Shown here: piece by piece, positions 1 through 64,000 of the stretch
Position numbering within the stretch: the first letter of the stretch is position 1
How the letters are laid out: every line of letters begins with the position of its first letter
NCBI GenBank assembly: GCA_037447655.1
Contig: JBBHKE010000743.1
Location: 186,001-250,000 of the forward strand
Length of the DNA: 64,000 bases
Reading direction: 5' to 3'
Source: Zygnema cylindricum
Taxonomy: Eukaryota; Streptophyta; Zygnematophyceae; Zygnematales; Zygnemataceae
Translations under genes and position numbers: made by a program
Notes under the pieces: generated by a model
Databases searched by the model: none
The model's input: the letters and a program-made list of their open reading frames with translations, nothing else
Told to the model about the DNA's origin: nothing

Positions 1-320
1 ATTCTGTAACTTTTTTTCGATGTTCTCTGTTTCTGCCGCGCTTATAATTGGTACAAATTTTAGGGTTTAAAAACTTAGCGTCAAAAACTTTGTATCATTC
101 TTCGTACCAAATGATTTACCTGTTGCAAGTATGCAATAAATATGCTCTTCTCGCTTATTGTATTCAGCCTTTTTCTATTTTTTTCTAATTCTTAAAGAAA
201 AAGAAAAAACAGGGAGAACTTTTTCCTTTTTTCCTTTTTTTTCGTCATATTCCATGTTCCCATCTGTGACGTGACAACTTTTACAGAAAATGGATCCGGC
301 CGGCTTCCATATATCACTAT
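1..320. other. AT-rich spacer, no gene seen
   Basis: The stretch is AT-rich with short poly-T and poly-A runs. I see no convincing coding region, RNA gene or repeat family in it. Confidence 0.6.
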
Positions 321-428
321 TCCCTCCTTCCCCCTTCCCCTTCCCCCCCCCTCCTCCCCTCCCCTCCCTCTCCACCCCCTTCCCCTCCCCCTCTCCCTCT
401 CCCTCTCCCTCTCCCTCTCCCTCTCCCT
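321..428. repeat. CCCTCT-type pyrimidine microsatellite
   Basis: A C/T-only tract ends in about seven head-to-tail CTCCCT hexamers (near 387-428). Open reading frames on either strand here only translate the repeat (Pro/Ser or Arg/Gly) and are not genes. Confidence 0.85.
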
Positions 429-1564
429 TCCCGAGCCGCCTCGGGATTGAGACTCCAGCTGTGAGTCAAAATTTGCGAATTCGATAAAGTCAAAAATTCC
501 AAATTGAGTGTTTTTTTTCGCTGCTGAAACTAGTGGTCGATTTCAATTCGTTGCATTCCGATTTTTAAGACGATTTTCAAGACGATTTTCCGTCTGTAGT
601 TTTGGTTAGCGATCAAGAATTGGTCGAACTTCTGAATTAACATGTGAAAAAATACGTTTTTGTTTTGAAACAAAAAACTGTTTCCTGTAGCGAACTGCTG
701 TTTCCTTCAATTTGAAAAATGGTCTACAAAGAAAAAAACGTAGAGATGTTTACAATTCCTTTAATATTCGCTTACAATTTTGTGCTGTTGCATTTCCCAA
801 AGAGTTCCATAAAAAACAAAATCAGGAAAACGACATAAAAACATAAGGCCCCGAGTACTGTTCTATCCCTTGGCTGAAAAATTTCGACGATTTGAAATAA
901 GCTTCTTTTTTACATAGTTCTCCCTGTATTGCTTTAATCTTCTTACTTATTTTTGTTTTGTCGAGTAAGTAAAGCTGAACGGACGAAAGTTGGTACTTTG
1001 GCTTTTCAAATGCGTTCTACAATGCCGTTTTTTACTTTAGCTATGCAGTTAAATTGTGAGGAGGTGTACAGTATGAACATAGTTGTTCAATTCGTGCGAA
1101 TTTTTCCTTTTTTAAGATTTCTACGTATTATTCGTTAGTTTGATACATTTTCGTTAATATTCGTTTGGTACTTATTGTACGGAAAACTGAACGGAAAACT
1201 GCACGGAATTTTTACTTTTTTAGTTTTTTTAGTGCATTGAAAATTTTGAATTTTGAACATGAGCCGTTTTCTTCTCCCTATTAGAGACCTCGCATTTACA
1301 GTTTTTCAGACACAGGAATTTACGGAATCTAGAACTACGGTGCAATACCTGCACAAAAATAAGTTCAAGCTCAAAATAACTCGTGTAGAGTTCGTTTTTA
1401 AAGTTCATAAATATGTTTTTGATTTTAATACCCAGTATTAGTGCTGGTAATTCAACCTATTTATTGTTTTCAAACAAGATGCGTTTTCCATAGTTTCTTG
1501 TTTTGTCGTTCCAAAGACATTTGTAATTCACCTGAAAATGAGACTGCTCGAATGAAGTTAGTTC
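429..1564. other. AT-rich intergenic DNA, no gene seen
   Basis: There are only short open frames without recognisable motifs. No tRNA, LTR or tandem repeat structure is apparent. Confidence 0.6.
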
Positions 1565-4140
1565 ATATTAAAACTACTTACTGATGACTATTTATAAATA
1601 ATCCGTAATGACTGATAAATATTTACTATTTACTAATTTCTAATTACTGGCGACTAACTACAAACGACTAACTATTAGTTACTGATTACTAACTCCTAAT
1701 TACCACTAATTACCTATTAATAGTTAACTTTTAATAATTGTCTGCTACTGAAAGCTGATTGCTAATAACTAATCGCAAACAAGTAATCCTGCTATTAACT
1801 AAGTATCTGTTCATTACTAATTTATATTACTGTTACATCCACTATCACCAACACAACAACTATTACCATGACTATTCCTACAACTACCACCAATACCATC
1901 ACTGCTATTCTTACTATTTTAGTACTAAACCATTCCGACCACTATTAGTACCACTGTTGATGTTGTTGTTGTTGATGCTGTTTTTAATTATTAATTACTC
2001 ATACAAATCCTCAATTACAAATTACTAACTTATTACCTACAGGCTACTAATAAATAGTTATCAACATTTAACGACTACTATTAGTACCACTGATTATGTT
2101 GTTGCTGTTGATGCTGTTTCTAATTACTAATTACTCATACAAATCCTCAATTACAAATTACTGACTTACTACTTAATATTACCTACTGGCTACTAATAAA
2201 TAGTTATCATCTTTTAACGACTACTAGTTTCAAAAGTACTTACTGATGACTATTTATAAACAATCAGTAACCGCTAATAAATAATTACTATTTACTAATT
2301 TCTAATTACTGACTACTAACTACAAACGACTATCTACTAGTTACTAATTAATAACTTATTACCTATTAATATTTACCTTTTAATAATTGTCTGTTACTAA
2401 TTACTGATTGCTAATAACTAATTGCAAATTACTAATCCTATCAATATTACTGATTACTACTAACTATGCATCCGTCCGTTACTAATAATATTACTGTTAC
2501 AACGGCTATCACTAATACAATAGCTATTACGATCACTATTCCTACTACTACTGCCAATACCATTACTTTTCCAAAACTGAACTATTACTGCCACTATTAG
2601 TACCACTGTTGATGTTGTTGCTGTAGATGCGGTTTCTAACTGTTAATTACTGATACAAATGCAAAATTGCAAATTACAAACTACAAATTACCAACTTACT
2701 ACTAACTATTACCTACATGCTAGTAATAAATAGTTATCGACTTTTAACGACTACTTTTAAACTATTTACTGATAATTAATGACAACTAATCAATAATTAC
2801 TAATTTCTAATTACTAACTACTAACTACAATGACTAACTACTTTTTACTAATTACTAACAACTAATTACAACTATATACTAATTCCTGATTGCGAAGAAC
2901 TAATCGCAAATTACTAATCCTATCCATATTACTAATTACTATTGACTAAGCATCTGTTTAATTTATGTTGCTGTTACAACCAAACACTAATATAATAGCA
3001 ATTATCACTGGTGTGGAGGCAATTACCATGACTATTCCTACTACTACTACCAATACCAATACTATTATTCTTATTGTTTCTGGTACTAAACTTTTACTGC
3101 CACTATTAGTACCACTGCCTGCTGATGTTTTGTTGTTGATGTTGTTTCTAATTATGAATTACTGATACAAACTAGCAATTACAAATTAAGAAGTACAAAG
3201 TACTAACTACTTACTACTCACTATTACCTACTTGTTAGTAATGAACAGTTATCAACTTTTAACGACTAACTACTAGTTTCAAACTACTTACTGATAATTA
3301 CTTATAACTAACCTGTAATTACTAGTAAACAATTACTATTCACTAATTAAAAAATTAGTGACTACTAACTACAAACGACTAACTACTGGTTACTAATCAC
3401 TATTTTTCACCTATTAATATTTACCTTTTAATAATTGCCAGTTACTAATTACTGATTGCTAGTAACTAATTGCAAATTACTAAATCCTGTTGACGTTATT
3501 GCTGACTATCTGTTCATTACTAACCTATATTACTGTTACAACCACTATCACTAATACAATAACTATAACCGTGACTATTCCTACTACTACAGCCAACACC
3601 GCTACTACTATTTTTACTAACACCGCTACTACTATTCTTACTGTTTGTAGTACTGAACTATTACTGCCACTATTAGTACCACTGTTAGTACCACTGTTGA
3701 TGTTGTTGCTGTTGATGCGATTTCTAACTGTTAATTACTGATACAAAAGAAAAATTACGAATTACAAACTACAAATTACCAACTTACTACTAACTATTAC
3801 CTACCTGTTACTAGCGAATAGTTATCAACTATTAACGACTAACGACTAGTTCCAAAACTACTTATTGATGAGTATTTATAACTAATCAGTAATAACTAAT
3901 CAATAATTACTAACTTTTAATTACTAACCACTACCTTCAAACGACTAACTACTAGTTACTAATTACTAATTATTACCTATTAATAAAAAAGCGTTTAATA
4001 ATTGTCGGTTACTGATTACTGATGGCTAACAACTATTTTCAGATTACTAATCCTATTGATATTGATATTTATTATTAACTAAGCATCTGTCTATTACTAA
4101 TTAATATTACAGTTGCAACCAGTATCACTAATACAATAGC
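1565..4140. repeat. Satellite array of TTACTAA-like micro-repeats with a ~510-650 bp higher-order unit
   Basis: The sequence is built from degenerate 7-8 bp words such as TTACTAA and TAACTAC. Larger landmarks recur: ACTATTAGTACCACTG near 1939, 2075, 2594, 3102 and 3672, and an ATTGCTAATAACTAAT-like word near 1759, 2408, 2889, 3455 and 4022. The higher-order unit is therefore roughly 480-650 bp in 4-5 copies, with one extra short duplication near 2075. Translations of the array are Tyr/Leu/Thr-rich and are not taken as genes. Confidence 0.85.
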
Positions 4141-4144
4141 ATTG

Positions 4145-4800
4145 ATTTACCGTACGCATTTCCCTTTTGGTGTTTTACGGAGAGTGAGGTAAGGAAATAA
4201 TGATAATGGAAGTGAGAGAGTGAGCGAGTTGAAGTGAGAATGAAAGTGAGAATGAGAGAAAGTGTTACGTGAGAGTGACAGCGAGAGTGAGAGCGCGAAT
4301 TAGATTTAGAGTGAGAGTGTTTGTAAGAGTAAAAGTGCAGGTGAGAGTGAGTGAGAGTGACGGGGTGAGAGTGAGAGTAAGAGTGGCAATTAGAGTGGGA
4401 ATGAAAGTGAGAGTAAGAGTGCGAGCGAGAGTGAAGGTAAGAGTGAGAGTGAGAAGAGAGTGAAAGTGGGAGTGAGAATGAGAGTGAGAGTGGTAGTGAG
4501 AGTGAGAGTGAGAATGAGAGAAAGTGTTCGGTGAGAGTGAGAGTGAGAATGGGAGAAAGTGTTCAGTGAGAGTGAGAGTAGAAACGAGGGATAATGTGGA
4601 GAGAGAGAGAGTGTGAGAGTGAGAATGAGAGCTAGTGTGAGTGCGAGAGTGAGATTGGGAGTGAGAGCGAGAGTGAGATATAACAGTAAGAGCGAGAGTG
4701 AGAGTGACGAAAGATATGGTGACAATGAAAGTGAGAGAGGAAGTTGAAGTGAGGGTGAGAGTAAGAATGAGAGGACATGTTAGGTGAGTGAGAGCGAAAG
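4145..4800. repeat. GAGAGT hexamer-type array, purine-rich plus strand
   Basis: Plus-strand runs of GAGAGT, GTGAGA and GAATGAGA variants fill the interval. The same word family forms a much larger array at 50100-52330. The long minus-strand open frame here reads Leu-Thr and Ser-His repeats and is a by-product of a period divisible by three. Confidence 0.9.
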
Positions 4801-4821
4801 TGAGAGTGGTAATTACATTAC

Positions 4822-5243
4822 TAGTTTCGTAACCAAGGGCACAAAAGAGAATTAAAACAAATAAAAAAAGAGAGAAAATAGGTGAAATGCAATGTTGGCT
4901 CGTCCTAGAGCCCGCGAAGGTGGCAAAGAGCCACATTAATTAGATTATCTTTAACTCTTTTGCCGTCAGCCCCCCCCAAAGTTAACACTCTTTTAGGGGA
5001 AACCTAAACCACCTTCAAAAAAATCCAGCCTACAAAATTATCAAAAATATCATTTTTCTGCCGCATCCATTAAACAAAAAACCCAGGCTAGAAACGTCGT
5101 TGTCGACTAACATAACAGCCACCCCTATAGTGAGAATACCAAAACTGATCTTTGTGTTGGCCCGCTTGCAAATTTCCCATGGCTATTGAAATCTCCCGAT
5201 GAAAAACCTACGCTCGAGCAGTAATTAGCCGCTCCACTGTCCC
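4822..5243 (-). pseudogene. Ty3/gypsy 3' pol fragment, offset copy A
   Basis: This interval is a diverged direct copy of 5415-5842. Shared landmarks are TAGTTTCGTAACCAAGGGCA, the block around GTTGGCTCGTCCT, the AGGGGAAACCT block and CGCTCGAGCAGTAATTA. By comparison with copy B it covers the post-integrase (GPY/F-like) region and the first part of the PHD finger on the minus strand. It is cut off at both sides by the GAGAGT array and a C-homopolymer (5244-5260). No open frame survives. Confidence 0.7.
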
Positions 5244-5269
5244 ACCCCCCCCCCCCCCTTAGGTCTTTG

Positions 5270-6350
5270 CAAGCCCTCAAAACCGAGGCTCAAACCCCCA
5301 TCTCACACTCCCCACAAAACCAAGGTCTGCCAAGTTGGTCCCCACCCGCCGACTCCGTAGGCAAGCAAGAAGAATGCCAAGCTCGAGTGCACGCCACACA
5401 TAATAATTTTTTTGTAGTTTCGTAACCAAGGGCACACAAGGGAGAATTAGAACAAACAAGAAGAGAGGTAAAGTAGGTGAAATGCAATGTTGGCTCGTCC
5501 TCGAGCCCGCGAAGGTGGCAAGACGCCACATTAATTTGATAATCTTTAACTCTCTTCTCGTCAACCCCCTCCAAAGTCAACACTCCTTTAGGGGAAACCT
5601 CAACCACCTTCAACATAATTCGGCTTGCTGAAATATCCAAAGTATCATTTTTGAGCCGCATCCGATACACAAAAAACCCGGGTTGGAAATGTCATTGTCG
5701 AGGAACATAACAGACACTCCTACAATGAGAATACCTAAGTTGATCTTAGTGTTGGGTCGCTTGCAAATTGCCCATGGATATGAGAATCTCCCGATTAAAA
5801 ACCTGCGCTCGAGCAGTAATTAACCGCTCCACTGTCCCATTACTATCCATCTCGGGCAAGACGGTGGCTTGGGCGAGGTGGATCCTGGAAGCATAGGATG
5901 CCTACCAAACATGACGTGACATGACTGTGATAGTGAAGAGAAGAATTTCTACTAAACCTGTAGCGTATAGCAATCCAAAGCACCATTCGATTCCTATCCC
6001 CCATATCCTCCTCGAATGCATATTTTTGGAGTGCTCTCTTAACTATTTGGACACAACGTTCAGCTAACCCATCAACTCGAGGATGATCTCTACTACTAAG
6101 CCGGTGATCAATCAAACATTGCTCCATCAAAGTCGAAAAATCCCTTACAAATTTGGAACCCTGATTAGTCAAAACTTCCGTTAGGGCCCCAAACCGAGTA
6201 AAAACTCATTGTAAAAAGGCGTCGGCCACAGACTTACACTCTTTCAGAGGTCACACCACAATCTTGAATCGACTTAGAAAAATGCTCTATCATCACAAGA
6301 CGACTGGTCAAAAGAGGCCATAGCAAGTCGAATGGCCAACGGTAAAAAAT
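5270..6350 (-). pseudogene. Ty3/gypsy integrase core, GPY/F-like region and PHD finger (copy B)
   Basis: Read on the minus strand from about 6345, this fragment matches a gypsy integrase catalytic core. A TNQGSKF block stands at the usual T-D-x-G position, followed by HRLSSRDHP, GLAERCVQ and KRAL (6172-5990). Downstream (5670-5500) comes a segment resembling the post-integrase GPY/F region (LKVVEVSPKGVLTLEG). A PHD-finger pattern follows (about 5465-5285): LLCVACTRAWHSSCL, then WFCGEC. Gag, protease and RT are missing. The same order, integrase then PHD, occurs in the plus-strand element at 16064-17611. The integrase Asp of the TDxG block reads Asn. The first zinc ligands of the PHD finger are not in a standard CxxC. 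This is a dead fragment. Confidence 0.75.
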
Positions 6351-6399
6351 TCCCTAATAGGAAGATAATGTAATTTGTAATGTTGTGTATTGATAAAAA

Positions 6400-6570
6400 A
6401 AATTATCGCGATTATACGAATATCGATAGTTATCGGTTATCCAGCGGTCAGAGGTTCCGATATATCGATTTGAGACTAACAAATTTCATATCGGCGATAA
6501 CTTCAAAAATATATAGTACAATTTTTTTGTACTTCATTTTATACTGTGTTATACTATGTACAGCGTGGCA
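6400..6570. repeat. Dispersed repeat with CGATATATCG motif, copy 1
   Basis: The block holds TTATCGCGATTA, TTATCGGTTATC, CCGATATATCG, CAACAAATTTCATATCGGCG-like and AATATATAGTAC words. The same words in the same order and orientation recur at 59358-59560, so this is a dispersed family. No coding capacity is visible. Confidence 0.6.
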
Positions 6571-6900
6571 TGTCACGTATAAAAATCTGTTCCGTGACTA
6601 TTTAACTGAAAAATAGTACGCAGAGCGCAACACATTAAACGTAGAAAAAAATAAAATAATACTTTATAGTTATAAAATATACTACCAAAACGAAAAAAAT
6701 AAAATACATTGTAAAAATTGTTAATCAAACATTTTTCGAAAAAAAAGACGAATAGATGTATAGACGAACACATCTGTTAGACTGCCGCTATTTACAGCCA
6801 CCATATTTTTGAACCTACTATAACTAGGCAACACGTATATGAGGAAAAACTAGTTTTTTATAAAATAGTAAAAAACTAAAATTATATATTTATCCATTTA
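6571..6900. other. AT-rich spacer, no gene seen
   Basis: Poly-A and poly-T-rich sequence between the dispersed repeat and the hAT-like remnant. Nothing recognisable. Confidence 0.5.
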
Positions 6901-7490
6901 ATAGATTATCAAGAAATTGTAGGAGGAGAGGAGGATGGGACACAAATTTTTGATGAGGAGGTAGAAGACATTCAAAATGTCAAAAAAATAGAGAACTTAG
7001 AAAAACTTAAGGAGGAATGCTAATTTTTTTAAAAAAGGCATTCCGAAAGAAGCAGTATCAAAAGTTTGGCAACATTTTAAGGTATTGCACGATGGCGGAC
7101 ATTCAGATAAGACATTTTCTAATCACTGAGACATGTTTCTGGCTAAAGGGAAAACCACTAAGCCCTTCACATAAAGTGTCTCACCTAAAGCATAAGCACA
7201 AAAATCTATTTGCAGCCGAGAAACTGAAAGAGATTGAAGAGAAACCAGGAGCACTCAAGGACTTAATCAATAAAGGAGTTGCCAACACTTTTAAAGACAA
7301 CTCGAGGACTTCATCAATTAAGGAGCTGCCAACATTTTTAAAGACAAGCTTGTTCGCTGGATAGTTTTGGTTTCGCAACCGCTAAGTGTGGCAAAGAGCG
7401 TGGAGTTTTGCGAGATGATCAAAGGGTTAGGATCGAAGACATCGATCTCAGATCAGCAAAGAAGAACGCCCAGAATGGAAACCAACAACA
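6901..7490 (+). pseudogene. Probable hAT-superfamily transposase remnant
   Basis: Three pieces in different frames look like the front of a BED-type hAT transposase. The first is an acidic segment (6901-7023). The second contains SKVWQHFK (about 7046-7070), like the start of a BED zinc finger. The third (7343-7432) reads DKLVRWIV, QPLSVAKSVEFCEMIKGL, which resembles the conserved 'qPfsvVe..F' block of hAT elements. Stops and frameshifts separate the pieces. A 43 bp near-duplication lies at about 7257-7345. The DDE core and RNase H-like fold are absent, so assignment rests on two short motifs. Confidence 0.42.
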
Positions 7491-8348
7491 AATGAACCTA
7501 CACGATTTATTTATGTGACGTCACGGACTCACACGTGCGGAATCTGAAAAACGATTCTATGACAAAAAGTACAGAAAACAGGACAGAAGAAATGCGACCT
7601 TTTGCGGCTGAATAGTGACACGTAGCATCATATGATAAGACCACTCATAGAATATGTTTCACAAGATAGTGAACACACAAAGATATAAAATGCATCTAGG
7701 CATTAGAGATAGATATTTGACACAGACATAACATCATATAGAATTCAGATATGACATTTATTTTGAATCCTTTGTACAGAGATTGAAAAGATTAGTCCTT
7801 AGCAAGATAAATCAACTTTATTAGAATTAGAAAGTTCAACGAACAATTTGTTCTTTGTGGATCTTATTTTATTAATCAAATCAAAGTTGTCTAAACCCGT
7901 CTCTCTCTAATCTACCCTATCTATGCCTTTTCCTTGCCTTTTTTCTTCTCTGATCTACTACCGTGACTTTTTAAAGTCCACCTAGCTGTGTATGTTTGTG
8001 ACGTGACTAATTTAGCCTGAAGCCACGAGCTACGGTGATTGTCCCAAAGTGATAGGCTATGGGCCCACCGCTATGTGGCCTTAGAGATTTCAACCGTTCA
8101 GATCTAAAGATGAGGAGATTTAGGGCTAAAGAGGCCTACGACAAGAGGATTCCAAAAATTGAGTCAGTTGAGGATGCGAAGTTGACTCCCATAAGGCTGC
8201 ATCAGCAACAAACCAAACAGAGGATCAAAAAGTGTTTGTGAGAAATCTAGGTGGAGAGACAAGACATTACATATCCTGCCCTACAACGCCTAACATGTAC
8301 CAAGTCACACGAGTGTCATGGTCACGGAAGACAGTGAGGAGGGAGCAT
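7491..8348. other. No recognised gene
   Basis: One 60-codon open frame (8059-8241) of basic composition has no recognisable motif. The rest shows no LTR, RNA gene or tandem repeat. The interval ends at the 5' LTR of the gypsy element. Confidence 0.5.
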
Positions 8349-9609
8349 TGTCATGCCGCATCTCGTTGGCCACCTTACTTGTTTATATTTAGATTTTAGG
8401 ATAGGCGGCCGCCACACTAATTTTCATTTGGGTGATATTTAGGTTTCGCAAGTTCGTACATACTTGCGTTGGCAGTAATTTCCGTCTACGACAAGTTAAA
8501 CCGTCCGTACATACCTATGTTGGCCGTAATTTCAGTCGACGACGAGTTTGACTTTACGACTTAAATTTCCCATGATTCTCGCTTACAACAACTTATTTTT
8601 CTCGGATTCTTCGCCGACGACTTACTTCCAAATTCGCGACCTTACAATTAAACTTATCGTACCTGCATCTCCCGGAATTCTGGCCGACGGCGAATTTGTC
8701 GCTTCGAGCGAAAAAGCATCTTGATCGTCAACGTGGAAATATACGAGTTTTGAATGGTGACATTTGGACCGTTGACGCGAGTGATAACCAACCCGACTGT
8801 TAGTTCTGACGACGCTACGCGATTGGACTATTTTAATTCGTGAACCATTTGGAGATTCACACATTCACACATAGATAGGAAGGGTTTTTATCCGTAGGTT
8901 ATAGATTCTGTAGCATAGGGCATAAGATTTTGGCCGCCTATTGGCTAAATCCAATGTAGACGCAAATACTTACATAGCATGTTGTAATCTTATTGGTTTG
9001 TTTTCCCTAGGCGTAGGCCTCGGTACTTAGTTGATTTTAGACGATTTTCTGTACAAAATTTTCAAATGTTGGAATTATATTTTCAGCATAAAAGATTTTG
9101 TGCAGCCATCTTTTTCTTTGTAAAATTTTCCGGACAGCTTAGAGGCTATTTTCTGTCTCAGCGTGAAGCGTCTGGTTTCTATTACATTATTAATCTCTTG
9201 AAAAGCCTTGCATATTAATCTATACGGCTTCGGCCAACACCAACACGGTTTCCCTTCAACTCTTTTCGTCCGTTTGAGTGGATTTCAATCGCGTCCTCAT
9301 AACACAAACTTCTGTTCTCGACTGTGGCTGAACTTAAATTAGTGTGGAAGTTGCATGTTGGAAATATCATTTTGTTGTTTTTATTTCTTGTGATTGTGTA
9401 TTTATTTCTATTTGACTTATCCACATCTTTTGAGTTTGGTTATCTCAAACCTCATAAATGTTTTGCATATTGTCATTTTCAATTTTTGTTTTCTGTCTCG
9501 GTTGATTCTATTTTGATTTATTCTCTTTAAGTCTAAATCCAGATTGTCTTCGACAGGATAAATCCTGCAAAGAATATAAATAGACCGTAGGGCCTAGTGG
9601 CCATCCATC
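8349..9609 (+). repeat. 5' LTR of the gypsy element
   Basis: The LTR begins TGTCATGCCGCATCTCG and matches 17792-19050 along its length, including GGATAGGCGGCCGCCACAC, two TCCGTACATACCT words and GAATATAAATAGACCGT near the end. Homology to the other LTR stops after GGCCATCCATC. The true LTR may extend further, because a TTTAAAATAAAGATAAATATAT stretch with polyadenylation-like AATAAA follows at 9665-9690. A frame of about 68 codons near 9324-9530 is shared by both LTRs but has no ATG start and probably reflects LTR homology only. Confidence 0.85.
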
Positions 9610-9659
9610 GGCTTAGTATTCATGCACTTGAAAATTGTATTTTTTCTTCTCTCTTGTTT

Positions 9660-10110
9660 TTGTTTAAAATAAAGATAAATATATATAAATATATATTTAT
9701 ATTTATATATATATATATATTATAATCACATTTTCTCGACATTGGTCAACATTGTAGCACATTTGGCTCAATTGATGCAATTTTCGAAACATACCTTCAC
9801 ATTTTTATCCTTAGTTACTATCATTGTGTCATTTTGATCATACATTGTTGGACATATGGTCATATTTGCAGACATTATAGGACATTGGAAAAATTTTGCA
9901 CATTTCTTGCAATTTTTGCACATTTCTTGCAATTTTTGCACGTTTTGGCACATTTTTGCAAAATTTATGCAATTTCTGTACATTTCAGCAGATTGTGCAC
10001 ATTGCTTCCAATTTGTGCACATTTAGTCAAATTGTAACACATTTCTTCGTATTTCCAAACATTTCTTTCAGTTTCACACTTCTCCAATCAATTTTCAACA
10101 TTGCTTAAGA
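9660..10110. repeat. TA-rich tract and TGCACATTT/TGCAATTT micro-repeat
   Basis: An AT/TA dinucleotide run (9675-9722) is followed by about 350 bp of ~19 bp units mixing GCACATTTCT and GCAATTTTT words. The short Cys/Phe/His-rich frames on either strand are by-products of the repeat. Confidence 0.7.
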
Positions 10111-11214
10111 TTGTTGCCAAATTCTTGGATATTCACTTGTTTTGGTGAACTATTTTCCACCCTAACTTGTCTTGTGTGTGTGTGCGTTGCATTTTTTACT
10201 CCAACCTGACTTTATATATGAGGTGACCGGTTGACTTCCGTATTTCGCAAGGAGTGAAAAAAAATAAGCAAAATCGATTGGGAGTTTTGCAAAACTCGAA
10301 CTGTAGCGATCAGGTGCAGTTCACTTTTGACAATCACCAGTTTGTTGTAAGTGTTATGTAGGTATCACAATGCCTTACGGATGCAAGAGCGTGTTAGGAA
10401 AGTTGGCTAATCGTTAGAGGAAACGAGATTTGAGTGGATTGCTCGAATCCACTCATATTGAGAATTGCATTTTTCCAGCTTTCCATGCTTGTTATTTGGC
10501 CTTGAGTGGCGTTGGCTGAGTTTGCTTTGTTTGGTGTGAGATTTCTTCCTTAGATCTTGCCGTTGGTGGCATTGATTAGTTCATTTTTGGATTGTGTCAC
10601 TGTAGATCTGCACTTGTGAGTACTTGGATAGTAAGTTATTTGTCTTTATAGATCTGGCCCTTCGGCATTGTCCCTTTGTTTGCAGAGTACAAAGTTTCGG
10701 TAATACGGCTTCTTGATAGATCTGGCCAACGAGACCTTGTTAGAGATTGATTAGCTGATTGGAAAAGAGAGTGGTGTGGCTTAGCATTTGAAGCATATCG
10801 TATAGATCGATTTTGCTATCCGGTCGTTATTTGGTTTTATCATTTTTTATACCCACCAATTGGGATAATCTCGATTATCTTTTTAGAACTACCCGATCGT
10901 CAACCTCTTTTAAGCCCACAGATTCAAGAACATCAGACTTACCTAATCTTTTGGACCATCTTTCCCGGGATATCTTGGGTCAAATATTCCTATTAGTCCG
11001 ATCGTCTCTCACCTCAGTATCTTCTTTATCATCAGTCTCTTCCACACTTTTCGAGGAAGAATTTGACCACAATTCTCTTGATGGGTCGGATTCCAATTCA
11101 TTATCTTTTTGGTTTCCACAACTTACAAATTAATTATTAGCCCCACTCATTCCATTAGTGGACATGGCTTCCACATCTGAGAGAGGGGGTCGGGTTCATT
11201 TCTGTTTTTGAGGA
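10111..11214 (+). other. Gypsy 5' leader / possible N-terminal gag region
   Basis: The word TAGATCTG recurs (near 10612, 10658 and 10717). A 106-codon Ser-rich frame (10813-11133) of uncertain reality precedes gag. No primer-binding site complementary to a known tRNA 3' end was recognised. Confidence 0.4.
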
Positions 11215-12150
11215 ATGAAGGACACAATGACCCTATCTTATTTCTGTATGTTATTCGATACTGAAATGCGAGATTTTGCATTCCAGTATAAGGATCGGTT
11301 TGATCTACAGGTTGCTTTCTCTCTTTTAGGCCGTTACCTCCGCGGTTCGGCCCCTACTTATTATTCCTACGATTATGCCTTCGTACTTGCGATGATGCTG
11401 TTTTCTCCAGCTTTTGCTGGGAGTCATGCTATTAAAAGACAACAAAAAATTCCTTATCAATCGGCTATCCTGGAAGTCTTTGATCTGAATGGCGATGTTA
11501 TTACCGCAGTTGCAAAAATACCGCAACAGCTTGCTATAGCCGTACGTGTTGGAATCCCGACACGACCAGCGATGACGATCCCTATACTGGATCCGCTCTC
11601 AATCATGTTTGAAATGTTGAAAGCGGAATACCGTACGCAAAACCTTGACCAAGATCGCTAGTTGATGAACTTTGAACGGAAATCAGGAGAGACCGGCCTT
11701 TTCCAGGCGTGCTCGTATGAAAGCTCTTCGTGAAGCATTGTCCGATTTGATGTCGGATGCTGAAGCTGTCCAAAAATTTGTAGGACAGTTTCCAAGTCAG
11801 TCTAAAAAATTTATCCAGAGTCACCCGACTCAAACGTACGGCTTGAAGTTCATTTTCGACCAAACTGCCCAGCATACTGTGGAAAATGAAATGAAAAATT
11901 GTTGGTGGGAAGCCCATGACCGTCCTAAAGCGGTCTCGAAAGAACCGATTGTTCCACCATAAAACAATTCTCGTCTTAACAACTGGAGTTCTAAGGTCCG
12001 GGCCATGGGAACCCCACCAGTAACTCCTAGAAATAAATTATGTTTTCGATGTGGGAGAACGGGGCATGATGCCCGAATGTGTCCAGACAAAACTGCTACC
12101 TATACACTTTGCAAGCAAACAAGACATTATGTTCAACGTTGTCAATAAAA
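11215..12150 (+). pseudogene. gag: Gypsy gag (capsid/nucleocapsid), frameshifted
   Basis: A frame opening at 11215 (MKDTMTLSYFCMLFDTEMRD) continues in another frame from about 11672 (Arg/Ala-rich, with EALSDLMSDAEAVQKFVGQF) and stops at 11960. In that second frame, past the stop, a CCHC zinc knuckle CFRCGRTGHDARMC sits at 12041-12082. A degenerate second Cys/His cluster follows to 12150. Position directly upstream of the protease and the nucleocapsid-type knuckle identify it as gag. At least one frameshift (near 11660) and one stop disable it. Confidence 0.75.
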
Positions 12151-12302
12151 AACCAAAATTTATCTTATCGAACCAAATTAAGGGTGGTTATATTCCCGCT
12201 CGATCGACAAGACCAATTCAACCGATTAAAAAACCTGAAAAAGACACCACTCCACCTAAGGTATCTAGAAGAGATTGAGAACGTTTGGAAATGTAAGACC
12301 AA

Positions 12303-13160
12303 ATGGCGGTCATGATCAAAGAGTATTTCGCAGCCTTCATAGCTGAAATGAAGCCAAAATTCACAGACATGGCTCGCACTGTTGTACACATGCCCATGTT
12401 GGCATGTAGAATCTTACGAGATTCCACCGTCCAACAACGAGAGGCTACGTTCGATAAAGGTTCGACCGATCACAACCGTGACGGTAAAACTTTTAACACG
12501 CGTATTCCGTTGTCATTTACTAAAAAACCTTGTCATCCCATGCCCGAAACCGCTTCAACCATCGCGGCTGAAGATCTCGACATAGTGGATCGAACCATAC
12601 ATAAAGCACATTGCGTGAAAGAACGCTTGTACATTCTATCTACTATGATTTACGACACTCCAAAACTCTCTTCTACCTTCGATAGCTCAGCTGCAGCCGT
12701 CGCTTTACAAGCACTGCAAGTGCACAAAAATCTTGCTCCTATTCAGCCTATTTCCGTAGAGGAGCCAAATTCCCTCGATCCTCACATCAGATTTTTAGAT
12801 AATGGGAAGGGTTCATTATTGATCAATGGTATAGCCTCTTCCTTACCCCTCATGAATACGGTTGCAAAGACGGTGATATTGGGCTATAGCTTTGCAATCA
12901 AGCTTGGTCTAACTCTGGACAAGCCTAAGCCCACTGCGACTTGCTTGTTAACATCAAAGGGTACAACCGAGCCAGTCTTAGGAATCACTGAGGAATCGCT
13001 CATCTTCCGGTTCCAGAATGGAAAGAACACAGACTTTGCAAAGATCTCGGTTCACGCTCTGGTCACTAAATGTAGTGACTATGAATGCCTAGTGGGACAA
13101 GAGGTTATATTTCGTGTAGAGGGTGGAGATGACATGCATGATCAGACATTTTTTTTATAG
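12303..13160 (+). pseudogene. Gypsy aspartic protease region with altered active site
   Basis: This 285-codon open frame lies between gag and the methyltransferase. Around residues 175-215 the pattern matches a retropepsin: LLINGIASSLPL, then LMNTVAKTVI where the family has L-L-D-T/S-G-A, then GYSFAIKLGL. The catalytic Asp reads Asn (AAT, 12855-12857) and the Gly reads Val (GTT, 12861-12863). The N-terminal ~170 residues are a linker without recognised domains. Although open, the frame could not give an active protease if the alignment is right. Confidence 0.65.
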
Positions 13161-13518
13161 GCCCACTAACTTCCCAGAACGCAAAATCTGCATTCTGCTA
13201 ATTTCTGCTAGGAAACCCATGCGTGTTATGGCGCATTAGGCCACGTTCATATTGGCATTTTCAAGGAATTCTGTGGGGGCCGAAATACTTTATTCATTGC
13301 CAACAGAAAAAATTCTGCCCGATAGTTCTTACTTGCCAAAATTTTTTAGTTACCCAAGATTTATTGTAGATACGAGGGAATTTGATCGCATCTATAACCA
13401 AACTTTGTAAATTCCACTTTCTCCAGTCTCTCCTCCAATCCCAATCCCTATAGACTCGTTTGGGTTTTTTCCGTTTAATTGGAATCTGGTCCAATTAAGA
13501 CCTCATCCAAATGGATTG
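13161..13518 (+). other. Degenerate linker between protease and methyltransferase
   Basis: No open frame of note and no recognised motif. Its position inside the polyprotein suggests decayed coding sequence. Confidence 0.4.
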
Positions 13519-14472
13519 GTGATTTTGGACCTCTTCGCTCGAATTGGCACTTCTCTCCTTTTTTGTCTACAAAATGGATTATTTATCCGATTTTATTATT
13601 ATCTGTCGAGATTGATCCTTTAGCACGAAAAACACAAGTACATCATTGTAATCTGTTGCATTTCCAATACCCGCATTTGCTACCAAAATACGCATACGAA
13701 CATATTCACACTGTCCTCCCACAAGACATCTGGATTGTGGGCAGCCATCATTTACTTGATATTAGTCCAATCGCTCTAGTTTTTGGCCGATGGGTGTGCC
13801 AAGGAATGTCGTGGTCCGCGAAAGGTCATGGTTTGGCCGATCCCCGCACCAAATTATTTTTTGAATTAGTTCGCATCTTGCATTTCCTACAAAATTTAAA
13901 ATATCCTACGGGATATATCTTGGAAAATGTCGCGGTCTATAACGATCAAGACCCACGGTCTTCGCTGATTATTAACGGATCGAAAAATTAATTGGTCCGC
14001 CCCTAATTATCGATGTCGCTCGCCATGGTTCACAAGCACACCGGGTTCGTTCCAAATGGACGAACGTGATTGATATTGGTCGACTCTGTGAGGCTATTGT
14101 TCGACTGCGCGAGGCTAACCTGTCTGTTCGTCATCCTCCCACAAATATTCCTGTTTCTTTTCTTCCTTTCCATAAGGCGCAACCTTTCGTTTAAAAGGAC
14201 TGTCCCCCTAATTTCAATATCAATATCCCGAGTCAACCTCTCAAGGTTCTTCCTGCCTTATTTTCCTACCGACATTCGCATGCATTCTCTAATGACGGTC
14301 CTGGCATGCTCCAAAACATTCATACCAGTGAGCTCGAAGAGCGTACCTTTACGGAGCGAGAACACCTCCTACATTTCATCCTTGGCACTACAGCCGCTAT
14401 TAGCCTTACAAAACGTCAAAGATGCACTTTATTAGGTTATGTCATAGACCTGCGATTTTGTCTTTTGTTTTA
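13519..14472 (+). pseudogene. Cytosine-5 DNA methyltransferase domain carried by the gypsy element
   Basis: The signature motifs of C5 DNA methyltransferases appear in order, split over three frames. Motif I (SAM binding) is LDLFARIGTSLL at about 13525-13560, where the family has D-L-F-x-G-x-G. Motif II-like SVEIDP lies near 13605. A motif IV equivalent WVCQGMSWSAKG starts at 13791, with the catalytic-type Cys codon at 13797-13799 and the usual preceding Pro read as Val. GLADPRTKLFFELVRIL follows. Motif VI is ENV at 13923-13931. A motif VIII-like GSQAHRVRSKWTN lies at about 14027-14065. A C-terminal block has TEREHLLHF, GTTAAISLTKRQR and LLGYVID (about 14355-14455), as expected for motifs IX-X. 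The enzyme would transfer methyl from SAM to cytosine C5. Frameshifts near 13590 and 13990 and a stop at 14192 show decay. The length (~318 aa) fits a bare catalytic domain without targeting modules. Confidence 0.85.
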
Positions 14473-15052
14473 GGTCTTAGTTTTGCAGCTGGTCGCCACT
14501 CTTAGGCATATCCGTCTCAACCAGCTGGGCGGGGGAATGAATCACTAAGTAAATTGTTTCGTCCCACTCTTAAAGGGACCACATTTAAATTTTTCCTTTT
14601 TCCTTCTCCAATTCCACTGGTTCCAGAAATCTCTATCTACAATTTCCTCAATCCTAGCCATATGTCTTGGTCTATCCTTGCGTACACGGTTGTCCAGTTT
14701 GCAAGTTCTATGCATAATCCACCCACTCATCATTGAACTGCTGCTTTTCCAACACGCAGTTGAAATTATTCGGTTAATTGCCTTAAACAGACACCTGTGG
14801 CTTACGAGTTAGGACAAACGCTTATCGTAGATGAGTTGTTGGCCTTTGCACAAGCCATAGAGGCCATGACAACTGAGAATCCCGATGCTCCAAAATGGAA
14901 ATTCGACACCAATTTAACAAAGGTTTAACAAAAATTATTGAACGACGTAGAATTATTAAACGTCGTAGTTTTACGGAATGTCGATGCCTTTGCTTTTTCA
15001 ATGAACAATCTGGAACGTCATATTAGCTATAAGATGTCGATAGATATCGAAG
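14473..15052 (+). other. Linker between methyltransferase and reverse transcriptase
   Basis: Degenerate polyprotein sequence. The last 150 bp read, with stops, toward the RT N-terminus (a segment near 15040-15085 resembles the stretch before the first RT block). No separate gene is seen. Confidence 0.45.
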
Positions 15053-16020
15053 ATGACCGCCCGATCTTTAAACCGAAACATCGTCTGTCGGAAAACTGAA
15101 TGGGAAATGGTAGACAAACGATTTGCCGAACTAGAGGAAGTTAGCCTAATCCATCGGTCAGATTCCACATTTGTAGCTCCCACCGTCATGCCTCGGAAAA
15201 ATGATTGTGAGGGTAATTTTACCGACTGTCGAATGTGCGGTGATTATCGTGAACTAAATGCTAAAACTGTTCAAAATTGTCATCCCATGCCTCTTGCCAA
15301 AGAAATATTTGATCACGTAGGCGGGGCGAAGTATTTTAATATCTTTGACCTCCGTATGGGATTCAGTTAAATTGAGATAGAGGAAAAAAACCGACGTAAA
15401 ACTGCCTTTTGGGGTAGTAACGGCCGATGGGAATGGGCCGTAATGCCATTCGAACAGAAAAATGCTCCAACGGTATTTCAAAAAGTCATGGACTCAGTTC
15501 TCGGTGGTTGTAAGTTTGCTAGATGTTACATCGATGACCTCATCATTGCCTCCGCTACTAGCGAAGAGCACGCAGCTCACATCGAATGGGTATTGATTAA
15601 ATTAAAAAAGGTCGGATTAAAGTGTCATCTTGCGAAATACACCTTTGGAGCCGAGGGAGTACCTTACCTCGACCATTTTATCTCGCCTGAAAAGATCACT
15701 CCTCTCGAAGCAAAGGTAGAGGCAATTAGTAAATGGCTGGCTCCCACAGAGCTCATAAGCATGCGAGTCTTTTCTCGGGGAATATCTAGTCGCGATTTGG
15801 GGAGTCGTTCACTCCGTCATTATTTGTATGGAAAGCCTTTCACACTTCTAATTGACCATCAACCCTTACATTGGCTGTTGACTAACGATAAGCTTTTCGA
15901 GAAGCTAGTCTGATGGGCTTTAATTTTGCAAGAATATGACGTTGAAATAAATCACCGACCTGATCTGCTTAGTCTAAACGCGGACGGAATATCCCGAAAT
16001 CCTTTGCCCGGAACAACGGA
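15053..16020 (+). pseudogene. pol: Gypsy reverse transcriptase with truncated RNase H
   Basis: RT blocks are clear. They include KRFAELEEVSLIHRSDSTF, CGDYRELNAKT, YFNIFDLRMGFS, KTAFWGSNGRWEWAVMPF, and the polymerase box YIDD at 15527-15538 followed by LIIAS. A TAA at 15368-15370 interrupts the block where the family has Gln. After the thumb (about 15750) the sequence jumps to HYLYGKPFTLLIDHQPLHWL and, after a TGA at 15911-15913, to the LQEYDVEINHRP/ADGISRNP end of RNase H. The connection and the front of RNase H (roughly 150 residues, including most catalytic acids) are deleted. The RT catalytic residues themselves are intact. Confidence 0.9.
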
Positions 16021-16063
16021 TAACAAAGTTTGACAAGATTTCGACGACGACGATGTTCGGGTC

Positions 16064-16960
16064 ATGTCAGTGGGTTCTTATCTTACTAACCATCTGGCCT
16101 CTATTCTGAACCCTCGTCCCGCCACAAATCCTTGGCGTGATGGGCCTCTCATTTTTTTCTTATTCTCCCAGATTGTCAGGTCTAGCACTACCACTGACGA
16201 TGAAGACAGAGTGAAAAAGAGAGCCAAATATTACTTTTGGCTCAGAGGATGTTTAGTTCAGTTGTTGGCAGACGGAAGCCATAGACACGTCCCTCGTCCT
16301 ACTGAGCGGTTTTCTCTAATTAAACACATTGACACCGAGCTTGGTCACTAGGGTACTAAGCAAACGTTAAGCCTAGTTCAGACACGGTATTGGTGGTTAG
16401 GAATACTAGCCGTTGTTGCTTCCATTCTACAGAAGTGTGCCACTTGCGACCGTCTCCGAACTTCTTTCGCTAATCGGCAAACTACGCTTCAACCTCTACC
16501 CTTTAGGGGTTTATTCTATCAATGGTCGGTCGATCTGGCCGGACCTTTTCCCATTAAACGTAGAGGAAAACAATACATCATGATTATGATCCAAAATTTT
16601 AGTAAGTGGGTAGAAGTCGTTACTTTGCCTCACAAGACATCAAAGTTAACCATCCGAGCCTTTAAGAACATGTCACTATGATATACGGTGCCCCAGCCGA
16701 GGTCTTTACGGATCAATGTACAGAATTTCGGGGACAATTTCAAGAGATGCTAGATGAGAATCTCATCGATCATCGTCGTACTAGTCGCGATCACCCTCAA
16801 TTCAATGGCTAGGCTGAACGTAAAGTCCAGACATTTAAGCGTGCCTTGCGTAAGCATTGCTTTAAAAAACACATTTCATTTTGGGACGAGTCCCTCGGCT
16901 ACATTACCATGGGATATCGCATGTCAGTTTAAGCTAGTTAGGCTAGTTTCAGCGAGTGTT
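16064..16960 (+). pseudogene. Gypsy integrase (H2C2 and DDE core), interrupted
   Basis: The zinc-binding H2C2 module spans HIDTELGH (16325-16348), a TAG at 16349, RYWWLGI and CATC (16436-16447). The catalytic core follows in shifted frames: YQWSVDLAGPFP (first Asp), VFTDQCTEFRG (second Asp) near 16710, then HRRTSRDHPQFNG, a TAG at 16810-16812 and AERKVQ with the Glu. The layout equals the minus-strand fragment at 5843-6350, so both come from the same family. Several frameshifts disable it. Confidence 0.85.
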
Positions 16961-17059
16961 ATGTTTTATTTGTGCGAGAATCGTTGCTCGGTCGCAATAT
17001 TCAGAAAGCTGCACGTTTTCGACTTTCGCTGATGTAAGACACTATCTTTATGGAAGAAC

Positions 17060-17611
17060 TCACTCGTGGTGCTTTGCTTTTTGCCCGTGAAATGCCGATG
17101 GCTTTTGATAATATGCAGATTGTCTAGCATTAAGACACACTTCAGTTTTGCCACAAGTCGAAGCGGCAGTTACCGGTCGCAACAGAAGCCCTATCGGGTG
17201 GGAGACTTTGTGTATTGTTTCGCAGACAATCTTTTGACACTTTGGACACAGATGTTTCAGCACACATCTTACGGATTATCGAGGTCGATCCGAATAGAAT
17301 GTTGGACAAAGAACGGACACACGAACTTTTCGAGAGCACTTCAAGAATTGTGCTCCATGTTATTTACCAGATTTATCGCAAGATATGGATTCCACGACAG
17401 TAAGTACCTTTTGCCATCGATCAGACGAGAAACTACCATGTTACTTTGTGATCATTGCAATCAAGGGTTTCACATAACGTGTTTGGTGCCACCATTGTTG
17501 GCAATTCCGGATGGTCATTGGTTTTGTCACGGATGTCGCGAGCTTCTGGTCGTGTTGGCCAGCTCCTTTGTCGGTTTAAGAGCTGGGGGGGGGGAGAATA
17601 AACCAATCTGA
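17060..17611 (+). pseudogene. Post-integrase GPY/F-like region followed by a PHD finger
   Basis: From about 17215 a segment reads RRQSFDTLDTDVSAHILRIIEVDPNRML, shortened here to its key words DTLD, HILRIIEV and RTHELFE. It parallels the post-integrase region of the copy at 5270-6350. Then MLLCDHCNQGFHITCL (Cys codons 17447 and 17456) and WFCHGC (17525-17536) give the second half of a C4-H-C3 PHD finger, with the typical PPLLAIPDGHW spacer. The expected first Cys pair lies just upstream in another frame (CHRSDEK near 17412), and one of its cysteines appears lost. PHD fingers read histone H3 tails, so a targeting role for integration is plausible but inferred. Confidence 0.75.
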
Positions 17612-17790
17612 CCATAACCAGCTAAGTCTTTGACCCTTTTTTTTCTTCCACTTTGGTTGTTGTTTTATTTATCCATTTTTCACTTTTATGTCTTATTTCA
17701 TTCAAAATAACTTGTCATCATTTGGGTTTAAGTGGAGCACAACTGAAGATATTGCATGCATATTCACGTTATTTAACACATGCACTACAG
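17606..17790 (+). repeat. 3' end of gypsy internal region (duplicated at 19051-19235)
   Basis: The block from CTGACCATAACCAGCTAAG to TTAACACATGCAC immediately precedes the 3' LTR and recurs, with scattered differences, directly after it. It contains the presumed polypurine-tract area, but no clean tract adjoins the LTR. Confidence 0.7.
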
Positions 17791-17791
17791 T

Positions 17792-19050
17792 TGTAATGCG
17801 CATCTCGTCGACCACCTTACTTGTTTATATTTAGGTTTTAGGATGGGCGGCCGCCACACTAATTTGCATTTGGGTGTTATATGGTTTCGCAGGTTCGTAC
17901 ATACTTGCGTTGGTTGTAATTTTTGTCTACGACAAGTTTGACCGTCCGTACATACCTACGTTGGCCGTAATTTTTGTCGACGACGAGTTTGACTATACGA
18001 ATACATTTCCCCTAATTCTCGCTTACGACAACTTGTAACGTACTGCTTACTTTTCTGATATTCTCCGCCGACAATTTACTTTCGAATTCGAAACCGTACA
18101 TATAAACTTATCCTTCCTACATCTCCCGGATTCCAGCTGACTGCGAATTTATCGCTTCGAGCAAAGGAGCATCTCGACCGTCAACGCGGAAATATACGAG
18201 TTTCGAAAGGTGACATTTGGACCGTTGACGCGAGTGACAGACAAACCGACTATTAGTTCTGACGACGCTACGCGATTGGACTATTTTAAGTCGTGAATCA
18301 TTTGGAGGTTCACGCGTTCACACGTAGATAGGAAGGGTTTAAATCGTAGGTTTTGGGTTTTGTAACGTAGGGCATAGGATTGTGGTCGCCTATTGGCTGA
18401 ATCCAAATACTTACATTGCACGCTGCAATCTAATTGGTATGTTTTCGCTAGGCGTAGGCCTTGGTACTTAGTTGATTTTGGATGATTTCTTGTACACAAT
18501 TTGCAAGTGGAAGAATTATGTTTTCAGTATTGAAGATTATCTGCAACCATATTTTTCATTGTAAAATTGTCCGGACAGCTTAGAGGCGATTTTCTGCCTT
18601 AGCATGAAGTGACTAGTTTCTATTACAGTATAAATCTTTTGTAAAGCCTTACATATTAATTTATACGGCTTCGGCCAACACGTGCACGGTTTCCGTCCAA
18701 CTCTTTTCGTCCGTTTGAGTGGATTTCGATCTCGTCCTCGTAACACAAACTTCTGTTCTTCACTGTGGCCGAACTTAAATTAGTGTGGAATTTGCATGTT
18801 GGGAATAACATTTTGTTGTTTTTATTTTTTGTGATTGTGTATTTATTTATATTTGGCTTATGCTCATCTTTTGAGTTTAGTTATCTCAAACCTCATAAGT
18901 GTTTTGCATATTATAATTTTCAGTTTTTGTTTTCCGTCTCGGTTGTTTCTATTTTGATTTATTCTCTTTAAGTCTAAATTTAGATTGTCTTCGATAGGAT
19001 AACTCCTGTAAGGAATATAAATAGACCGTGGGGCCTAGTGGCCATCCATC
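17792..19050 (+). repeat. 3' LTR of the gypsy element
   Basis: The LTR begins TGTAATGCGCATCTCG and ends in the homology block GAATATAAATAGACCGT...GGCCATCCATC. It matches the 5' LTR throughout, with many substitutions and a few short indels. It passes straight into a second copy of the 3' internal end instead of unrelated flanking DNA. Confidence 0.85.
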
Positions 19051-19235
19051 ACCCTGACCATAACAAGCTAAATCGTTGACCTTTCTTTTTCTTCCGCGTT
19101 GCCTAAAGATGTATTTATCCATTTTTCTTTTATATGTCTTATTTCATTCACAATAACTTGTCATCATTTTGGTTCAAGTGGAGCACAACTGATGATATTA
19201 CATGCATATTCACATTATTTAACACATGCACGAGA
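19051..19235 (+). repeat. Second copy of the gypsy 3' internal end, downstream of the 3' LTR
   Basis: This interval repeats 17606-17790 (CTGACCATAACAAGCTAAAT, TTTCATTCACAATAACTTGTC, TGGAGCACAACTGATGATAT, TTAACACATGCAC). The arrangement internal-end / LTR / internal-end suggests a tandem element or a recombination product. No third LTR follows. Confidence 0.75.
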
Positions 19236-21486
19236 GCATGCAAGGATGATCGAGAAGGAGAGGAGTATAAGAGGCTTCAAAAATGGACCACCTCAAGCTC
19301 AAATCTATAAACGTCAAACAGATTTCAAGAGATGTTTTCTCTAAAATTAAACATGCTCAAAACCCCCCTATCATCTCTTATGGGGCCAAAACGCCCATCA
19401 CACCATCAACCACCCACACCATTCATACATTCCTAGCAACTCAGTCTGCAACCACACTCACCGTGTTGGTTCAGAAGGATCTGGCACGATGGAGGAGCGA
19501 GGTGGCTTACCAGTCGGAGGTGAAGACCGACATCAATAAATCACACCAAGTCGTGGAATACAACATATTTCTGTCTGCAAGAGCAAGCAGAGACAGTGAC
19601 ACAGGAGAAACGGACAGGGTCAGAAATCGAACTAACATCTGCACAAATCTTGTGAAACTCTTAAGAATGAGGAGCGTCACATCGCAGTACGCAAAGAGCA
19701 TACCACTGATCCAAAATTTGCAATAAACGAGGGCACAAACATCGCAACACTCAACAAAAGCAAAATGGTGACTTTCACCGAAATAGGTGCAGAAGCTTAC
19801 CAATAGAGATCTGCAGATCGCAACCGAGAGGTTGCAGACGGAAAAGTGTCCAATCGTATTGGGTGGGTACAGATGAGGAAACTGCAGTCAAACAAGGACA
19901 AGGACCTTAGTATCACCAACAACATCTTGATCTTAACAACAAATCAAAAAAGCAGATCCGAAACATTATCGATCAGAAAAGATCACCAAGGACCACCGCT
20001 CACTAAAAAAAACAGTGTAACTGTGGGAGGAAAAGCAAGGAGAGGAGAAGAACTTGCAAGAGAAGGCCAATCATCAAGTCACAGGCAACAAGCACCGACT
20101 CTATTCGAAAGATGACCGCTAGTCTCCTCCACTATTTCCATTTCCACCAACAGATTCTCGAATGGAATCAAAACCCTCAACAATTCAGATTATGCAAACC
20201 CGCCACACCGACAAAAGACGAGTTAACTTGCCACACCGACAAAAGACGAGGCAAGTGTGTAAAAATCCCATGAGTAAGTCAGATAGGGGACAGATCACAT
20301 CCAAAAGCAACGTCATGATAGAGATAAGTCAAACTGGCAAAAAATTAGAGAATCTTAAATCAAAAGTAGAATTTTTACATGGCGATAAAACTGAAAGATT
20401 GATCTGAAAAGGCATCAAAATAAAACAAAACATGATACATCCTCACACTGAAAATAGCTTAGAGATGCTAATCAGTGGAAGTTCCAATACTCACCAAGTA
20501 GAAACGACTGAAAGAGTGCCGAAAGAATCGTCCAATGCTAAAACTAGAGGTAGCCACAACACTATAGTTATCGGCGACATGAGGAGTGACCTCTGTCATG
20601 GTCTTCAAGGAAAAATGTCCAAAACTAGGAAGAATATGCAAAATGAGAGTAATCGTCTAATGCTACAGCTAGAGGGAGCCGCAGCACTATAGTTGTCGAC
20701 GACATGAGGAGTGAGTTTCGTCATAATTACCAAGGCAAAATATCCAAAACTGGGAAGAATCTGCAATATGATAGTAGACCCATTAGAATCCATATGGTTG
20801 AAGGTGACAAACGGAGAAAATTGGTAGTACTAAAAAGAAGGCATCGTTTTACCATGGGAACAAAAAACAGAAGGTAACACACAAAACCAGAAGGGGATCA
20901 AATAGCAGAGTCATAGAAAGCAGTGGGAGAGCGATCAGAGATTTGCAACAGAAGATCATAGGTGCAAACCAAGAGAATCGATATCGCCCAAACCGAAACC
21001 AAAAGAAGCCTTCACGACTGTAAGCCTCCATAAAGTCACAAGTCAACTAGTTGAAAGAGAAAGGGAACGATGCTCACTCATAGTGAATGACAAAAGTCTT
21101 GCTGTGAAAGAGAATTCCGCATTAGAGTCAACATCATCATAAAGCTCACCAATCTTTCATCCACACAAAGAGAAAGACACAAATAAAAAAATGATAGAGA
21201 ACTTGGAATTTGAACAAGAGGACCTCAATTTACATAGAGGCAATGGAGGCAAAATGACAAATCAAGGAAAGATGAATAGAAACTTACCATTCGGCTATTA
21301 CAAGTGTCAAAGAATAACGTATCTCGCCACCGCCTGCTCGCATAGAGGAGCTCCACGAATAAAAGTAACCTCTAGCATAATGACTCGAGAAAAATATAAG
21401 ATTTCCATGAAATCACTGAATGACTTAAGAAAAATGTTAGATTTCGTGAAATTCGGGATTCGGTCTATCGCATAATAGGGAAAATT
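19236..21486 (+). other. Unassigned sequence with degenerate coding look
   Basis: There are several Lys/Thr/Ser-rich open frames (19283-19726, 147 codons; 19846-20115; 20162-20407; 20432-20692; 21191-21475) but no domain I recognise. The plus strand is purine-rich compared with its surroundings and the frames follow one another in one direction, so this may be a decayed gene or element ORF. A 125 bp tandem pair lies inside it at 20521-20770. Confidence 0.4.
20521..20770. repeat. Tandem pair of a 125 bp unit
   Basis: TCCAATGCTAAAACTAGAGG at 20531 recurs as TCTAATGCTACAGCTAGAGG at 20656, followed in both by CACTATAGTT, GACATGAGGAGTGA and CCAAAACT. Two diverged copies are present. Confidence 0.75.
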
Positions 21487-21558
21487 AAGCCGACTAGGGC
21501 TCGAACATGGGACCTTTGACTTGAGCTATCAACGCACTAATCACTGTGCCACCAGCTT
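21487..21558 (-). tRNA. tRNA-like sequence or tRNA-derived SINE head
   Basis: On the minus strand a 72 nt cloverleaf can be drawn. The acceptor AAGCTGG pairs with TCGGCTT (G-T pairs allowed), the D arm is GCAC/GTGC, the anticodon stem TTGAT pairs with GTCAA, and the T loop is TTCGAGC. A-box and B-box words are recognisable. Loop position 33, normally T, is G, and the T stem has two mismatches, so this looks like a pseudogene or SINE-derived copy. The nominal anticodon is CTC. No terminator T-run adjoins the 3' end. Confidence 0.5.
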
Positions 21559-22899
21559 AATGTAGAGCGTGGCAAGTCCGTACTTATTAATTTTAGGCGG
21601 CTTCGAATGTGACGTATCACATTCTACACCGTATAGAACCGACTTCATGGCCAATTCAAAAATAAGCATAAAAGTTTACTTCAGTTTAGCAAAATTACTT
21701 GAAGGAAAGAAATGTATGACAATGCAGTTTTTTTTTCCCGATGAGTCACACAACAAAGGCCATAACAGAAAAGTATAAGAACATGCTGGCAAGGTTGTAA
21801 TAGTAATAGTGGATCGAACTTGTTCGTAAATGGGTATTTAAGTATTACGAAAATAGAGTTTTTGAAATTGAGAGACGTCCGCGAAAAAATTGCAGGATTT
21901 GGTGTTGTGTTTTAAAAGATATAGTGATTGGTGTATTTAGGCGACAACGCGAAGTCAAAATAACGATTGGGTGTTCATTGTTACAGGTTAAGGGTTAAAC
22001 TATCCGCTGAATTTAAGGTGTACGTTTATAAAGTACTAAACGAAATCAATATTTCGTTTGGTACGCACGATGGTTCATTTCGTACAATTTTTAGTACAAA
22101 ACGTCACTTTCAGTTTATGGAATATCATAAAAAGTTTCGCGTGCAAAATTTGCGACGCACGTTCGTGCGAAGCCCTGTTTCGTTTTGGCGAGCACTTTTG
22201 CACGTAAATGTTATTTAGTGAAACGTAGCGTTTGATTAGTTAGAAATGCTACGTAGTTAGTAAGAGATTTCGCACGTTTATGCATTAGTCATTAAACGGA
22301 GCGTTGACTTTGGCCAGGCGAGTCCAAGGCGATGATGTATAAATAGTAAAGTCTAAAAGGAGAGTAAACATTTTTTTCTTTGGAAAACTTTGTGGAAATT
22401 TTGACTGATCTTGGTCTTGAGCAATTAAAACCAAAATGGAACATTGGCATTTTAGCATTAAAATCGATTGGTTTTTTATTTAAATCACTTTAAATGGCAC
22501 CAGATGTCGGTCCCTTTCACTTAAAAATAAGCCTTATTTTTGGCCTACTTATAAAGTAAGCCTTGAGGCGTTTGAAAATGGGCTTACACCACATACAGTA
22601 GTTTAGGAGGTGGTAGAGTTTGGTTTAAGGGTGAAAGTTGAGTTTGGTAAGGTGGGGGGGGGGGCATAAAGTGTACTTAGTGAAATTTTTGGATTTTATG
22701 ACTCGCCGAGTGTTGAATTCTGGTACTTGGTTAGTGAAACATTTGGATTTTGGCACTCAGCTTACGCGGGAATGAACGTGCAAATATGCCGTTGCTAGGG
22801 TTTCGACGTCCTTTCTACGGCAAACCTTTCGCTTGTTTTTCGACTCGGCCAACAAAAAGCTCCACCACATCCTCCCCTTACGCTACCATGTGCTCCCCG
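21559..22899. other. Intergenic DNA, no gene seen
   Basis: AT-rich sequence with a G homopolymer near 22655. Words such as TTCGTACAATTTTTAGTACA occur without clear repeat structure. No credible coding region. Confidence 0.5.
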
Positions 22900-23660
22900 T
22901 TTGTTACACTCGTTTTTCTCCGAATAACGAGGCTCTCCCATCTCGTTAACGTGGAGAAGGTTTTTAGGTGCCCCCGCCTTCGACGGGGGCACACCCTCTC
23001 TTACGGAAGGCCTTCTGCCTTCCACCGCTTTGAACCGACCGCAATCGGCTAATCATCGTACACGACATCCGGTTTTTTGCAGTACAATCCGCAATTCGGT
23101 ACCTCGTAGTACAAGGGTTCTGTGCACTTGGCCATCTTTTGCCCCCTTGTCCAGCCCGATTTCTCCTCTACAAACTAGGCTCCGGGCATATCCGTAAGCT
23201 CTTCTTCGGTCTTCCTTACGGCACCCTTCGGCCTTCGTCGATCCGCAATTCGGCAGCTCGTGTACTTTGCCATTCTGTGTCCTAGGCCGAAGTTTGTCCC
23301 CTCTTCCACCCTCGTTTTTCCCCTAATAACGAGGCTCTCCCATCTCGTTAACGTGGAGCTAGTTTTTAGGTGCCCTGCCTTCGGCGGGGGCACACCTTCC
23401 TTTACGCACACGACATCCGATACTTTGCCCAACATATCGAGAATTCTTCTTCCGCAGCGCTCGAATCTACGTATTTAGCCACTGTTTTCCCCCTTGTCCA
23501 CCCTCACTTTTCCCCCAAAAACTAGACTCCACCATCTCGTTAACGTGGAGCAGGATTTTACCGCCCCCCCCTCCCCCCTTCGGCCGGGGGGGGGTTGGAA
23601 GGGGGGGGTTGAGTTCTCCCTTGCGGAAGGCCTTCGGTTTTCGACCTTCCACCACTACGT
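22900..23660 (+). repeat. Repeat family with GC-rich UUCG-type hairpins (three clear copies, one degenerate)
   Basis: Three copies start near 22908, 23310 and 23505. Each has a TTTTTC/CC lead, the invariant CATCTCGTTAACGTGGAG, a short T-rich spacer and a GC hairpin. The first hairpin pairs GTGCCCCCG with CGGGGGCAC around CCTTCGA. The second and third keep a TTCG loop with different stem sequence. A degenerate copy lies near 23155-23225, and CGGAAGGCCTTC words follow copies 1 and 3. The function is unknown. Confidence 0.65.
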
Positions 23661-24009
23661 TCCAATGAAAACCACCTCTTTTTCCCACCTCGTGTGTTTA
23701 TATGCTTAAATTCCTTCCTCTCATCTCTCACACACATCACATTCCACGTGCTACATCTCTCAATCCCACATCATAAGCTCCATTGATTTGCAAAAACCTA
23801 TTCAAACTAATATAGCAACCCATTCCAAAGCAAATCACCATTGTTTACATCGTCGTTTCCAAAGCATACCCAACACTCAAACATCTTCTATTTTCAGACC
23901 TAAAGTTTTCCACTCATTCCCCCATTATCTTCTTCCCATTCTCTACCCCAATTTTTGTACTTTTGCTTTCCTCACCCCTCTCTTCCTGTTTTTTTTTTAC
24001 GCATTTTGA
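23661..24009. other. Pyrimidine-biased spacer, no gene seen
   Basis: C/T-rich plus strand without recognised features. It borders the acidic-coding region that follows on the minus strand. Confidence 0.4.
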
Positions 24010-26999
24010 TTTCTTTTTGCATTTCTTTCTTCACCCTAACGATTTTTTCAATACTTCTCTCCGAGCTCTCCTTGTTGTCTTCGTCGCCGCCTACAACGTT
24101 CGACGGCTCTCCCTCCCTTTTGGTCGAGCCCTTCTCTCGGGCTACATCCTTTTCCTCTACTTTTTCCTCCTCGCTCTTATTTCGTGGCCCTCGATTGTCC
24201 CCAACGTCGTTTACTTCCTCCTCCTTTTTGACGGAGTTGTTGTCGCATTTGTCGTCTTCCCCAACTTTCTCTTTTTTCTCCTCTTCCTTGTCCTCTTCCG
24301 ATTTTTTGTCTTCTTCCTCTTCTTCTTCTTCATCTCCCTCGTTCTCGTTGGGATCCCTCTCTACTACCTCCTCTTCGGACTCTGACTCTTCCTCCTCCTC
24401 TGAGTCTTCCTCTTCTGAGTCTTTTCTCTTCCTCCACTTCTTTTTCCTCCTTTTGCACTGAGTCTTTTTCTTCTACATCTACTTTTTCATCCTCTTCTTC
24501 TGAGTCTTCCTTTTCCTCTACTTTTTCATCCTCCTCCTCCTCCTCCTCTTCCTCCTCTTTTTCCTCGACTTGCTGATCATTGTCGAGGTTTCTCTCTTCT
24601 ACGTCCTCTTTTTCTTCCTCATCCTTTTCCTCCCCTTCTCCTCTTCCTCCTCGTCCTCGTCCTCCTCCTCTTCCTCGTCTTCATTCATTTCGTCACTTTC
24701 TACCTCCGCAATATCCGCCACGAACGGACTCCTTCTACCCTCTTGTTCCCCACTTGGGTTTTTGGGCCTTTCTCTCTTCACCCTCCTATTGCTCGAACTG
24801 GCGACGTCCCGATCGACCGCCTCCTTGTTACGAAAAACCCACTTGTGAACCCAAGGTCTTTTCATTTCAGGAAAGAGGTGGATATTCAAGAAACTTTCAA
24901 CCGCACCGCGCGACAACGCCTCCTCTCCCAATTCCATATATTTTTTCGCGGCCCATTCTTCAGCGTTCGGCAACGTTTCGTCCCTTTTAAGGTCGTATAA
25001 ACTCTCGTCTAAGCAGTTGTAGGGATCAACGTAGCAATACGAATCTTTGCCCCACGACACTAACTTTCACTGGTACACCAATGTTTCCCGCGAAGTACTC
25101 GTCCATGGTCCGATCAACTCCACTTCCCCCACCAACCGACCATAGTGATCGTCGTACAGCGGTCGCACGCGCACGTTAAGCTCTTTGCCTCTAGCAAACG
25201 TACGCAACCGCCAACGCAACTTATCCATCGCTCGGCCCCAAAACGTCCCGTGTTGCTTCACTTCGATCCAGTCTACGTAGGCCACCCGAAGCTCTATCAC
25301 TTCTCCCAACCATTCCCTCGACACCGACTAGTGACTACCGCGACAAATCGAACACACTTTCTTTCCGTCCTCCAACGTGGTTTCCCACTTTTTCCGATAC
25401 GTTACGCGCAGTTCGTCCAAATCGCTCAACCCTCCTTCTTTTACATCCAACTTCACCATTCCGCAAAAAGACTCGGAGAAACAACACGGAAATTGACGGC
25501 TTGGGGAAGTCAAAGTCGCTTTAATTTGTCGAAGGGCCTCTTGCAACATATAGGGGAGAGGTTCGTACGGGTTGTCCCTCAAATACCGTCTGCAGAAATC
25601 GCAAATTCTCACGATAAATTCGAGCTTCCTCGTCATCGAGAATCCGATACCCGGGCCCTCTTTTGGTCCTATATGACCTTCCGTCCAGTTGGGCGACCCA
25701 CAACTTGCCTGCGCTAAGATACGAACCGCTGGATTGAACGCGGCGTGCTTGTAATTGGTGAGGCATTTGTCCAACCCTTGTACGTCTTTGCGCTTCGCAT
25801 TCACACCGAGAGTCTTCAAGAATCCGATCGATTTTTTGTCGTCTTCGATCCACTTTATCAATCCTGTTTTTTTTTAACTATCTGATTTTGCGATTCCTCA
25901 TCGTCGTTTTCCTTCGCTAGCATCTTAAACGCCCTTTCCACTCGCCAAAGAAGCTTACCGGCCTCGAACATCTGATGCTCTTTCATTACTTCGTTGTTTT
26001 CGTTGGTACTTTGGGCTTCGGTCTTCAGCCTTGTGCAATCGTTTCCCCGCATCCACCTGTCCAAATTCCCCACATGGATCCTAACGTCTCCCAAGGACTC
26101 CGGGGCGGCGTAGGCCGTCGCAGTGGGATCTTCTTTGACCACCCGTATGGCGTAGGTCCCACCCAAATACACGAACACGCGTTGCAATAAAGTTTCGGGG
26201 GTTACAGTGAACACGTCGTTCTCGTCTTTCGGTACATCCAAGTTAGTCGGCATTTGGTACATTACTCTCACCGCCCCGCAAATTCTTTTTTCGCGGGAAG
26301 CCTTTTTCTACCCGGACGCTCCCCCTCGTCGACCGCGGGCTCCGGTGGTACCTCGATGTTCATCTCATCTGCGACTTCAGGCGCCACATCGTCACCCCTC
26401 GGACCACTATCGACGTTAGCGTCATTTTTGCCGCTAACGTTTTCACCTTTTTCCTTGTCATTTGAGTACCCACTCTCTCCACCCCCTTCGACGTCGTCGT
26501 TTCGAAGATCCCCGAGCCCCTCTCCTCCAACATCCTCCTCCTCCCTACGCACCGGGGGACTAGGCACTTCCGGAAATGCTCGCACCCCTCCCCCAACATC
26601 CTCCTCCTCCCTACGGACCAGAGGACTAGGTCTTTCGGGTGTTGCTACCAGCCTCGGTAACGCACTATCGCGCTGATTCAGAGGTTTTTCCGACTGCTCT
26701 GGGTAGCCGCAATGGCCTCCCGTCGTCGCGGTCGCCGCCGCATCGAGAGGGACTTTATTCGGGCCAACGGCCTCCTCGGACGCGTCTACAACCTCGGGTT
26801 CGGACACCTTCTCCTCCTCTAACATTGGGGTAAGGACTCTTGTATGGTATTCTTCCGCATACCTCGCCGCAGTGAGTTTAACTTGGGGCGTTGTCTTAAC
26901 GGCCTCACAAATGATTCGGAGCACATATGTAGGGGTTACTGCGCGCGCGAGCCCCCTCGCTTATCTACTAAAGAACTCTTTGGGCAGAGCGTCGTCCAT
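24010..26999 (-). pseudogene. Unidentified broken protein gene with acidic tracts
   Basis: Five consecutive minus-strand open segments run from an ATG at 26999: to 26268, then 26271-25858, 25861-25328, 25324-25067 and 25060-24599. The last three share one frame and are separated only by single stops. The earlier junctions are one-base frameshifts, at a G-rich stretch (26268) and an A9 run (25870). An in-frame TAA lies near 26963. The N-terminal part has two near-identical PSPxVRREEEDVGG repeats. The middle is compositionally ordinary, with a possible CSICRGSH or CDFCRRY Cys cluster. The end is Glu/Asp-rich, then Lys/Arg-rich, and the pyrimidine-rich plus strand to 24010 continues this bias. 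I recognise no domain. High GC third positions compared with the surroundings suggest real coding sequence. It may be a pseudogene, a transposon ORF, or a gene with sequencing errors. Confidence 0.55.
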
Positions 27000-27140
27000 G
27001 GTTGAAGGTGAGCAACGCTAGGTGCGACGTCTAATCTATCGCCGCCGGGTGCAAATTAAAGGTATCTGGTTATCGAGGGAAGTTAAGTCTGACGAGTGTG
27101 GATAGGTTACTAATGCCTCTCAATTACCTGGAACAACGAT
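27000..27140. other. Short spacer upstream of the acidic gene
   Basis: GC-mixed sequence that could hold the promoter of the minus-strand gene. No TATA-like box is obvious. Confidence 0.3.
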
Positions 27141-27288
27141 AACACGCAAAGATCCTACCGTTAGATACGTCTTAAAAGACTATCCGACGGCAAAATCCTC
27201 GCTCTACTATGTGTAACACGCAAAGATCCCACCGTTAGATACGTCTTCAAAGACTCTCCGACGGCAAAATCCTCGCTCTACTGTGTGT
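27141..27288. repeat. Tandem pair of a 74 bp unit
   Basis: AACACGCAAAGATCCTACCG at 27141 recurs as AACACGCAAAGATCCCACCG at 27215, and both copies continue through TTAGATACGTCTT and CCGACGGCAAAATCCTCGCT. Only a few substitutions separate them. Confidence 0.85.
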
Positions 27289-27730
27289 TGCTACAAGGAT
27301 TTCTCTCCTTTAATGCAGTTTTCTAAGTTTTCGCTAGGATGAGAGGCTTTTCTAACTTACAACTTCACACACTCGTTTTTTTCAAAATTAACTTCCAATT
27401 AAATTTAAAGGCTCCTGAATTTTGGCGTTTCGGTTTCGAGTCAATGAACAAGGCAAGAAATTGCAAGTCACAAAACGAAAGACAACAAGGCCGAATACTT
27501 GTTGCCTTTCCAAATCTGTTTCGAGGATTGAACTCCAAATCCCTTAGTTTTCGTGCAAAGACGATGGGAATGTGCCACACAACAGATAAAATGTACTCCG
27601 ACGCTCCGACAAATGCTACCGAAACCTTGAGCAAACTTTGTTTGGATTGGCTTAAGGGCTTATACCTCCCTCTATCGAGAAACTTCTCCGTCTAACCCCT
27701 GTACAAAATCGGGCACCCTACTCTCGTTTC
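27289..27730. other. No recognised gene
   Basis: A 118-codon plus-strand frame (27339-27695) is overlapped by an open minus-strand frame. Neither has a recognised motif, and I do not call either. Confidence 0.4.
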
Positions 27731-29104
27731 CTACACAAAAACGAGATTATGGTTTCTCAATCAGGAAAGGGCAACCGTGATCTCGTTTTTCGGGTAAAAC
27801 TAGATTACATGTTGTGTTGGAGCAGAAGCCTCTAGTTTCATAAAAATTTTGCGATGGCCACCAAAGATGACTTAGAAAAATTAGGAGATAAGACCCTCTC
27901 TCCCAGATAGCTTCTATTCAAAAGGTCAACTTTGACCCTTCATAACTTACTGCTCAGGGGAGCAAATTCAGAGATTCTTTTTGCTATCGACTCAGGGGAG
28001 TCTTGTCTTCACAGGGGTGAAGGTGGTCAGAGTTTTTGTCTTCCACGGTGGCAGTTATTTTTGCTTAAACACAAAGGGGTCAAGATTATCCTAGAGGCTT
28101 CTTGGAAGCTGTCCACTCTGAGGACTTATGGAGGTCTCAGAGTTTCAAAAAGGCCGAGAAAACGCAACCAGAATGTTTGGGCCAAAACGATTTTTTATTG
28201 GCGTAAGGCCGGTATTACTTCTCCGAAATCACACTGGATTCGGTACTCAGCCAAATTTCGAGGTTTTTTGACTCGGCGTACAAGGACTCCGATACTTAGC
28301 CGAATTTCCAAATTCACACATGCTTCGATACTTAGCCAAATTTTGAGATTAGGGTTTCACTATCATGCCAAGACAACCTTAATTTTGTTTTTCCCTAAAA
28401 ACGAGATTAGGGTCGTCTCGGTCCTAACGGGCAACCATAATCTCGTTTTTCAAAATAATTGCAAGAACGTTTCTGCTGAGACAAAGGCCTCCGATTGCAC
28501 AAAAGTTTTGCAAAGGCCTGTGCAAAGAACACCGCACACACACACAAAGGCCTCTTCCACAACAAAAGGCGGGGAAAACGCGACCAGAATGATTAGGGCA
28601 AACGCTTTTTCATTGTCGTAAAGCCAGTATTACTTCACCGAAATCACACTAGTTTCGATACTTAGCCAAAACTCGAACTTTTCCGACTCGGCGTACAAGG
28701 ACTCCAATACTTAGCCGAATTTCCGAATTCCCACAGGCTTCGGTACTTAGCCAATTTTTGAGATTAGGTTTCACGATCATGCCGAGACAACCCTAATCTC
28801 GTTTTTCCCGAAAAACGAGATTAGGGTTATCCCGGTCTTAAAGGGCTACCATGATCTCGTTTTTCAAAATATTTGCAAGAACGGTTATTTTGAGGCAAAG
28901 GCCTCCGATTGCACAAAAGTTTTGCAAAGGCCTGTGCAAAGAACACTCCACACACACACAAAGGCCTCTTCCACAGTAAAAGGCCGAGAAAACGCGACCA
29001 GAATGCTTGGGGCAAACGCTTTTTCATTGGCGTAAGGCCGATATTACTTCACCGAATTCACACTAGTTTCGGTACTTAGCCAAATTTCGAAGTCAACCTT
29101 GGGG
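27731..29104. repeat. ~415 bp tandem repeat with palindromic AACCCTAATCTCG hairpins
   Basis: The word AGGC(C/G)GAGAAAACGC occurs at 28151, 28567 and 28981, giving periods of 416 and 414 bp. A partial earlier unit begins near 27731. Each unit carries an inverted pair of AACCCTAATCTCGTTTTTC, separated by a few bases. The best copy (about 28790-28829) is almost perfectly palindromic over 40 bp. CAAAGGCCTC words and a 50 bp block that is the reverse complement of the satellite at 31100-32475 are also part of the unit. Confidence 0.8.
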
Positions 29105-30960
29105 CAAATGCCTCCTAGTTCTTTCAGCTACCATCTACATGGTATAAAAAAATGCCAATGTGCGTTGGACCGCAAATTTACACGACAAAAAAGAGATAGA
29201 ACACTTAACCAAATTTTGAAGCCCAACGAAAAATTTCACAAATAAAAGAAAATTTTAAAATGTTAATATTTGGGCCGAAAATGCTTTAGAGGAGGCCTAA
29301 GCGTCAATAAAAGGCTTCCTACATAGCAAAAGGCAAGAAAAATGCGCCCAAAATGCTTGGGGCAAATGCCTTTGCACCGGCCTATCCGTAGTCTTACCTC
29401 TCCAAAATCACAGCCTTGGGGCAAACGCCTTTGCACTGGCCTATCCGCGATCTTACCTCTCCAAAATCACCGGCTTGGGGGGCAACGTCCGCCTTTGCAC
29501 TGGCCTATCCGCGATTGTACCTCTCCAAAATCACCGGCTTGGGGCAAGGTCCTCCTAGTATTGAGACCTACCATCAACAAGGTATCAAAAAGTGACAATG
29601 TGCGTCGGACAGCAATCTCAAAATGTTATATTTTGCCAGAAACGGCTCTAAAGGTCGCCTAAGCGTTAGTAAAAGGCTTCCAACATGGTAGAATGCCGGA
29701 AAACACACCCAAATTACTTGGGCCAGACGCCTTTTGCATTGGCCTAACCGTGGTTTTGCTCCTCCAAAATGACCGCCTTGGGGCAAACGCCATCTGCTAC
29801 TTAGGCGGTGCCATCTACATAGTATCAAAAAGGTCAAATGTGTTTCGGACCGCAAATTGACACCTCAAAAAAAAGATAGAACACTTAGACAAATTTTCGA
29901 AGATTTTTCAATACTGAAAAATGTAAAATACTATATCTCGACCCGTATTTTGTGGAATTTATTTTATGATAGCTCGTTCGAAAGATGAAATAATTACCTA
30001 CCCATTAAGCTCTAGTAAGATTAATTCCGCTAAATACCGGCGGAGATATAGCATTTTCAATTTGCTACAATACTGCAAAATACTGCAAAAATTAAAATGC
30101 TATGTCTCGGCCGTTAATTATTAGAATTCAACTTATTATACCTTGTTTAGTAGCAATTTTGTCATCTTTCGAACGAGCTAATATACGTTAAATTCCACCA
30201 AATACCGGCCGAGATATAGTATTTTACATTTTTCAGTATTGAAAAATCTTCGAAAATTTGGCTAAGTGTTCTTTCTTTTTTTTGAGGTGTCAATTTGCAG
30301 TCTGACGCACATTTGACCTTTTTGATATAGTAGGGGGAGGAGTTCCTTAATACTGGGAGGGCGTTTGCCTCAAGCCTGTCATTTAGAACAAGTAAGACCG
30401 CGCTTACGCCAAGGCAAAGGCGTTTGCCCCAAGCATTTTGGGAGCACTTTTTCGGCTTTGTGTCATAGAGGAAGCTTTAAATTTGCGCTAAGGCCACCAT
30501 TGGAGCCTTTTAGGCCGCACATTTGCACATTTTTACCTAATACTGGGAGGTCGTTTAACCCAAGCCGGTCATTTGGAACAAGTAAGACCACGCTTACGCC
30601 AACGTAAAGGCGTCTGCCCTAAGCAGGTCATTTTGGACAAGTAAGACCGCGGCCCCAAGCTTTTTGGGAGCACTTTTTTGGCCTTGTGCCATAGAGGAAG
30701 CTTTAAAACGGCGGCAAGGCCACCATTGGAGCCTTTTAGACCGCACATTTGACACTTTATACCAAGTAGGAGGAGGAGTCTCTCAATATTAGGACGCCGT
30801 TTAACCGAAGTCGGTCATTTAGAACAAGTAAGACCGCGCTTACGCTAACGCAGAGGCGTTTGTCCCAGGCACTTTGGGAGCACTTTTTCAGGTTTCTGCC
30901 ATAGAGGAAGCTTTAAATTGGCGCTAAGGCCACCTTTTATGCCGCAGTATAACTATTTCT
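29105..30960. repeat. Repeat array folded as a large inverted repeat centred near 30065
   Basis: The left half (29105-30060) carries units with TTGGGGCAAACGCC, GGCTTCC, TATCAAAAAGGTCAAATGTG and CACTTAGACAAATTTTCGAAG. The right half (30070-30960) carries the same units reverse-complemented. The inner ~170 bp of each arm (about 29825-29995 and 30150-30325) is highly similar. At the centre, four AAATACCGGCCGAGATATAG-type words stand in alternating orientation. Within the left arm a ~60 bp unit is tandemly tripled at 29345-29560. On the right, units of about 190-240 bp recur at roughly 30345, 30540 and 30780. Confidence 0.75.
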
Positions 30961-31099
30961 AATTTTCAGAATTGAAAATTTATTACATATTTTATCAAGT
31001 ATTTCTATTTTTTTTTTTGGGTTCCCATTTTGCGATTTGACGCATATTTGCACTTTTTTACGTAGTAGATGGAGCAGTCCCTCATTACTGGGAGATCGT

Positions 31100-32475
31100 A
31101 ATTTGCCTAAGTGTTGGAATCCGTGTACGCGCTGTTTGAAACATTTTGAAATTTGGCCAAGTACCGGAATCCGTGTACGGACCGTTTGACAAACCTCGAA
31201 ATTTGGCTAAGTATTAGAATCTTTATACGCGCGGTTGACATACCTCGAAATTTGGCTAAGTACCGGAATCCGTATAAACGCTGTTTGACACACCTCCAAA
31301 TTTGGCTAAGTACCGCAATCCGTGTACGTGCCGTTTGAAACACCTCCAAATTTGGCTAAGACTTAACCGTGTACGCCTGCCGACACACCTCCAAATTTGG
31401 CTAAGAACCAATCCGGTAGCGCCGTTTGAAACACTGATATTTGGCTAAGACCGAATCTGTGTACCGCTTTGCTAGAACTTGAAATTGGCTAAGACTAATC
31501 CGTGTATGGCTGTTTGAAACACCTCCAATTTGGCTAAGTACCGGTCCGTGTACGCCTGTTTGACACACTCCAAATTTGCAAACCAACTGTAATGTACGTT
31601 GAAATACTCGATATTTGGCATCAAAATTGTGTTTCCCCGGCACTTGAAATTGGCAAGACCAATCCGTACGCGTCGTTTGCAACACCTCCAAATTTGGCTA
31701 AGTACCGAAATACGTGTACGGTCGTTTGAAAGACCTCGAAACTTGGTTAAGTACCAAAATTTGTGTACGCGCCGTATGAAACACCTCGAAATTTGGCTAA
31801 GTATCGAAATCCGTGTACAAGCCGTTTGATATACCTCGAAATTTAGCTAAGTAACGGAATCCGTGTACGCGCTGTTTGAAACACCTCCAAATTTGGCTAA
31901 GTACCGGAATCCGTGTACGCGTCGTTTGAAACACCTCCAAATTTGGCTAAGTACCGGAATACGTGTACGCGTCGTTTGAAAGACCTCGAAATTTGGCTAA
32001 GTACCAAAATTTGTGTACGCGCCGTATGAAACACTTCGAAATTTGGCTAAGTACCGGAATCCGTGTACGCGCCGTTTGATACACCTCGAAATTTGGCTAA
32101 GTACCGGAATCCGTGTAGGCGCCGTTTGCAACACGTCGAAATTTGGCTAAGTACCGGAATCCGTATACGCGCCGTTTGAAACACTTTCAAATTTGGCTAA
32201 GTACCGGAATCCGTGTACGCGCCGTTTGAAACACCTCGAAATTTGACTAAGTATTGGAATCCATGTACGCAGCGTTTGACACGCCTCTAAATTTGGCTAA
32301 GTACCGGAATCCGTGTACGCGTCGTTTGAAACACCTCGAAATATGGCTAAGTATCGGAATACGTGTACGCGCCGTTTGAAACACCTCGAAATTTGGCTTA
32401 CCGAAATCCGAGTACGCGCCGTTTGAAAGACCTCGAAATTTGGCTAAGTACCGCAATCCGTGTACGCCGATTTTG
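31100..32475. repeat. 50 bp satellite, about 27 copies
   Basis: The unit contains AATTTGGCTAAGTACCGGAA, TCCGTGTACGCG and CGTTTGAAACACCTC, with a period of exactly 50 in the regular part (CCGTGTACGC at 31861 and 31911). Copies between about 31360 and 31690 are shortened by many one- and two-base losses. Single-strand open frames here are translations of the repeat. Confidence 0.95.
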
Positions 32476-32489
32476 GCTAAGTGTTGGAA

Positions 32490-33195
32490 AACCTTTGAAT
32501 TCCGATATTGGGGCTTATAAAACCCAAACCCGAGAATTGGGTTTAATATCCAAACCGGTGTATTTCGATATTGGGGCTTATAAAACCCACACCCGAAAAA
32601 TCGGGCTTAATACCTAAACCGTTGTATTTCAATATTGGGGATTATAAAACCCAAACCTGAAAATTGGGTTTAATACCCAAACTGGTCAATTTTGATATAG
32701 GGGCTTATAAAACCCAAACCCGAAAATTCGGGCTTAATACCCAAACCGGTGTATTTCGATATGAGCGCTTATAAAACCCAAACCCGAAAAATTGGGCTTA
32801 GTACCCAAACCGGTGTATTTCGATATGAGCGCTTATAAAACCCAAACCCGAAAAATTGGGCTTAATACCCAAACCGGTGTATTTCGATATTGGGGCTTAT
32901 AAAACCCAAACCCGAAAAATCGAGCTTAATACCCAAACCGGTGTATTTCGATATTGTCGCTTATAAAACCCAAACTCGAAAAATCGGGCTTAATACCCAA
33001 ACCGGTGTATTTCGATATTGAGGCTTATAAAACCGAAACCCAAAAAAATGAGTTTAATACCCAAACCGGTGTATTTTGATATTGGGGCTTATAAAACCCA
33101 AACGCGAAAAATCGAGCTTAATACCCAAACCGGTGTATTTCGATATTGGGGCTTATAAAACCCAAACCCGAGAATTGAGCTTAATATCTAAGCCT
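32490..33195. repeat. 64 bp satellite with a TTATAAAACCC word in each copy
   Basis: About eleven units contain CGATATTGGGGCTTATAAAA, CCCAAACCCGAAAAAT and TTAATACCCAAACCGGTG. CGATAT at 32821 and 32885 gives a 64 bp period. After 33195 the sequence returns briefly to degenerate 50 bp units with GTGTACGCCGAGTCAAAA (to about 33310). Confidence 0.95.
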
Positions 33196-33310
33196 AGTTA
33201 AAAATCTTCGAAATTTGGCTAAATGTTGGAATCTGTGTATGCCGAGTCAAAAACCTCGAAAAAATTGACTAATTACCGAAAACCGTGTACGCCGAGTCAA
33301 AAATGTCCAA

Positions 33311-34194
33311 AATTCGTCTACAGGGTTTTTGCAGTGGTTATGTTGGTGATACACGAGTTTGTGACCCTTTACTCTTTAGTCTGCCTCACCGTCTAACATT
33401 TTGAATTCTTTCTTAGGACCCGTATTTTAGACAAAAAAAATTGGAGTTGATGCAAATACTTTTGGGATCACATACTTTGAAGTTGGTTGCATGTTTACTC
33501 GGGCGATTAGTGACGTTGGACAACCGTTCAACGTTACAATATTGATATAACTTTGTAAATTTGTTGGTTATTTTATTTTGTAGTCCTTGTGTGGCACCAT
33601 TCTATCGGAGTGGCACCCCGATAGTGAAGTGGGGTTCGATCCCCCAAACGGACACCGCAAGACAACAATTTAGTCAAGTAGGATTGGTGCGAGATAAATC
33701 AATTTAACCTTAAACTTGATGCGAGATAAATGATTTCGAACTTTTTCGTTGTCTTGCGGTTAAGGTTCACTAAGGTATTATGCGAAAGTAACCGGTGCTA
33801 AAGGTATTATGCGAAGGTAACCGATGCTAAAAGTATTATGCGAAGGTAACCGGAGCCATAATGTGGGCTAACTCGTGCGTCCAAGACGAACCCTTCAGTA
33901 AAAGTGTACGGGATAGTAACCTACTAGAATATTGATATTGACATAGCACACGAGTAACCTTGTACTGCAGGCAAATAAGATTAACCCACACCCCTCTGCC
34001 AATGCTAAGAAAAAGGTTTGTTTTGTGTGCGCAGTTATAACAGTTTTTTCTCCTTAATCTAGTATACTAGCCTCTTCTATATAAACATTGCCGATTAACT
34101 TTGAAAATAATCAGTCATATTTAGAAACTTTTGGATATAGTTGCAAAAGCAATGGGGACAACCTTGGGTTTTAAAAAATATAAAAAAAAATGAT
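33311..34194. other. Spacer upstream of the OTU/piggyBac gene
   Basis: It includes a tRNA-like remnant (33583-33653) and three tandem ~29-30 bp copies of AAGGTATTATGCGAAGGTAACCG type (33771-33860). TATATAAA near 34079-34086 could be a TATA box for the gene starting at 34195; this is an inference from position only. Confidence 0.45.
33583..33653 (+). tRNA. Degenerate tRNA-like remnant
   Basis: A perfect T arm (TGGGG, loop TTCGATC, CCCCA) and a strong hairpin CTATCGG/CCGATAG precede ACGGAC, which can pair with upstream GTCCTT as an acceptor. The D arm is not credible. It is probably a tRNA-derived repeat remnant and not a working gene. Confidence 0.3.
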
Positions 34195-35664
34195 ATGGAG
34201 CAAATGGTTGTAGACAAAACCGTCGTGGAAACTTCGGAAAGACTACCGGTCAGCAAATTCACGTAAGAAAGTTTGACTTTTCAACCCTAATCATTGAAAT
34301 TACTAAAATCTACACGTTGCACAGAGTAATGCTACAATGAATCTGAAACACAAATAGTTGTTTGGTTGTTACAGCTTGGACGATGTATGTATTAGTCTTC
34401 CGAGAGACGGAGACTGTTTTTTCTACGCATTGATCGAAACCATGCACCTGGATGCGGGAAAGCACGATGTCTATCACATGTGTTCGAGAGTTGGGATGGA
34501 AGTAGAGGCAAGAGAGTTAAGAAAACATGTTAGCGTCGCAGATGCAACAAAATGGTTATATCCTAGCAGTTGTTGAAATATCTGACTTAACTATAGAGAA
34601 AAGTCACGTGGCATTTCAGGTGTTAAAAGCTGCGCAAGTTGTGTTAGCCAGGTTTCTTTTGGGTTTCATATACATTAGGGGAGAATTAGACTTGGTAAAA
34701 AATCATCTAAGAGAAAAATGACAAAAGAGTTGCGCTAGCCATAGTATGGTACTCGTGTCATTATTACGTGTTGTTCGAGGAATGAAAAGGAAGATGAAGG
34801 CGTGTAAGACTGATAAAAGTACAAGATTCGCCTCTTTTTTCCGCCCTTCACAAAAATTATGGACAAAATGACTCCTTTGGTACCCAGTGCGCTTGAACAA
34901 TTTGATGGTAAGACAACTGAAATACATATCAAAGGAGAACCGAACGAAAACGTCGTCGCAGGAGCCACACCTTTTTTTTTTCGATTCATAGACTTTAAGC
35001 GTCCATTTCTTTCACCCCAAACAAAATACACCAACGTTGAAGCGATTGCCGAATGTTGGCCGTATGAGCGTCGCTACGGGAAAGAAAAATGAACTTATGC
35101 ACGAGATAAAGAAAAGAGCAATAAAAAAACATCATCTCTAGAGGCATTACAAGTAGGATATGTGGAATTGTTGGAGCTACCACACGAGAAAAGAAATGAT
35201 GAGACAGAGTACTTTATATCGGATATTCCTTCTAGAGAAGCATTGGCAGAAAAAATGAAAAATTTGAGAGTAAGGGGTTCTACTGTAAATTATGATGACA
35301 AAGATATCACAGTATTGGCGGCAAGATTGGGCCAATGCATCAAAATATTAACCTTCGATGATAAAAAACGTTTCCCGAAGTTAGTGGAGGAGTATAACCC
35401 TTCGACCCTCTCTAATTACGTCTTTGCGGTTGTCCTTTTTAAGAGTTGCAAAAAAGTAATGCCTATATCTCTCATAGATTTAGAAGGAAATTATTTACCA
35501 TATTGTGGGCCGGAGATAACCAAAAACACTGGGATGTTCGCTCCCGCGACGAAAACAGAGGTACGTCTATCGTCTTTCTCAATTGTGTGAAAACGAATAT
35601 AATATCACAAACAATGCATCGCAAAAAAAGTTCAACATTCACATTTGTTGGGTGTGATTGGCAG
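34195..35664 (+). CDS. OTU-like cysteine protease domain, 5' part of an OTU-piggyBac gene
   Basis: An ATG at 34195 opens a 22-codon exon ending at a GTAAGA donor (34263). The intron would end at TTGTTACAG (34374), and exon 2 keeps frame. Exon 2 carries SLPRDGDCFFYALIETM, the N-terminal motif of OTU deubiquitinases, with Asp 34406 and nucleophile Cys 34415, then ARELRKHV. The frame stops at 34574. Related coding resumes at 35162 with YDDKDITVLAARLGQCIKIL, like the C-terminal half of an OTU fold. No H-Y/H-W catalytic His is evident there. That exon runs to TKTE, with a GTACGT donor at 35561 and an acceptor AG at 35664 leading in phase into the linker of the piggyBac part. The middle (34577-35161) is uncertain: either undetected splicing or decay. 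Confidence 0.6.
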
Positions 35665-38079
35665 TCTCAATTAGTGGCAGAAGAAAAAAATGCATGGGAC
35701 ATGGATGGACTTTCCACAAGGAGAAAAAAAAAGTCTGTAGTGTAAGGAAAGAACCTCCGAGGGAGACATTTGTGACAGAAGAGTTGCAAAAGATTGATGA
35801 GGAAAACTCGTGGGAAAAAAAAGTCGATGACGACAATGTGGAGTTGGAGAAAAAAAAATTCAGAAGCAAACGCGGCCGTCTTAAAAAAGTACGAATGGGG
35901 CCTAAACCCCGTCCATCACCGAGTTTCGAAAGCGCAGACGAGCAAACTGACTTGTCAGACACAGAAGAAGAGAAGGATGAATGGGATAAAAACGCTCTTA
36001 GCGAAGAGAGTCAAAGCGAATGGGAAGAGGATTCGTCAGCGAACGAAAACGAAGACAAACAAGATGAGGCGAGTGGAGAGTATTCAAGCGAGTTGAAAAA
36101 TATAGATGAGTGGCTTCGACCCTTTCACTACTTGCAGAGCAAAATCACTTGGAATAGACTAAAATTTTTGATCAGCAAGAGCGGCTTATAGAGGTAGAAC
36201 GACGGCTTTAGCTGCCATAAAAATAGGTGGGGAAGGTGCTCTTAGTGGACGGTTCGAAAAGCACAGAGAAAATGGCTGCAAGTATATTTTTAGCGTTAAC
36301 TCGCATTTATTTTTGGAAAAACTTTGTAAATCAATGAAACGCTTATAGGCAAGAAAAGTACGCACTCAAATTAGTTGCGTATCACAAGAAAGAGAAAGGG
36401 ACTACACCGCAACGGGGGAAAGAAATTACAATGGGAGAAATATTCGCATTTTTGTACCTGTTGATTTGCAATGGGATTGAAAGGTCGTCTTCTGACTCAA
36501 AGACGTTTCGTAAAAGGACCGGCGGAGGTTTAGAGTACCCAAACAGAGGGAGAATAATTCCAGAGAAGATATTTTCTCAAATCAAGAGGAATTTACACGG
36601 AAGGTCTAATAAATACAGACCGTCAAAAGAACAAGATCCGCAACGTTGGGCGTTATGGCAGGTAAGGTATTTGTTGCATTTGTGTGGTATGACCATATGC
36701 ATATTTGATGTTAATTTTAGCCAACAACAGAAACCTGTTGCGTAATGATTAACTCTGTAAAGTGTGCGCGTTGGACAAGTTGAACCGTTGATGAATGAGC
36801 ATAAAGAAACGTTTATACAGTACTATCAACCAGGAACTTATTTGAGTCTGGACGGGAGATGGATTCTTGACAATAGTATGTTGAACCCCATAAAACGTTT
36901 CTTTTTTAGTAAACCGAAGTCTAAACACGGGATGTAACAATTCGCGCTAAATGACGCGGTGACAATGTATCAGTTGACCTACGAGATAGACGTTAAAGGT
37001 GGAGAATTTAGTAGAGTTGGTGCCCGAACAAGGATTGTAAGGGCGTTTTGTGAACCGGTAAACGAGGACGAAAGAGTCGTTATGATGGAAAGAATGTACA
37101 CAAGGGTTCCTATTTTCTGGTGGTTGAAGAGTGAGAAAAAATGGGGGGCTTTGGGAACAATGTTGGTGAGAAAGCGTAGCGGAACAAGGAAAAGTTTAAC
37201 CTCTTTGGGCTACTCGGATGAAAAATTGCTAAATGGGTTGAAAAGACAAAGAGACGGGGTGATGAAAAGGGTGCCCAAGTTGGGCGATTTTAGTTTCGAG
37301 TTATGCGACCAAGAGGGTATGATAACATGTACGTGGGTAGACAAACGGAACGTTGTGCCCTCGGTGTGGAGGTTGTCCACTAGTTTCGGAGCTCGTCTCG
37401 AACTTGTTCAACGACCTAGAGGAGGTAACCCTATAGAGCGGCCAGGGTGTGTAACCATGTATAACAAATACAAAGGAAGAGTAAACAAGTTAAACCGAGC
37501 ATGTTTGGAAGGAGCGACTCTGCAAAGGACCTCCATACATCAATATCGATGGTGGTTGAAACTCTTTATGGGATTAATGGACGGAGCAATGACGAACGCT
37601 TAGATCATGTACAACATCCTACTGGAGCCAGAAGGAAAACATTACACAACAAGGGAAGATTTCCTAGACTTGCTTCAAAAAGAATTATTGGAAAGAAAAG
37701 CGATTGGTAAATACAGTTTTAAAATGGCCGCGGCGAGTCTATCTATGGCGGGGGAAAAACATCTATCGGTACCGTTGCACGAAATCCCTAAATACGTCGA
37801 GCGAGCTCGCGGCCGTGAGGAATTAATGCCAATTGTATAGAATGCGCGTTTTTTCACTTAAACGAGCTAGTGTTCCCACAAAAATTGCCACGCGAAAAGA
37901 AAATAATGGAAAGGGAAGTCTACGGAAGGCATTGCACTAGATACGGTTGTAAAAAGTGTGAAATGCCATTGTGTCGCACCGCCTGCTTCGACAAACCCGA
38001 GAGAAAAAAAGAAAAAGATCAGCTGAAAATAATAAGGAAATCGCAAAAGCTAGACGAGGAAGAGGAAAACGACATGTAA
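35665..38079 (+). pseudogene. piggyBac-family transposase with acidic linker and C-terminal Cys-rich domain
   Basis: After a charged, Ser/Glu/Asp-rich linker (35746-36191) come blocks typical of piggyBac (PGBD) transposases. These are ITMGEIFAFLYLLICNGIER (36424-36483), YYQPGTYLSLDGRWI (first Asp), FFFSKPKSKHGM with a TAA at 36935, YQLTYEID, VVMMERMYTRVPIF, ALGTMLVRKRSG, TWVDKRNVV (third Asp) and CVTMYNKYKGRVNKLNRA. NA-TAG-IMYN follows, the stop lying at 37601. Where the family has the second catalytic Asp, this copy reads Glu. A zinc-binding tail HCTRYGCKKCEMPLCRTACF lies at 37938-37997 in another frame. A 59 nt GT-AG interval at 36662-36720 could be an intron. TTAA-flanked terminal repeats were not found. 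Confidence 0.8.
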
Positions 38080-38183
38080 GATATATCAAACACGTTTTGA
38101 GGGAGCGAGCACTGAGAAAACGAAAACGGAAGAGTCGAAACATCATCACTCTACGGTTCGCACTGTCTCATCGAGAGACGACG

Positions 38184-38390
38184 TGTGATTGTTGCACTTT
38201 TACTCGCGCATCGTATTATTTCGCAACACTCAATTACAGTGTGTTCAATGTCTATTCGGAAAACCCAACTCAAAATCCGCATTTAGCTTGTTAATGCGGA
38301 CTCGGAGTTTAATCTTCCGAATAGACATTGTACACACTGTAACCGATTGTTGCCGAATGAAACTGCACGAGTAAAACTGCAACAATCACA
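38184..38390. repeat. 207 bp near-palindrome with ~100 nt arms
   Basis: The left arm (38184-38283) starts TGTGATTGTTGCACTTTTAC. The right arm (38293-38390) is its imperfect reverse complement, ending GTAAAACTGCAACAATCACA. The loop is about 9 nt. Both arms share AATGTCTATTCGGA and its complement. Transcribed, it would fold into one long hairpin. It lies about 100 bp after the piggyBac Cys-rich tail. It may be a foldback element, the remnant of element termini, or a miRNA-like precursor; the sequence does not decide. Confidence 0.8.
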
Positions 38391-39049
38391 TACCGTTTAT
38401 TTGTTTCGTGTGGTTTTTTAAAAGCTTTTGAATGAGGTATCAACAAAAAAAAACGGTCAAAAAAAAGTAGGATGACAATGTTGACAATTGATTGAGACCT
38501 TAACATAGGTCACCTGGTCATATTTCAGCGATGTATTTGCAACGAGACAATAGAATCAAACACCTTCACCATACTAGTTGCTAAAAAAATAAGACTTATG
38601 ATTAGAAAAGGTTGGGGTACCCACCTCTTTACATTCCACGTCTTATTCGGGTACTCAGTTTGTATTTGGAAAAAACTTACAAACGACAAACCGGAATTGT
38701 GCGCAACTAATTTTTGCGTGAAAAAGACATCCAAAACTAAAAAACGTGGTGCTTCAAGTCGAAATCCAACAAACGAATGTGTACAATCATTTTTTTATAG
38801 TTAGTGGTCGAATAATCCACGTTAGTGGATTTTTTGTACACTATTTGGATGCCGAACAACCTAAGTTGTGAAAATGTTCCAATTCGTGTTTTTTCATTTT
38901 TGTGTAAAAGACTTTAAAAAAAGAAACTTTTATTAGAAAGAGTTTTTGATAAAATGCACGAATCGGATGAAAAAACTAGTCTTTAAAAAGCTCCACTTAA
39001 ATGGACTTTTTTAAAAATAGTCCACTTAAATGGACTTTGGCAACTTAAA
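38391..39049. other. Spacer, no gene seen
   Basis: Three GTCCACTTAAATGGAC-like short palindromes lie near 38991-39045. Otherwise it is AT-rich and featureless. No 5' LTR for the copia element that follows could be matched here. Confidence 0.5.
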
Positions 39050-39299
39050 AGTTAGGACTTAGCCAATTTTGTAGTATCCACTATTGGGAATATGATTTGC
39101 TAAAAGCAATTTTTAGGAAACATCCATACATCATATCTTAGGGTTTACTAGGTTATTTGGGCTGCAATTTCGGGAATTGTCAGTTTACTGTATTGTTTAT
39201 CATTGTGGCAAATTAGAGGCATTTTGGCTAACTGGGTCATATTTTGTGTCTATTCAAAGTTGGCTATTGAGTAGGTACTTTTGATAATTTCCACTGTTT

Positions 39300-40366
39300 T
39301 TGATGTCTACTTCCACTCCTACTGCTAGTTCTCCTCCTACAACGGTGGTAATAGAACAACAGGTTGTGGGCCTTTCGTCAAGAATTCTTATCTTCAATGG
39401 CCAAAAGTATATTTACTGGGCGGCGACGGTTGAATCGTCGTTTAAAACTGCTGACTTATTGGGGGTTTTGGATGGCTCCCTTGATGAAACAAATCCATCT
39501 TGGGCAAAAACGAATTCAATGGCAAAGAACAATGTAATTCTTTGTATTTCATAAAATTTGGTCATGTCTCGACTGAAAATGAAGAAGTCGAGTGAGATTT
39601 AGACATCACTACAATCTGCTTTTGAGAAACCGAATGTTCAAGAGGAGTTTCTGGTGGCTGGAAAAATTTGGGGATACAAATACTCAGGAGGAACTATGGT
39701 CGAGTATTGTGACAATTTTCGTGCCTTTATTGATGCTCACTCTTCTGCAGAGGGGTCATTTCCTAAGTTTCAACAAGCAGCTTTGCTTATTAGAGGTCTC
39801 CCTAGTAGCATGAATGTTGTGTATGTTCAATTAAAGAGTCATGATAAAGCTAGCTGGTCATTTCAGTTAGCGTATAATCTTATATTGGAGGAAGAGACTA
39901 ATACTAAACTCCTTGAAAGAGAAGGAAAAGTTGAAGCATTTGCCACAGACTTTGACAAAAGAAATCAGATTAATCAGAACATGAGTCAATTTAACAAGAA
40001 TCTGAATCAGGTTAATCAAAGACAGAATAGATCATCTACTACTACTTGTTTTTATTGTTCCGAGAAGGGTCATAGATACAAGTACTGTCCTAAACTGAAG
40101 AAGGCTAAAAAAACATGTTTATACAGGCCAGGTTGGCAGGAAAGCCAGTATCACAGAGGCTTTTCTGGAAATCCTTCCCGTAGAAATGCTCTTTTCTCAG
40201 CTTTTGTAACTGATGCAGATGAGACTTTAAACTTCAATGAGCAAGAGGAGGCGGAGCTCTTTGCTATGGCGGCTGCAATGGAGGGTCTAAAAGATGCAGG
40301 ATGGATCATGGACACGGGAGCATCTGCCCACATGTGCTGGAACAAACCGGCTTTTGCAAATTTGTA
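39300..40366 (+). pseudogene. gag: Copia gag and protease
   Basis: Gag starts MSTSTPTASSPPTTVVIEQQ at 39300 and contains ILIFNGQKYIYWAATVESSF. A stop at 39552 and a frameshift precede the main open frame (39654-40366). That frame holds the CCHC knuckle CFYCSEKGHRYKYC (40047-40088) and the intact protease motif WIMDTGASAHM with the catalytic Asp at 40311. It stops at 40364-40366 inside the protease. NVLYVPDF near 40490 continues the conserved protease/pre-integrase region after the stop. Confidence 0.85.
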
Positions 40367-40659
40367 GCAAACATCTCCAATGAGTATTTACTATATTTGT
40401 GGCATGAGTGTTCAAACCTCAACTCAGGGTGATGTATCTTTGATGGTAGATGTGGGGGGAAATTCGGTAGAGAGAACCTTTCATAATGTTTTGTATGTTC
40501 CAGACTTTTAGAAAAATATATTTTCTACATCATTAGTGGAGAGCAAATGCTTTGAAGTTGTTTTGAAAGGAGGGAGACAGATGGTTAGCAAGAAAGGGAA
40601 AGAGACAGATGGTTAGCAAGAAAGGAAAAGTAGCAGTAAGAAGAACTAGAGATGCTAGC

Positions 40660-41521
40660 AAAATGTACCGGATGGACATGGTTGAATATAAAAAAAATGA
40701 TGTTTTCTACTCCAATGTCCTATCTGACAATGAGTTGTGGCATAAAAGATTAGGACATATGAATTATGATAGTCTTTAGAAAATGGTAAATTCAGGGAAA
40801 ATCAAAGGAGTCTCTATCAGTTCTCTTCCTATAAAATCATGTGATGGTTGTTCACTTTGCAAGATTCACAAATTGCCATTTCCATAGAAAACACACCACA
40901 GATCGGGGAAAAATCTACAGCTAATACACTCTAATGTTCTCGGTCCTTCACAAGTGGCTTCAGCTAGAGGCGTCCACTATATGGTTACATTCACAGATGA
41001 CTACTCGAGGTATGCTAAAGTCTACTTCATGCAACATACGAGTGAAGTGTTCACTCACTTCAAACAGTACAAAGCGTGGGCGGAAAAGCTTCATGGAGTT
41101 CCAATATTGGCGTTGAGATCGGACAATGGGGGAGAATACACATCAACAAAAATTGAAGAATTTATCATTCAACAAGGTATTAGTCACAATCTTACTGTTC
41201 CATATACCCCAGAACAAACCACAACAGAATGGTGTTTTTGAAAGATTAAACAGGACAGTGACAAAGAGTGCTCGGTCCATGATTGCAGATAAAGGGCTAG
41301 ATTTGAAATTCTGGGTTGAAGCACTGAATTGTGCTGTTTATATTAAAAACAAAATTGCTTCTAGATCTGTTAACACCACACTTTATGAGCTTTGGACAGG
41401 AGAAAAACCTGATGTTAGCCACTTTAAAATCTTTGGCAGCAAGTGTTTTATTTTCAATACTTCACAAGATAGATGGAAAATAGAGGCTAATGGCTTACCA
41501 GGAAATTTTTATAGGGTATGA
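40660..41521 (+). pseudogene. Copia integrase
   Basis: The pre-integrase zinc module reads LWHKRLGHMNY and CDGCSLCKIHK. The core has HSNVLGP (40927-40947), where the family's first catalytic Asp is replaced by Asn at 40933. Then come TFTDDYSRYAKVYF, LRSDNGGEYTS (second Asp intact) and, after a frameshift near 41220, QQNGVFERLNRTV with the Glu. ELWTGEKPDVSHFKIFGSKC ends the domain. In-frame stops occur near 40780 and 40886. Confidence 0.85.
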
Positions 41522-41844
41522 TGATAATGCAAAAGGATATAGTTTTTGTATTTGAGAAACAAAAAGTGATTATTTTTAGGAATATCTAGATTAAAGATGA
41601 ACAGGATTCGGTTGACCATTTCAAAGTGTCAGATCAACCGGCAAAGGATAAGCAAGAATATGTCATTTTTCACCATACACAGCGAGTCTACTTTCCACTT
41701 GCAAGTGGGACACCTCTTTCTTCACTTACTGTGGTTCCTTTATAAGATGCTTCACCACAATCTACGCCTCAGGTGGAAAAAACGAACTACTACGGACTCT
41801 GTACCAGATCAAGTTACGATTCAAAATAAACAAAAAATCAAAGA

Positions 41845-43484
41845 TTGGCGACGATCTCAGCCTCAAAATTTCCGGGAGGAAAGATATCTAGCAGCCGTCT
41901 GCAAGCAAGCTCTCACTTTGTTTTTTCTGCAGCTACAGAGAAGCCTCTAACGATCCATGAGGCCTTCTCATCACCTCAGAGAAATCAATGGATCGAGGCG
42001 GCAAAAGATGAAATAAAGTCTATTATGGAGGCACAGACATGGGAGCTAGTGGATCTTCCTCCCGGCATAAAAGCCATCGGCAGCAAATAGGTATTCAAAA
42101 TGAAGTTCAACTTGGACAACACCATCGAAAGGTATAAGGCCAAACTAGTTGCCAAGGGGTATAATCAAAAAGAAGGTATTGACTTTGAGGAAACCTTCTC
42201 TCCAATTGTCTGATTTCCCACTGTCAGAATTTTGCTAAGTCTAGCGGCTATAAAGAAAATATGGAAATACAACAAATGGATGTTAAAACTGCTTTTTAAA
42301 ATGGAGAGTTACTAGAAACCATTTATATGAAACAACCTGAAATGTACGTTGAAAAGGGAAAGGAAATATTAGTGTGTAAATTAATGAAATCTTTGTATGG
42401 GGTAAAACAAGCCTCGCGTCAATGGAATTTGAAGTTAGATGAGTTTTTGACTGGGTTGGGATTTAAGAGAAGTAGCTCAGATCATTTTGTATATGTCTTA
42501 CAAGGGGAGGATGGGATACTATACATTGCTGTATATGTGGATGACTTATTATAAAAAAGTAAGTCAATGTATGAAATAAACCGCATTAAAGCGGCTTTAA
42601 ATTCTAGGTTCGAGATGAAAGACCTCGGTGAGGCAAAGTAAATTTTAGGAGTACGGGTAGAAAGAGATAGAAACAAAAGGCTGATTATGTTAACCCAGAA
42701 AGAAACAATAGGTAACATGTTGGAAAGATTTGAAATGAAAGAAGTAAAGGGATCTATAACTCCCATGGCATTCAGGCAAAAATTGGAGGGAAGGGATTCA
42801 GAGTCAGGCATTATGGTGTGTGAGAGTCTAGAGTTAGGGGAAGAGGAGTTTATGGCTTCAAAGCCATATAGACATGTAATTGGAAGTCTTATATATTTTA
42901 TGAACAGTACGAGACCTTATATTGCAGCAGCTGTGAGGGTCTTGAGTAGAAGTTTGCAGAATCCTAAAAAAGCAGACTGGGAAGCAACAAAAAGGGTGCT
43001 GAGATATCTTGCAGGTACTCGAAATCATAAGCTTGTACTCGGAGGAGGAGAGGTGAAAATACAGACGTGGAGCGATGCTAGCTATGGAGACATGCCAAAC
43101 CGGAAATCTACGACCGGCTTTGTTTTGAAGATTGGAGACGGAACTTGCTGCTAGAGTAGCAAATTACAAAAGGTTACAGCTCAATCCACAATGGGGTCAG
43201 AATATATGGCAACGGCTTCTGCCCTCGAGGAGCTCCTATGGGTCAAGTCCGTTTTACAAGAACTTGGGTATATGCAAACTGGTCCTCAAGCTATCTGGTG
43301 TGACAACCAGGCAGCCATTGCAATTGCCTCTAACCCCAGCCATCACTTTAAGAGCAAACACATGGATGTTAGACTTCAATTTGTTAGAGAAAAATTACTT
43401 GCAACAATCGTTAAGTTATGTTATTTACCGTACGAAAATATGGTAGCTGACATGTTAACAAAAGCCCTTCTTGCTCCTAAGTAA
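41845..43484 (+). pseudogene. pol: Copia reverse transcriptase and RNase H
   Basis: RT begins with SSPQRNQWIEAAKDEIKSI and WELVDLPPGIKAIGSK (stop where Trp is expected). It continues through [27 protein letters not shown]-stop-NGEL (read in pieces), MKSLYGVKQASRQWNLKLDE and the polymerase box YVDDLL (about 42534-42551), followed by a TAA. RNase H has WSDASYGDMPNRKSTTGF, GSEYMATASALEELLWVKS, IWCDNQAAIAIA and HMDVRLQFVREK, so its catalytic acids survive. It ends at MLTKALLAPK, stop 43482-43484. Confidence 0.9.
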
Positions 43485-43543
43485 CAATTTTGCAAAGATG
43501 CTATTGGACTAAGTGAGTAACTGAGTCTAAAGATTTAGGGGAG

Positions 43544-44284
43544 TGTTGTAATTTATAAATCTTTATTTCAGTAAATAGGGGTAAAAATAACTTAGATTAT
43601 TTTTCTAAGTAGTCTACTGTAATACTTACCTAAATTAGCATTACACTTGCAAAAAGTACAGTAGAGTGTATTGTATTTTTACATGGACACGTGTCAGCAA
43701 AAAAACGTATGCAGGTTTTTCGGAGTGGCGTCGACAGTCAGCCACACGCGTCACGCAGTTGACAATATGATTCACAAGATCGGACAAACGGGATCTGAAC
43801 CGAGTATTCCGAAAATAAATGGTACAGTTTGACGGCACCATCGTCGACTAAATTTGTTCCAACGAATGCGATTCACCTAGGTCCACAAGCGTGATTCACG
43901 AGGGACCACAAGCGTGATTCGCATGGGACCACAAGTGACGAAACACTCAGGTGCTTCGTACTACACGACCATATTCGGCTGGATTTTAGCGACTCTCGCT
44001 GACTACGCATTTGGAACGTTTTGTGTACGGTTGGAACGTTTTGTGTACGGTTTGAACGTTTAGTGTACGGTTCAATATCTGGAAATATCTGAATAACATT
44101 GTTTTGTATTTTAGTGTAATAAAAAATAGTGTTCCATTAAGCAGGTTTTTAGAAAGTAATAATTAGGGTTTTGAGGTACAGTGACGTACAGGTAGGATGC
44201 GTTGTCGTTAGTCAGGATAATAATTGTAGTAACGGTTACCCAAATTAGTGTAGATCAGTAGATACACACTGTGAGTATATAACT
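43544..44284 (+). repeat. Copia 3' LTR (3' boundary approximate)
   Basis: It starts TGTTGTAATTTATAAATC directly after the purine run TTAGGGGAG. It contains ACGTGTCAGC, three GGTTGGAACGTTTTGTGTACG-type tandem words (about 44015-44075) and AATAAAAAATAG near 44120. The right end is set where homology to the leader at 39050 begins. A canonical CA terminus and primer-binding site are not certain. Confidence 0.65.
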
Positions 44285-44606
44285 TAGGACTTAGCCAACT
44301 TTGTAGTATCCACTATTGGGAATACGATTTTCTAAAGGCAGTTTTTAGGAAACTTCCAGACATCATATCTTATGGTTTACTAGGTCCTTTGGGCTGCAAT
44401 TTCGGGAATTGTTTGTTTACTGTATTGTTAATCACTGTGGCAAATTTGAGGCATTTTAGCTATTTGAGTCAGATTTTGTGTCTGTTCAAAGTTGGCTGTT
44501 GGGTAGGTACTTTTGATAGTTTCCACTGTTTTTCATGTCTACTTCCACTACTACAGCTGGTTCTCCTCCTACAACTGTGGTAGTAGAACAACAGCTACTA
44601 CGTATT
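44285..44606 (+). repeat. Second copia leader and truncated gag start
   Basis: This matches 39050-39370 from TTAGGACTTAGCC through the gag start, reading MSTSTTTAGSPPTTVVVEQQ at 44535. After about 44606 the sequence diverges into an unrelated ~40-codon frame ending at 44723. It is the front of a second element sharing the LTR at 43544, cut off after about 24 gag codons. Confidence 0.85.
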
Positions 44607-45799
44607 CGGCTCCCAAATAATCAAAGTGAGCTAATACGACCTGTAATCAAAATCTACTACAATCGGTGTAAAGAGTATATGGTCGAGAATGGCCCGCGTG
44701 ACGAAGAACCGGACTTCTTTTAAACGTCTTCTTCAAAAATTGGAATGTCTTTTTTTGCTCAACTTTCTACTATCACTTTGATTTTTACTTGTGAGTTAAG
44801 TGAAGGCACTTTGATCTTTACTTATGAGTAAAGTGAAGGCTTGAGCTTGACTGCTAAACTTTGGAACAAATCGTCCATAATAGTTAGCTAACCTAAAAAA
44901 TGTGCGAAGTGGAGAATCATTTGTGGGAGTTGGCAATGCATCTTAAGCGGCGACCTGGTATGCTTTTCGGGTAACCTCATGTCCCAAGTAAAAAATCGTG
45001 TCTACTCCGAATATTCTTTACCAAGATGACACTATAAGCTTAACGCATAACGCTCACAAAGCATCAAATACTATTTGTAAATAAAAGAGCGAGAAAACCA
45101 ATGAAAATACGTATTCACTTGTATTAATCCTAAATTAACAAAACTTAAGACTTTTTTTCACAAATTATTTCTCTGAATGGCTCAAAAGATGGTGTTTTTG
45201 CCATACCGTTGTTGATTTATCTACTATATTAATCCTAAATGGTGTGTCTTTGTAAATTCCAATATCAATATCAGCCTATTAAAACACACCACGATTCTTT
45301 TCTAATAGATCCACAATGTTAAATTTCTTCTCTCTTAATTGCTCTCCAATAATCCAATCCATCTTTCTCGGTTCCAAAGCTGCAAAACTCTCCAGTCGCC
45401 TCGTCCATTGATCAAACTCGTCCCCCCCCAACCACTCTACTCATTTTTTTTTTGCAACACCTTAGTATACACAAATACAACATCCTCTACTCTATATACT
45501 TGGTTCCGTAGTGTTTTAGGTTCGCCCCTTTGGTTCTCTATTGTTGGATTTTTTGATCAATTATTTTATCTCTCCCATTCTCAAGCGTTGTGTGTTGTTG
45601 GATTTTTTGATCAATTATTTTATCTCTCCCATTCTCAAGCGTTGTGTGAACCGCATAGGCATGCGAGTTGGATTTTGTAAAATTCTTGTCCGATGCTAGT
45701 AAAAATACAAGAGAAGAAAAGATAGTGTAACACTAACTAACTACCGTAATATGTGCGAATTGATAGTTTGACCAATCAAACGGCGACGTGTCGAGAGAG
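44607..45799. other. AT-rich DNA with a 54 bp tandem pair, no gene seen
   Basis: GTTGGATTTTTTGATCAATT at 45544 recurs at 45598 (period 54 bp, nearly identical), extending an incidental 113-codon frame. No recognised gene or RNA. Confidence 0.5.
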
Positions 45800-47690
45800 A
45801 TACTAAGGGCAACTGTAGTATGAGTGTGAAAACCTATAGCATTTTTTTGTTTGTTGATGTTAGGCATTTCCCATTTCTGCGTATTGGTGTGAAATATCAT
45901 TGTAAAAGAACCGAAGTGATATGAATGGCTCTGAAGAAAGGAAACAACAATGGGGAGTTCGCCTTTCCGCTGGCCGGATTTGTTGCAATCAAAAAATGAT
46001 TGTCGAGGTATCGATGTGAATAGAGTATTTGTACGATTTTGTCCAAAATGTGATGGACGATGAGATTCCGCTGTCGCTATTTTAAACCCACGACTTTTTT
46101 AACATTGAAAGAAGAACAAAACTAGTCTAATATGAGCAAAGACGAAAAGTACAAGACCCCATCTGAGTTCTCTTACTATGCTTGAGAAAATATTTGACAC
46201 GACTACCTGTCTATCACTAAATCTACCCCCCCTCCCAAATCGAATATATGTAGTGAAGTAATCAAGTCAACATTTTATTGGATTCAATGGTAAAATTGTA
46301 AAACAAAAAAAACAGGAAGTTGGAGAAGGTACAATCGATAAAGCTTCAATAGTCCAAATTCGCTCGTGGCCCGAGCTGAAGATGAAATTTGCACTGCCTA
46401 GTAACTTCTAATCTGGAAGTCGTTATCAATAATGTTTCCAAAAATGTAATGATGTTTGAAAATATTGAGGCCACAATTAACACTGCTAGCTCCAATGTTA
46501 AAATAATCACCCCTCAGGGAAGTGTGGTCGAAACCTAGCTCTGAATTAAATGTCGAAATTCGGTCAATCTTTTAAGTCTTGTATTATAAAATGCAATGTT
46601 TTCCCATTTTTCAAAATCTTATAAACATTTTTGTGACTTCGTCACAGAAAACGTGCTACCTCCAATCTCTGCTTGCGGGATTCTTCCCATTCAATAGAGA
46701 TCGAGAACTGTTGGATAAGCGGTGCAATGTCGGTTTGTTCATCCTCTGATTTTATAGAAAATTTAGAAGAAATAATAGAGAAATCATTGTTACTGTAGCC
46801 AGAATAGCAACTTGTAGCTGCTTCTTCTGAATGGTGACGTGCCCATTTTTTGTGAATGGTGACATGCTGACAAGGTGAGAGGGACAAAAAAGTGGCCAGC
46901 AAGTGAAGTTGGTATATCCCGAATACATATTTCCTTGCTCCAAAAATCTACCATTACTTTTAATCGCATCCAACGTGTGTTCGCAATAAGATTTCAATTT
47001 GATATTACGATATTCCGAAAGTAATACTTAGGTAGGTGAAAATTAATCTTTCTACCGGCAACACATTTATGAGTATTCATATTTTTTGTCAGATTTATCT
47101 TTCTTATGGGCAATTTCAATATGAGGTCGATAGGATTGAAGCTAATCCGATTTTGAGGGCACAATTCGGGAAACCAACAGCTTTTAAAACAAAATGACAA
47201 AAAGAATTGTCAAAAATACAATCTCTATCGAGAGTAATTTTTTTCGGCTATTATCATGTTTGCAGAGTTATCAAAACTAGAAGTAGAAAAATAAATGGGT
47301 GCTCCAAAGGCATTTGTAGGTGTCAAGCTGTCGGTAATCTTAGATCTTAATGCCAAAATTAGTTCTTTATCCGAAATGTAGTTGGAATTAGCCAATGTAC
47401 GAACTAATTTGAAAGAGTGTGGGAGAAAAAGATCCACTAGCATGGTGGAGGGGCGAAAAACTAGCGAATTTGGCACCAAAGTAAAATAAAATTCCACTTT
47501 AGAAGTGAGAGGAGTAAAAGAAATGTTCGATTTGTCTTTTGTGGTGTCGGATGTTGTTGCATCAGCGATTAAATCATCATAAGTTGTCATTTTTGGTAAA
47601 GGTGATGGTAGAGAATCAGCTTTAAGTCCCAAACCAACTTTCGTCTTCAAAAAGACTTGGCGAAGAGAGAATGTCAAATTGATTTTTTTT
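45800..47690 (-). pseudogene. Unidentified protein gene, left copy of a divergent inverted duplication
   Basis: Read on the minus strand from about 47677, open segments follow one another in changing frames. They include LRQVFLKTKVGLGLKADSLP, FTPLTSKVEFYFTLVPNSLV, MLVDLFLPHSFKLVRTLANS, NAFGAPIYFS, QNRISFNPIDLILKLP, EHTLDAIKSNGRFLEQ, SEDEQTDIAPLIQQFSIS, EWEESRKQRLEVARFL, and finally a WEMPNINKQ segment near 45890. The same succession occurs in the plus-strand copy at 47700-49690, which supports a real ancestral protein of roughly 600 residues. I recognise no enzyme motif. Frameshifts and stops are frequent. Confidence 0.55.
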
Positions 47691-49640
47691 TTCTGATCAC
47701 TCGTTTTTGCTTATAATTTTATTATCTTTGGATCTTCAATGTTTTTTCGTAATTGTCTCCTACAATTTTCAATGCCAACATTAAACAAAATCGGATCTCT
47801 TGTAAGCAATCCACTCATCCGTGAGTGGTCATAACTCTCATATCTTTCGGATCCTCTTTTAAATCTGTATCTTCCGTTTGTAAAGCTGCCATCCGCTGAG
47901 TTAGGTATACCGACCATGTTTTTTTCTCTAATTTTTTTGATGACTTCGAAGAGGAAGCACTTTTCCTCGAGTTTTTATTCATCAAAAAAATAAGTTTGAG
48001 TTTAACTTCCCACAATTCTTTGTGTAATTTTGTTTCAAAAACAGTTAGTTTCCCGAATTTTGCTCTCGAAACCGGATCGTGTTCGGCCTTATCTCCCTCA
48101 AACTCAAATTGCCACGACAAAGATAAATGTGATAAAAAGTAGGAATACTCGTAAATGCTTTGCGAGTAACAGGATTAGTTTTCACATACTTTAGTAATTT
48201 TTTCAGAATCAGTTTTCACATACTTTAGTATTTTTTTCAGAATCAGAGATATCAATTTGAATTTTTATTGGGAACATATATTGACGCGATCAAGAGCAAT
48301 AGTAGATTTTGGAGCGAACGAATCTATATTCCAAATTTACCAACTTCACTGGTTTATCGCGTTTTGGTCTTTCTCACCTTGTGGGGACGTCGCCATTCAC
48401 AAAAAGCAACGGCACGCTACTCTCATTTCTACACCAGCAATGTTTCCTCTATTCATTTTATTGAATTTTTTGTGGTATCAGAGGATGAACCCACCAACAT
48501 TGCACTGCTTATCTAGCAATTCCCGATCTCTTCTGAGTGGGAGAAATCCCACAAACAGAGATTGGAGGTAGCAGTTTTTTTGAGATAAAGTCACAAAAAT
48601 ATTTTCAAGATTTTGCCGGATGAGAAGATTTTGCCTTCTACAACAAAAGAATCCAAATGAGTAACCGAATTTCGACATTTTATTCAGGGTTAGAATTGAC
48701 CCCATTATTTCAAGAGGGTGGTTGATTTGACACTTACGTCCACAAGGTTAACTGTGGTCTCATTATTTTCAAGCATCAGTACGGAGGTGGAAGCATTATT
48801 GATGAACGACCACCAAAATAAAAGTCATTGACCGTAGAAATTTCATCTTCAGCTCGGGCTGCAAAAGAATTTCGACTATTGGAGCTTTACCGATTGTATC
48901 GTCTCCAACTATTTGTTTCTCTTACTTTAAAATCTCACCATCGCGTCTTATAAAATGTTGATTTAATTACTTCACAACACATTTTTGATTTGGGGAGGGT
49001 AGATTTAGTGATAGTTGGTAATCTCTAGGGTATTCTAAGGCAAGGAAGGGAAAAAAAAATAGTGACAGTCGGAGTCGTTTTGCCATCAAATGGTTTTTAT
49101 ATTCGACCTTTTGCAAACTACATCAGCATAAACCGTTGGGATTTTTATTCGAGAAAGTTTCATTTGGTGCAGATCAACGTAGTAAGTTAGTTACTGTTTA
49201 GCAAGAGACATTTCACTATTTAGGGGAGCCTTTGGTGTTTGATGCAGTTCAGATGGGGTCTTATGCTTATCGTCTTCGCTAATAGTGGACCAATCTTGCT
49301 CCTCTTTCAGTGTTGAAAACAACCGTAGGTTTACAAAAGCGTCCACCAAACCTCACCGTCGATCAGATTTTTGACAAAGGTCGTACATCTACTTTTGTCA
49401 TATCCACACCTTGACAAATGTTTTTTGACTAAAACAAATCTAGCCAGCCGAAAGGCACAATGCCCACTCTTTTTTTTTTTCATGGGGGCATACCTATCTT
49501 TTGGGTTACCGTGGCATGATTTTTGACACTAATACACAGAAATGGGATGTGCCTAACATCAACAAACAAGAACGAGCCATATGTTTTCGCACTGCGGTCG
49601 GATTGACAGCATCTACTTATTTTCAAGCGGCAAAAGCAAT
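45800..49640. repeat. ~3.8 kb inverted repeat (arms ~1.7-1.9 kb) holding both gene copies
   Basis: Reverse-complement matches run outward from a short asymmetric centre (about 47500-47690). Examples are CAATTCTTTGTGTAATTTTG at 48013 against 47195-47215, ATACTCGTAAATGCTTTGCG at 48145 against 47055-47080, TCATCTTCAGCTCGGGC at 48843 against 46374-46391, and CCTAACATCAACAAACAA at 49552 against about 45853-45870. A 37 bp direct repeat (TTTTCACATACTTTAGTA) lies in the right arm at 48179-48246. Confidence 0.8.
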
Positions 49641-49690
49641 CATTAATTTGAAAAGTCTTTAATTAACCTATAATATGTAGTTACGGGAAT
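47700..49690 (+). pseudogene. Unidentified protein gene, right copy of the divergent inverted duplication
   Basis: Plus-strand segments parallel the left copy: LNKIGSLVSNPLIREWS, ELGIPTMFFS, RNRIVFGLISLKLKLP (about 48069-48116), YIDAIKSNSRFWSERIYIPN (48271 on), SEDEPTNIALLI, EWEKSHKQRLEVAVFL, and near the end TNTQKWDVPNINKQERAICF and TASTYFQAAKAIINLKSL with a stop at about 49662. An AATAAA lies at 49726. The two copies differ at many sites, so the duplication is old. The protein is unidentified; a structural or capsid-like protein of an element is one untested possibility. Confidence 0.55.
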
Positions 49691-50099
49691 TGCAATATCT
49701 CTCCCAAAATCTATCTGAGTAATACAAATAAACTCTCATCGGAAAAAGTATTACATAATTCTATTGATAAATGTAAAATAGAACAGGTTTAAATGATTCG
49801 TTGCAATCTTACCGTATGTCAAGGTTTCCAAAAACTACACCAAAAGACTACTTTGACCAAATCTATCTTTTATTATCCAAATTAAGTGAAGTAAACTTCT
49901 ATTAGCTACGCTATAGAGACTTTAACCCGACGTTTGATTACAGAACAAAACGGTAATCTGTGTGATCATAATTGTCTCTTAAAAATAGATTTTGTGCGAT
50001 GCTAATATAATAATGACCAACTCCAAAATTTGTCTAAAATCTCATCCGATTCAATGAAGTGATAATAGGGTCAAAAATCCCCATAGGCAATAAATATAA
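49691..50099. other. Spacer, no gene seen
   Basis: AT-rich sequence between the inverted duplication and the purine array. It contains a possible AATAAA for the right gene copy and nothing else recognised. Confidence 0.5.
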
Positions 50100-51186
50100 T
50101 CGTGCATGACAGAGAGTGTTTGTGTGAGAGTAATTGCATGTGGGAGTGAGTGGAAGTCAGGATGAGATTCAAAAAAAGAAAAAATAAAAGCATTAGAGCG
50201 AGAGTGAAAATGAAAGTGAGAAAAAATGTGCAGTTAAGAGTGAGAGTGACAATGTGAATGAAAAGAGTTTGAGAATGAGAGAAAGTAAGAGTTCATTACA
50301 ATCATTACAAGTGAGTGAGAAGGAGAGTGAAGCGTTTGGTTGAGAGTGATAGTGAGAGTGAGAAGAGTTTGAGAATGAGAGGAAGTGTTAGGTGAGACTG
50401 AAAAACGGAATGGGAAAAAACGTTACTTGAGAATGAGAGTGAGAGTAACGATTAGAGCAAGACTGTGAATGAGACATAGAGTAAAAGTGAGAGTGAGAGT
50501 AAGAGTGCGGTTGAGAGAGAGTAAGAGTGGAAGTGAGAGAAAGGTTGAGAGAGTGAGTAAAAGTGACATTAAGACTGAGGGTGAAAATAAGGGTGAGAGT
50601 GAGTGAGATAGAGTGAGTGCGGGAGTGCTAGTGAGTTAGAGAGCGAAAGTGAGTGAGAGAACGAGAGAGAGTGCGCGTAAGAGTGAGACGAGAGTGAGAG
50701 GAGAGTTACAGTAAAGACAAATACAGTGATAATGAAAGTGCAAGATAACAGGTGGAAGTTAGATTGCGAGTGAGAATGAGATGACGTGATTGGTGAGAGT
50801 GAGAGTGAGATTGAGAATAGGAATTAAAGCAAAAGTCAACGTGTTTTCGAAAGTAAGAGTGCAGATGAGGGTATGTAGGAGTGAGGGTGAGAGTGAGAGC
50901 GAGACTGATAGAAAGTGTTAATTCAGAGTGAGACTAAGAGTGGACATTAGAGCGAGAGTGAAAAAGAGAGAGAGCGAGAGTGATAGTGAAGATAAGAGTG
51001 AGATTGAGATTGAGAGTGAGACGAGAGTGAGGACGAGATTGAAAATGAAACCGAGAATGAGAGTGGGACTGGGAGTAAAAGTGAAAGTCAGAGTGAGAGT
51101 GATCGTGAGAGTGATAATTAGAGAAATTGTTAAGAGAGAATGAGAGTGAGATTGAGAATGAGAGATTGTGTTAGGTGTGTGTGTGC

Positions 51187-51237
<51 letters not shown>

Positions 51238-52335
51238 AGTCAAAAAAAGATTGCGAGAGTGAGAGAGAGAGAGAGAGACGATGAGAGTCAAAAAAAGAGT
51301 ACGAGAGTGAGAGTGAATGTGAGAGAGAGAATGAAAATGATAGTGAGAGTGTAGTATTACAATAAAATTGATCATGGGAGTAGAGTGTCTGACATGGAAA
51401 GTGAAATTGAGAGTTTGCGTGAGAGTGAGATTTCGAGTGAGAGGAGAGTTACAATGAGAGTGAGAGTAGACTTAGAAGTGTGAAAGTCAATGAGGGTGAG
51501 TTTTAAAGTGAGTGTGAGAGTGAGAGTGACGATGAGAGTCACAGTAGAGTAAGATTCATCATGTGAGTAGAGTGATTGTGTGAAAAGAGTTGAAATTGAG
51601 AGTGAGATTTGAAATGATAATGCGAACGATGGTGAGAGGAGAGTAAGAGAGCGACAAAGAGAGTGATAGTGATATTGAGAATGAGAGTGAGAGTGAGAAC
51701 TAGAGGCAGATTGAGAGTAAGAGGGAGAGTGAGAGTAAAAGTGCAAGTGAGCGGAGTGAGAGTGAGGGTGGAGTGAGAGTAGAGTAATATTGACCGTGAG
51801 ATTCGAGAGAGTGTGAGGGGGGGGGTGAAAGTGAGAGTGAGATTGAGAGTGAGATTTCAATTGATAGGGCGCAAGAGAGTGAGAATAGAGAGAAAGCAGG
51901 AATGAGAGTAAGGAGGAGATTTAGAGTGAGAGTGAGAGTGAGACTTAGAGCGAGAGTGAGAGTGAGAATGGAGATACGAGTGCAAGTGAGAGTGAGTGAG
52001 AGTGTGGGTGAGATTGAGGGTGAAGTTGAGAGAGAGAATCATAGAAAGTGTGAAGTGAGAGTGAGAGTACGAGTGTGGGTAAAGGTGAAAATAAGAGTAA
52101 GAGTGAGAGTCGGAGTGTGAGTGAGAGTGAACGCGAGAGTGAGAGTGAGAATAAGTGGAAGTGTTAGGTGAGAGTGAGAATGAGAGTAAGTAACAGATGA
52201 CAGTGAGATTGAAAATGAGAGAGTAAGCTAGATGAATGATAGTGAAGTAACAGTTACAACAAAGTGAGAATGAGAATGAGGGTGAGAGTGAGAATGAGAG
52301 TGGGAGAAAGTGTGAGTGAGTTAAAGGGTTGTTTT
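50100..52335. repeat. GAGAGT/GAGTGA array, purine-rich plus strand
   Basis: Degenerate GAGAGT, GAGTGA and GAATGA hexamers fill 2.2 kb, with a pure (GA)n run at 51184-51236 and a second GA-rich patch near 51258-51290. Its word composition equals the array at 4145-4800. Ser/His/Leu-rich minus frames and Arg/Val/Glu-rich plus frames are by-products. Confidence 0.95.
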
Positions 52336-53133
52336 GATCGGTTGGGGGAGAGAAAAAAAAAGAGGTTAGTGAAGAGAGTGAGTGAGGAAAGAACAGAAAG
52401 GAGGGGAGGGAGATAGAGGGCTTGAGGAAGGGGATTTAGAGAGGGGGGGCACGGAACAGAAGGAACAGATGGGGAAAGAAAGAAAAGAAAAAAAAGAATA
52501 ACAAAGAGAGAAAGAGAGAAAGAGAGAAAGAGGAGAAAGATAAGGGAGGGCAAACATAGAGAATTGGCAATAGTGAGGAGATATAGGGAGTGGGGAATGT
52601 GAGTATGACAGAGGAAAAGGGTGAGAGAGAGCGAGATTGTGTGGAGGGAAGTGGAGAAAAAGAGGGGGAGGGACGGGGAGGGAAAGGGAGGGGAGGAAGA
52701 AGAGGGGAAAGGAGAGGAGGGGAGGGGAGACTATGAGAGGAGAGGGGAGGGGAGGGGAGGTGAAAGAAAGGGGGGATGAGGACAGGAGGAAAGAGAGGTC
52801 ACATGAGGAGGGAGAAAAAGAGGGGTTGTTAAGCGAGTTAGGAGAGAGAGCGGGGGTTGTTAGTAGGAGAGGGGAGAAGTGCGGAAGGCTTAAATGGTGG
52901 TAACCAATGTATGGCGAATGATTTATTTTTGTTGCACTCTCTTATACCAACATAAACTCTTATATTTCATTCTCTCAATCACATAAAAAAGAGAAAAATA
53001 AAAAGGAGAAAAGGAGGATGGGGGAGATGGAGGAACCGACCTAATCAAGGAGGGAGTTGAAAATGGAAGAGGGAGGATGAAATAGGTGATGAGGCGTCCA
53101 TCAAAAAACCCATTAGGAGCGTTATTAGAATGT

Positions 53134-53180
<47 letters not shown>

Positions 53181-53984
53181 AGACGAAAAATAGAGATAAA
53201 AGGACTACGGGAAGGGGAGAAGAAAAGGGAGAGAGGAAAAAGGATAGAGACAGGTGAAGAGAGAGAGGTAGTGGGAAGGGGAGAATTGGAGAAGGGAAGA
53301 CGGGTTGTGGAAGAGAAGGGAAGAGAGGGGAGGAATGGGTGGAAGAGGAGAGGGGAGAAGAGGGAAGAGGAGGGGAGGGAAGCGTTTGAGAGGGGCAGTG
53401 GGCAGAGGAGAGAGACAGAAAGTTGTGGTGAGAGAAGGGATGGAAAGGTAGAGGAGAGAGAGAGTGACGGGGTAATTGTGGCCAAGTGAAGGGAGGGATG
53501 GGGAGAGATCGAGGGCCAGAAAAAAGGGAGAGAGAGAAAGGAGGAGGGATACGGGGGACTGGAAGGAAGCGATAGGTGAAGAGAGAGAGAGAGAGGGGGG
53601 GGAGGGAGGGAGGAAGGATGAGGAAGGGGAGATATAGAGTAGGAACTGTCGGAAGGTGATAGAGAGAGATAACGATGTTTGGTTATGAAATAGGAAGGGA
53701 GAGAGAGAGATATAGAGATAGAAATACAGAGAGAGAGAGATATTTCGGGAAGGGGGTGGGAAGAGGAAAGGGTAGAAAGGGGAGTTAAGAAGAGAAGAGG
53801 GGAGTGAAGGGAAAGAGAAAGGAAAGGAGAGGAGGGGAGGGGAGGGGAGAGGAGATGAGCGGAGAGGAGATGAGGGGATAGGAGGGGAAGGCAGGGGAAA
53901 GGAAGAGAATGCAAAGAATGACCCGAGTGTCGATTGGATACCAAGGGTATGTCTCGATGTACTTTGCGTCAATAATTATAAAGT
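52336..53984. repeat. GGGGA/GAGAG purine tract
   Basis: G/A-dominated plus strand built from GGGGA, GAGGGGA and (GA)n (53137-53177). A short normal-complexity island at 52900-53040 contains ATGTATGGCGAATGATTTAT. Minus-strand frames of up to 299 codons (Ser/Leu/Pro) are translations of the tract. Confidence 0.9.
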
Positions 53985-55257
53985 ACAAGTATTTGTCCGT
54001 AGTGACCGTACATTTTAGTTGTTACTCAAGGTACAAATTTTGACAGTACAGTGGCACGACTCTGTGCGTCCTATTTTCCATTTTCATTGGCGAAAAATGA
54101 TTTTTATTTTATTTTATTGGACAGCGCACAAATATTGCGATTTTGTACAGTTTGTGATCGTTTTCATCGACGAATCGTGTACCTCCAAATGAACAGCTGC
54201 AAAATTTTATGGACGGTCCGATGTAAAATTCAGCCGCTTTATCGCCCAATCGCGCTCGTTTAATTTTCGAACCTAACCGACCATTCCTCGCCACTCACTT
54301 TTTTTCACCGTACAAGATGACGCGTGAATTAAAAATTTCATTCTTTTTCACCGTACAATATGAACTCGTGATTTTTTTTCAATTTTTTTTCCGTACAAGG
54401 TGACACGTAAATTTAAATTTTCAAACTTTGACAGACTCGGTTAGGGTTTTTCGGTGCCCTTGGTTACGGCTGAAAGTCCGAAATTCGACCAATAGAATCT
54501 CGTTATTCGCTTCAATGTTACATAGGACAGGGCTTACACCCTTAGGGCAGTTTCCCATGTGATCAAGTATGCATTTTTTTGTCGTTTTCCTCCAAAAGTT
54601 AACCTTAACGATAAAATCTGCAGCGGTAACAACAAATTGAAATTTGCGCCAATTTGAAGCTTTAGATGTAGTGTAGTTTGTCGTCTAGCGCGTTTCGACC
54701 CACTTTCGCTTCCCTCCAACTCATCTTCAAACTTCTACTTAAATCACTTCGCAAGGTGATTTTAACTAAAGTTTTATTATGTGAACGAATAGACAGACGT
54801 CGTTGCAGCGTGGTATGTTTTTGAAAACATTTTTGCGCGGAGTACCAAAAAATAATCCACTGCACGTTTACAGCCTGTGCGTACTTTTTTCCGTGCACTT
54901 TTTTCCGTACAAGGGCCTTGGACGGGTCTCGACCAACGGACGCCATTTCGTCAAAAGCGAAGTCCGTGAAGGCGCCTCTTTCTCCCTCCCTCTCCCATTA
55001 TCGCGTATATCTCACAATTCTTGCAATGAGAAACGACAAAAATGGTATCAAATGAAAGATCTCTGAAAAATATTACTTTTGACTGTCATTGGGATTATTT
55101 TGATGGCAAGTAGAGTGAAAAAGGATGAAAAAACAAAATCGAAAAACAATGGCGGAATGCTTTACAATTAGTGACATCGATGCTATCATAAGTGAGCGTG
55201 ACGTCAAAATGTAACAAGCCCTAAACATCTACAATGTCACAAAAGCCAAGTATACAG
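53985..55257. other. Intergenic DNA with a short ~50 bp degenerate triplicate
   Basis: TTTTTTCACCGTACAAGATGAC and two related copies (CACCGTACAATATGA, TCCGTACAAGGTGAC) lie at 54299-54422. A minus-strand frame of 94 codons (54662-54946) has no recognised motif. Confidence 0.45.
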
Positions 55258-55475
55258 TACACCGCCAATCGTTATTAGCGTTGTGTACGCTAATCCTGTC
55301 CCGCTTTTTTTTTTTTACTCTCAAATATAATTATCCACACTATTTAAAAAAAACCCTAATTCCTAATTAGAATAGACGATTTCTTCGAAAATTTTCAAAT
55401 TCCCGATTAGCGTAAACCACCCTAATTATTCGTATACGCTAAAAAAACTTACACGCTAATAACGATTGGCGGTGT
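55258..55475. mobile_element. 214 bp MITE with 22 bp perfect terminal inverted repeats and TA target duplication
   Basis: CACCGCCAATCGTTATTAGC at 55260 is matched by its exact reverse complement ending at 55473, and both ends are flanked by TA. The interior is AT-rich and non-coding, with further GTACGCTAAT-like words near each end. TA duplication and size fit a non-autonomous Tc1/mariner-type element; the family is inferred. Confidence 0.75.
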
Positions 55476-55621
55476 ACACGCCTACAACCGTCGCTATTTT
55501 GTTTTTAGGGTTTACGGGTGCAAACGAATTGAAAGTCGGCCTATTTAAAGATTTTCAAACGGACAACCAAAGGTCTAAATTTGGTATAGAGATGTCATCA
55601 ATTATTGCAAGTTTTGTAGTC
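55476..55621. other. Short spacer
   Basis: Nothing recognised between the MITE and the minisatellite. Confidence 0.4.
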
Positions 55622-55758
55622 GTCTACATCCGTCACAAAATTACACCCACGTCTACATCCGTCACAAAATTACACCCACGTCTACATCCGTCACAAAATT
55701 ACACCCACGTCTACATCCGTCACAAAATTACACCCACGTCTACATCCGTCACAATTTG
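55622..55758. repeat. 29 bp minisatellite, 4.7 copies
   Basis: GTCTACATCCGTCACAAAAT followed by TACACCCAC repeats at 55622, 55651, 55680, 55709 and 55738 without change. The copies are identical, so the array is recent. Confidence 0.95.
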
Positions 55759-55904
55759 AAATACAGTAACGATTTCATTCCGTTACATCGTAACGCTCTG
55801 AAGTAGCACGGAAAATCTTCGCTAAAAAACAAAGTAACAAGATTACGTTTCGGTTACATGGAAAGTGCCCTTAGTCGCGCAGACCTCAACCTTTCATTTT
55901 TTTT
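55759..55904. other. Short spacer
   Basis: Nothing recognised. Confidence 0.4.
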
Positions 55905-56534
55905 TTCTTCCCCCACCCTTTCCTTCCCCTTTTCTCTCTCCTCCTCTCTCGCCCACCCCCTCCCTCTCCCTGAGCTAAAACATTTTTTCTCTTCCTGTTT
56001 CCTCGTACACCTCTGACTGCTTCAAAACTCTGAAAGAAAAAAACCTCTCTCTCTCTCCCTCTCTCCCTCTCTCCCTCCCTCCCTCCCTCCCTCCCTCTCT
56101 CCCTCTCTCCCTCTCTCCCTCTATCCCTCTCTCCCTCTCTCCCTCTCTCCCTCCCTCCCTCTCTCCCTCCCTCCCTCCCTCCCTCCCTCTCTCCCTCTCT
56201 CCCTCTCTCCCTCCCTCCCTCCCTCCCTCCCTCTCTCCCTCTCTCCCTCTCTCCCTCTCTCCCTCCCTCCCTCCCTCCCCCCTCCCTCCCCCTCCCTCCC
56301 CCTCCCTCCCCCTCCCTCCCCCTCCCTTTCTCCCTCTCTCTCCCTCTCTCCCCTCCTCCCTCCCTCCCTCCCTCCCTCCCTCCCCTCTCCCCTTCCCCCC
56401 TCCCTCCCTCCCCTCTCCCCTTCCCCCCTCCCTTCCTCCCCTCTCCCCTTCCCCCCTCCCCCCCTCCCGCCCTCCCGCCCTCCCCCCCCTCCCCCCCCTC
56501 CCCCCCCTCCCCCTCTCCCCCTCTCCCCCTCTCA
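55905..56534. repeat. CTCC/CTCTCC polypyrimidine tract
   Basis: About 480 bp (56047-56534) contain almost only C and T in CTCCCT, CCCT and CCCCCT words, preceded by a looser C/T-rich lead. The minus strand reads as an Arg/Gly/Glu repeat frame. The last ~90 codons of the open minus frame before the tract (56811-56540; KNEYTNWMKQEENVNFHVLL) have normal complexity and could be an exon fragment, but I cannot identify it. Confidence 0.9.
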
Positions 56535-57639
56535 TAGCTAGTACTCTTTCTCCGACTGATCCTGAAGTGTCCAAAAATCTGATCGAGCGAATCGCAATAT
56601 TTTTGTCAAACGAAGCCGGTCCTGTCGACAGTTTAGCTGACGTCACCTTGTTAAGCAGCACATGGAAATTGACATTCTCTTCTTGTTTCATCCAATTGGT
56701 GTACTCATTCTTAGTCCTGAATTCTCGACAAAACAGTCCATCGAGGGTAGAAAGAGAAAGAATGAAAAAAAAAAAAAAACTATGCAAGCACTGGTTCATT
56801 TTTGCATGCATTCTTCCTAAAAGCTATTTTGATATTATGAAATTAGATTATTCTTTTCTCCATTCCTGAAGGTTTGTAAAAATATTACGCCAGAAACTCC
56901 GTAAGGAAGTTGTTTATCAAGTATAAGCAATAAATTTAATTAAAAAGGTCTGACGGTAACATGGAAACAAATGAAATGAAAAGCCAAAACAAAAACCGAA
57001 AAAACATAGACTTTGTACAATTTTAGAGTAGGCAAAGGAAGCTTTGTAAGCGAGTACTTAAGGTGAGTAAATAAAACAAAAAAAAAAAGAATAATCAAGA
57101 ACAAAAAAAAACAAAAAGGCATAAACATGACAGCATTAGATACATGGCGACAAGAAGAGACGGTTTTGGAATCTATATTGAGAAAGGAAATGAGAGACGG
57201 TTTTTAAGACCTCGGGCAATAGCCTTTGTGGACATGTAAAATATAAACAGAATTTGACAGCAATGCTTAGATTTACACCGATTTGACATCAACGCCTTAT
57301 ATACTGTTGACTCCTTATGGACACCTGCAGTAGTTCTTTAGCGATGTCGAGGTTTTGTTCGGTGGTTTTTGTTTTTGAGTTCGCAATTCTGTTGTTGTTT
57401 TTGCGCTTCTTGTTCCTTTTGCGTTTTCTTTTCTGTTTCTTTTCTTTTCTTTTCTAGGCTCCCCCTTGTTTTTATTTTTGCGTTAGTTTTTTTCAAACTG
57501 TTTTTCCTTTTTAGTTTCCTTCCACAGCAATCGATTTCTCCGTTCCCTTTCTGCGACTTGTTTTTTAGTTCCTGTGTACTCGACTGTCACGTGACGGTTT
57601 TCTTAATGCACTCGAATTTATGTGTATACCGATGGATAG
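56535..57639. other. Intergenic DNA, no gene called
   Basis: Poly-A runs, a T-rich stretch and a hydrophobic low-complexity frame (57369-57600) lacking an ATG start. No recognised product. Confidence 0.45.
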
Positions 57640-58170
57640 TCAATAGTATTTTACTCGATAGTGTTTTCCTCGATAGTGTTTTCCTCGATAGTGTTTTAGT
57701 CGATAATGTTTTAGTTGATAGTATTTTAGTCGATAGTCTTTTAGTCGATAGTGTTTTAGTCGATAGTGTTTTAGTCGACAGTGTTTTAGTCAACAGTTTT
57801 TTAGTCGACAGTGTTTTTGTCGACAGTGTTTTAGTCGACAGTGTTTTTGTCGACAGTGTTTTATTTGACAGTCTTTTAGTCGATAGCGTTTTAGACGACA
57901 GTGTTTCACTCGACAGTGTTTTAGTCGACAGTGTTTTTGTCGACAGTGTTTTAGTCGACAGTGTTTTATTTGACAGTCTTTTAGTCAATAGTGTGTTAGT
58001 CGACAGTGTTCTTGTCGATTGTGTTTTAGACGACAGTGTTTTAGTTGACAGTGTTTTTGGTCGACAGTGTTTTTATCGATAGTCTGTTATTCGACTGTGT
58101 GTTAGTTGATAGTGTTTTAGTCGATAGTCTTCCAGTCAACAGTCTTTCAGTCAACAGTCTTTCAGTTGAC
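57640..58170. repeat. 15 bp minisatellite GTTTTAGTCGACAGT, ~35 copies
   Basis: Units alternate GATAGT/GACAGT and TTAGTCG/TTTGTCG. Because 15 is a multiple of three and no unit contains a stop in two frames, both strands stay open: plus VDSVL repeats, minus STKTL repeats. Every copy has a GTCGAC or similar core. No ATG-started gene is supported. Confidence 0.95.
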
Positions 58171-59116
58171 AGTCGGTTTCAGTTCATTTAATTTTTTTAC
58201 AGTGACAACATGTTTTATGAAAATGTTCTTGTTACATGTGATGCACTTCACATTTGTTTAGTGTTTTTGCTTTGTGGTTTTGTGTTGACTCCCGAGAACA
58301 AAACTGTTTTATTATTAATGTGTTATGCTGCCATATATGTATGAAATACTGGAAATAATGACAAAGGAACTGAGCTGCAGATAAAAGCAGTGAATGAAAT
58401 CGCAAAGGAATCTAAGATATCATTATTCTGAATCAATCTGATCTTCACTTTCTAGGGTGCATTAGGAAAGTAAGGAAAAAGCAAAAAACAAATTAGGGTA
58501 CCGATGTTTCATGGAGACATGTGAAAAAGTTAATTATTTACCAACTTAGTGATTTTTAATTGTTCTCTTGAAAGTATATTGAAGTTAGCTTCCTCAGATG
58601 AAGATAACTTTTTTATCCGACTTTCTGTGCTGCACTGAAATTTGGGAATAGAGCAAATTCCACATGAACTTCACATTAAGTTTCAGTTCATTTATAATTC
58701 TTGAATTTTTTGGACGAGGCTGTTCATTCACCTCCATTCATTCCTTTGGAGTGACCTTTGTTAAGAAAGCGTGATGCTATCCTATCTGAGCATATAGAAA
58801 CGAATGAAATGAACAGCAAGGAATAAACAAAAAAACTGAACAATGCGGAAGGAAAACTAATTGAAAAACAGAAAAATATCGAAGGGAACAATTACGTTGT
58901 GCATAAAAGGGAAACTAACAAAGCACACTGATCCACTTGGCACCTTTAATAACTATTGTTAGTGATATTTCATAATTTAATCCAGTGCACTGACATTGTA
59001 ACTGTTGGAGAATTGTCCACCCTGGACTCCACACGTGTGTATCGCACTGTAAGCTGGTTCGCCAGTGCGCCGCTCATCGCCGTATAAATTCGGTATTAGG
59101 AGGTCGCGTACACATC
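58171..59116. other. Intergenic DNA upstream of the tRNA-like gene
   Basis: AT-rich, without recognised genes. TTTCAGTTCATTTAA-like words occur at 58177 and 58681. Confidence 0.5.
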
Positions 59117-59188
59117 GGCCGGGTAGCTCAGTTGGTAGAGCTAGTGTACAGTTTGCACAGGTCCCGGGTTCGATCCCCGGCTTGGCCA
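59117..59188 (+). tRNA. tRNA-like gene with pol III boxes and terminator; noncanonical anticodon loop
   Basis: A 72 nt cloverleaf folds well. The acceptor GGCCGGG pairs with CTTGGCC (two G-T pairs), followed by discriminator A. The D arm is GCTC-AGTTGGTA-GAGC and the T arm CCGGG-TTCGATC-CCCGG. The A box TAGCTCAGTTGG and B box GGTTCGATCCC are consensus, and TTTT follows at 59189. The anticodon loop ACAGTTT has C at position 33 instead of T, and the first anticodon-stem pair is A-A. The nominal anticodon is AGT (Thr). It may be a functional variant, a pseudogene or a SINE head. Confidence 0.65.
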
Positions 59189-59357
59189 TTTTCCAAAGTT
59201 AACACTTTGGAGCCCTTGCGATAAGTTGAATATCGCCGATTTTCAACAGTAACAGCATATCTCAAATACTCTAATTGAACTGTCCAGTCAACGTTAATGT
59301 TTCAATCCTTGTAATCCAATTCTAATGATTTTATCAGTGTTGTGTATCAGGTCAAAA

Positions 59358-59730
59358 CTTATCGCGACAAATTAGATTCCATTAGTTATCGATTAATGAA
59401 GGGTGAGGGGTCCCGATATATCGCTCCCAGACCAACAAATTTCTTATCGGCGATAAGTGGAAAAAAATATAGTACGCTAAATCATAGAACTTTATAATAT
59501 ATTATATTATATTTTCACTATATATAGCGCGGCATGCCACGTATGACAATTGTTCCGTACGTGGAATCAACCGTACAATAGTACGGTATAAATCATACAA
59601 TTTATCACTGATATCGGTTTTTTATCGCGATTACACGGGTACCGATATATCATGCCAATATATCGATTATCGGTAGGCCAAAAAAAGGGGCATATCGGTT
59701 ATCGGCATATGGCCACCGATATTCCACTAG
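59358..59730. repeat. Dispersed repeat with CGATATATCG motif, copy 2
   Basis: Words and order match 6400-6570: TTATCGCGA, TAGTTATCG, CCCGATATATCG, CCAACAAATTTCTTATCGGCG and AATATAGTACG. It continues with TATCGGTTTTTTATCGCGAT, CCGATATATCATGCC and GGTTATCGGCATATGG. No coding content. Confidence 0.6.
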
Positions 59731-60304
59731 ATTTTATCCTTCCACAGAAGAATAACTGTCGGTACCAGTGGCTGAACTGCCCACGATTCTACTTGTTCAA
59801 TGTAAAATCTCCTGAATATCTAGAGAAAAACCACTCATGTACACATCAAGCTATGATTGTGTTGATTACCTATTCTTCAATGGTTATTTGAATGTAGCAA
59901 ACACCCTTGAAAGGCAACTCTTCTGGTTTCAATATTGCAAAGAAAACAAAAAACAAACTATATGCCTGCATATTTTTCTAGGCAGGCGAAATATCTTACT
60001 TGTCTCTTGTTTTATTTCTATCCTAAAGAAAAAACCAATCAACTATACTTTTGTGAAAAAAATAAATCAATTAGAGGCTCAATTTGTGATCAGAAGGTAC
60101 AAGAGGGATCCAAGTAATGTTGGTGAAAATTATCACGAAAACTTGCAGAGAAACTGAAAAGTATGTACTTTTCTGGTGTTTTTATGATTATACCAGAAAG
60201 CAGCTGGTTATGACAAAATGGAAAAGCCATAGTTCTTTGCACATCTTGTTAAAATAGGCACAAAAAGTACCTGATCTTCTACCCTCATCTCGTCATCTAG
60301 TCCC
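59731..60304. other. Region downstream of alpha-tubulin, no gene called
   Basis: Short plus-strand frames (59837-60157) lack motifs. For the minus-strand tubulin mRNA, TTTATT at 60011-60016 (AATAAA on the minus strand, about 290 bp after the stop) is a possible polyadenylation signal. Confidence 0.4.
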
Positions 60305-62820
<2,516 letters not shown>

Positions 62821-62966
62821 GGCTGCTAACTGTGTGATTTGATTTAAATGCAGAAAAATTGGGATAACAAAATAGAGTTAGCAAGGATCGCTGCAATCTT
62901 CGAGCAGAGCGTACAGAGGACGCTCCGAACGATTGACAGCCAGCCGATGATCGCGGGAGGCAGGAG

Positions 62967-62974
62967 CTTATATA
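62967..62974 (-). promoter_or_regulatory. Putative TATA box of alpha-tubulin
   Basis: TATATAAG on the minus strand lies about 147 bp upstream of the tubulin ATG, which would place transcription start near 62940 with a 5' UTR of about 120 nt. This is based on sequence and position only. Confidence 0.55.
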
Positions 62975-64000
62975 CTTCTTGTGATAATCATTGCAGAAAG
63001 TTCATAAATGACCAAGTGGTCTGAGACGATCCTGACCGTCGATTGACATTTTGTCCTGCGTCACATATCCTATGTCTAACGGGCAAATTGAGACCTGTAC
63101 AAGTACAGTACCGTATAATATGTACGAAAATTCTGTCATAAAGCTTCGGCCCAAAAAGCTATTTTTGGGTCATTTCATGACCGTTTTCAATCATTAGGCG
63201 GTTTGTGGCCGTTAGATTACAACCAGACGGTCGTCAGCGCCCCTAATCATTGAAAAGTGTCGTAGCCATGACCACAAATGAAGTCAATCGGACAGGTACG
63301 GCTCTATCTGCCGATTTTTATGACAAGAACTGGTAAAGTGTGCCGATACCATTTATCAGTATCGGCACGCCATGCCGATTCTTCTCCCAAACCGACACGC
63401 TAAATGCCATTTGAGCCAAAGCAGCTTGACCTTTCGAACGCAAGTACCTGTGGTCGACAGTAAATTGAGTTAACATTTTGTACCACATTTTGTAGTAGCC
63501 CGACATTAAATCCAGTCTTTAAAAACCCTAAAAATTGTTCTGATATACTTTCAGATGGTTTACCATCGTTCCTTCCTTAATAAAGTCTTTACTTTAGTAA
63601 ACAATAAGAAACTGTGATAGAAACATGATTGCTTCACAGAGTAAAGTTTTCTCAAAACTGAATAGCAACACAAAATTACCGAGACTATGATCCTTTCGTA
63701 CTCAACAATTGTACTTTTTCACGTTGAATTTTGTTCTACGATGTTTGGTATTAACCAATGACAATAACCACTGATCGACTCTATATAGTCGACTCTATTT
63801 AGGGCACTCGAAAGTAAAAGCAGAAGCAAAAACAATTGTAAGGCATTAATGATTTTTTATTAATGTTTTATAAAAGCATGTCAAAGAGTCAGGTATTTGC
63901 CAATCTTGTATAAAAAATTTCTCCACAGTTCGATGATAGTGGGCCATCTTGAACTTCTATCTGACCTTTTGTGCCTTTTGTGCGATGTATGGAGATTTTG
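62975..64000. other. Upstream region of alpha-tubulin, no gene seen
   Basis: AT-rich sequence with short open frames only. It presumably includes the distal tubulin promoter. TCGACTCTATATAGTCGACTC near 63775 is a small palindromic word. Confidence 0.5.

What the first reader, a model, noticed from the sequence alone, without database searches (positions are those of the whole stretch)
13519..14472. Cytosine-5 DNA methyltransferase embedded in a Ty3/gypsy element between protease and RT
Ordered C5-methyltransferase motifs are visible: DLFARIGT (motif I), VEIDP, WVCQGMSWSAKG with a catalytic-type Cys, GLADPRTKLF, ENV, GSQAHRVRSKWTN and TEREHLLHF with LLGYVID. They lie inside one gypsy internal region with gag and protease upstream and RT and integrase downstream. 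Ordinary gypsy elements do not carry such a gene. Capture of methyltransferases by retrotransposons has, as I recall, been reported in charophyte algae and dinoflagellates, so this looks like a decayed relative. A self-methylating element could hide its DNA or mimic a silenced state; that role is inference.
Basis: partly seen in the sequence, partly recalled or inferred. Interest (0 to 1): 0.92.

Follow-up and report, generated by a model that had tools for sequence, protein, structure and literature searches.

The report
DNA-methylating retrotransposon of an alga
The window holds a decayed copy of a mobile genetic element that carries its own DNA-methylating enzyme, and the same genome holds many more copies, some apparently young, so the enzyme is a lasting part of a little-described family of retrotransposons.

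Summary
Confirmed. Window 13492-14470 encodes a C5-cytosine methyltransferase, broken by frameshifts, between protease and RT of a Ty3/gypsy element (8349-19235). It is no chance insertion: the own genome gives 150 scored DNMT matches; 10 of 10 copies fetched from that list have PR-DNMT-RT, and 11 of 14 copies chosen by RT have DNMT before it. The domain is DNMT3-type by profile, tree and predicted fold and under purifying selection. Motif IV is mostly ECQ, not PCQ. Of 94 related proteins, 19 put DNMT before RT and 74 between RNase H and integrase; the second order is nested in the first, so the domain probably moved once. A PHD finger ends the polyprotein. Repeats read A-coding-B-A-B with 4-bp target duplications in 6 of 8 copies examined, window included, which fits integration from a circle (inferred). 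Closest known: KnitGypsy-Dnmt3 of Klebsormidium (PMC5890265), in print; kinship by sequence could not be tested. New within my searches: breadth, second order, PHD finger, Glu-Cys motif, palindromic junction with target duplications. Methylation was not assayed.

The parts
8345..8348 (.). left target-site duplication GCAT
   Evidence: equals GCAT after the right end
8349..9609 (+). repeat A1 (5' end of element, starts TGTC)
   Evidence: 85.8% identical to 17791-19050; 87.1% without gap columns
11170..11791 (+). gag remnant (label by position: matches the part of P0001 before its protease)
   Evidence: tblastn of P0001 residues 4-207, E=3e-22
12041..12146 (+). two CCHC-like zinc knuckles of gag
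   Evidence: read by eye in the sequence
12825..13133 (+). aspartic protease remnant
   Evidence: local profile of relatives, 60.3 bits; P0001 37% identical; no Pfam hit of its own
13492..14470 (+). C5-cytosine methyltransferase domain in four pieces of three frames (13492-13605, 13605-13961, 13976-14191, 14195-14470)
15203..15688 (+). reverse transcriptase remnant (15203-15364, 15371-15688)
   Evidence: 64% identical to P0002
15806..15895 (+). RNase H remnant
   Evidence: 28.8 bits; PF17917 24.7 bits, just under its cut-off of 24.8
16352..16809 (+). DDE integrase remnant
   Evidence: 129.7 and 58.0 bits
17426..17539 (+). PHD finger at the end of pol
   Evidence: PF00628 E=2.9e-9; 59.8 bits
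17585..17594 (+). G-run, polypurine-tract-like, just before repeat B1
   Evidence: sequence; a G-run directly before B1 in 6 of the 7 fetched copies printed, further upstream of the called B1 start in the seventh
17608..17789 (+). repeat B1
   Evidence: 17608-17785 is 87.1% identical to 19054-19231
17786..17795 (.). B1/A2 junction, decayed form of the palindrome GACAGCTGTC
   Evidence: exact palindrome at this junction in 7 of 10 fetched copies
17791..19050 (+). repeat A2
19051..19235 (+). repeat B2 (right end of element; GACA of other copies reads GAGA here)
19236..19239 (.). right target-site duplication GCAT
4770..6440 (-). second remnant of the family: integrase and PHD
   Evidence: tblastn P0002 E=3.9e-52; local profiles
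44587..46041 (-). third remnant: DNMT piece 45796-46041 and, downstream of it, RT end and RNase H 44587-45089
   Evidence: lies in one arm of an inverted duplication
48834..49677 (+). fourth remnant: DNMT pieces, best relative P0005; in the other arm of the inverted duplication, so perhaps not independent of the third
   Evidence: E=2.3e-30

Best explanation
The segment is the methyltransferase domain of an old, broken copy of a Ty3/gypsy retrotransposon family whose polyprotein is gag-protease-DNMT3-type methyltransferase-RT-RNase H-integrase-PHD finger. Shown by calculation: the domain is a recurrent, selected part of the family in this genome and occurs in relatives elsewhere. Inferred: the methyltransferase marks the element's own cDNA (or the chromatin at the landing site) with 5-methylcytosine, while the PHD finger at the end of the integrase steers insertion by reading histone H3; a newly inserted copy would then look like the already methylated repeats around it instead of unmethylated foreign DNA. 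Also inferred: the integrated form A-coding-B-A-B arises when the integrase opens a two-LTR circle at the palindrome GACA-GC-TGTC inside one LTR.
Against: No methylation was measured. CpG is hardly depleted (window element interior 0.97, fetched copies 0.85-1.04 observed/expected), which speaks against heavy, lasting CpG methylation; A1 against A2 shows only a mild excess of CpG transitions (25 of 84 CpGs, each with two cytosines; 63 of 675 other C or G positions). The Pro of the PC motif is Glu in 65 of 86 aligned domains and in 7 of 7 copies with an unbroken domain hit here; its effect on catalysis is unknown. The published KnitGypsy DNMT gave no activity in yeast, judged inconclusive there (PMC5890265). 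3 of 14 RT-chosen copies show no DNMT in 2.6 kb. The circle model rests on sequence alone; no tRNA-like primer site was recognised.
Confidence: 0.85

Rival explanations
1. A host methyltransferase gene or another mobile element landed by chance in this one copy.
For: Only that the window copy is decayed.
Against: Same order in other copies: 10 of 10 fetched from the DNMT list, and DNMT before RT in 11 of 14 chosen by RT; also in relatives from other sources.
Confidence: 0.01
2. The domain is kept for a non-catalytic job, such as binding nucleic acid or packaging, because Glu replaces the Pro beside the catalytic Cys.
For: E in 65, P in 19, S in 1, V in 1 of 86 rows; E in 7 of 7 copies here with an unbroken domain hit; the published K. 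nitens domain gave no activity in yeast (PMC5890265, inconclusive).
Against: Cys kept in 86 of 86 rows; in the 16 rows printed the Glu of motif VI is kept in 16, Glu-Asn in 14, HRxR in 16 (motif I varies more); the predicted fold covers the whole catalytic domain.
Confidence: 0.15
3. It methylates RNA, or host DNA outside the element (interference with host silencing), rather than the element's cDNA.
For: No direct data; weak CpG depletion of the element would fit.
Against: DNMT3 type, a DNA methyltransferase family; place in pol beside RT or integrase in both orders.
Confidence: 0.2
4. The repeat pattern A-coding-B-A-B is a plain LTR element with a lost piece of 5' LTR and tandem recombination.
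For: Each copy alone could be read so; 3 of 10 fetched copies do not show the full pattern in the stretches held.
Against: The pattern is in the window and in 7 of 10 fetched copies, whose DNMT dS is mostly saturated between subfamilies, with 4-bp duplications exactly at TGTC and GACA in 6 of 8 examined; the same repeat structure as DIRS was reported for KnitGypsy-Dnmt3 (PMC5890265, Fig. 4 legend).
Confidence: 0.05

Closest known systems
KnitGypsy-Dnmt3 of Klebsormidium nitens (de Mendoza et al. 2018, PMC5890265; parts 1-5 of 7 of the text read, figures and supplements not seen)
   Same: Ty3/gypsy pol with a Dnmt3-class DNMT, purifying selection, DIRS-like repeat order
   Different: Other genome (GC 41% in this window). 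The paper's text holds no mention of a PHD finger or protease (0 occurrences); the two domain orders, Glu at motif IV, palindromic junction and 4-bp duplications are not in the text that I read. Sequence kinship untested.
SymbioDIRS-Dnmt3 and SymbioLINE-Dnmt of Symbiodinium (same paper)
   Same: Retrotransposon with captured DNMT; two domain orders in SymbioDIRS
   Different: DIRS with tyrosine recombinase, or LINE; here a DDE integrase and target duplications
Chromoviruses (Ty3/gypsy with a chromodomain after integrase; from memory, plus a search listing, PMC3350952)
   Same: Chromatin-reader domain at the end of integrase
   Different: PHD finger instead; no chromodomain among the Pfam hits of the six relatives scanned or of the window frame 17033-17608
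DNMT3A/DNMT3B catalytic domain
   Same: Best solved relative by sequence profile and fold
   Different: Mostly E-C in place of P-C; part of a retroelement polyprotein
Orchid Ty3/gypsy elements with an m6A demethylase domain (PMC9289625; search listing only)
   Same: Nucleic-acid-modifying enzyme captured by gypsy elements
   Different: Other enzyme, other hosts

Membership tests
KnitGypsy-Dnmt3 | DNMT inside a Ty3/gypsy pol reading frame | tested here: met
KnitGypsy-Dnmt3 | DNMT of Dnmt3 class | tested here: met
KnitGypsy-Dnmt3 | DIRS-like A-coding-B-A-B repeats with gypsy domains | tested here: met
   window and 7 of 10 fetched copies
KnitGypsy-Dnmt3 | Purifying selection on the DNMT (paper: Ka/Ks under 0.2) | tested here: met
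   purifying; the 5 unsaturated pairs give 0.21-0.32, so the paper's own cut is not reached in them (one of the five rests on dS 0.004); 16 of 21 pairs are saturated in dS with dN 0.11-0.17
KnitGypsy-Dnmt3 | Nearest kin of the K. nitens copies by sequence | not testable with these tools
   no row named as K. nitens; supplements not available
DIRS-type elements | Tyrosine recombinase | tested here: not met
   DDE integrase in the window and in 9 of 10 fetched copies; no tyrosine recombinase among Pfam hits (E up to 0.01) of six relatives; the window was not searched for one specifically
DIRS-type elements | No target-site duplication (from memory) | tested here: not met
   exact 4-bp duplication in 6 of 8 copies examined, window included
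Ty3/gypsy LTR retrotransposons | PR-RT-RH-IN order with IN after RT | tested here: met
Chromoviruses | Chromodomain after integrase | tested here: not met
   none among hits of six relatives or window frame 17033-17608; PHD there instead
DNMT3 family | Catalytic Pro-Cys | tested here: not met
   Cys in 86 of 86 rows, Pro in 19 of 86; window V-C, unbroken copies here E-C
DNMT3 family | Nearest to DNMT3 among C5 methyltransferases | tested here: met
   two free-standing proteins (P0123, P0124) score alike, 97 and 94 bits, so eukaryotic DNMT3 is not singled out from its free-standing kin

The most novel reading that the evidence does not exclude
An old clade of retroelements, found in green algae and in unnamed metagenome sequences, packs a DNA-methylation writer (DNMT3-type, mostly with an unusual Glu-Cys active-site motif) and a histone reader (PHD) in one polyprotein, moved the writer once from before RT to before integrase, and inserts from a two-LTR circle opened at a palindrome inside the LTR, so that each new copy arrives in permuted form and possibly already methylated.
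Probability: 0.35. Interest if true: 0.87.

Novelty: new variant of a known kind. Interest (0 to 1): 0.72.

Why it matters
Transposons are normally silenced by DNA methylation, so an element that keeps its own methyltransferase under selection is a paradox. One genome with at least 150 matches, some copies with identical or nearly identical terminal repeats, offers a living system in which to ask what self-methylation does. The writer plus reader in one polyprotein parallels DNMT3A, which joins a methyltransferase to an H3-reading ADD domain (from memory). The single move of the domain within pol, kept in two lineages, suggests that delivery next to cDNA or integrase matters more than the exact place. 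The permuted repeats with target duplications question the usual rule that LTR elements insert through their linear ends.

Tried and rejected
Tried without result: IMG/VR scans with the window DNMT and RT pieces found nothing; the scan with A1 found 25 loci, none looked at further. Of the 49 GTDB loci, 48 bear titles of bacteria and low identity and were not used; L026 alone was used. A search for host DNMT genes (PF00145) did not complete and not repeated, so the host donor was not looked for. A count of the palindromic junction in the genome did not complete. Four more copies were fetched with stretches placed by guess; the left ends and junctions were not in them, and they were dropped from the duplication count.

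Rows dropped: P0094 and domain rows of about 250 residues or less; C2526 from the seven-copy arithmetic because its right end is decayed (hence 6 of 7 there, 6 of 8 examined). The palindrome also occurs once in C262, in its upstream stretch and not at a B/A junction.

Full report
Observation. The methyltransferase is real. The frame 13479-13988 hits Pfam PF00145 at E=4.4e-6 above its cut-off, and phage cytosine methyltransferases by tblastn at 6e-6. The four pieces, 13492-13605, 13605-13961, 13976-14191 and 14195-14470, align in order to one unbroken relative, P0001, at 51, 43, 43 and 44% identity. With a local profile of relatives they score 12.8, 101.8, 36.4 and 73.1 bits. Gag (by match to P0001), protease, RT, RNase H and integrase surround it in the usual gypsy order, and a PHD finger follows the integrase (PF00628, 2.9e-9).

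Relatives. P0001 (1279 aa, source ENA) has protease and DNMT hits after a gag-like part of about 600 residues (label by position). Its DNMT region finds 94 proteins, itself included, at E up to 1e-3. Few are named: Closterium sp. NIES-54 (P0040), a model labelled Mesvir1, which I read as Mesostigma viride (P0081), Monoraphidium neglectum (P0088) and Cymbomonas tetramitiformis (P0089), all green algae; a bacterial MAG name (P0060) I take for contamination. Domain order by local profiles, judged on the domains present in each protein: 19 of 94 have PR-DNMT or DNMT-RT (P0026 doubtful), 74 of 94 have RH-DNMT or DNMT-IN, 1 is undecided (P0094). 32 of the 74 show RT-RH-DNMT-IN-PHD in full; 3 of the 19 show DNMT-RT-RH-IN-PHD. 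Of 65 proteins with an integrase hit, 57 have the PHD finger. L026, a 9285-bp contig binned in a cyanobacterial MAG, has PR and DNMT in one open frame (with some 500 residues before PR), then a stop, then RT-RH-IN-PHD in the same frame, and a 127-bp overlap of its ends, as an assembled repeat unit would.

One move inside pol. In the careful tree the 14 second-order rows used are a clade (100/97) nested among the first order (94/86 for the branch that joins them to P0010/P0019). The wide tree of 109 rows needs two changes, one of them P0026. The RT tree also splits the orders with one change, but the split has support of only 54; the integrase tree does not separate them. I read this as vertical inheritance with one relocation, the first order being older.

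Active-site motif. The catalytic Cys is kept in 86 of 86 rows, but the residue before it is Glu in 65, Pro in 19, Ser in 1, Val in 1, the window. Seven of seven copies in this genome with an unbroken domain hit read GWECQG and AHRVR; five read LENVA and two LENIA. In the window motif I has Arg for Gly (DLFARIG against DLFAGIG), so this copy would probably be inactive even without its frameshifts (inference).

The own genome. The window is 64 kb of a contig in a 353-Mb assembly of 2689 contigs. The DNMT piece has 1197 first-look candidates; 150 were scored and listed, the window's own included; open frames reach 2395 aa. Ten copies were fetched from that list, in two stretches each: 10 of 10 have PR-DNMT-RT, 9 of 10 also RH-IN-PHD. 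Because they were chosen by DNMT, I also took 14 of the 150 RT hits that I found missing from the DNMT list by reading the two lists by eye: 11 of 14 have DNMT before RT, 9 of 14 protease too, 3 (C624, C122, C2450) have neither in 2.6 kb. RT hits that are on both lists were not counted. Other remnants lie in the window itself: integrase-PHD at 4770-6440 (-), DNMT plus RT end and RNase H at 44587-46041 (-), DNMT at 48834-49677 (+). The last two sit in the arms of an inverted duplication and may count as one. In 44587-46041 the DNMT lies upstream of RNase H, as in the first order, though the best summed score there is a second-order protein, P0018.

Selection. Among seven unbroken DNMT frames (21 pairs) dS is saturated in 16 pairs while dN is 0.11-0.17; the 5 other pairs give dN/dS 0.21-0.32, the highest on dS of only 0.004. 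RT, seven frames: 3 usable pairs, 0.16-0.27; 2 pairs identical; 16 saturated. Purifying selection is clear; the numbers of usable pairs are small.

Ends and integration. In the window A1 (8349-9609) and A2 (17791-19050) are 85.8% identical, B1 and B2 87.1%. The order A-coding-B-A-B recurs in 7 of 10 fetched copies: best A/A piece 80-100% (seven copies), B/B 79-100% (eight copies). C1407 shows B-A-B but no upstream A in the stretch; C2577 and C262 show neither. Elements begin TGTC and end GACA, flanked by exact 4-bp duplications in six of the eight copies examined: AAGG, CCCT, CCCC, TTGG, CCAT, and GCAT in the window; one has 3 of 4 letters, one has a decayed end. The B1/A2 junction is the palindrome GACAGCTGTC in seven of ten fetched copies, and a decayed form in the window. 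A G-run stands just before B1, and B2 begins with the letters that follow that G-run, joined directly to the end of A2. If the G-run is the plus-strand primer and A1's end marks the primer site (neither tested; no tRNA-like primer site was recognised by eye), the LTR is B-GC-A, and A2|B2 is an LTR-LTR junction. The integrated form is then what results when a two-LTR circle is opened at the palindrome inside one LTR. That is my inference; the paper on KnitGypsy-Dnmt3 reports the repeat structure as that of DIRS without, in the parts that I read, an explanation.

What it does. Shown: a selected DNMT3-type domain and a PHD finger in a family with copies whose repeats are identical or nearly so, hence probably active until recently. 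From established knowledge: DNMT3 enzymes make 5-methylcytosine; PHD fingers read histone H3. Inferred: the element methylates its cDNA or its landing site, and the PHD guides insertion. Against heavy CpG methylation: CpG observed/expected is 0.97 inside the window element, 0.85-1.04 in the fetched copies, 0.91 in the whole window. The 25 of 84 CpGs that differ by a transition between A1 and A2, against 63 of 675 other C or G positions, is a mild excess only.

Literature. PMC5890265 (parts 1-5 of 7 read) is the precedent and makes the kind known. PMC12344493 (passages) repeats it and writes of LTR Copia and DIRS families. PMC6338049 (passages) reviews methylase-bearing retrotransposons including green algae. 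Searches for a PHD finger, a second domain order or a like integration in gypsy elements listed no paper that describes them by title or abstract start; several listings were cut (for example 20 of 771, 20 of 38, 8 of 26). I looked inside PMC12344493, PMC6338049, PMC9915684, PMC12477816 and PMC11105155 by term search only. So I call the PHD, the relocation, the E-C motif and the junction new only within these searches.

Host. Not named by the tools. Green-algal relatives and an assembly of 353 Mb would fit a zygnematophyte such as Closterium, a guess from memory of genome sizes.

Noticed in passing
window 45823-47210 and 48012-49593: Inverted duplication (71-74% identical arms) whose outer parts hold the two other DNMT remnants; perhaps two head-to-head copies of one unit.
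   Followed up: partly
window 36938-37603: PiggyBac-like transposase piece (PF13843 DDE_Tnp_1_7, E=1.5e-10).
   Followed up: no
window 39603-40367: Weak copia-type gag and pol signals, below Pfam cut-offs.
   Followed up: no
window 50200-54000 and 4180-4820: GC-skewed tract (skew 0.72-0.78 over 50001-54000) and a second tract that match each other at roughly 65-70%.
   Followed up: no
window 31096-33194: Tandem repeat array, unit lengths near 50-100 bases judging by the offsets.
   Followed up: no
window 59117-59188: tRNA-Thr (AGT) gene.
   Followed up: no
window 17559-17586 and fetched copies: CCAGCTC...GAGCTGG inverted repeat directly before the G-run, seen by eye in the window and in most copies printed; a possible RNA hairpin at the polypurine tract.
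   Followed up: no
P0029, P0031, P0039, P0053: Some second-order relatives also carry a G-patch domain (PF01585 in the precomputed list).
   Followed up: no
L026 and P0060: Retroelement sequence of eukaryotic type filed under bacterial MAGs (Synechococcales, Minisyncoccia), probably contamination.
   Followed up: partly
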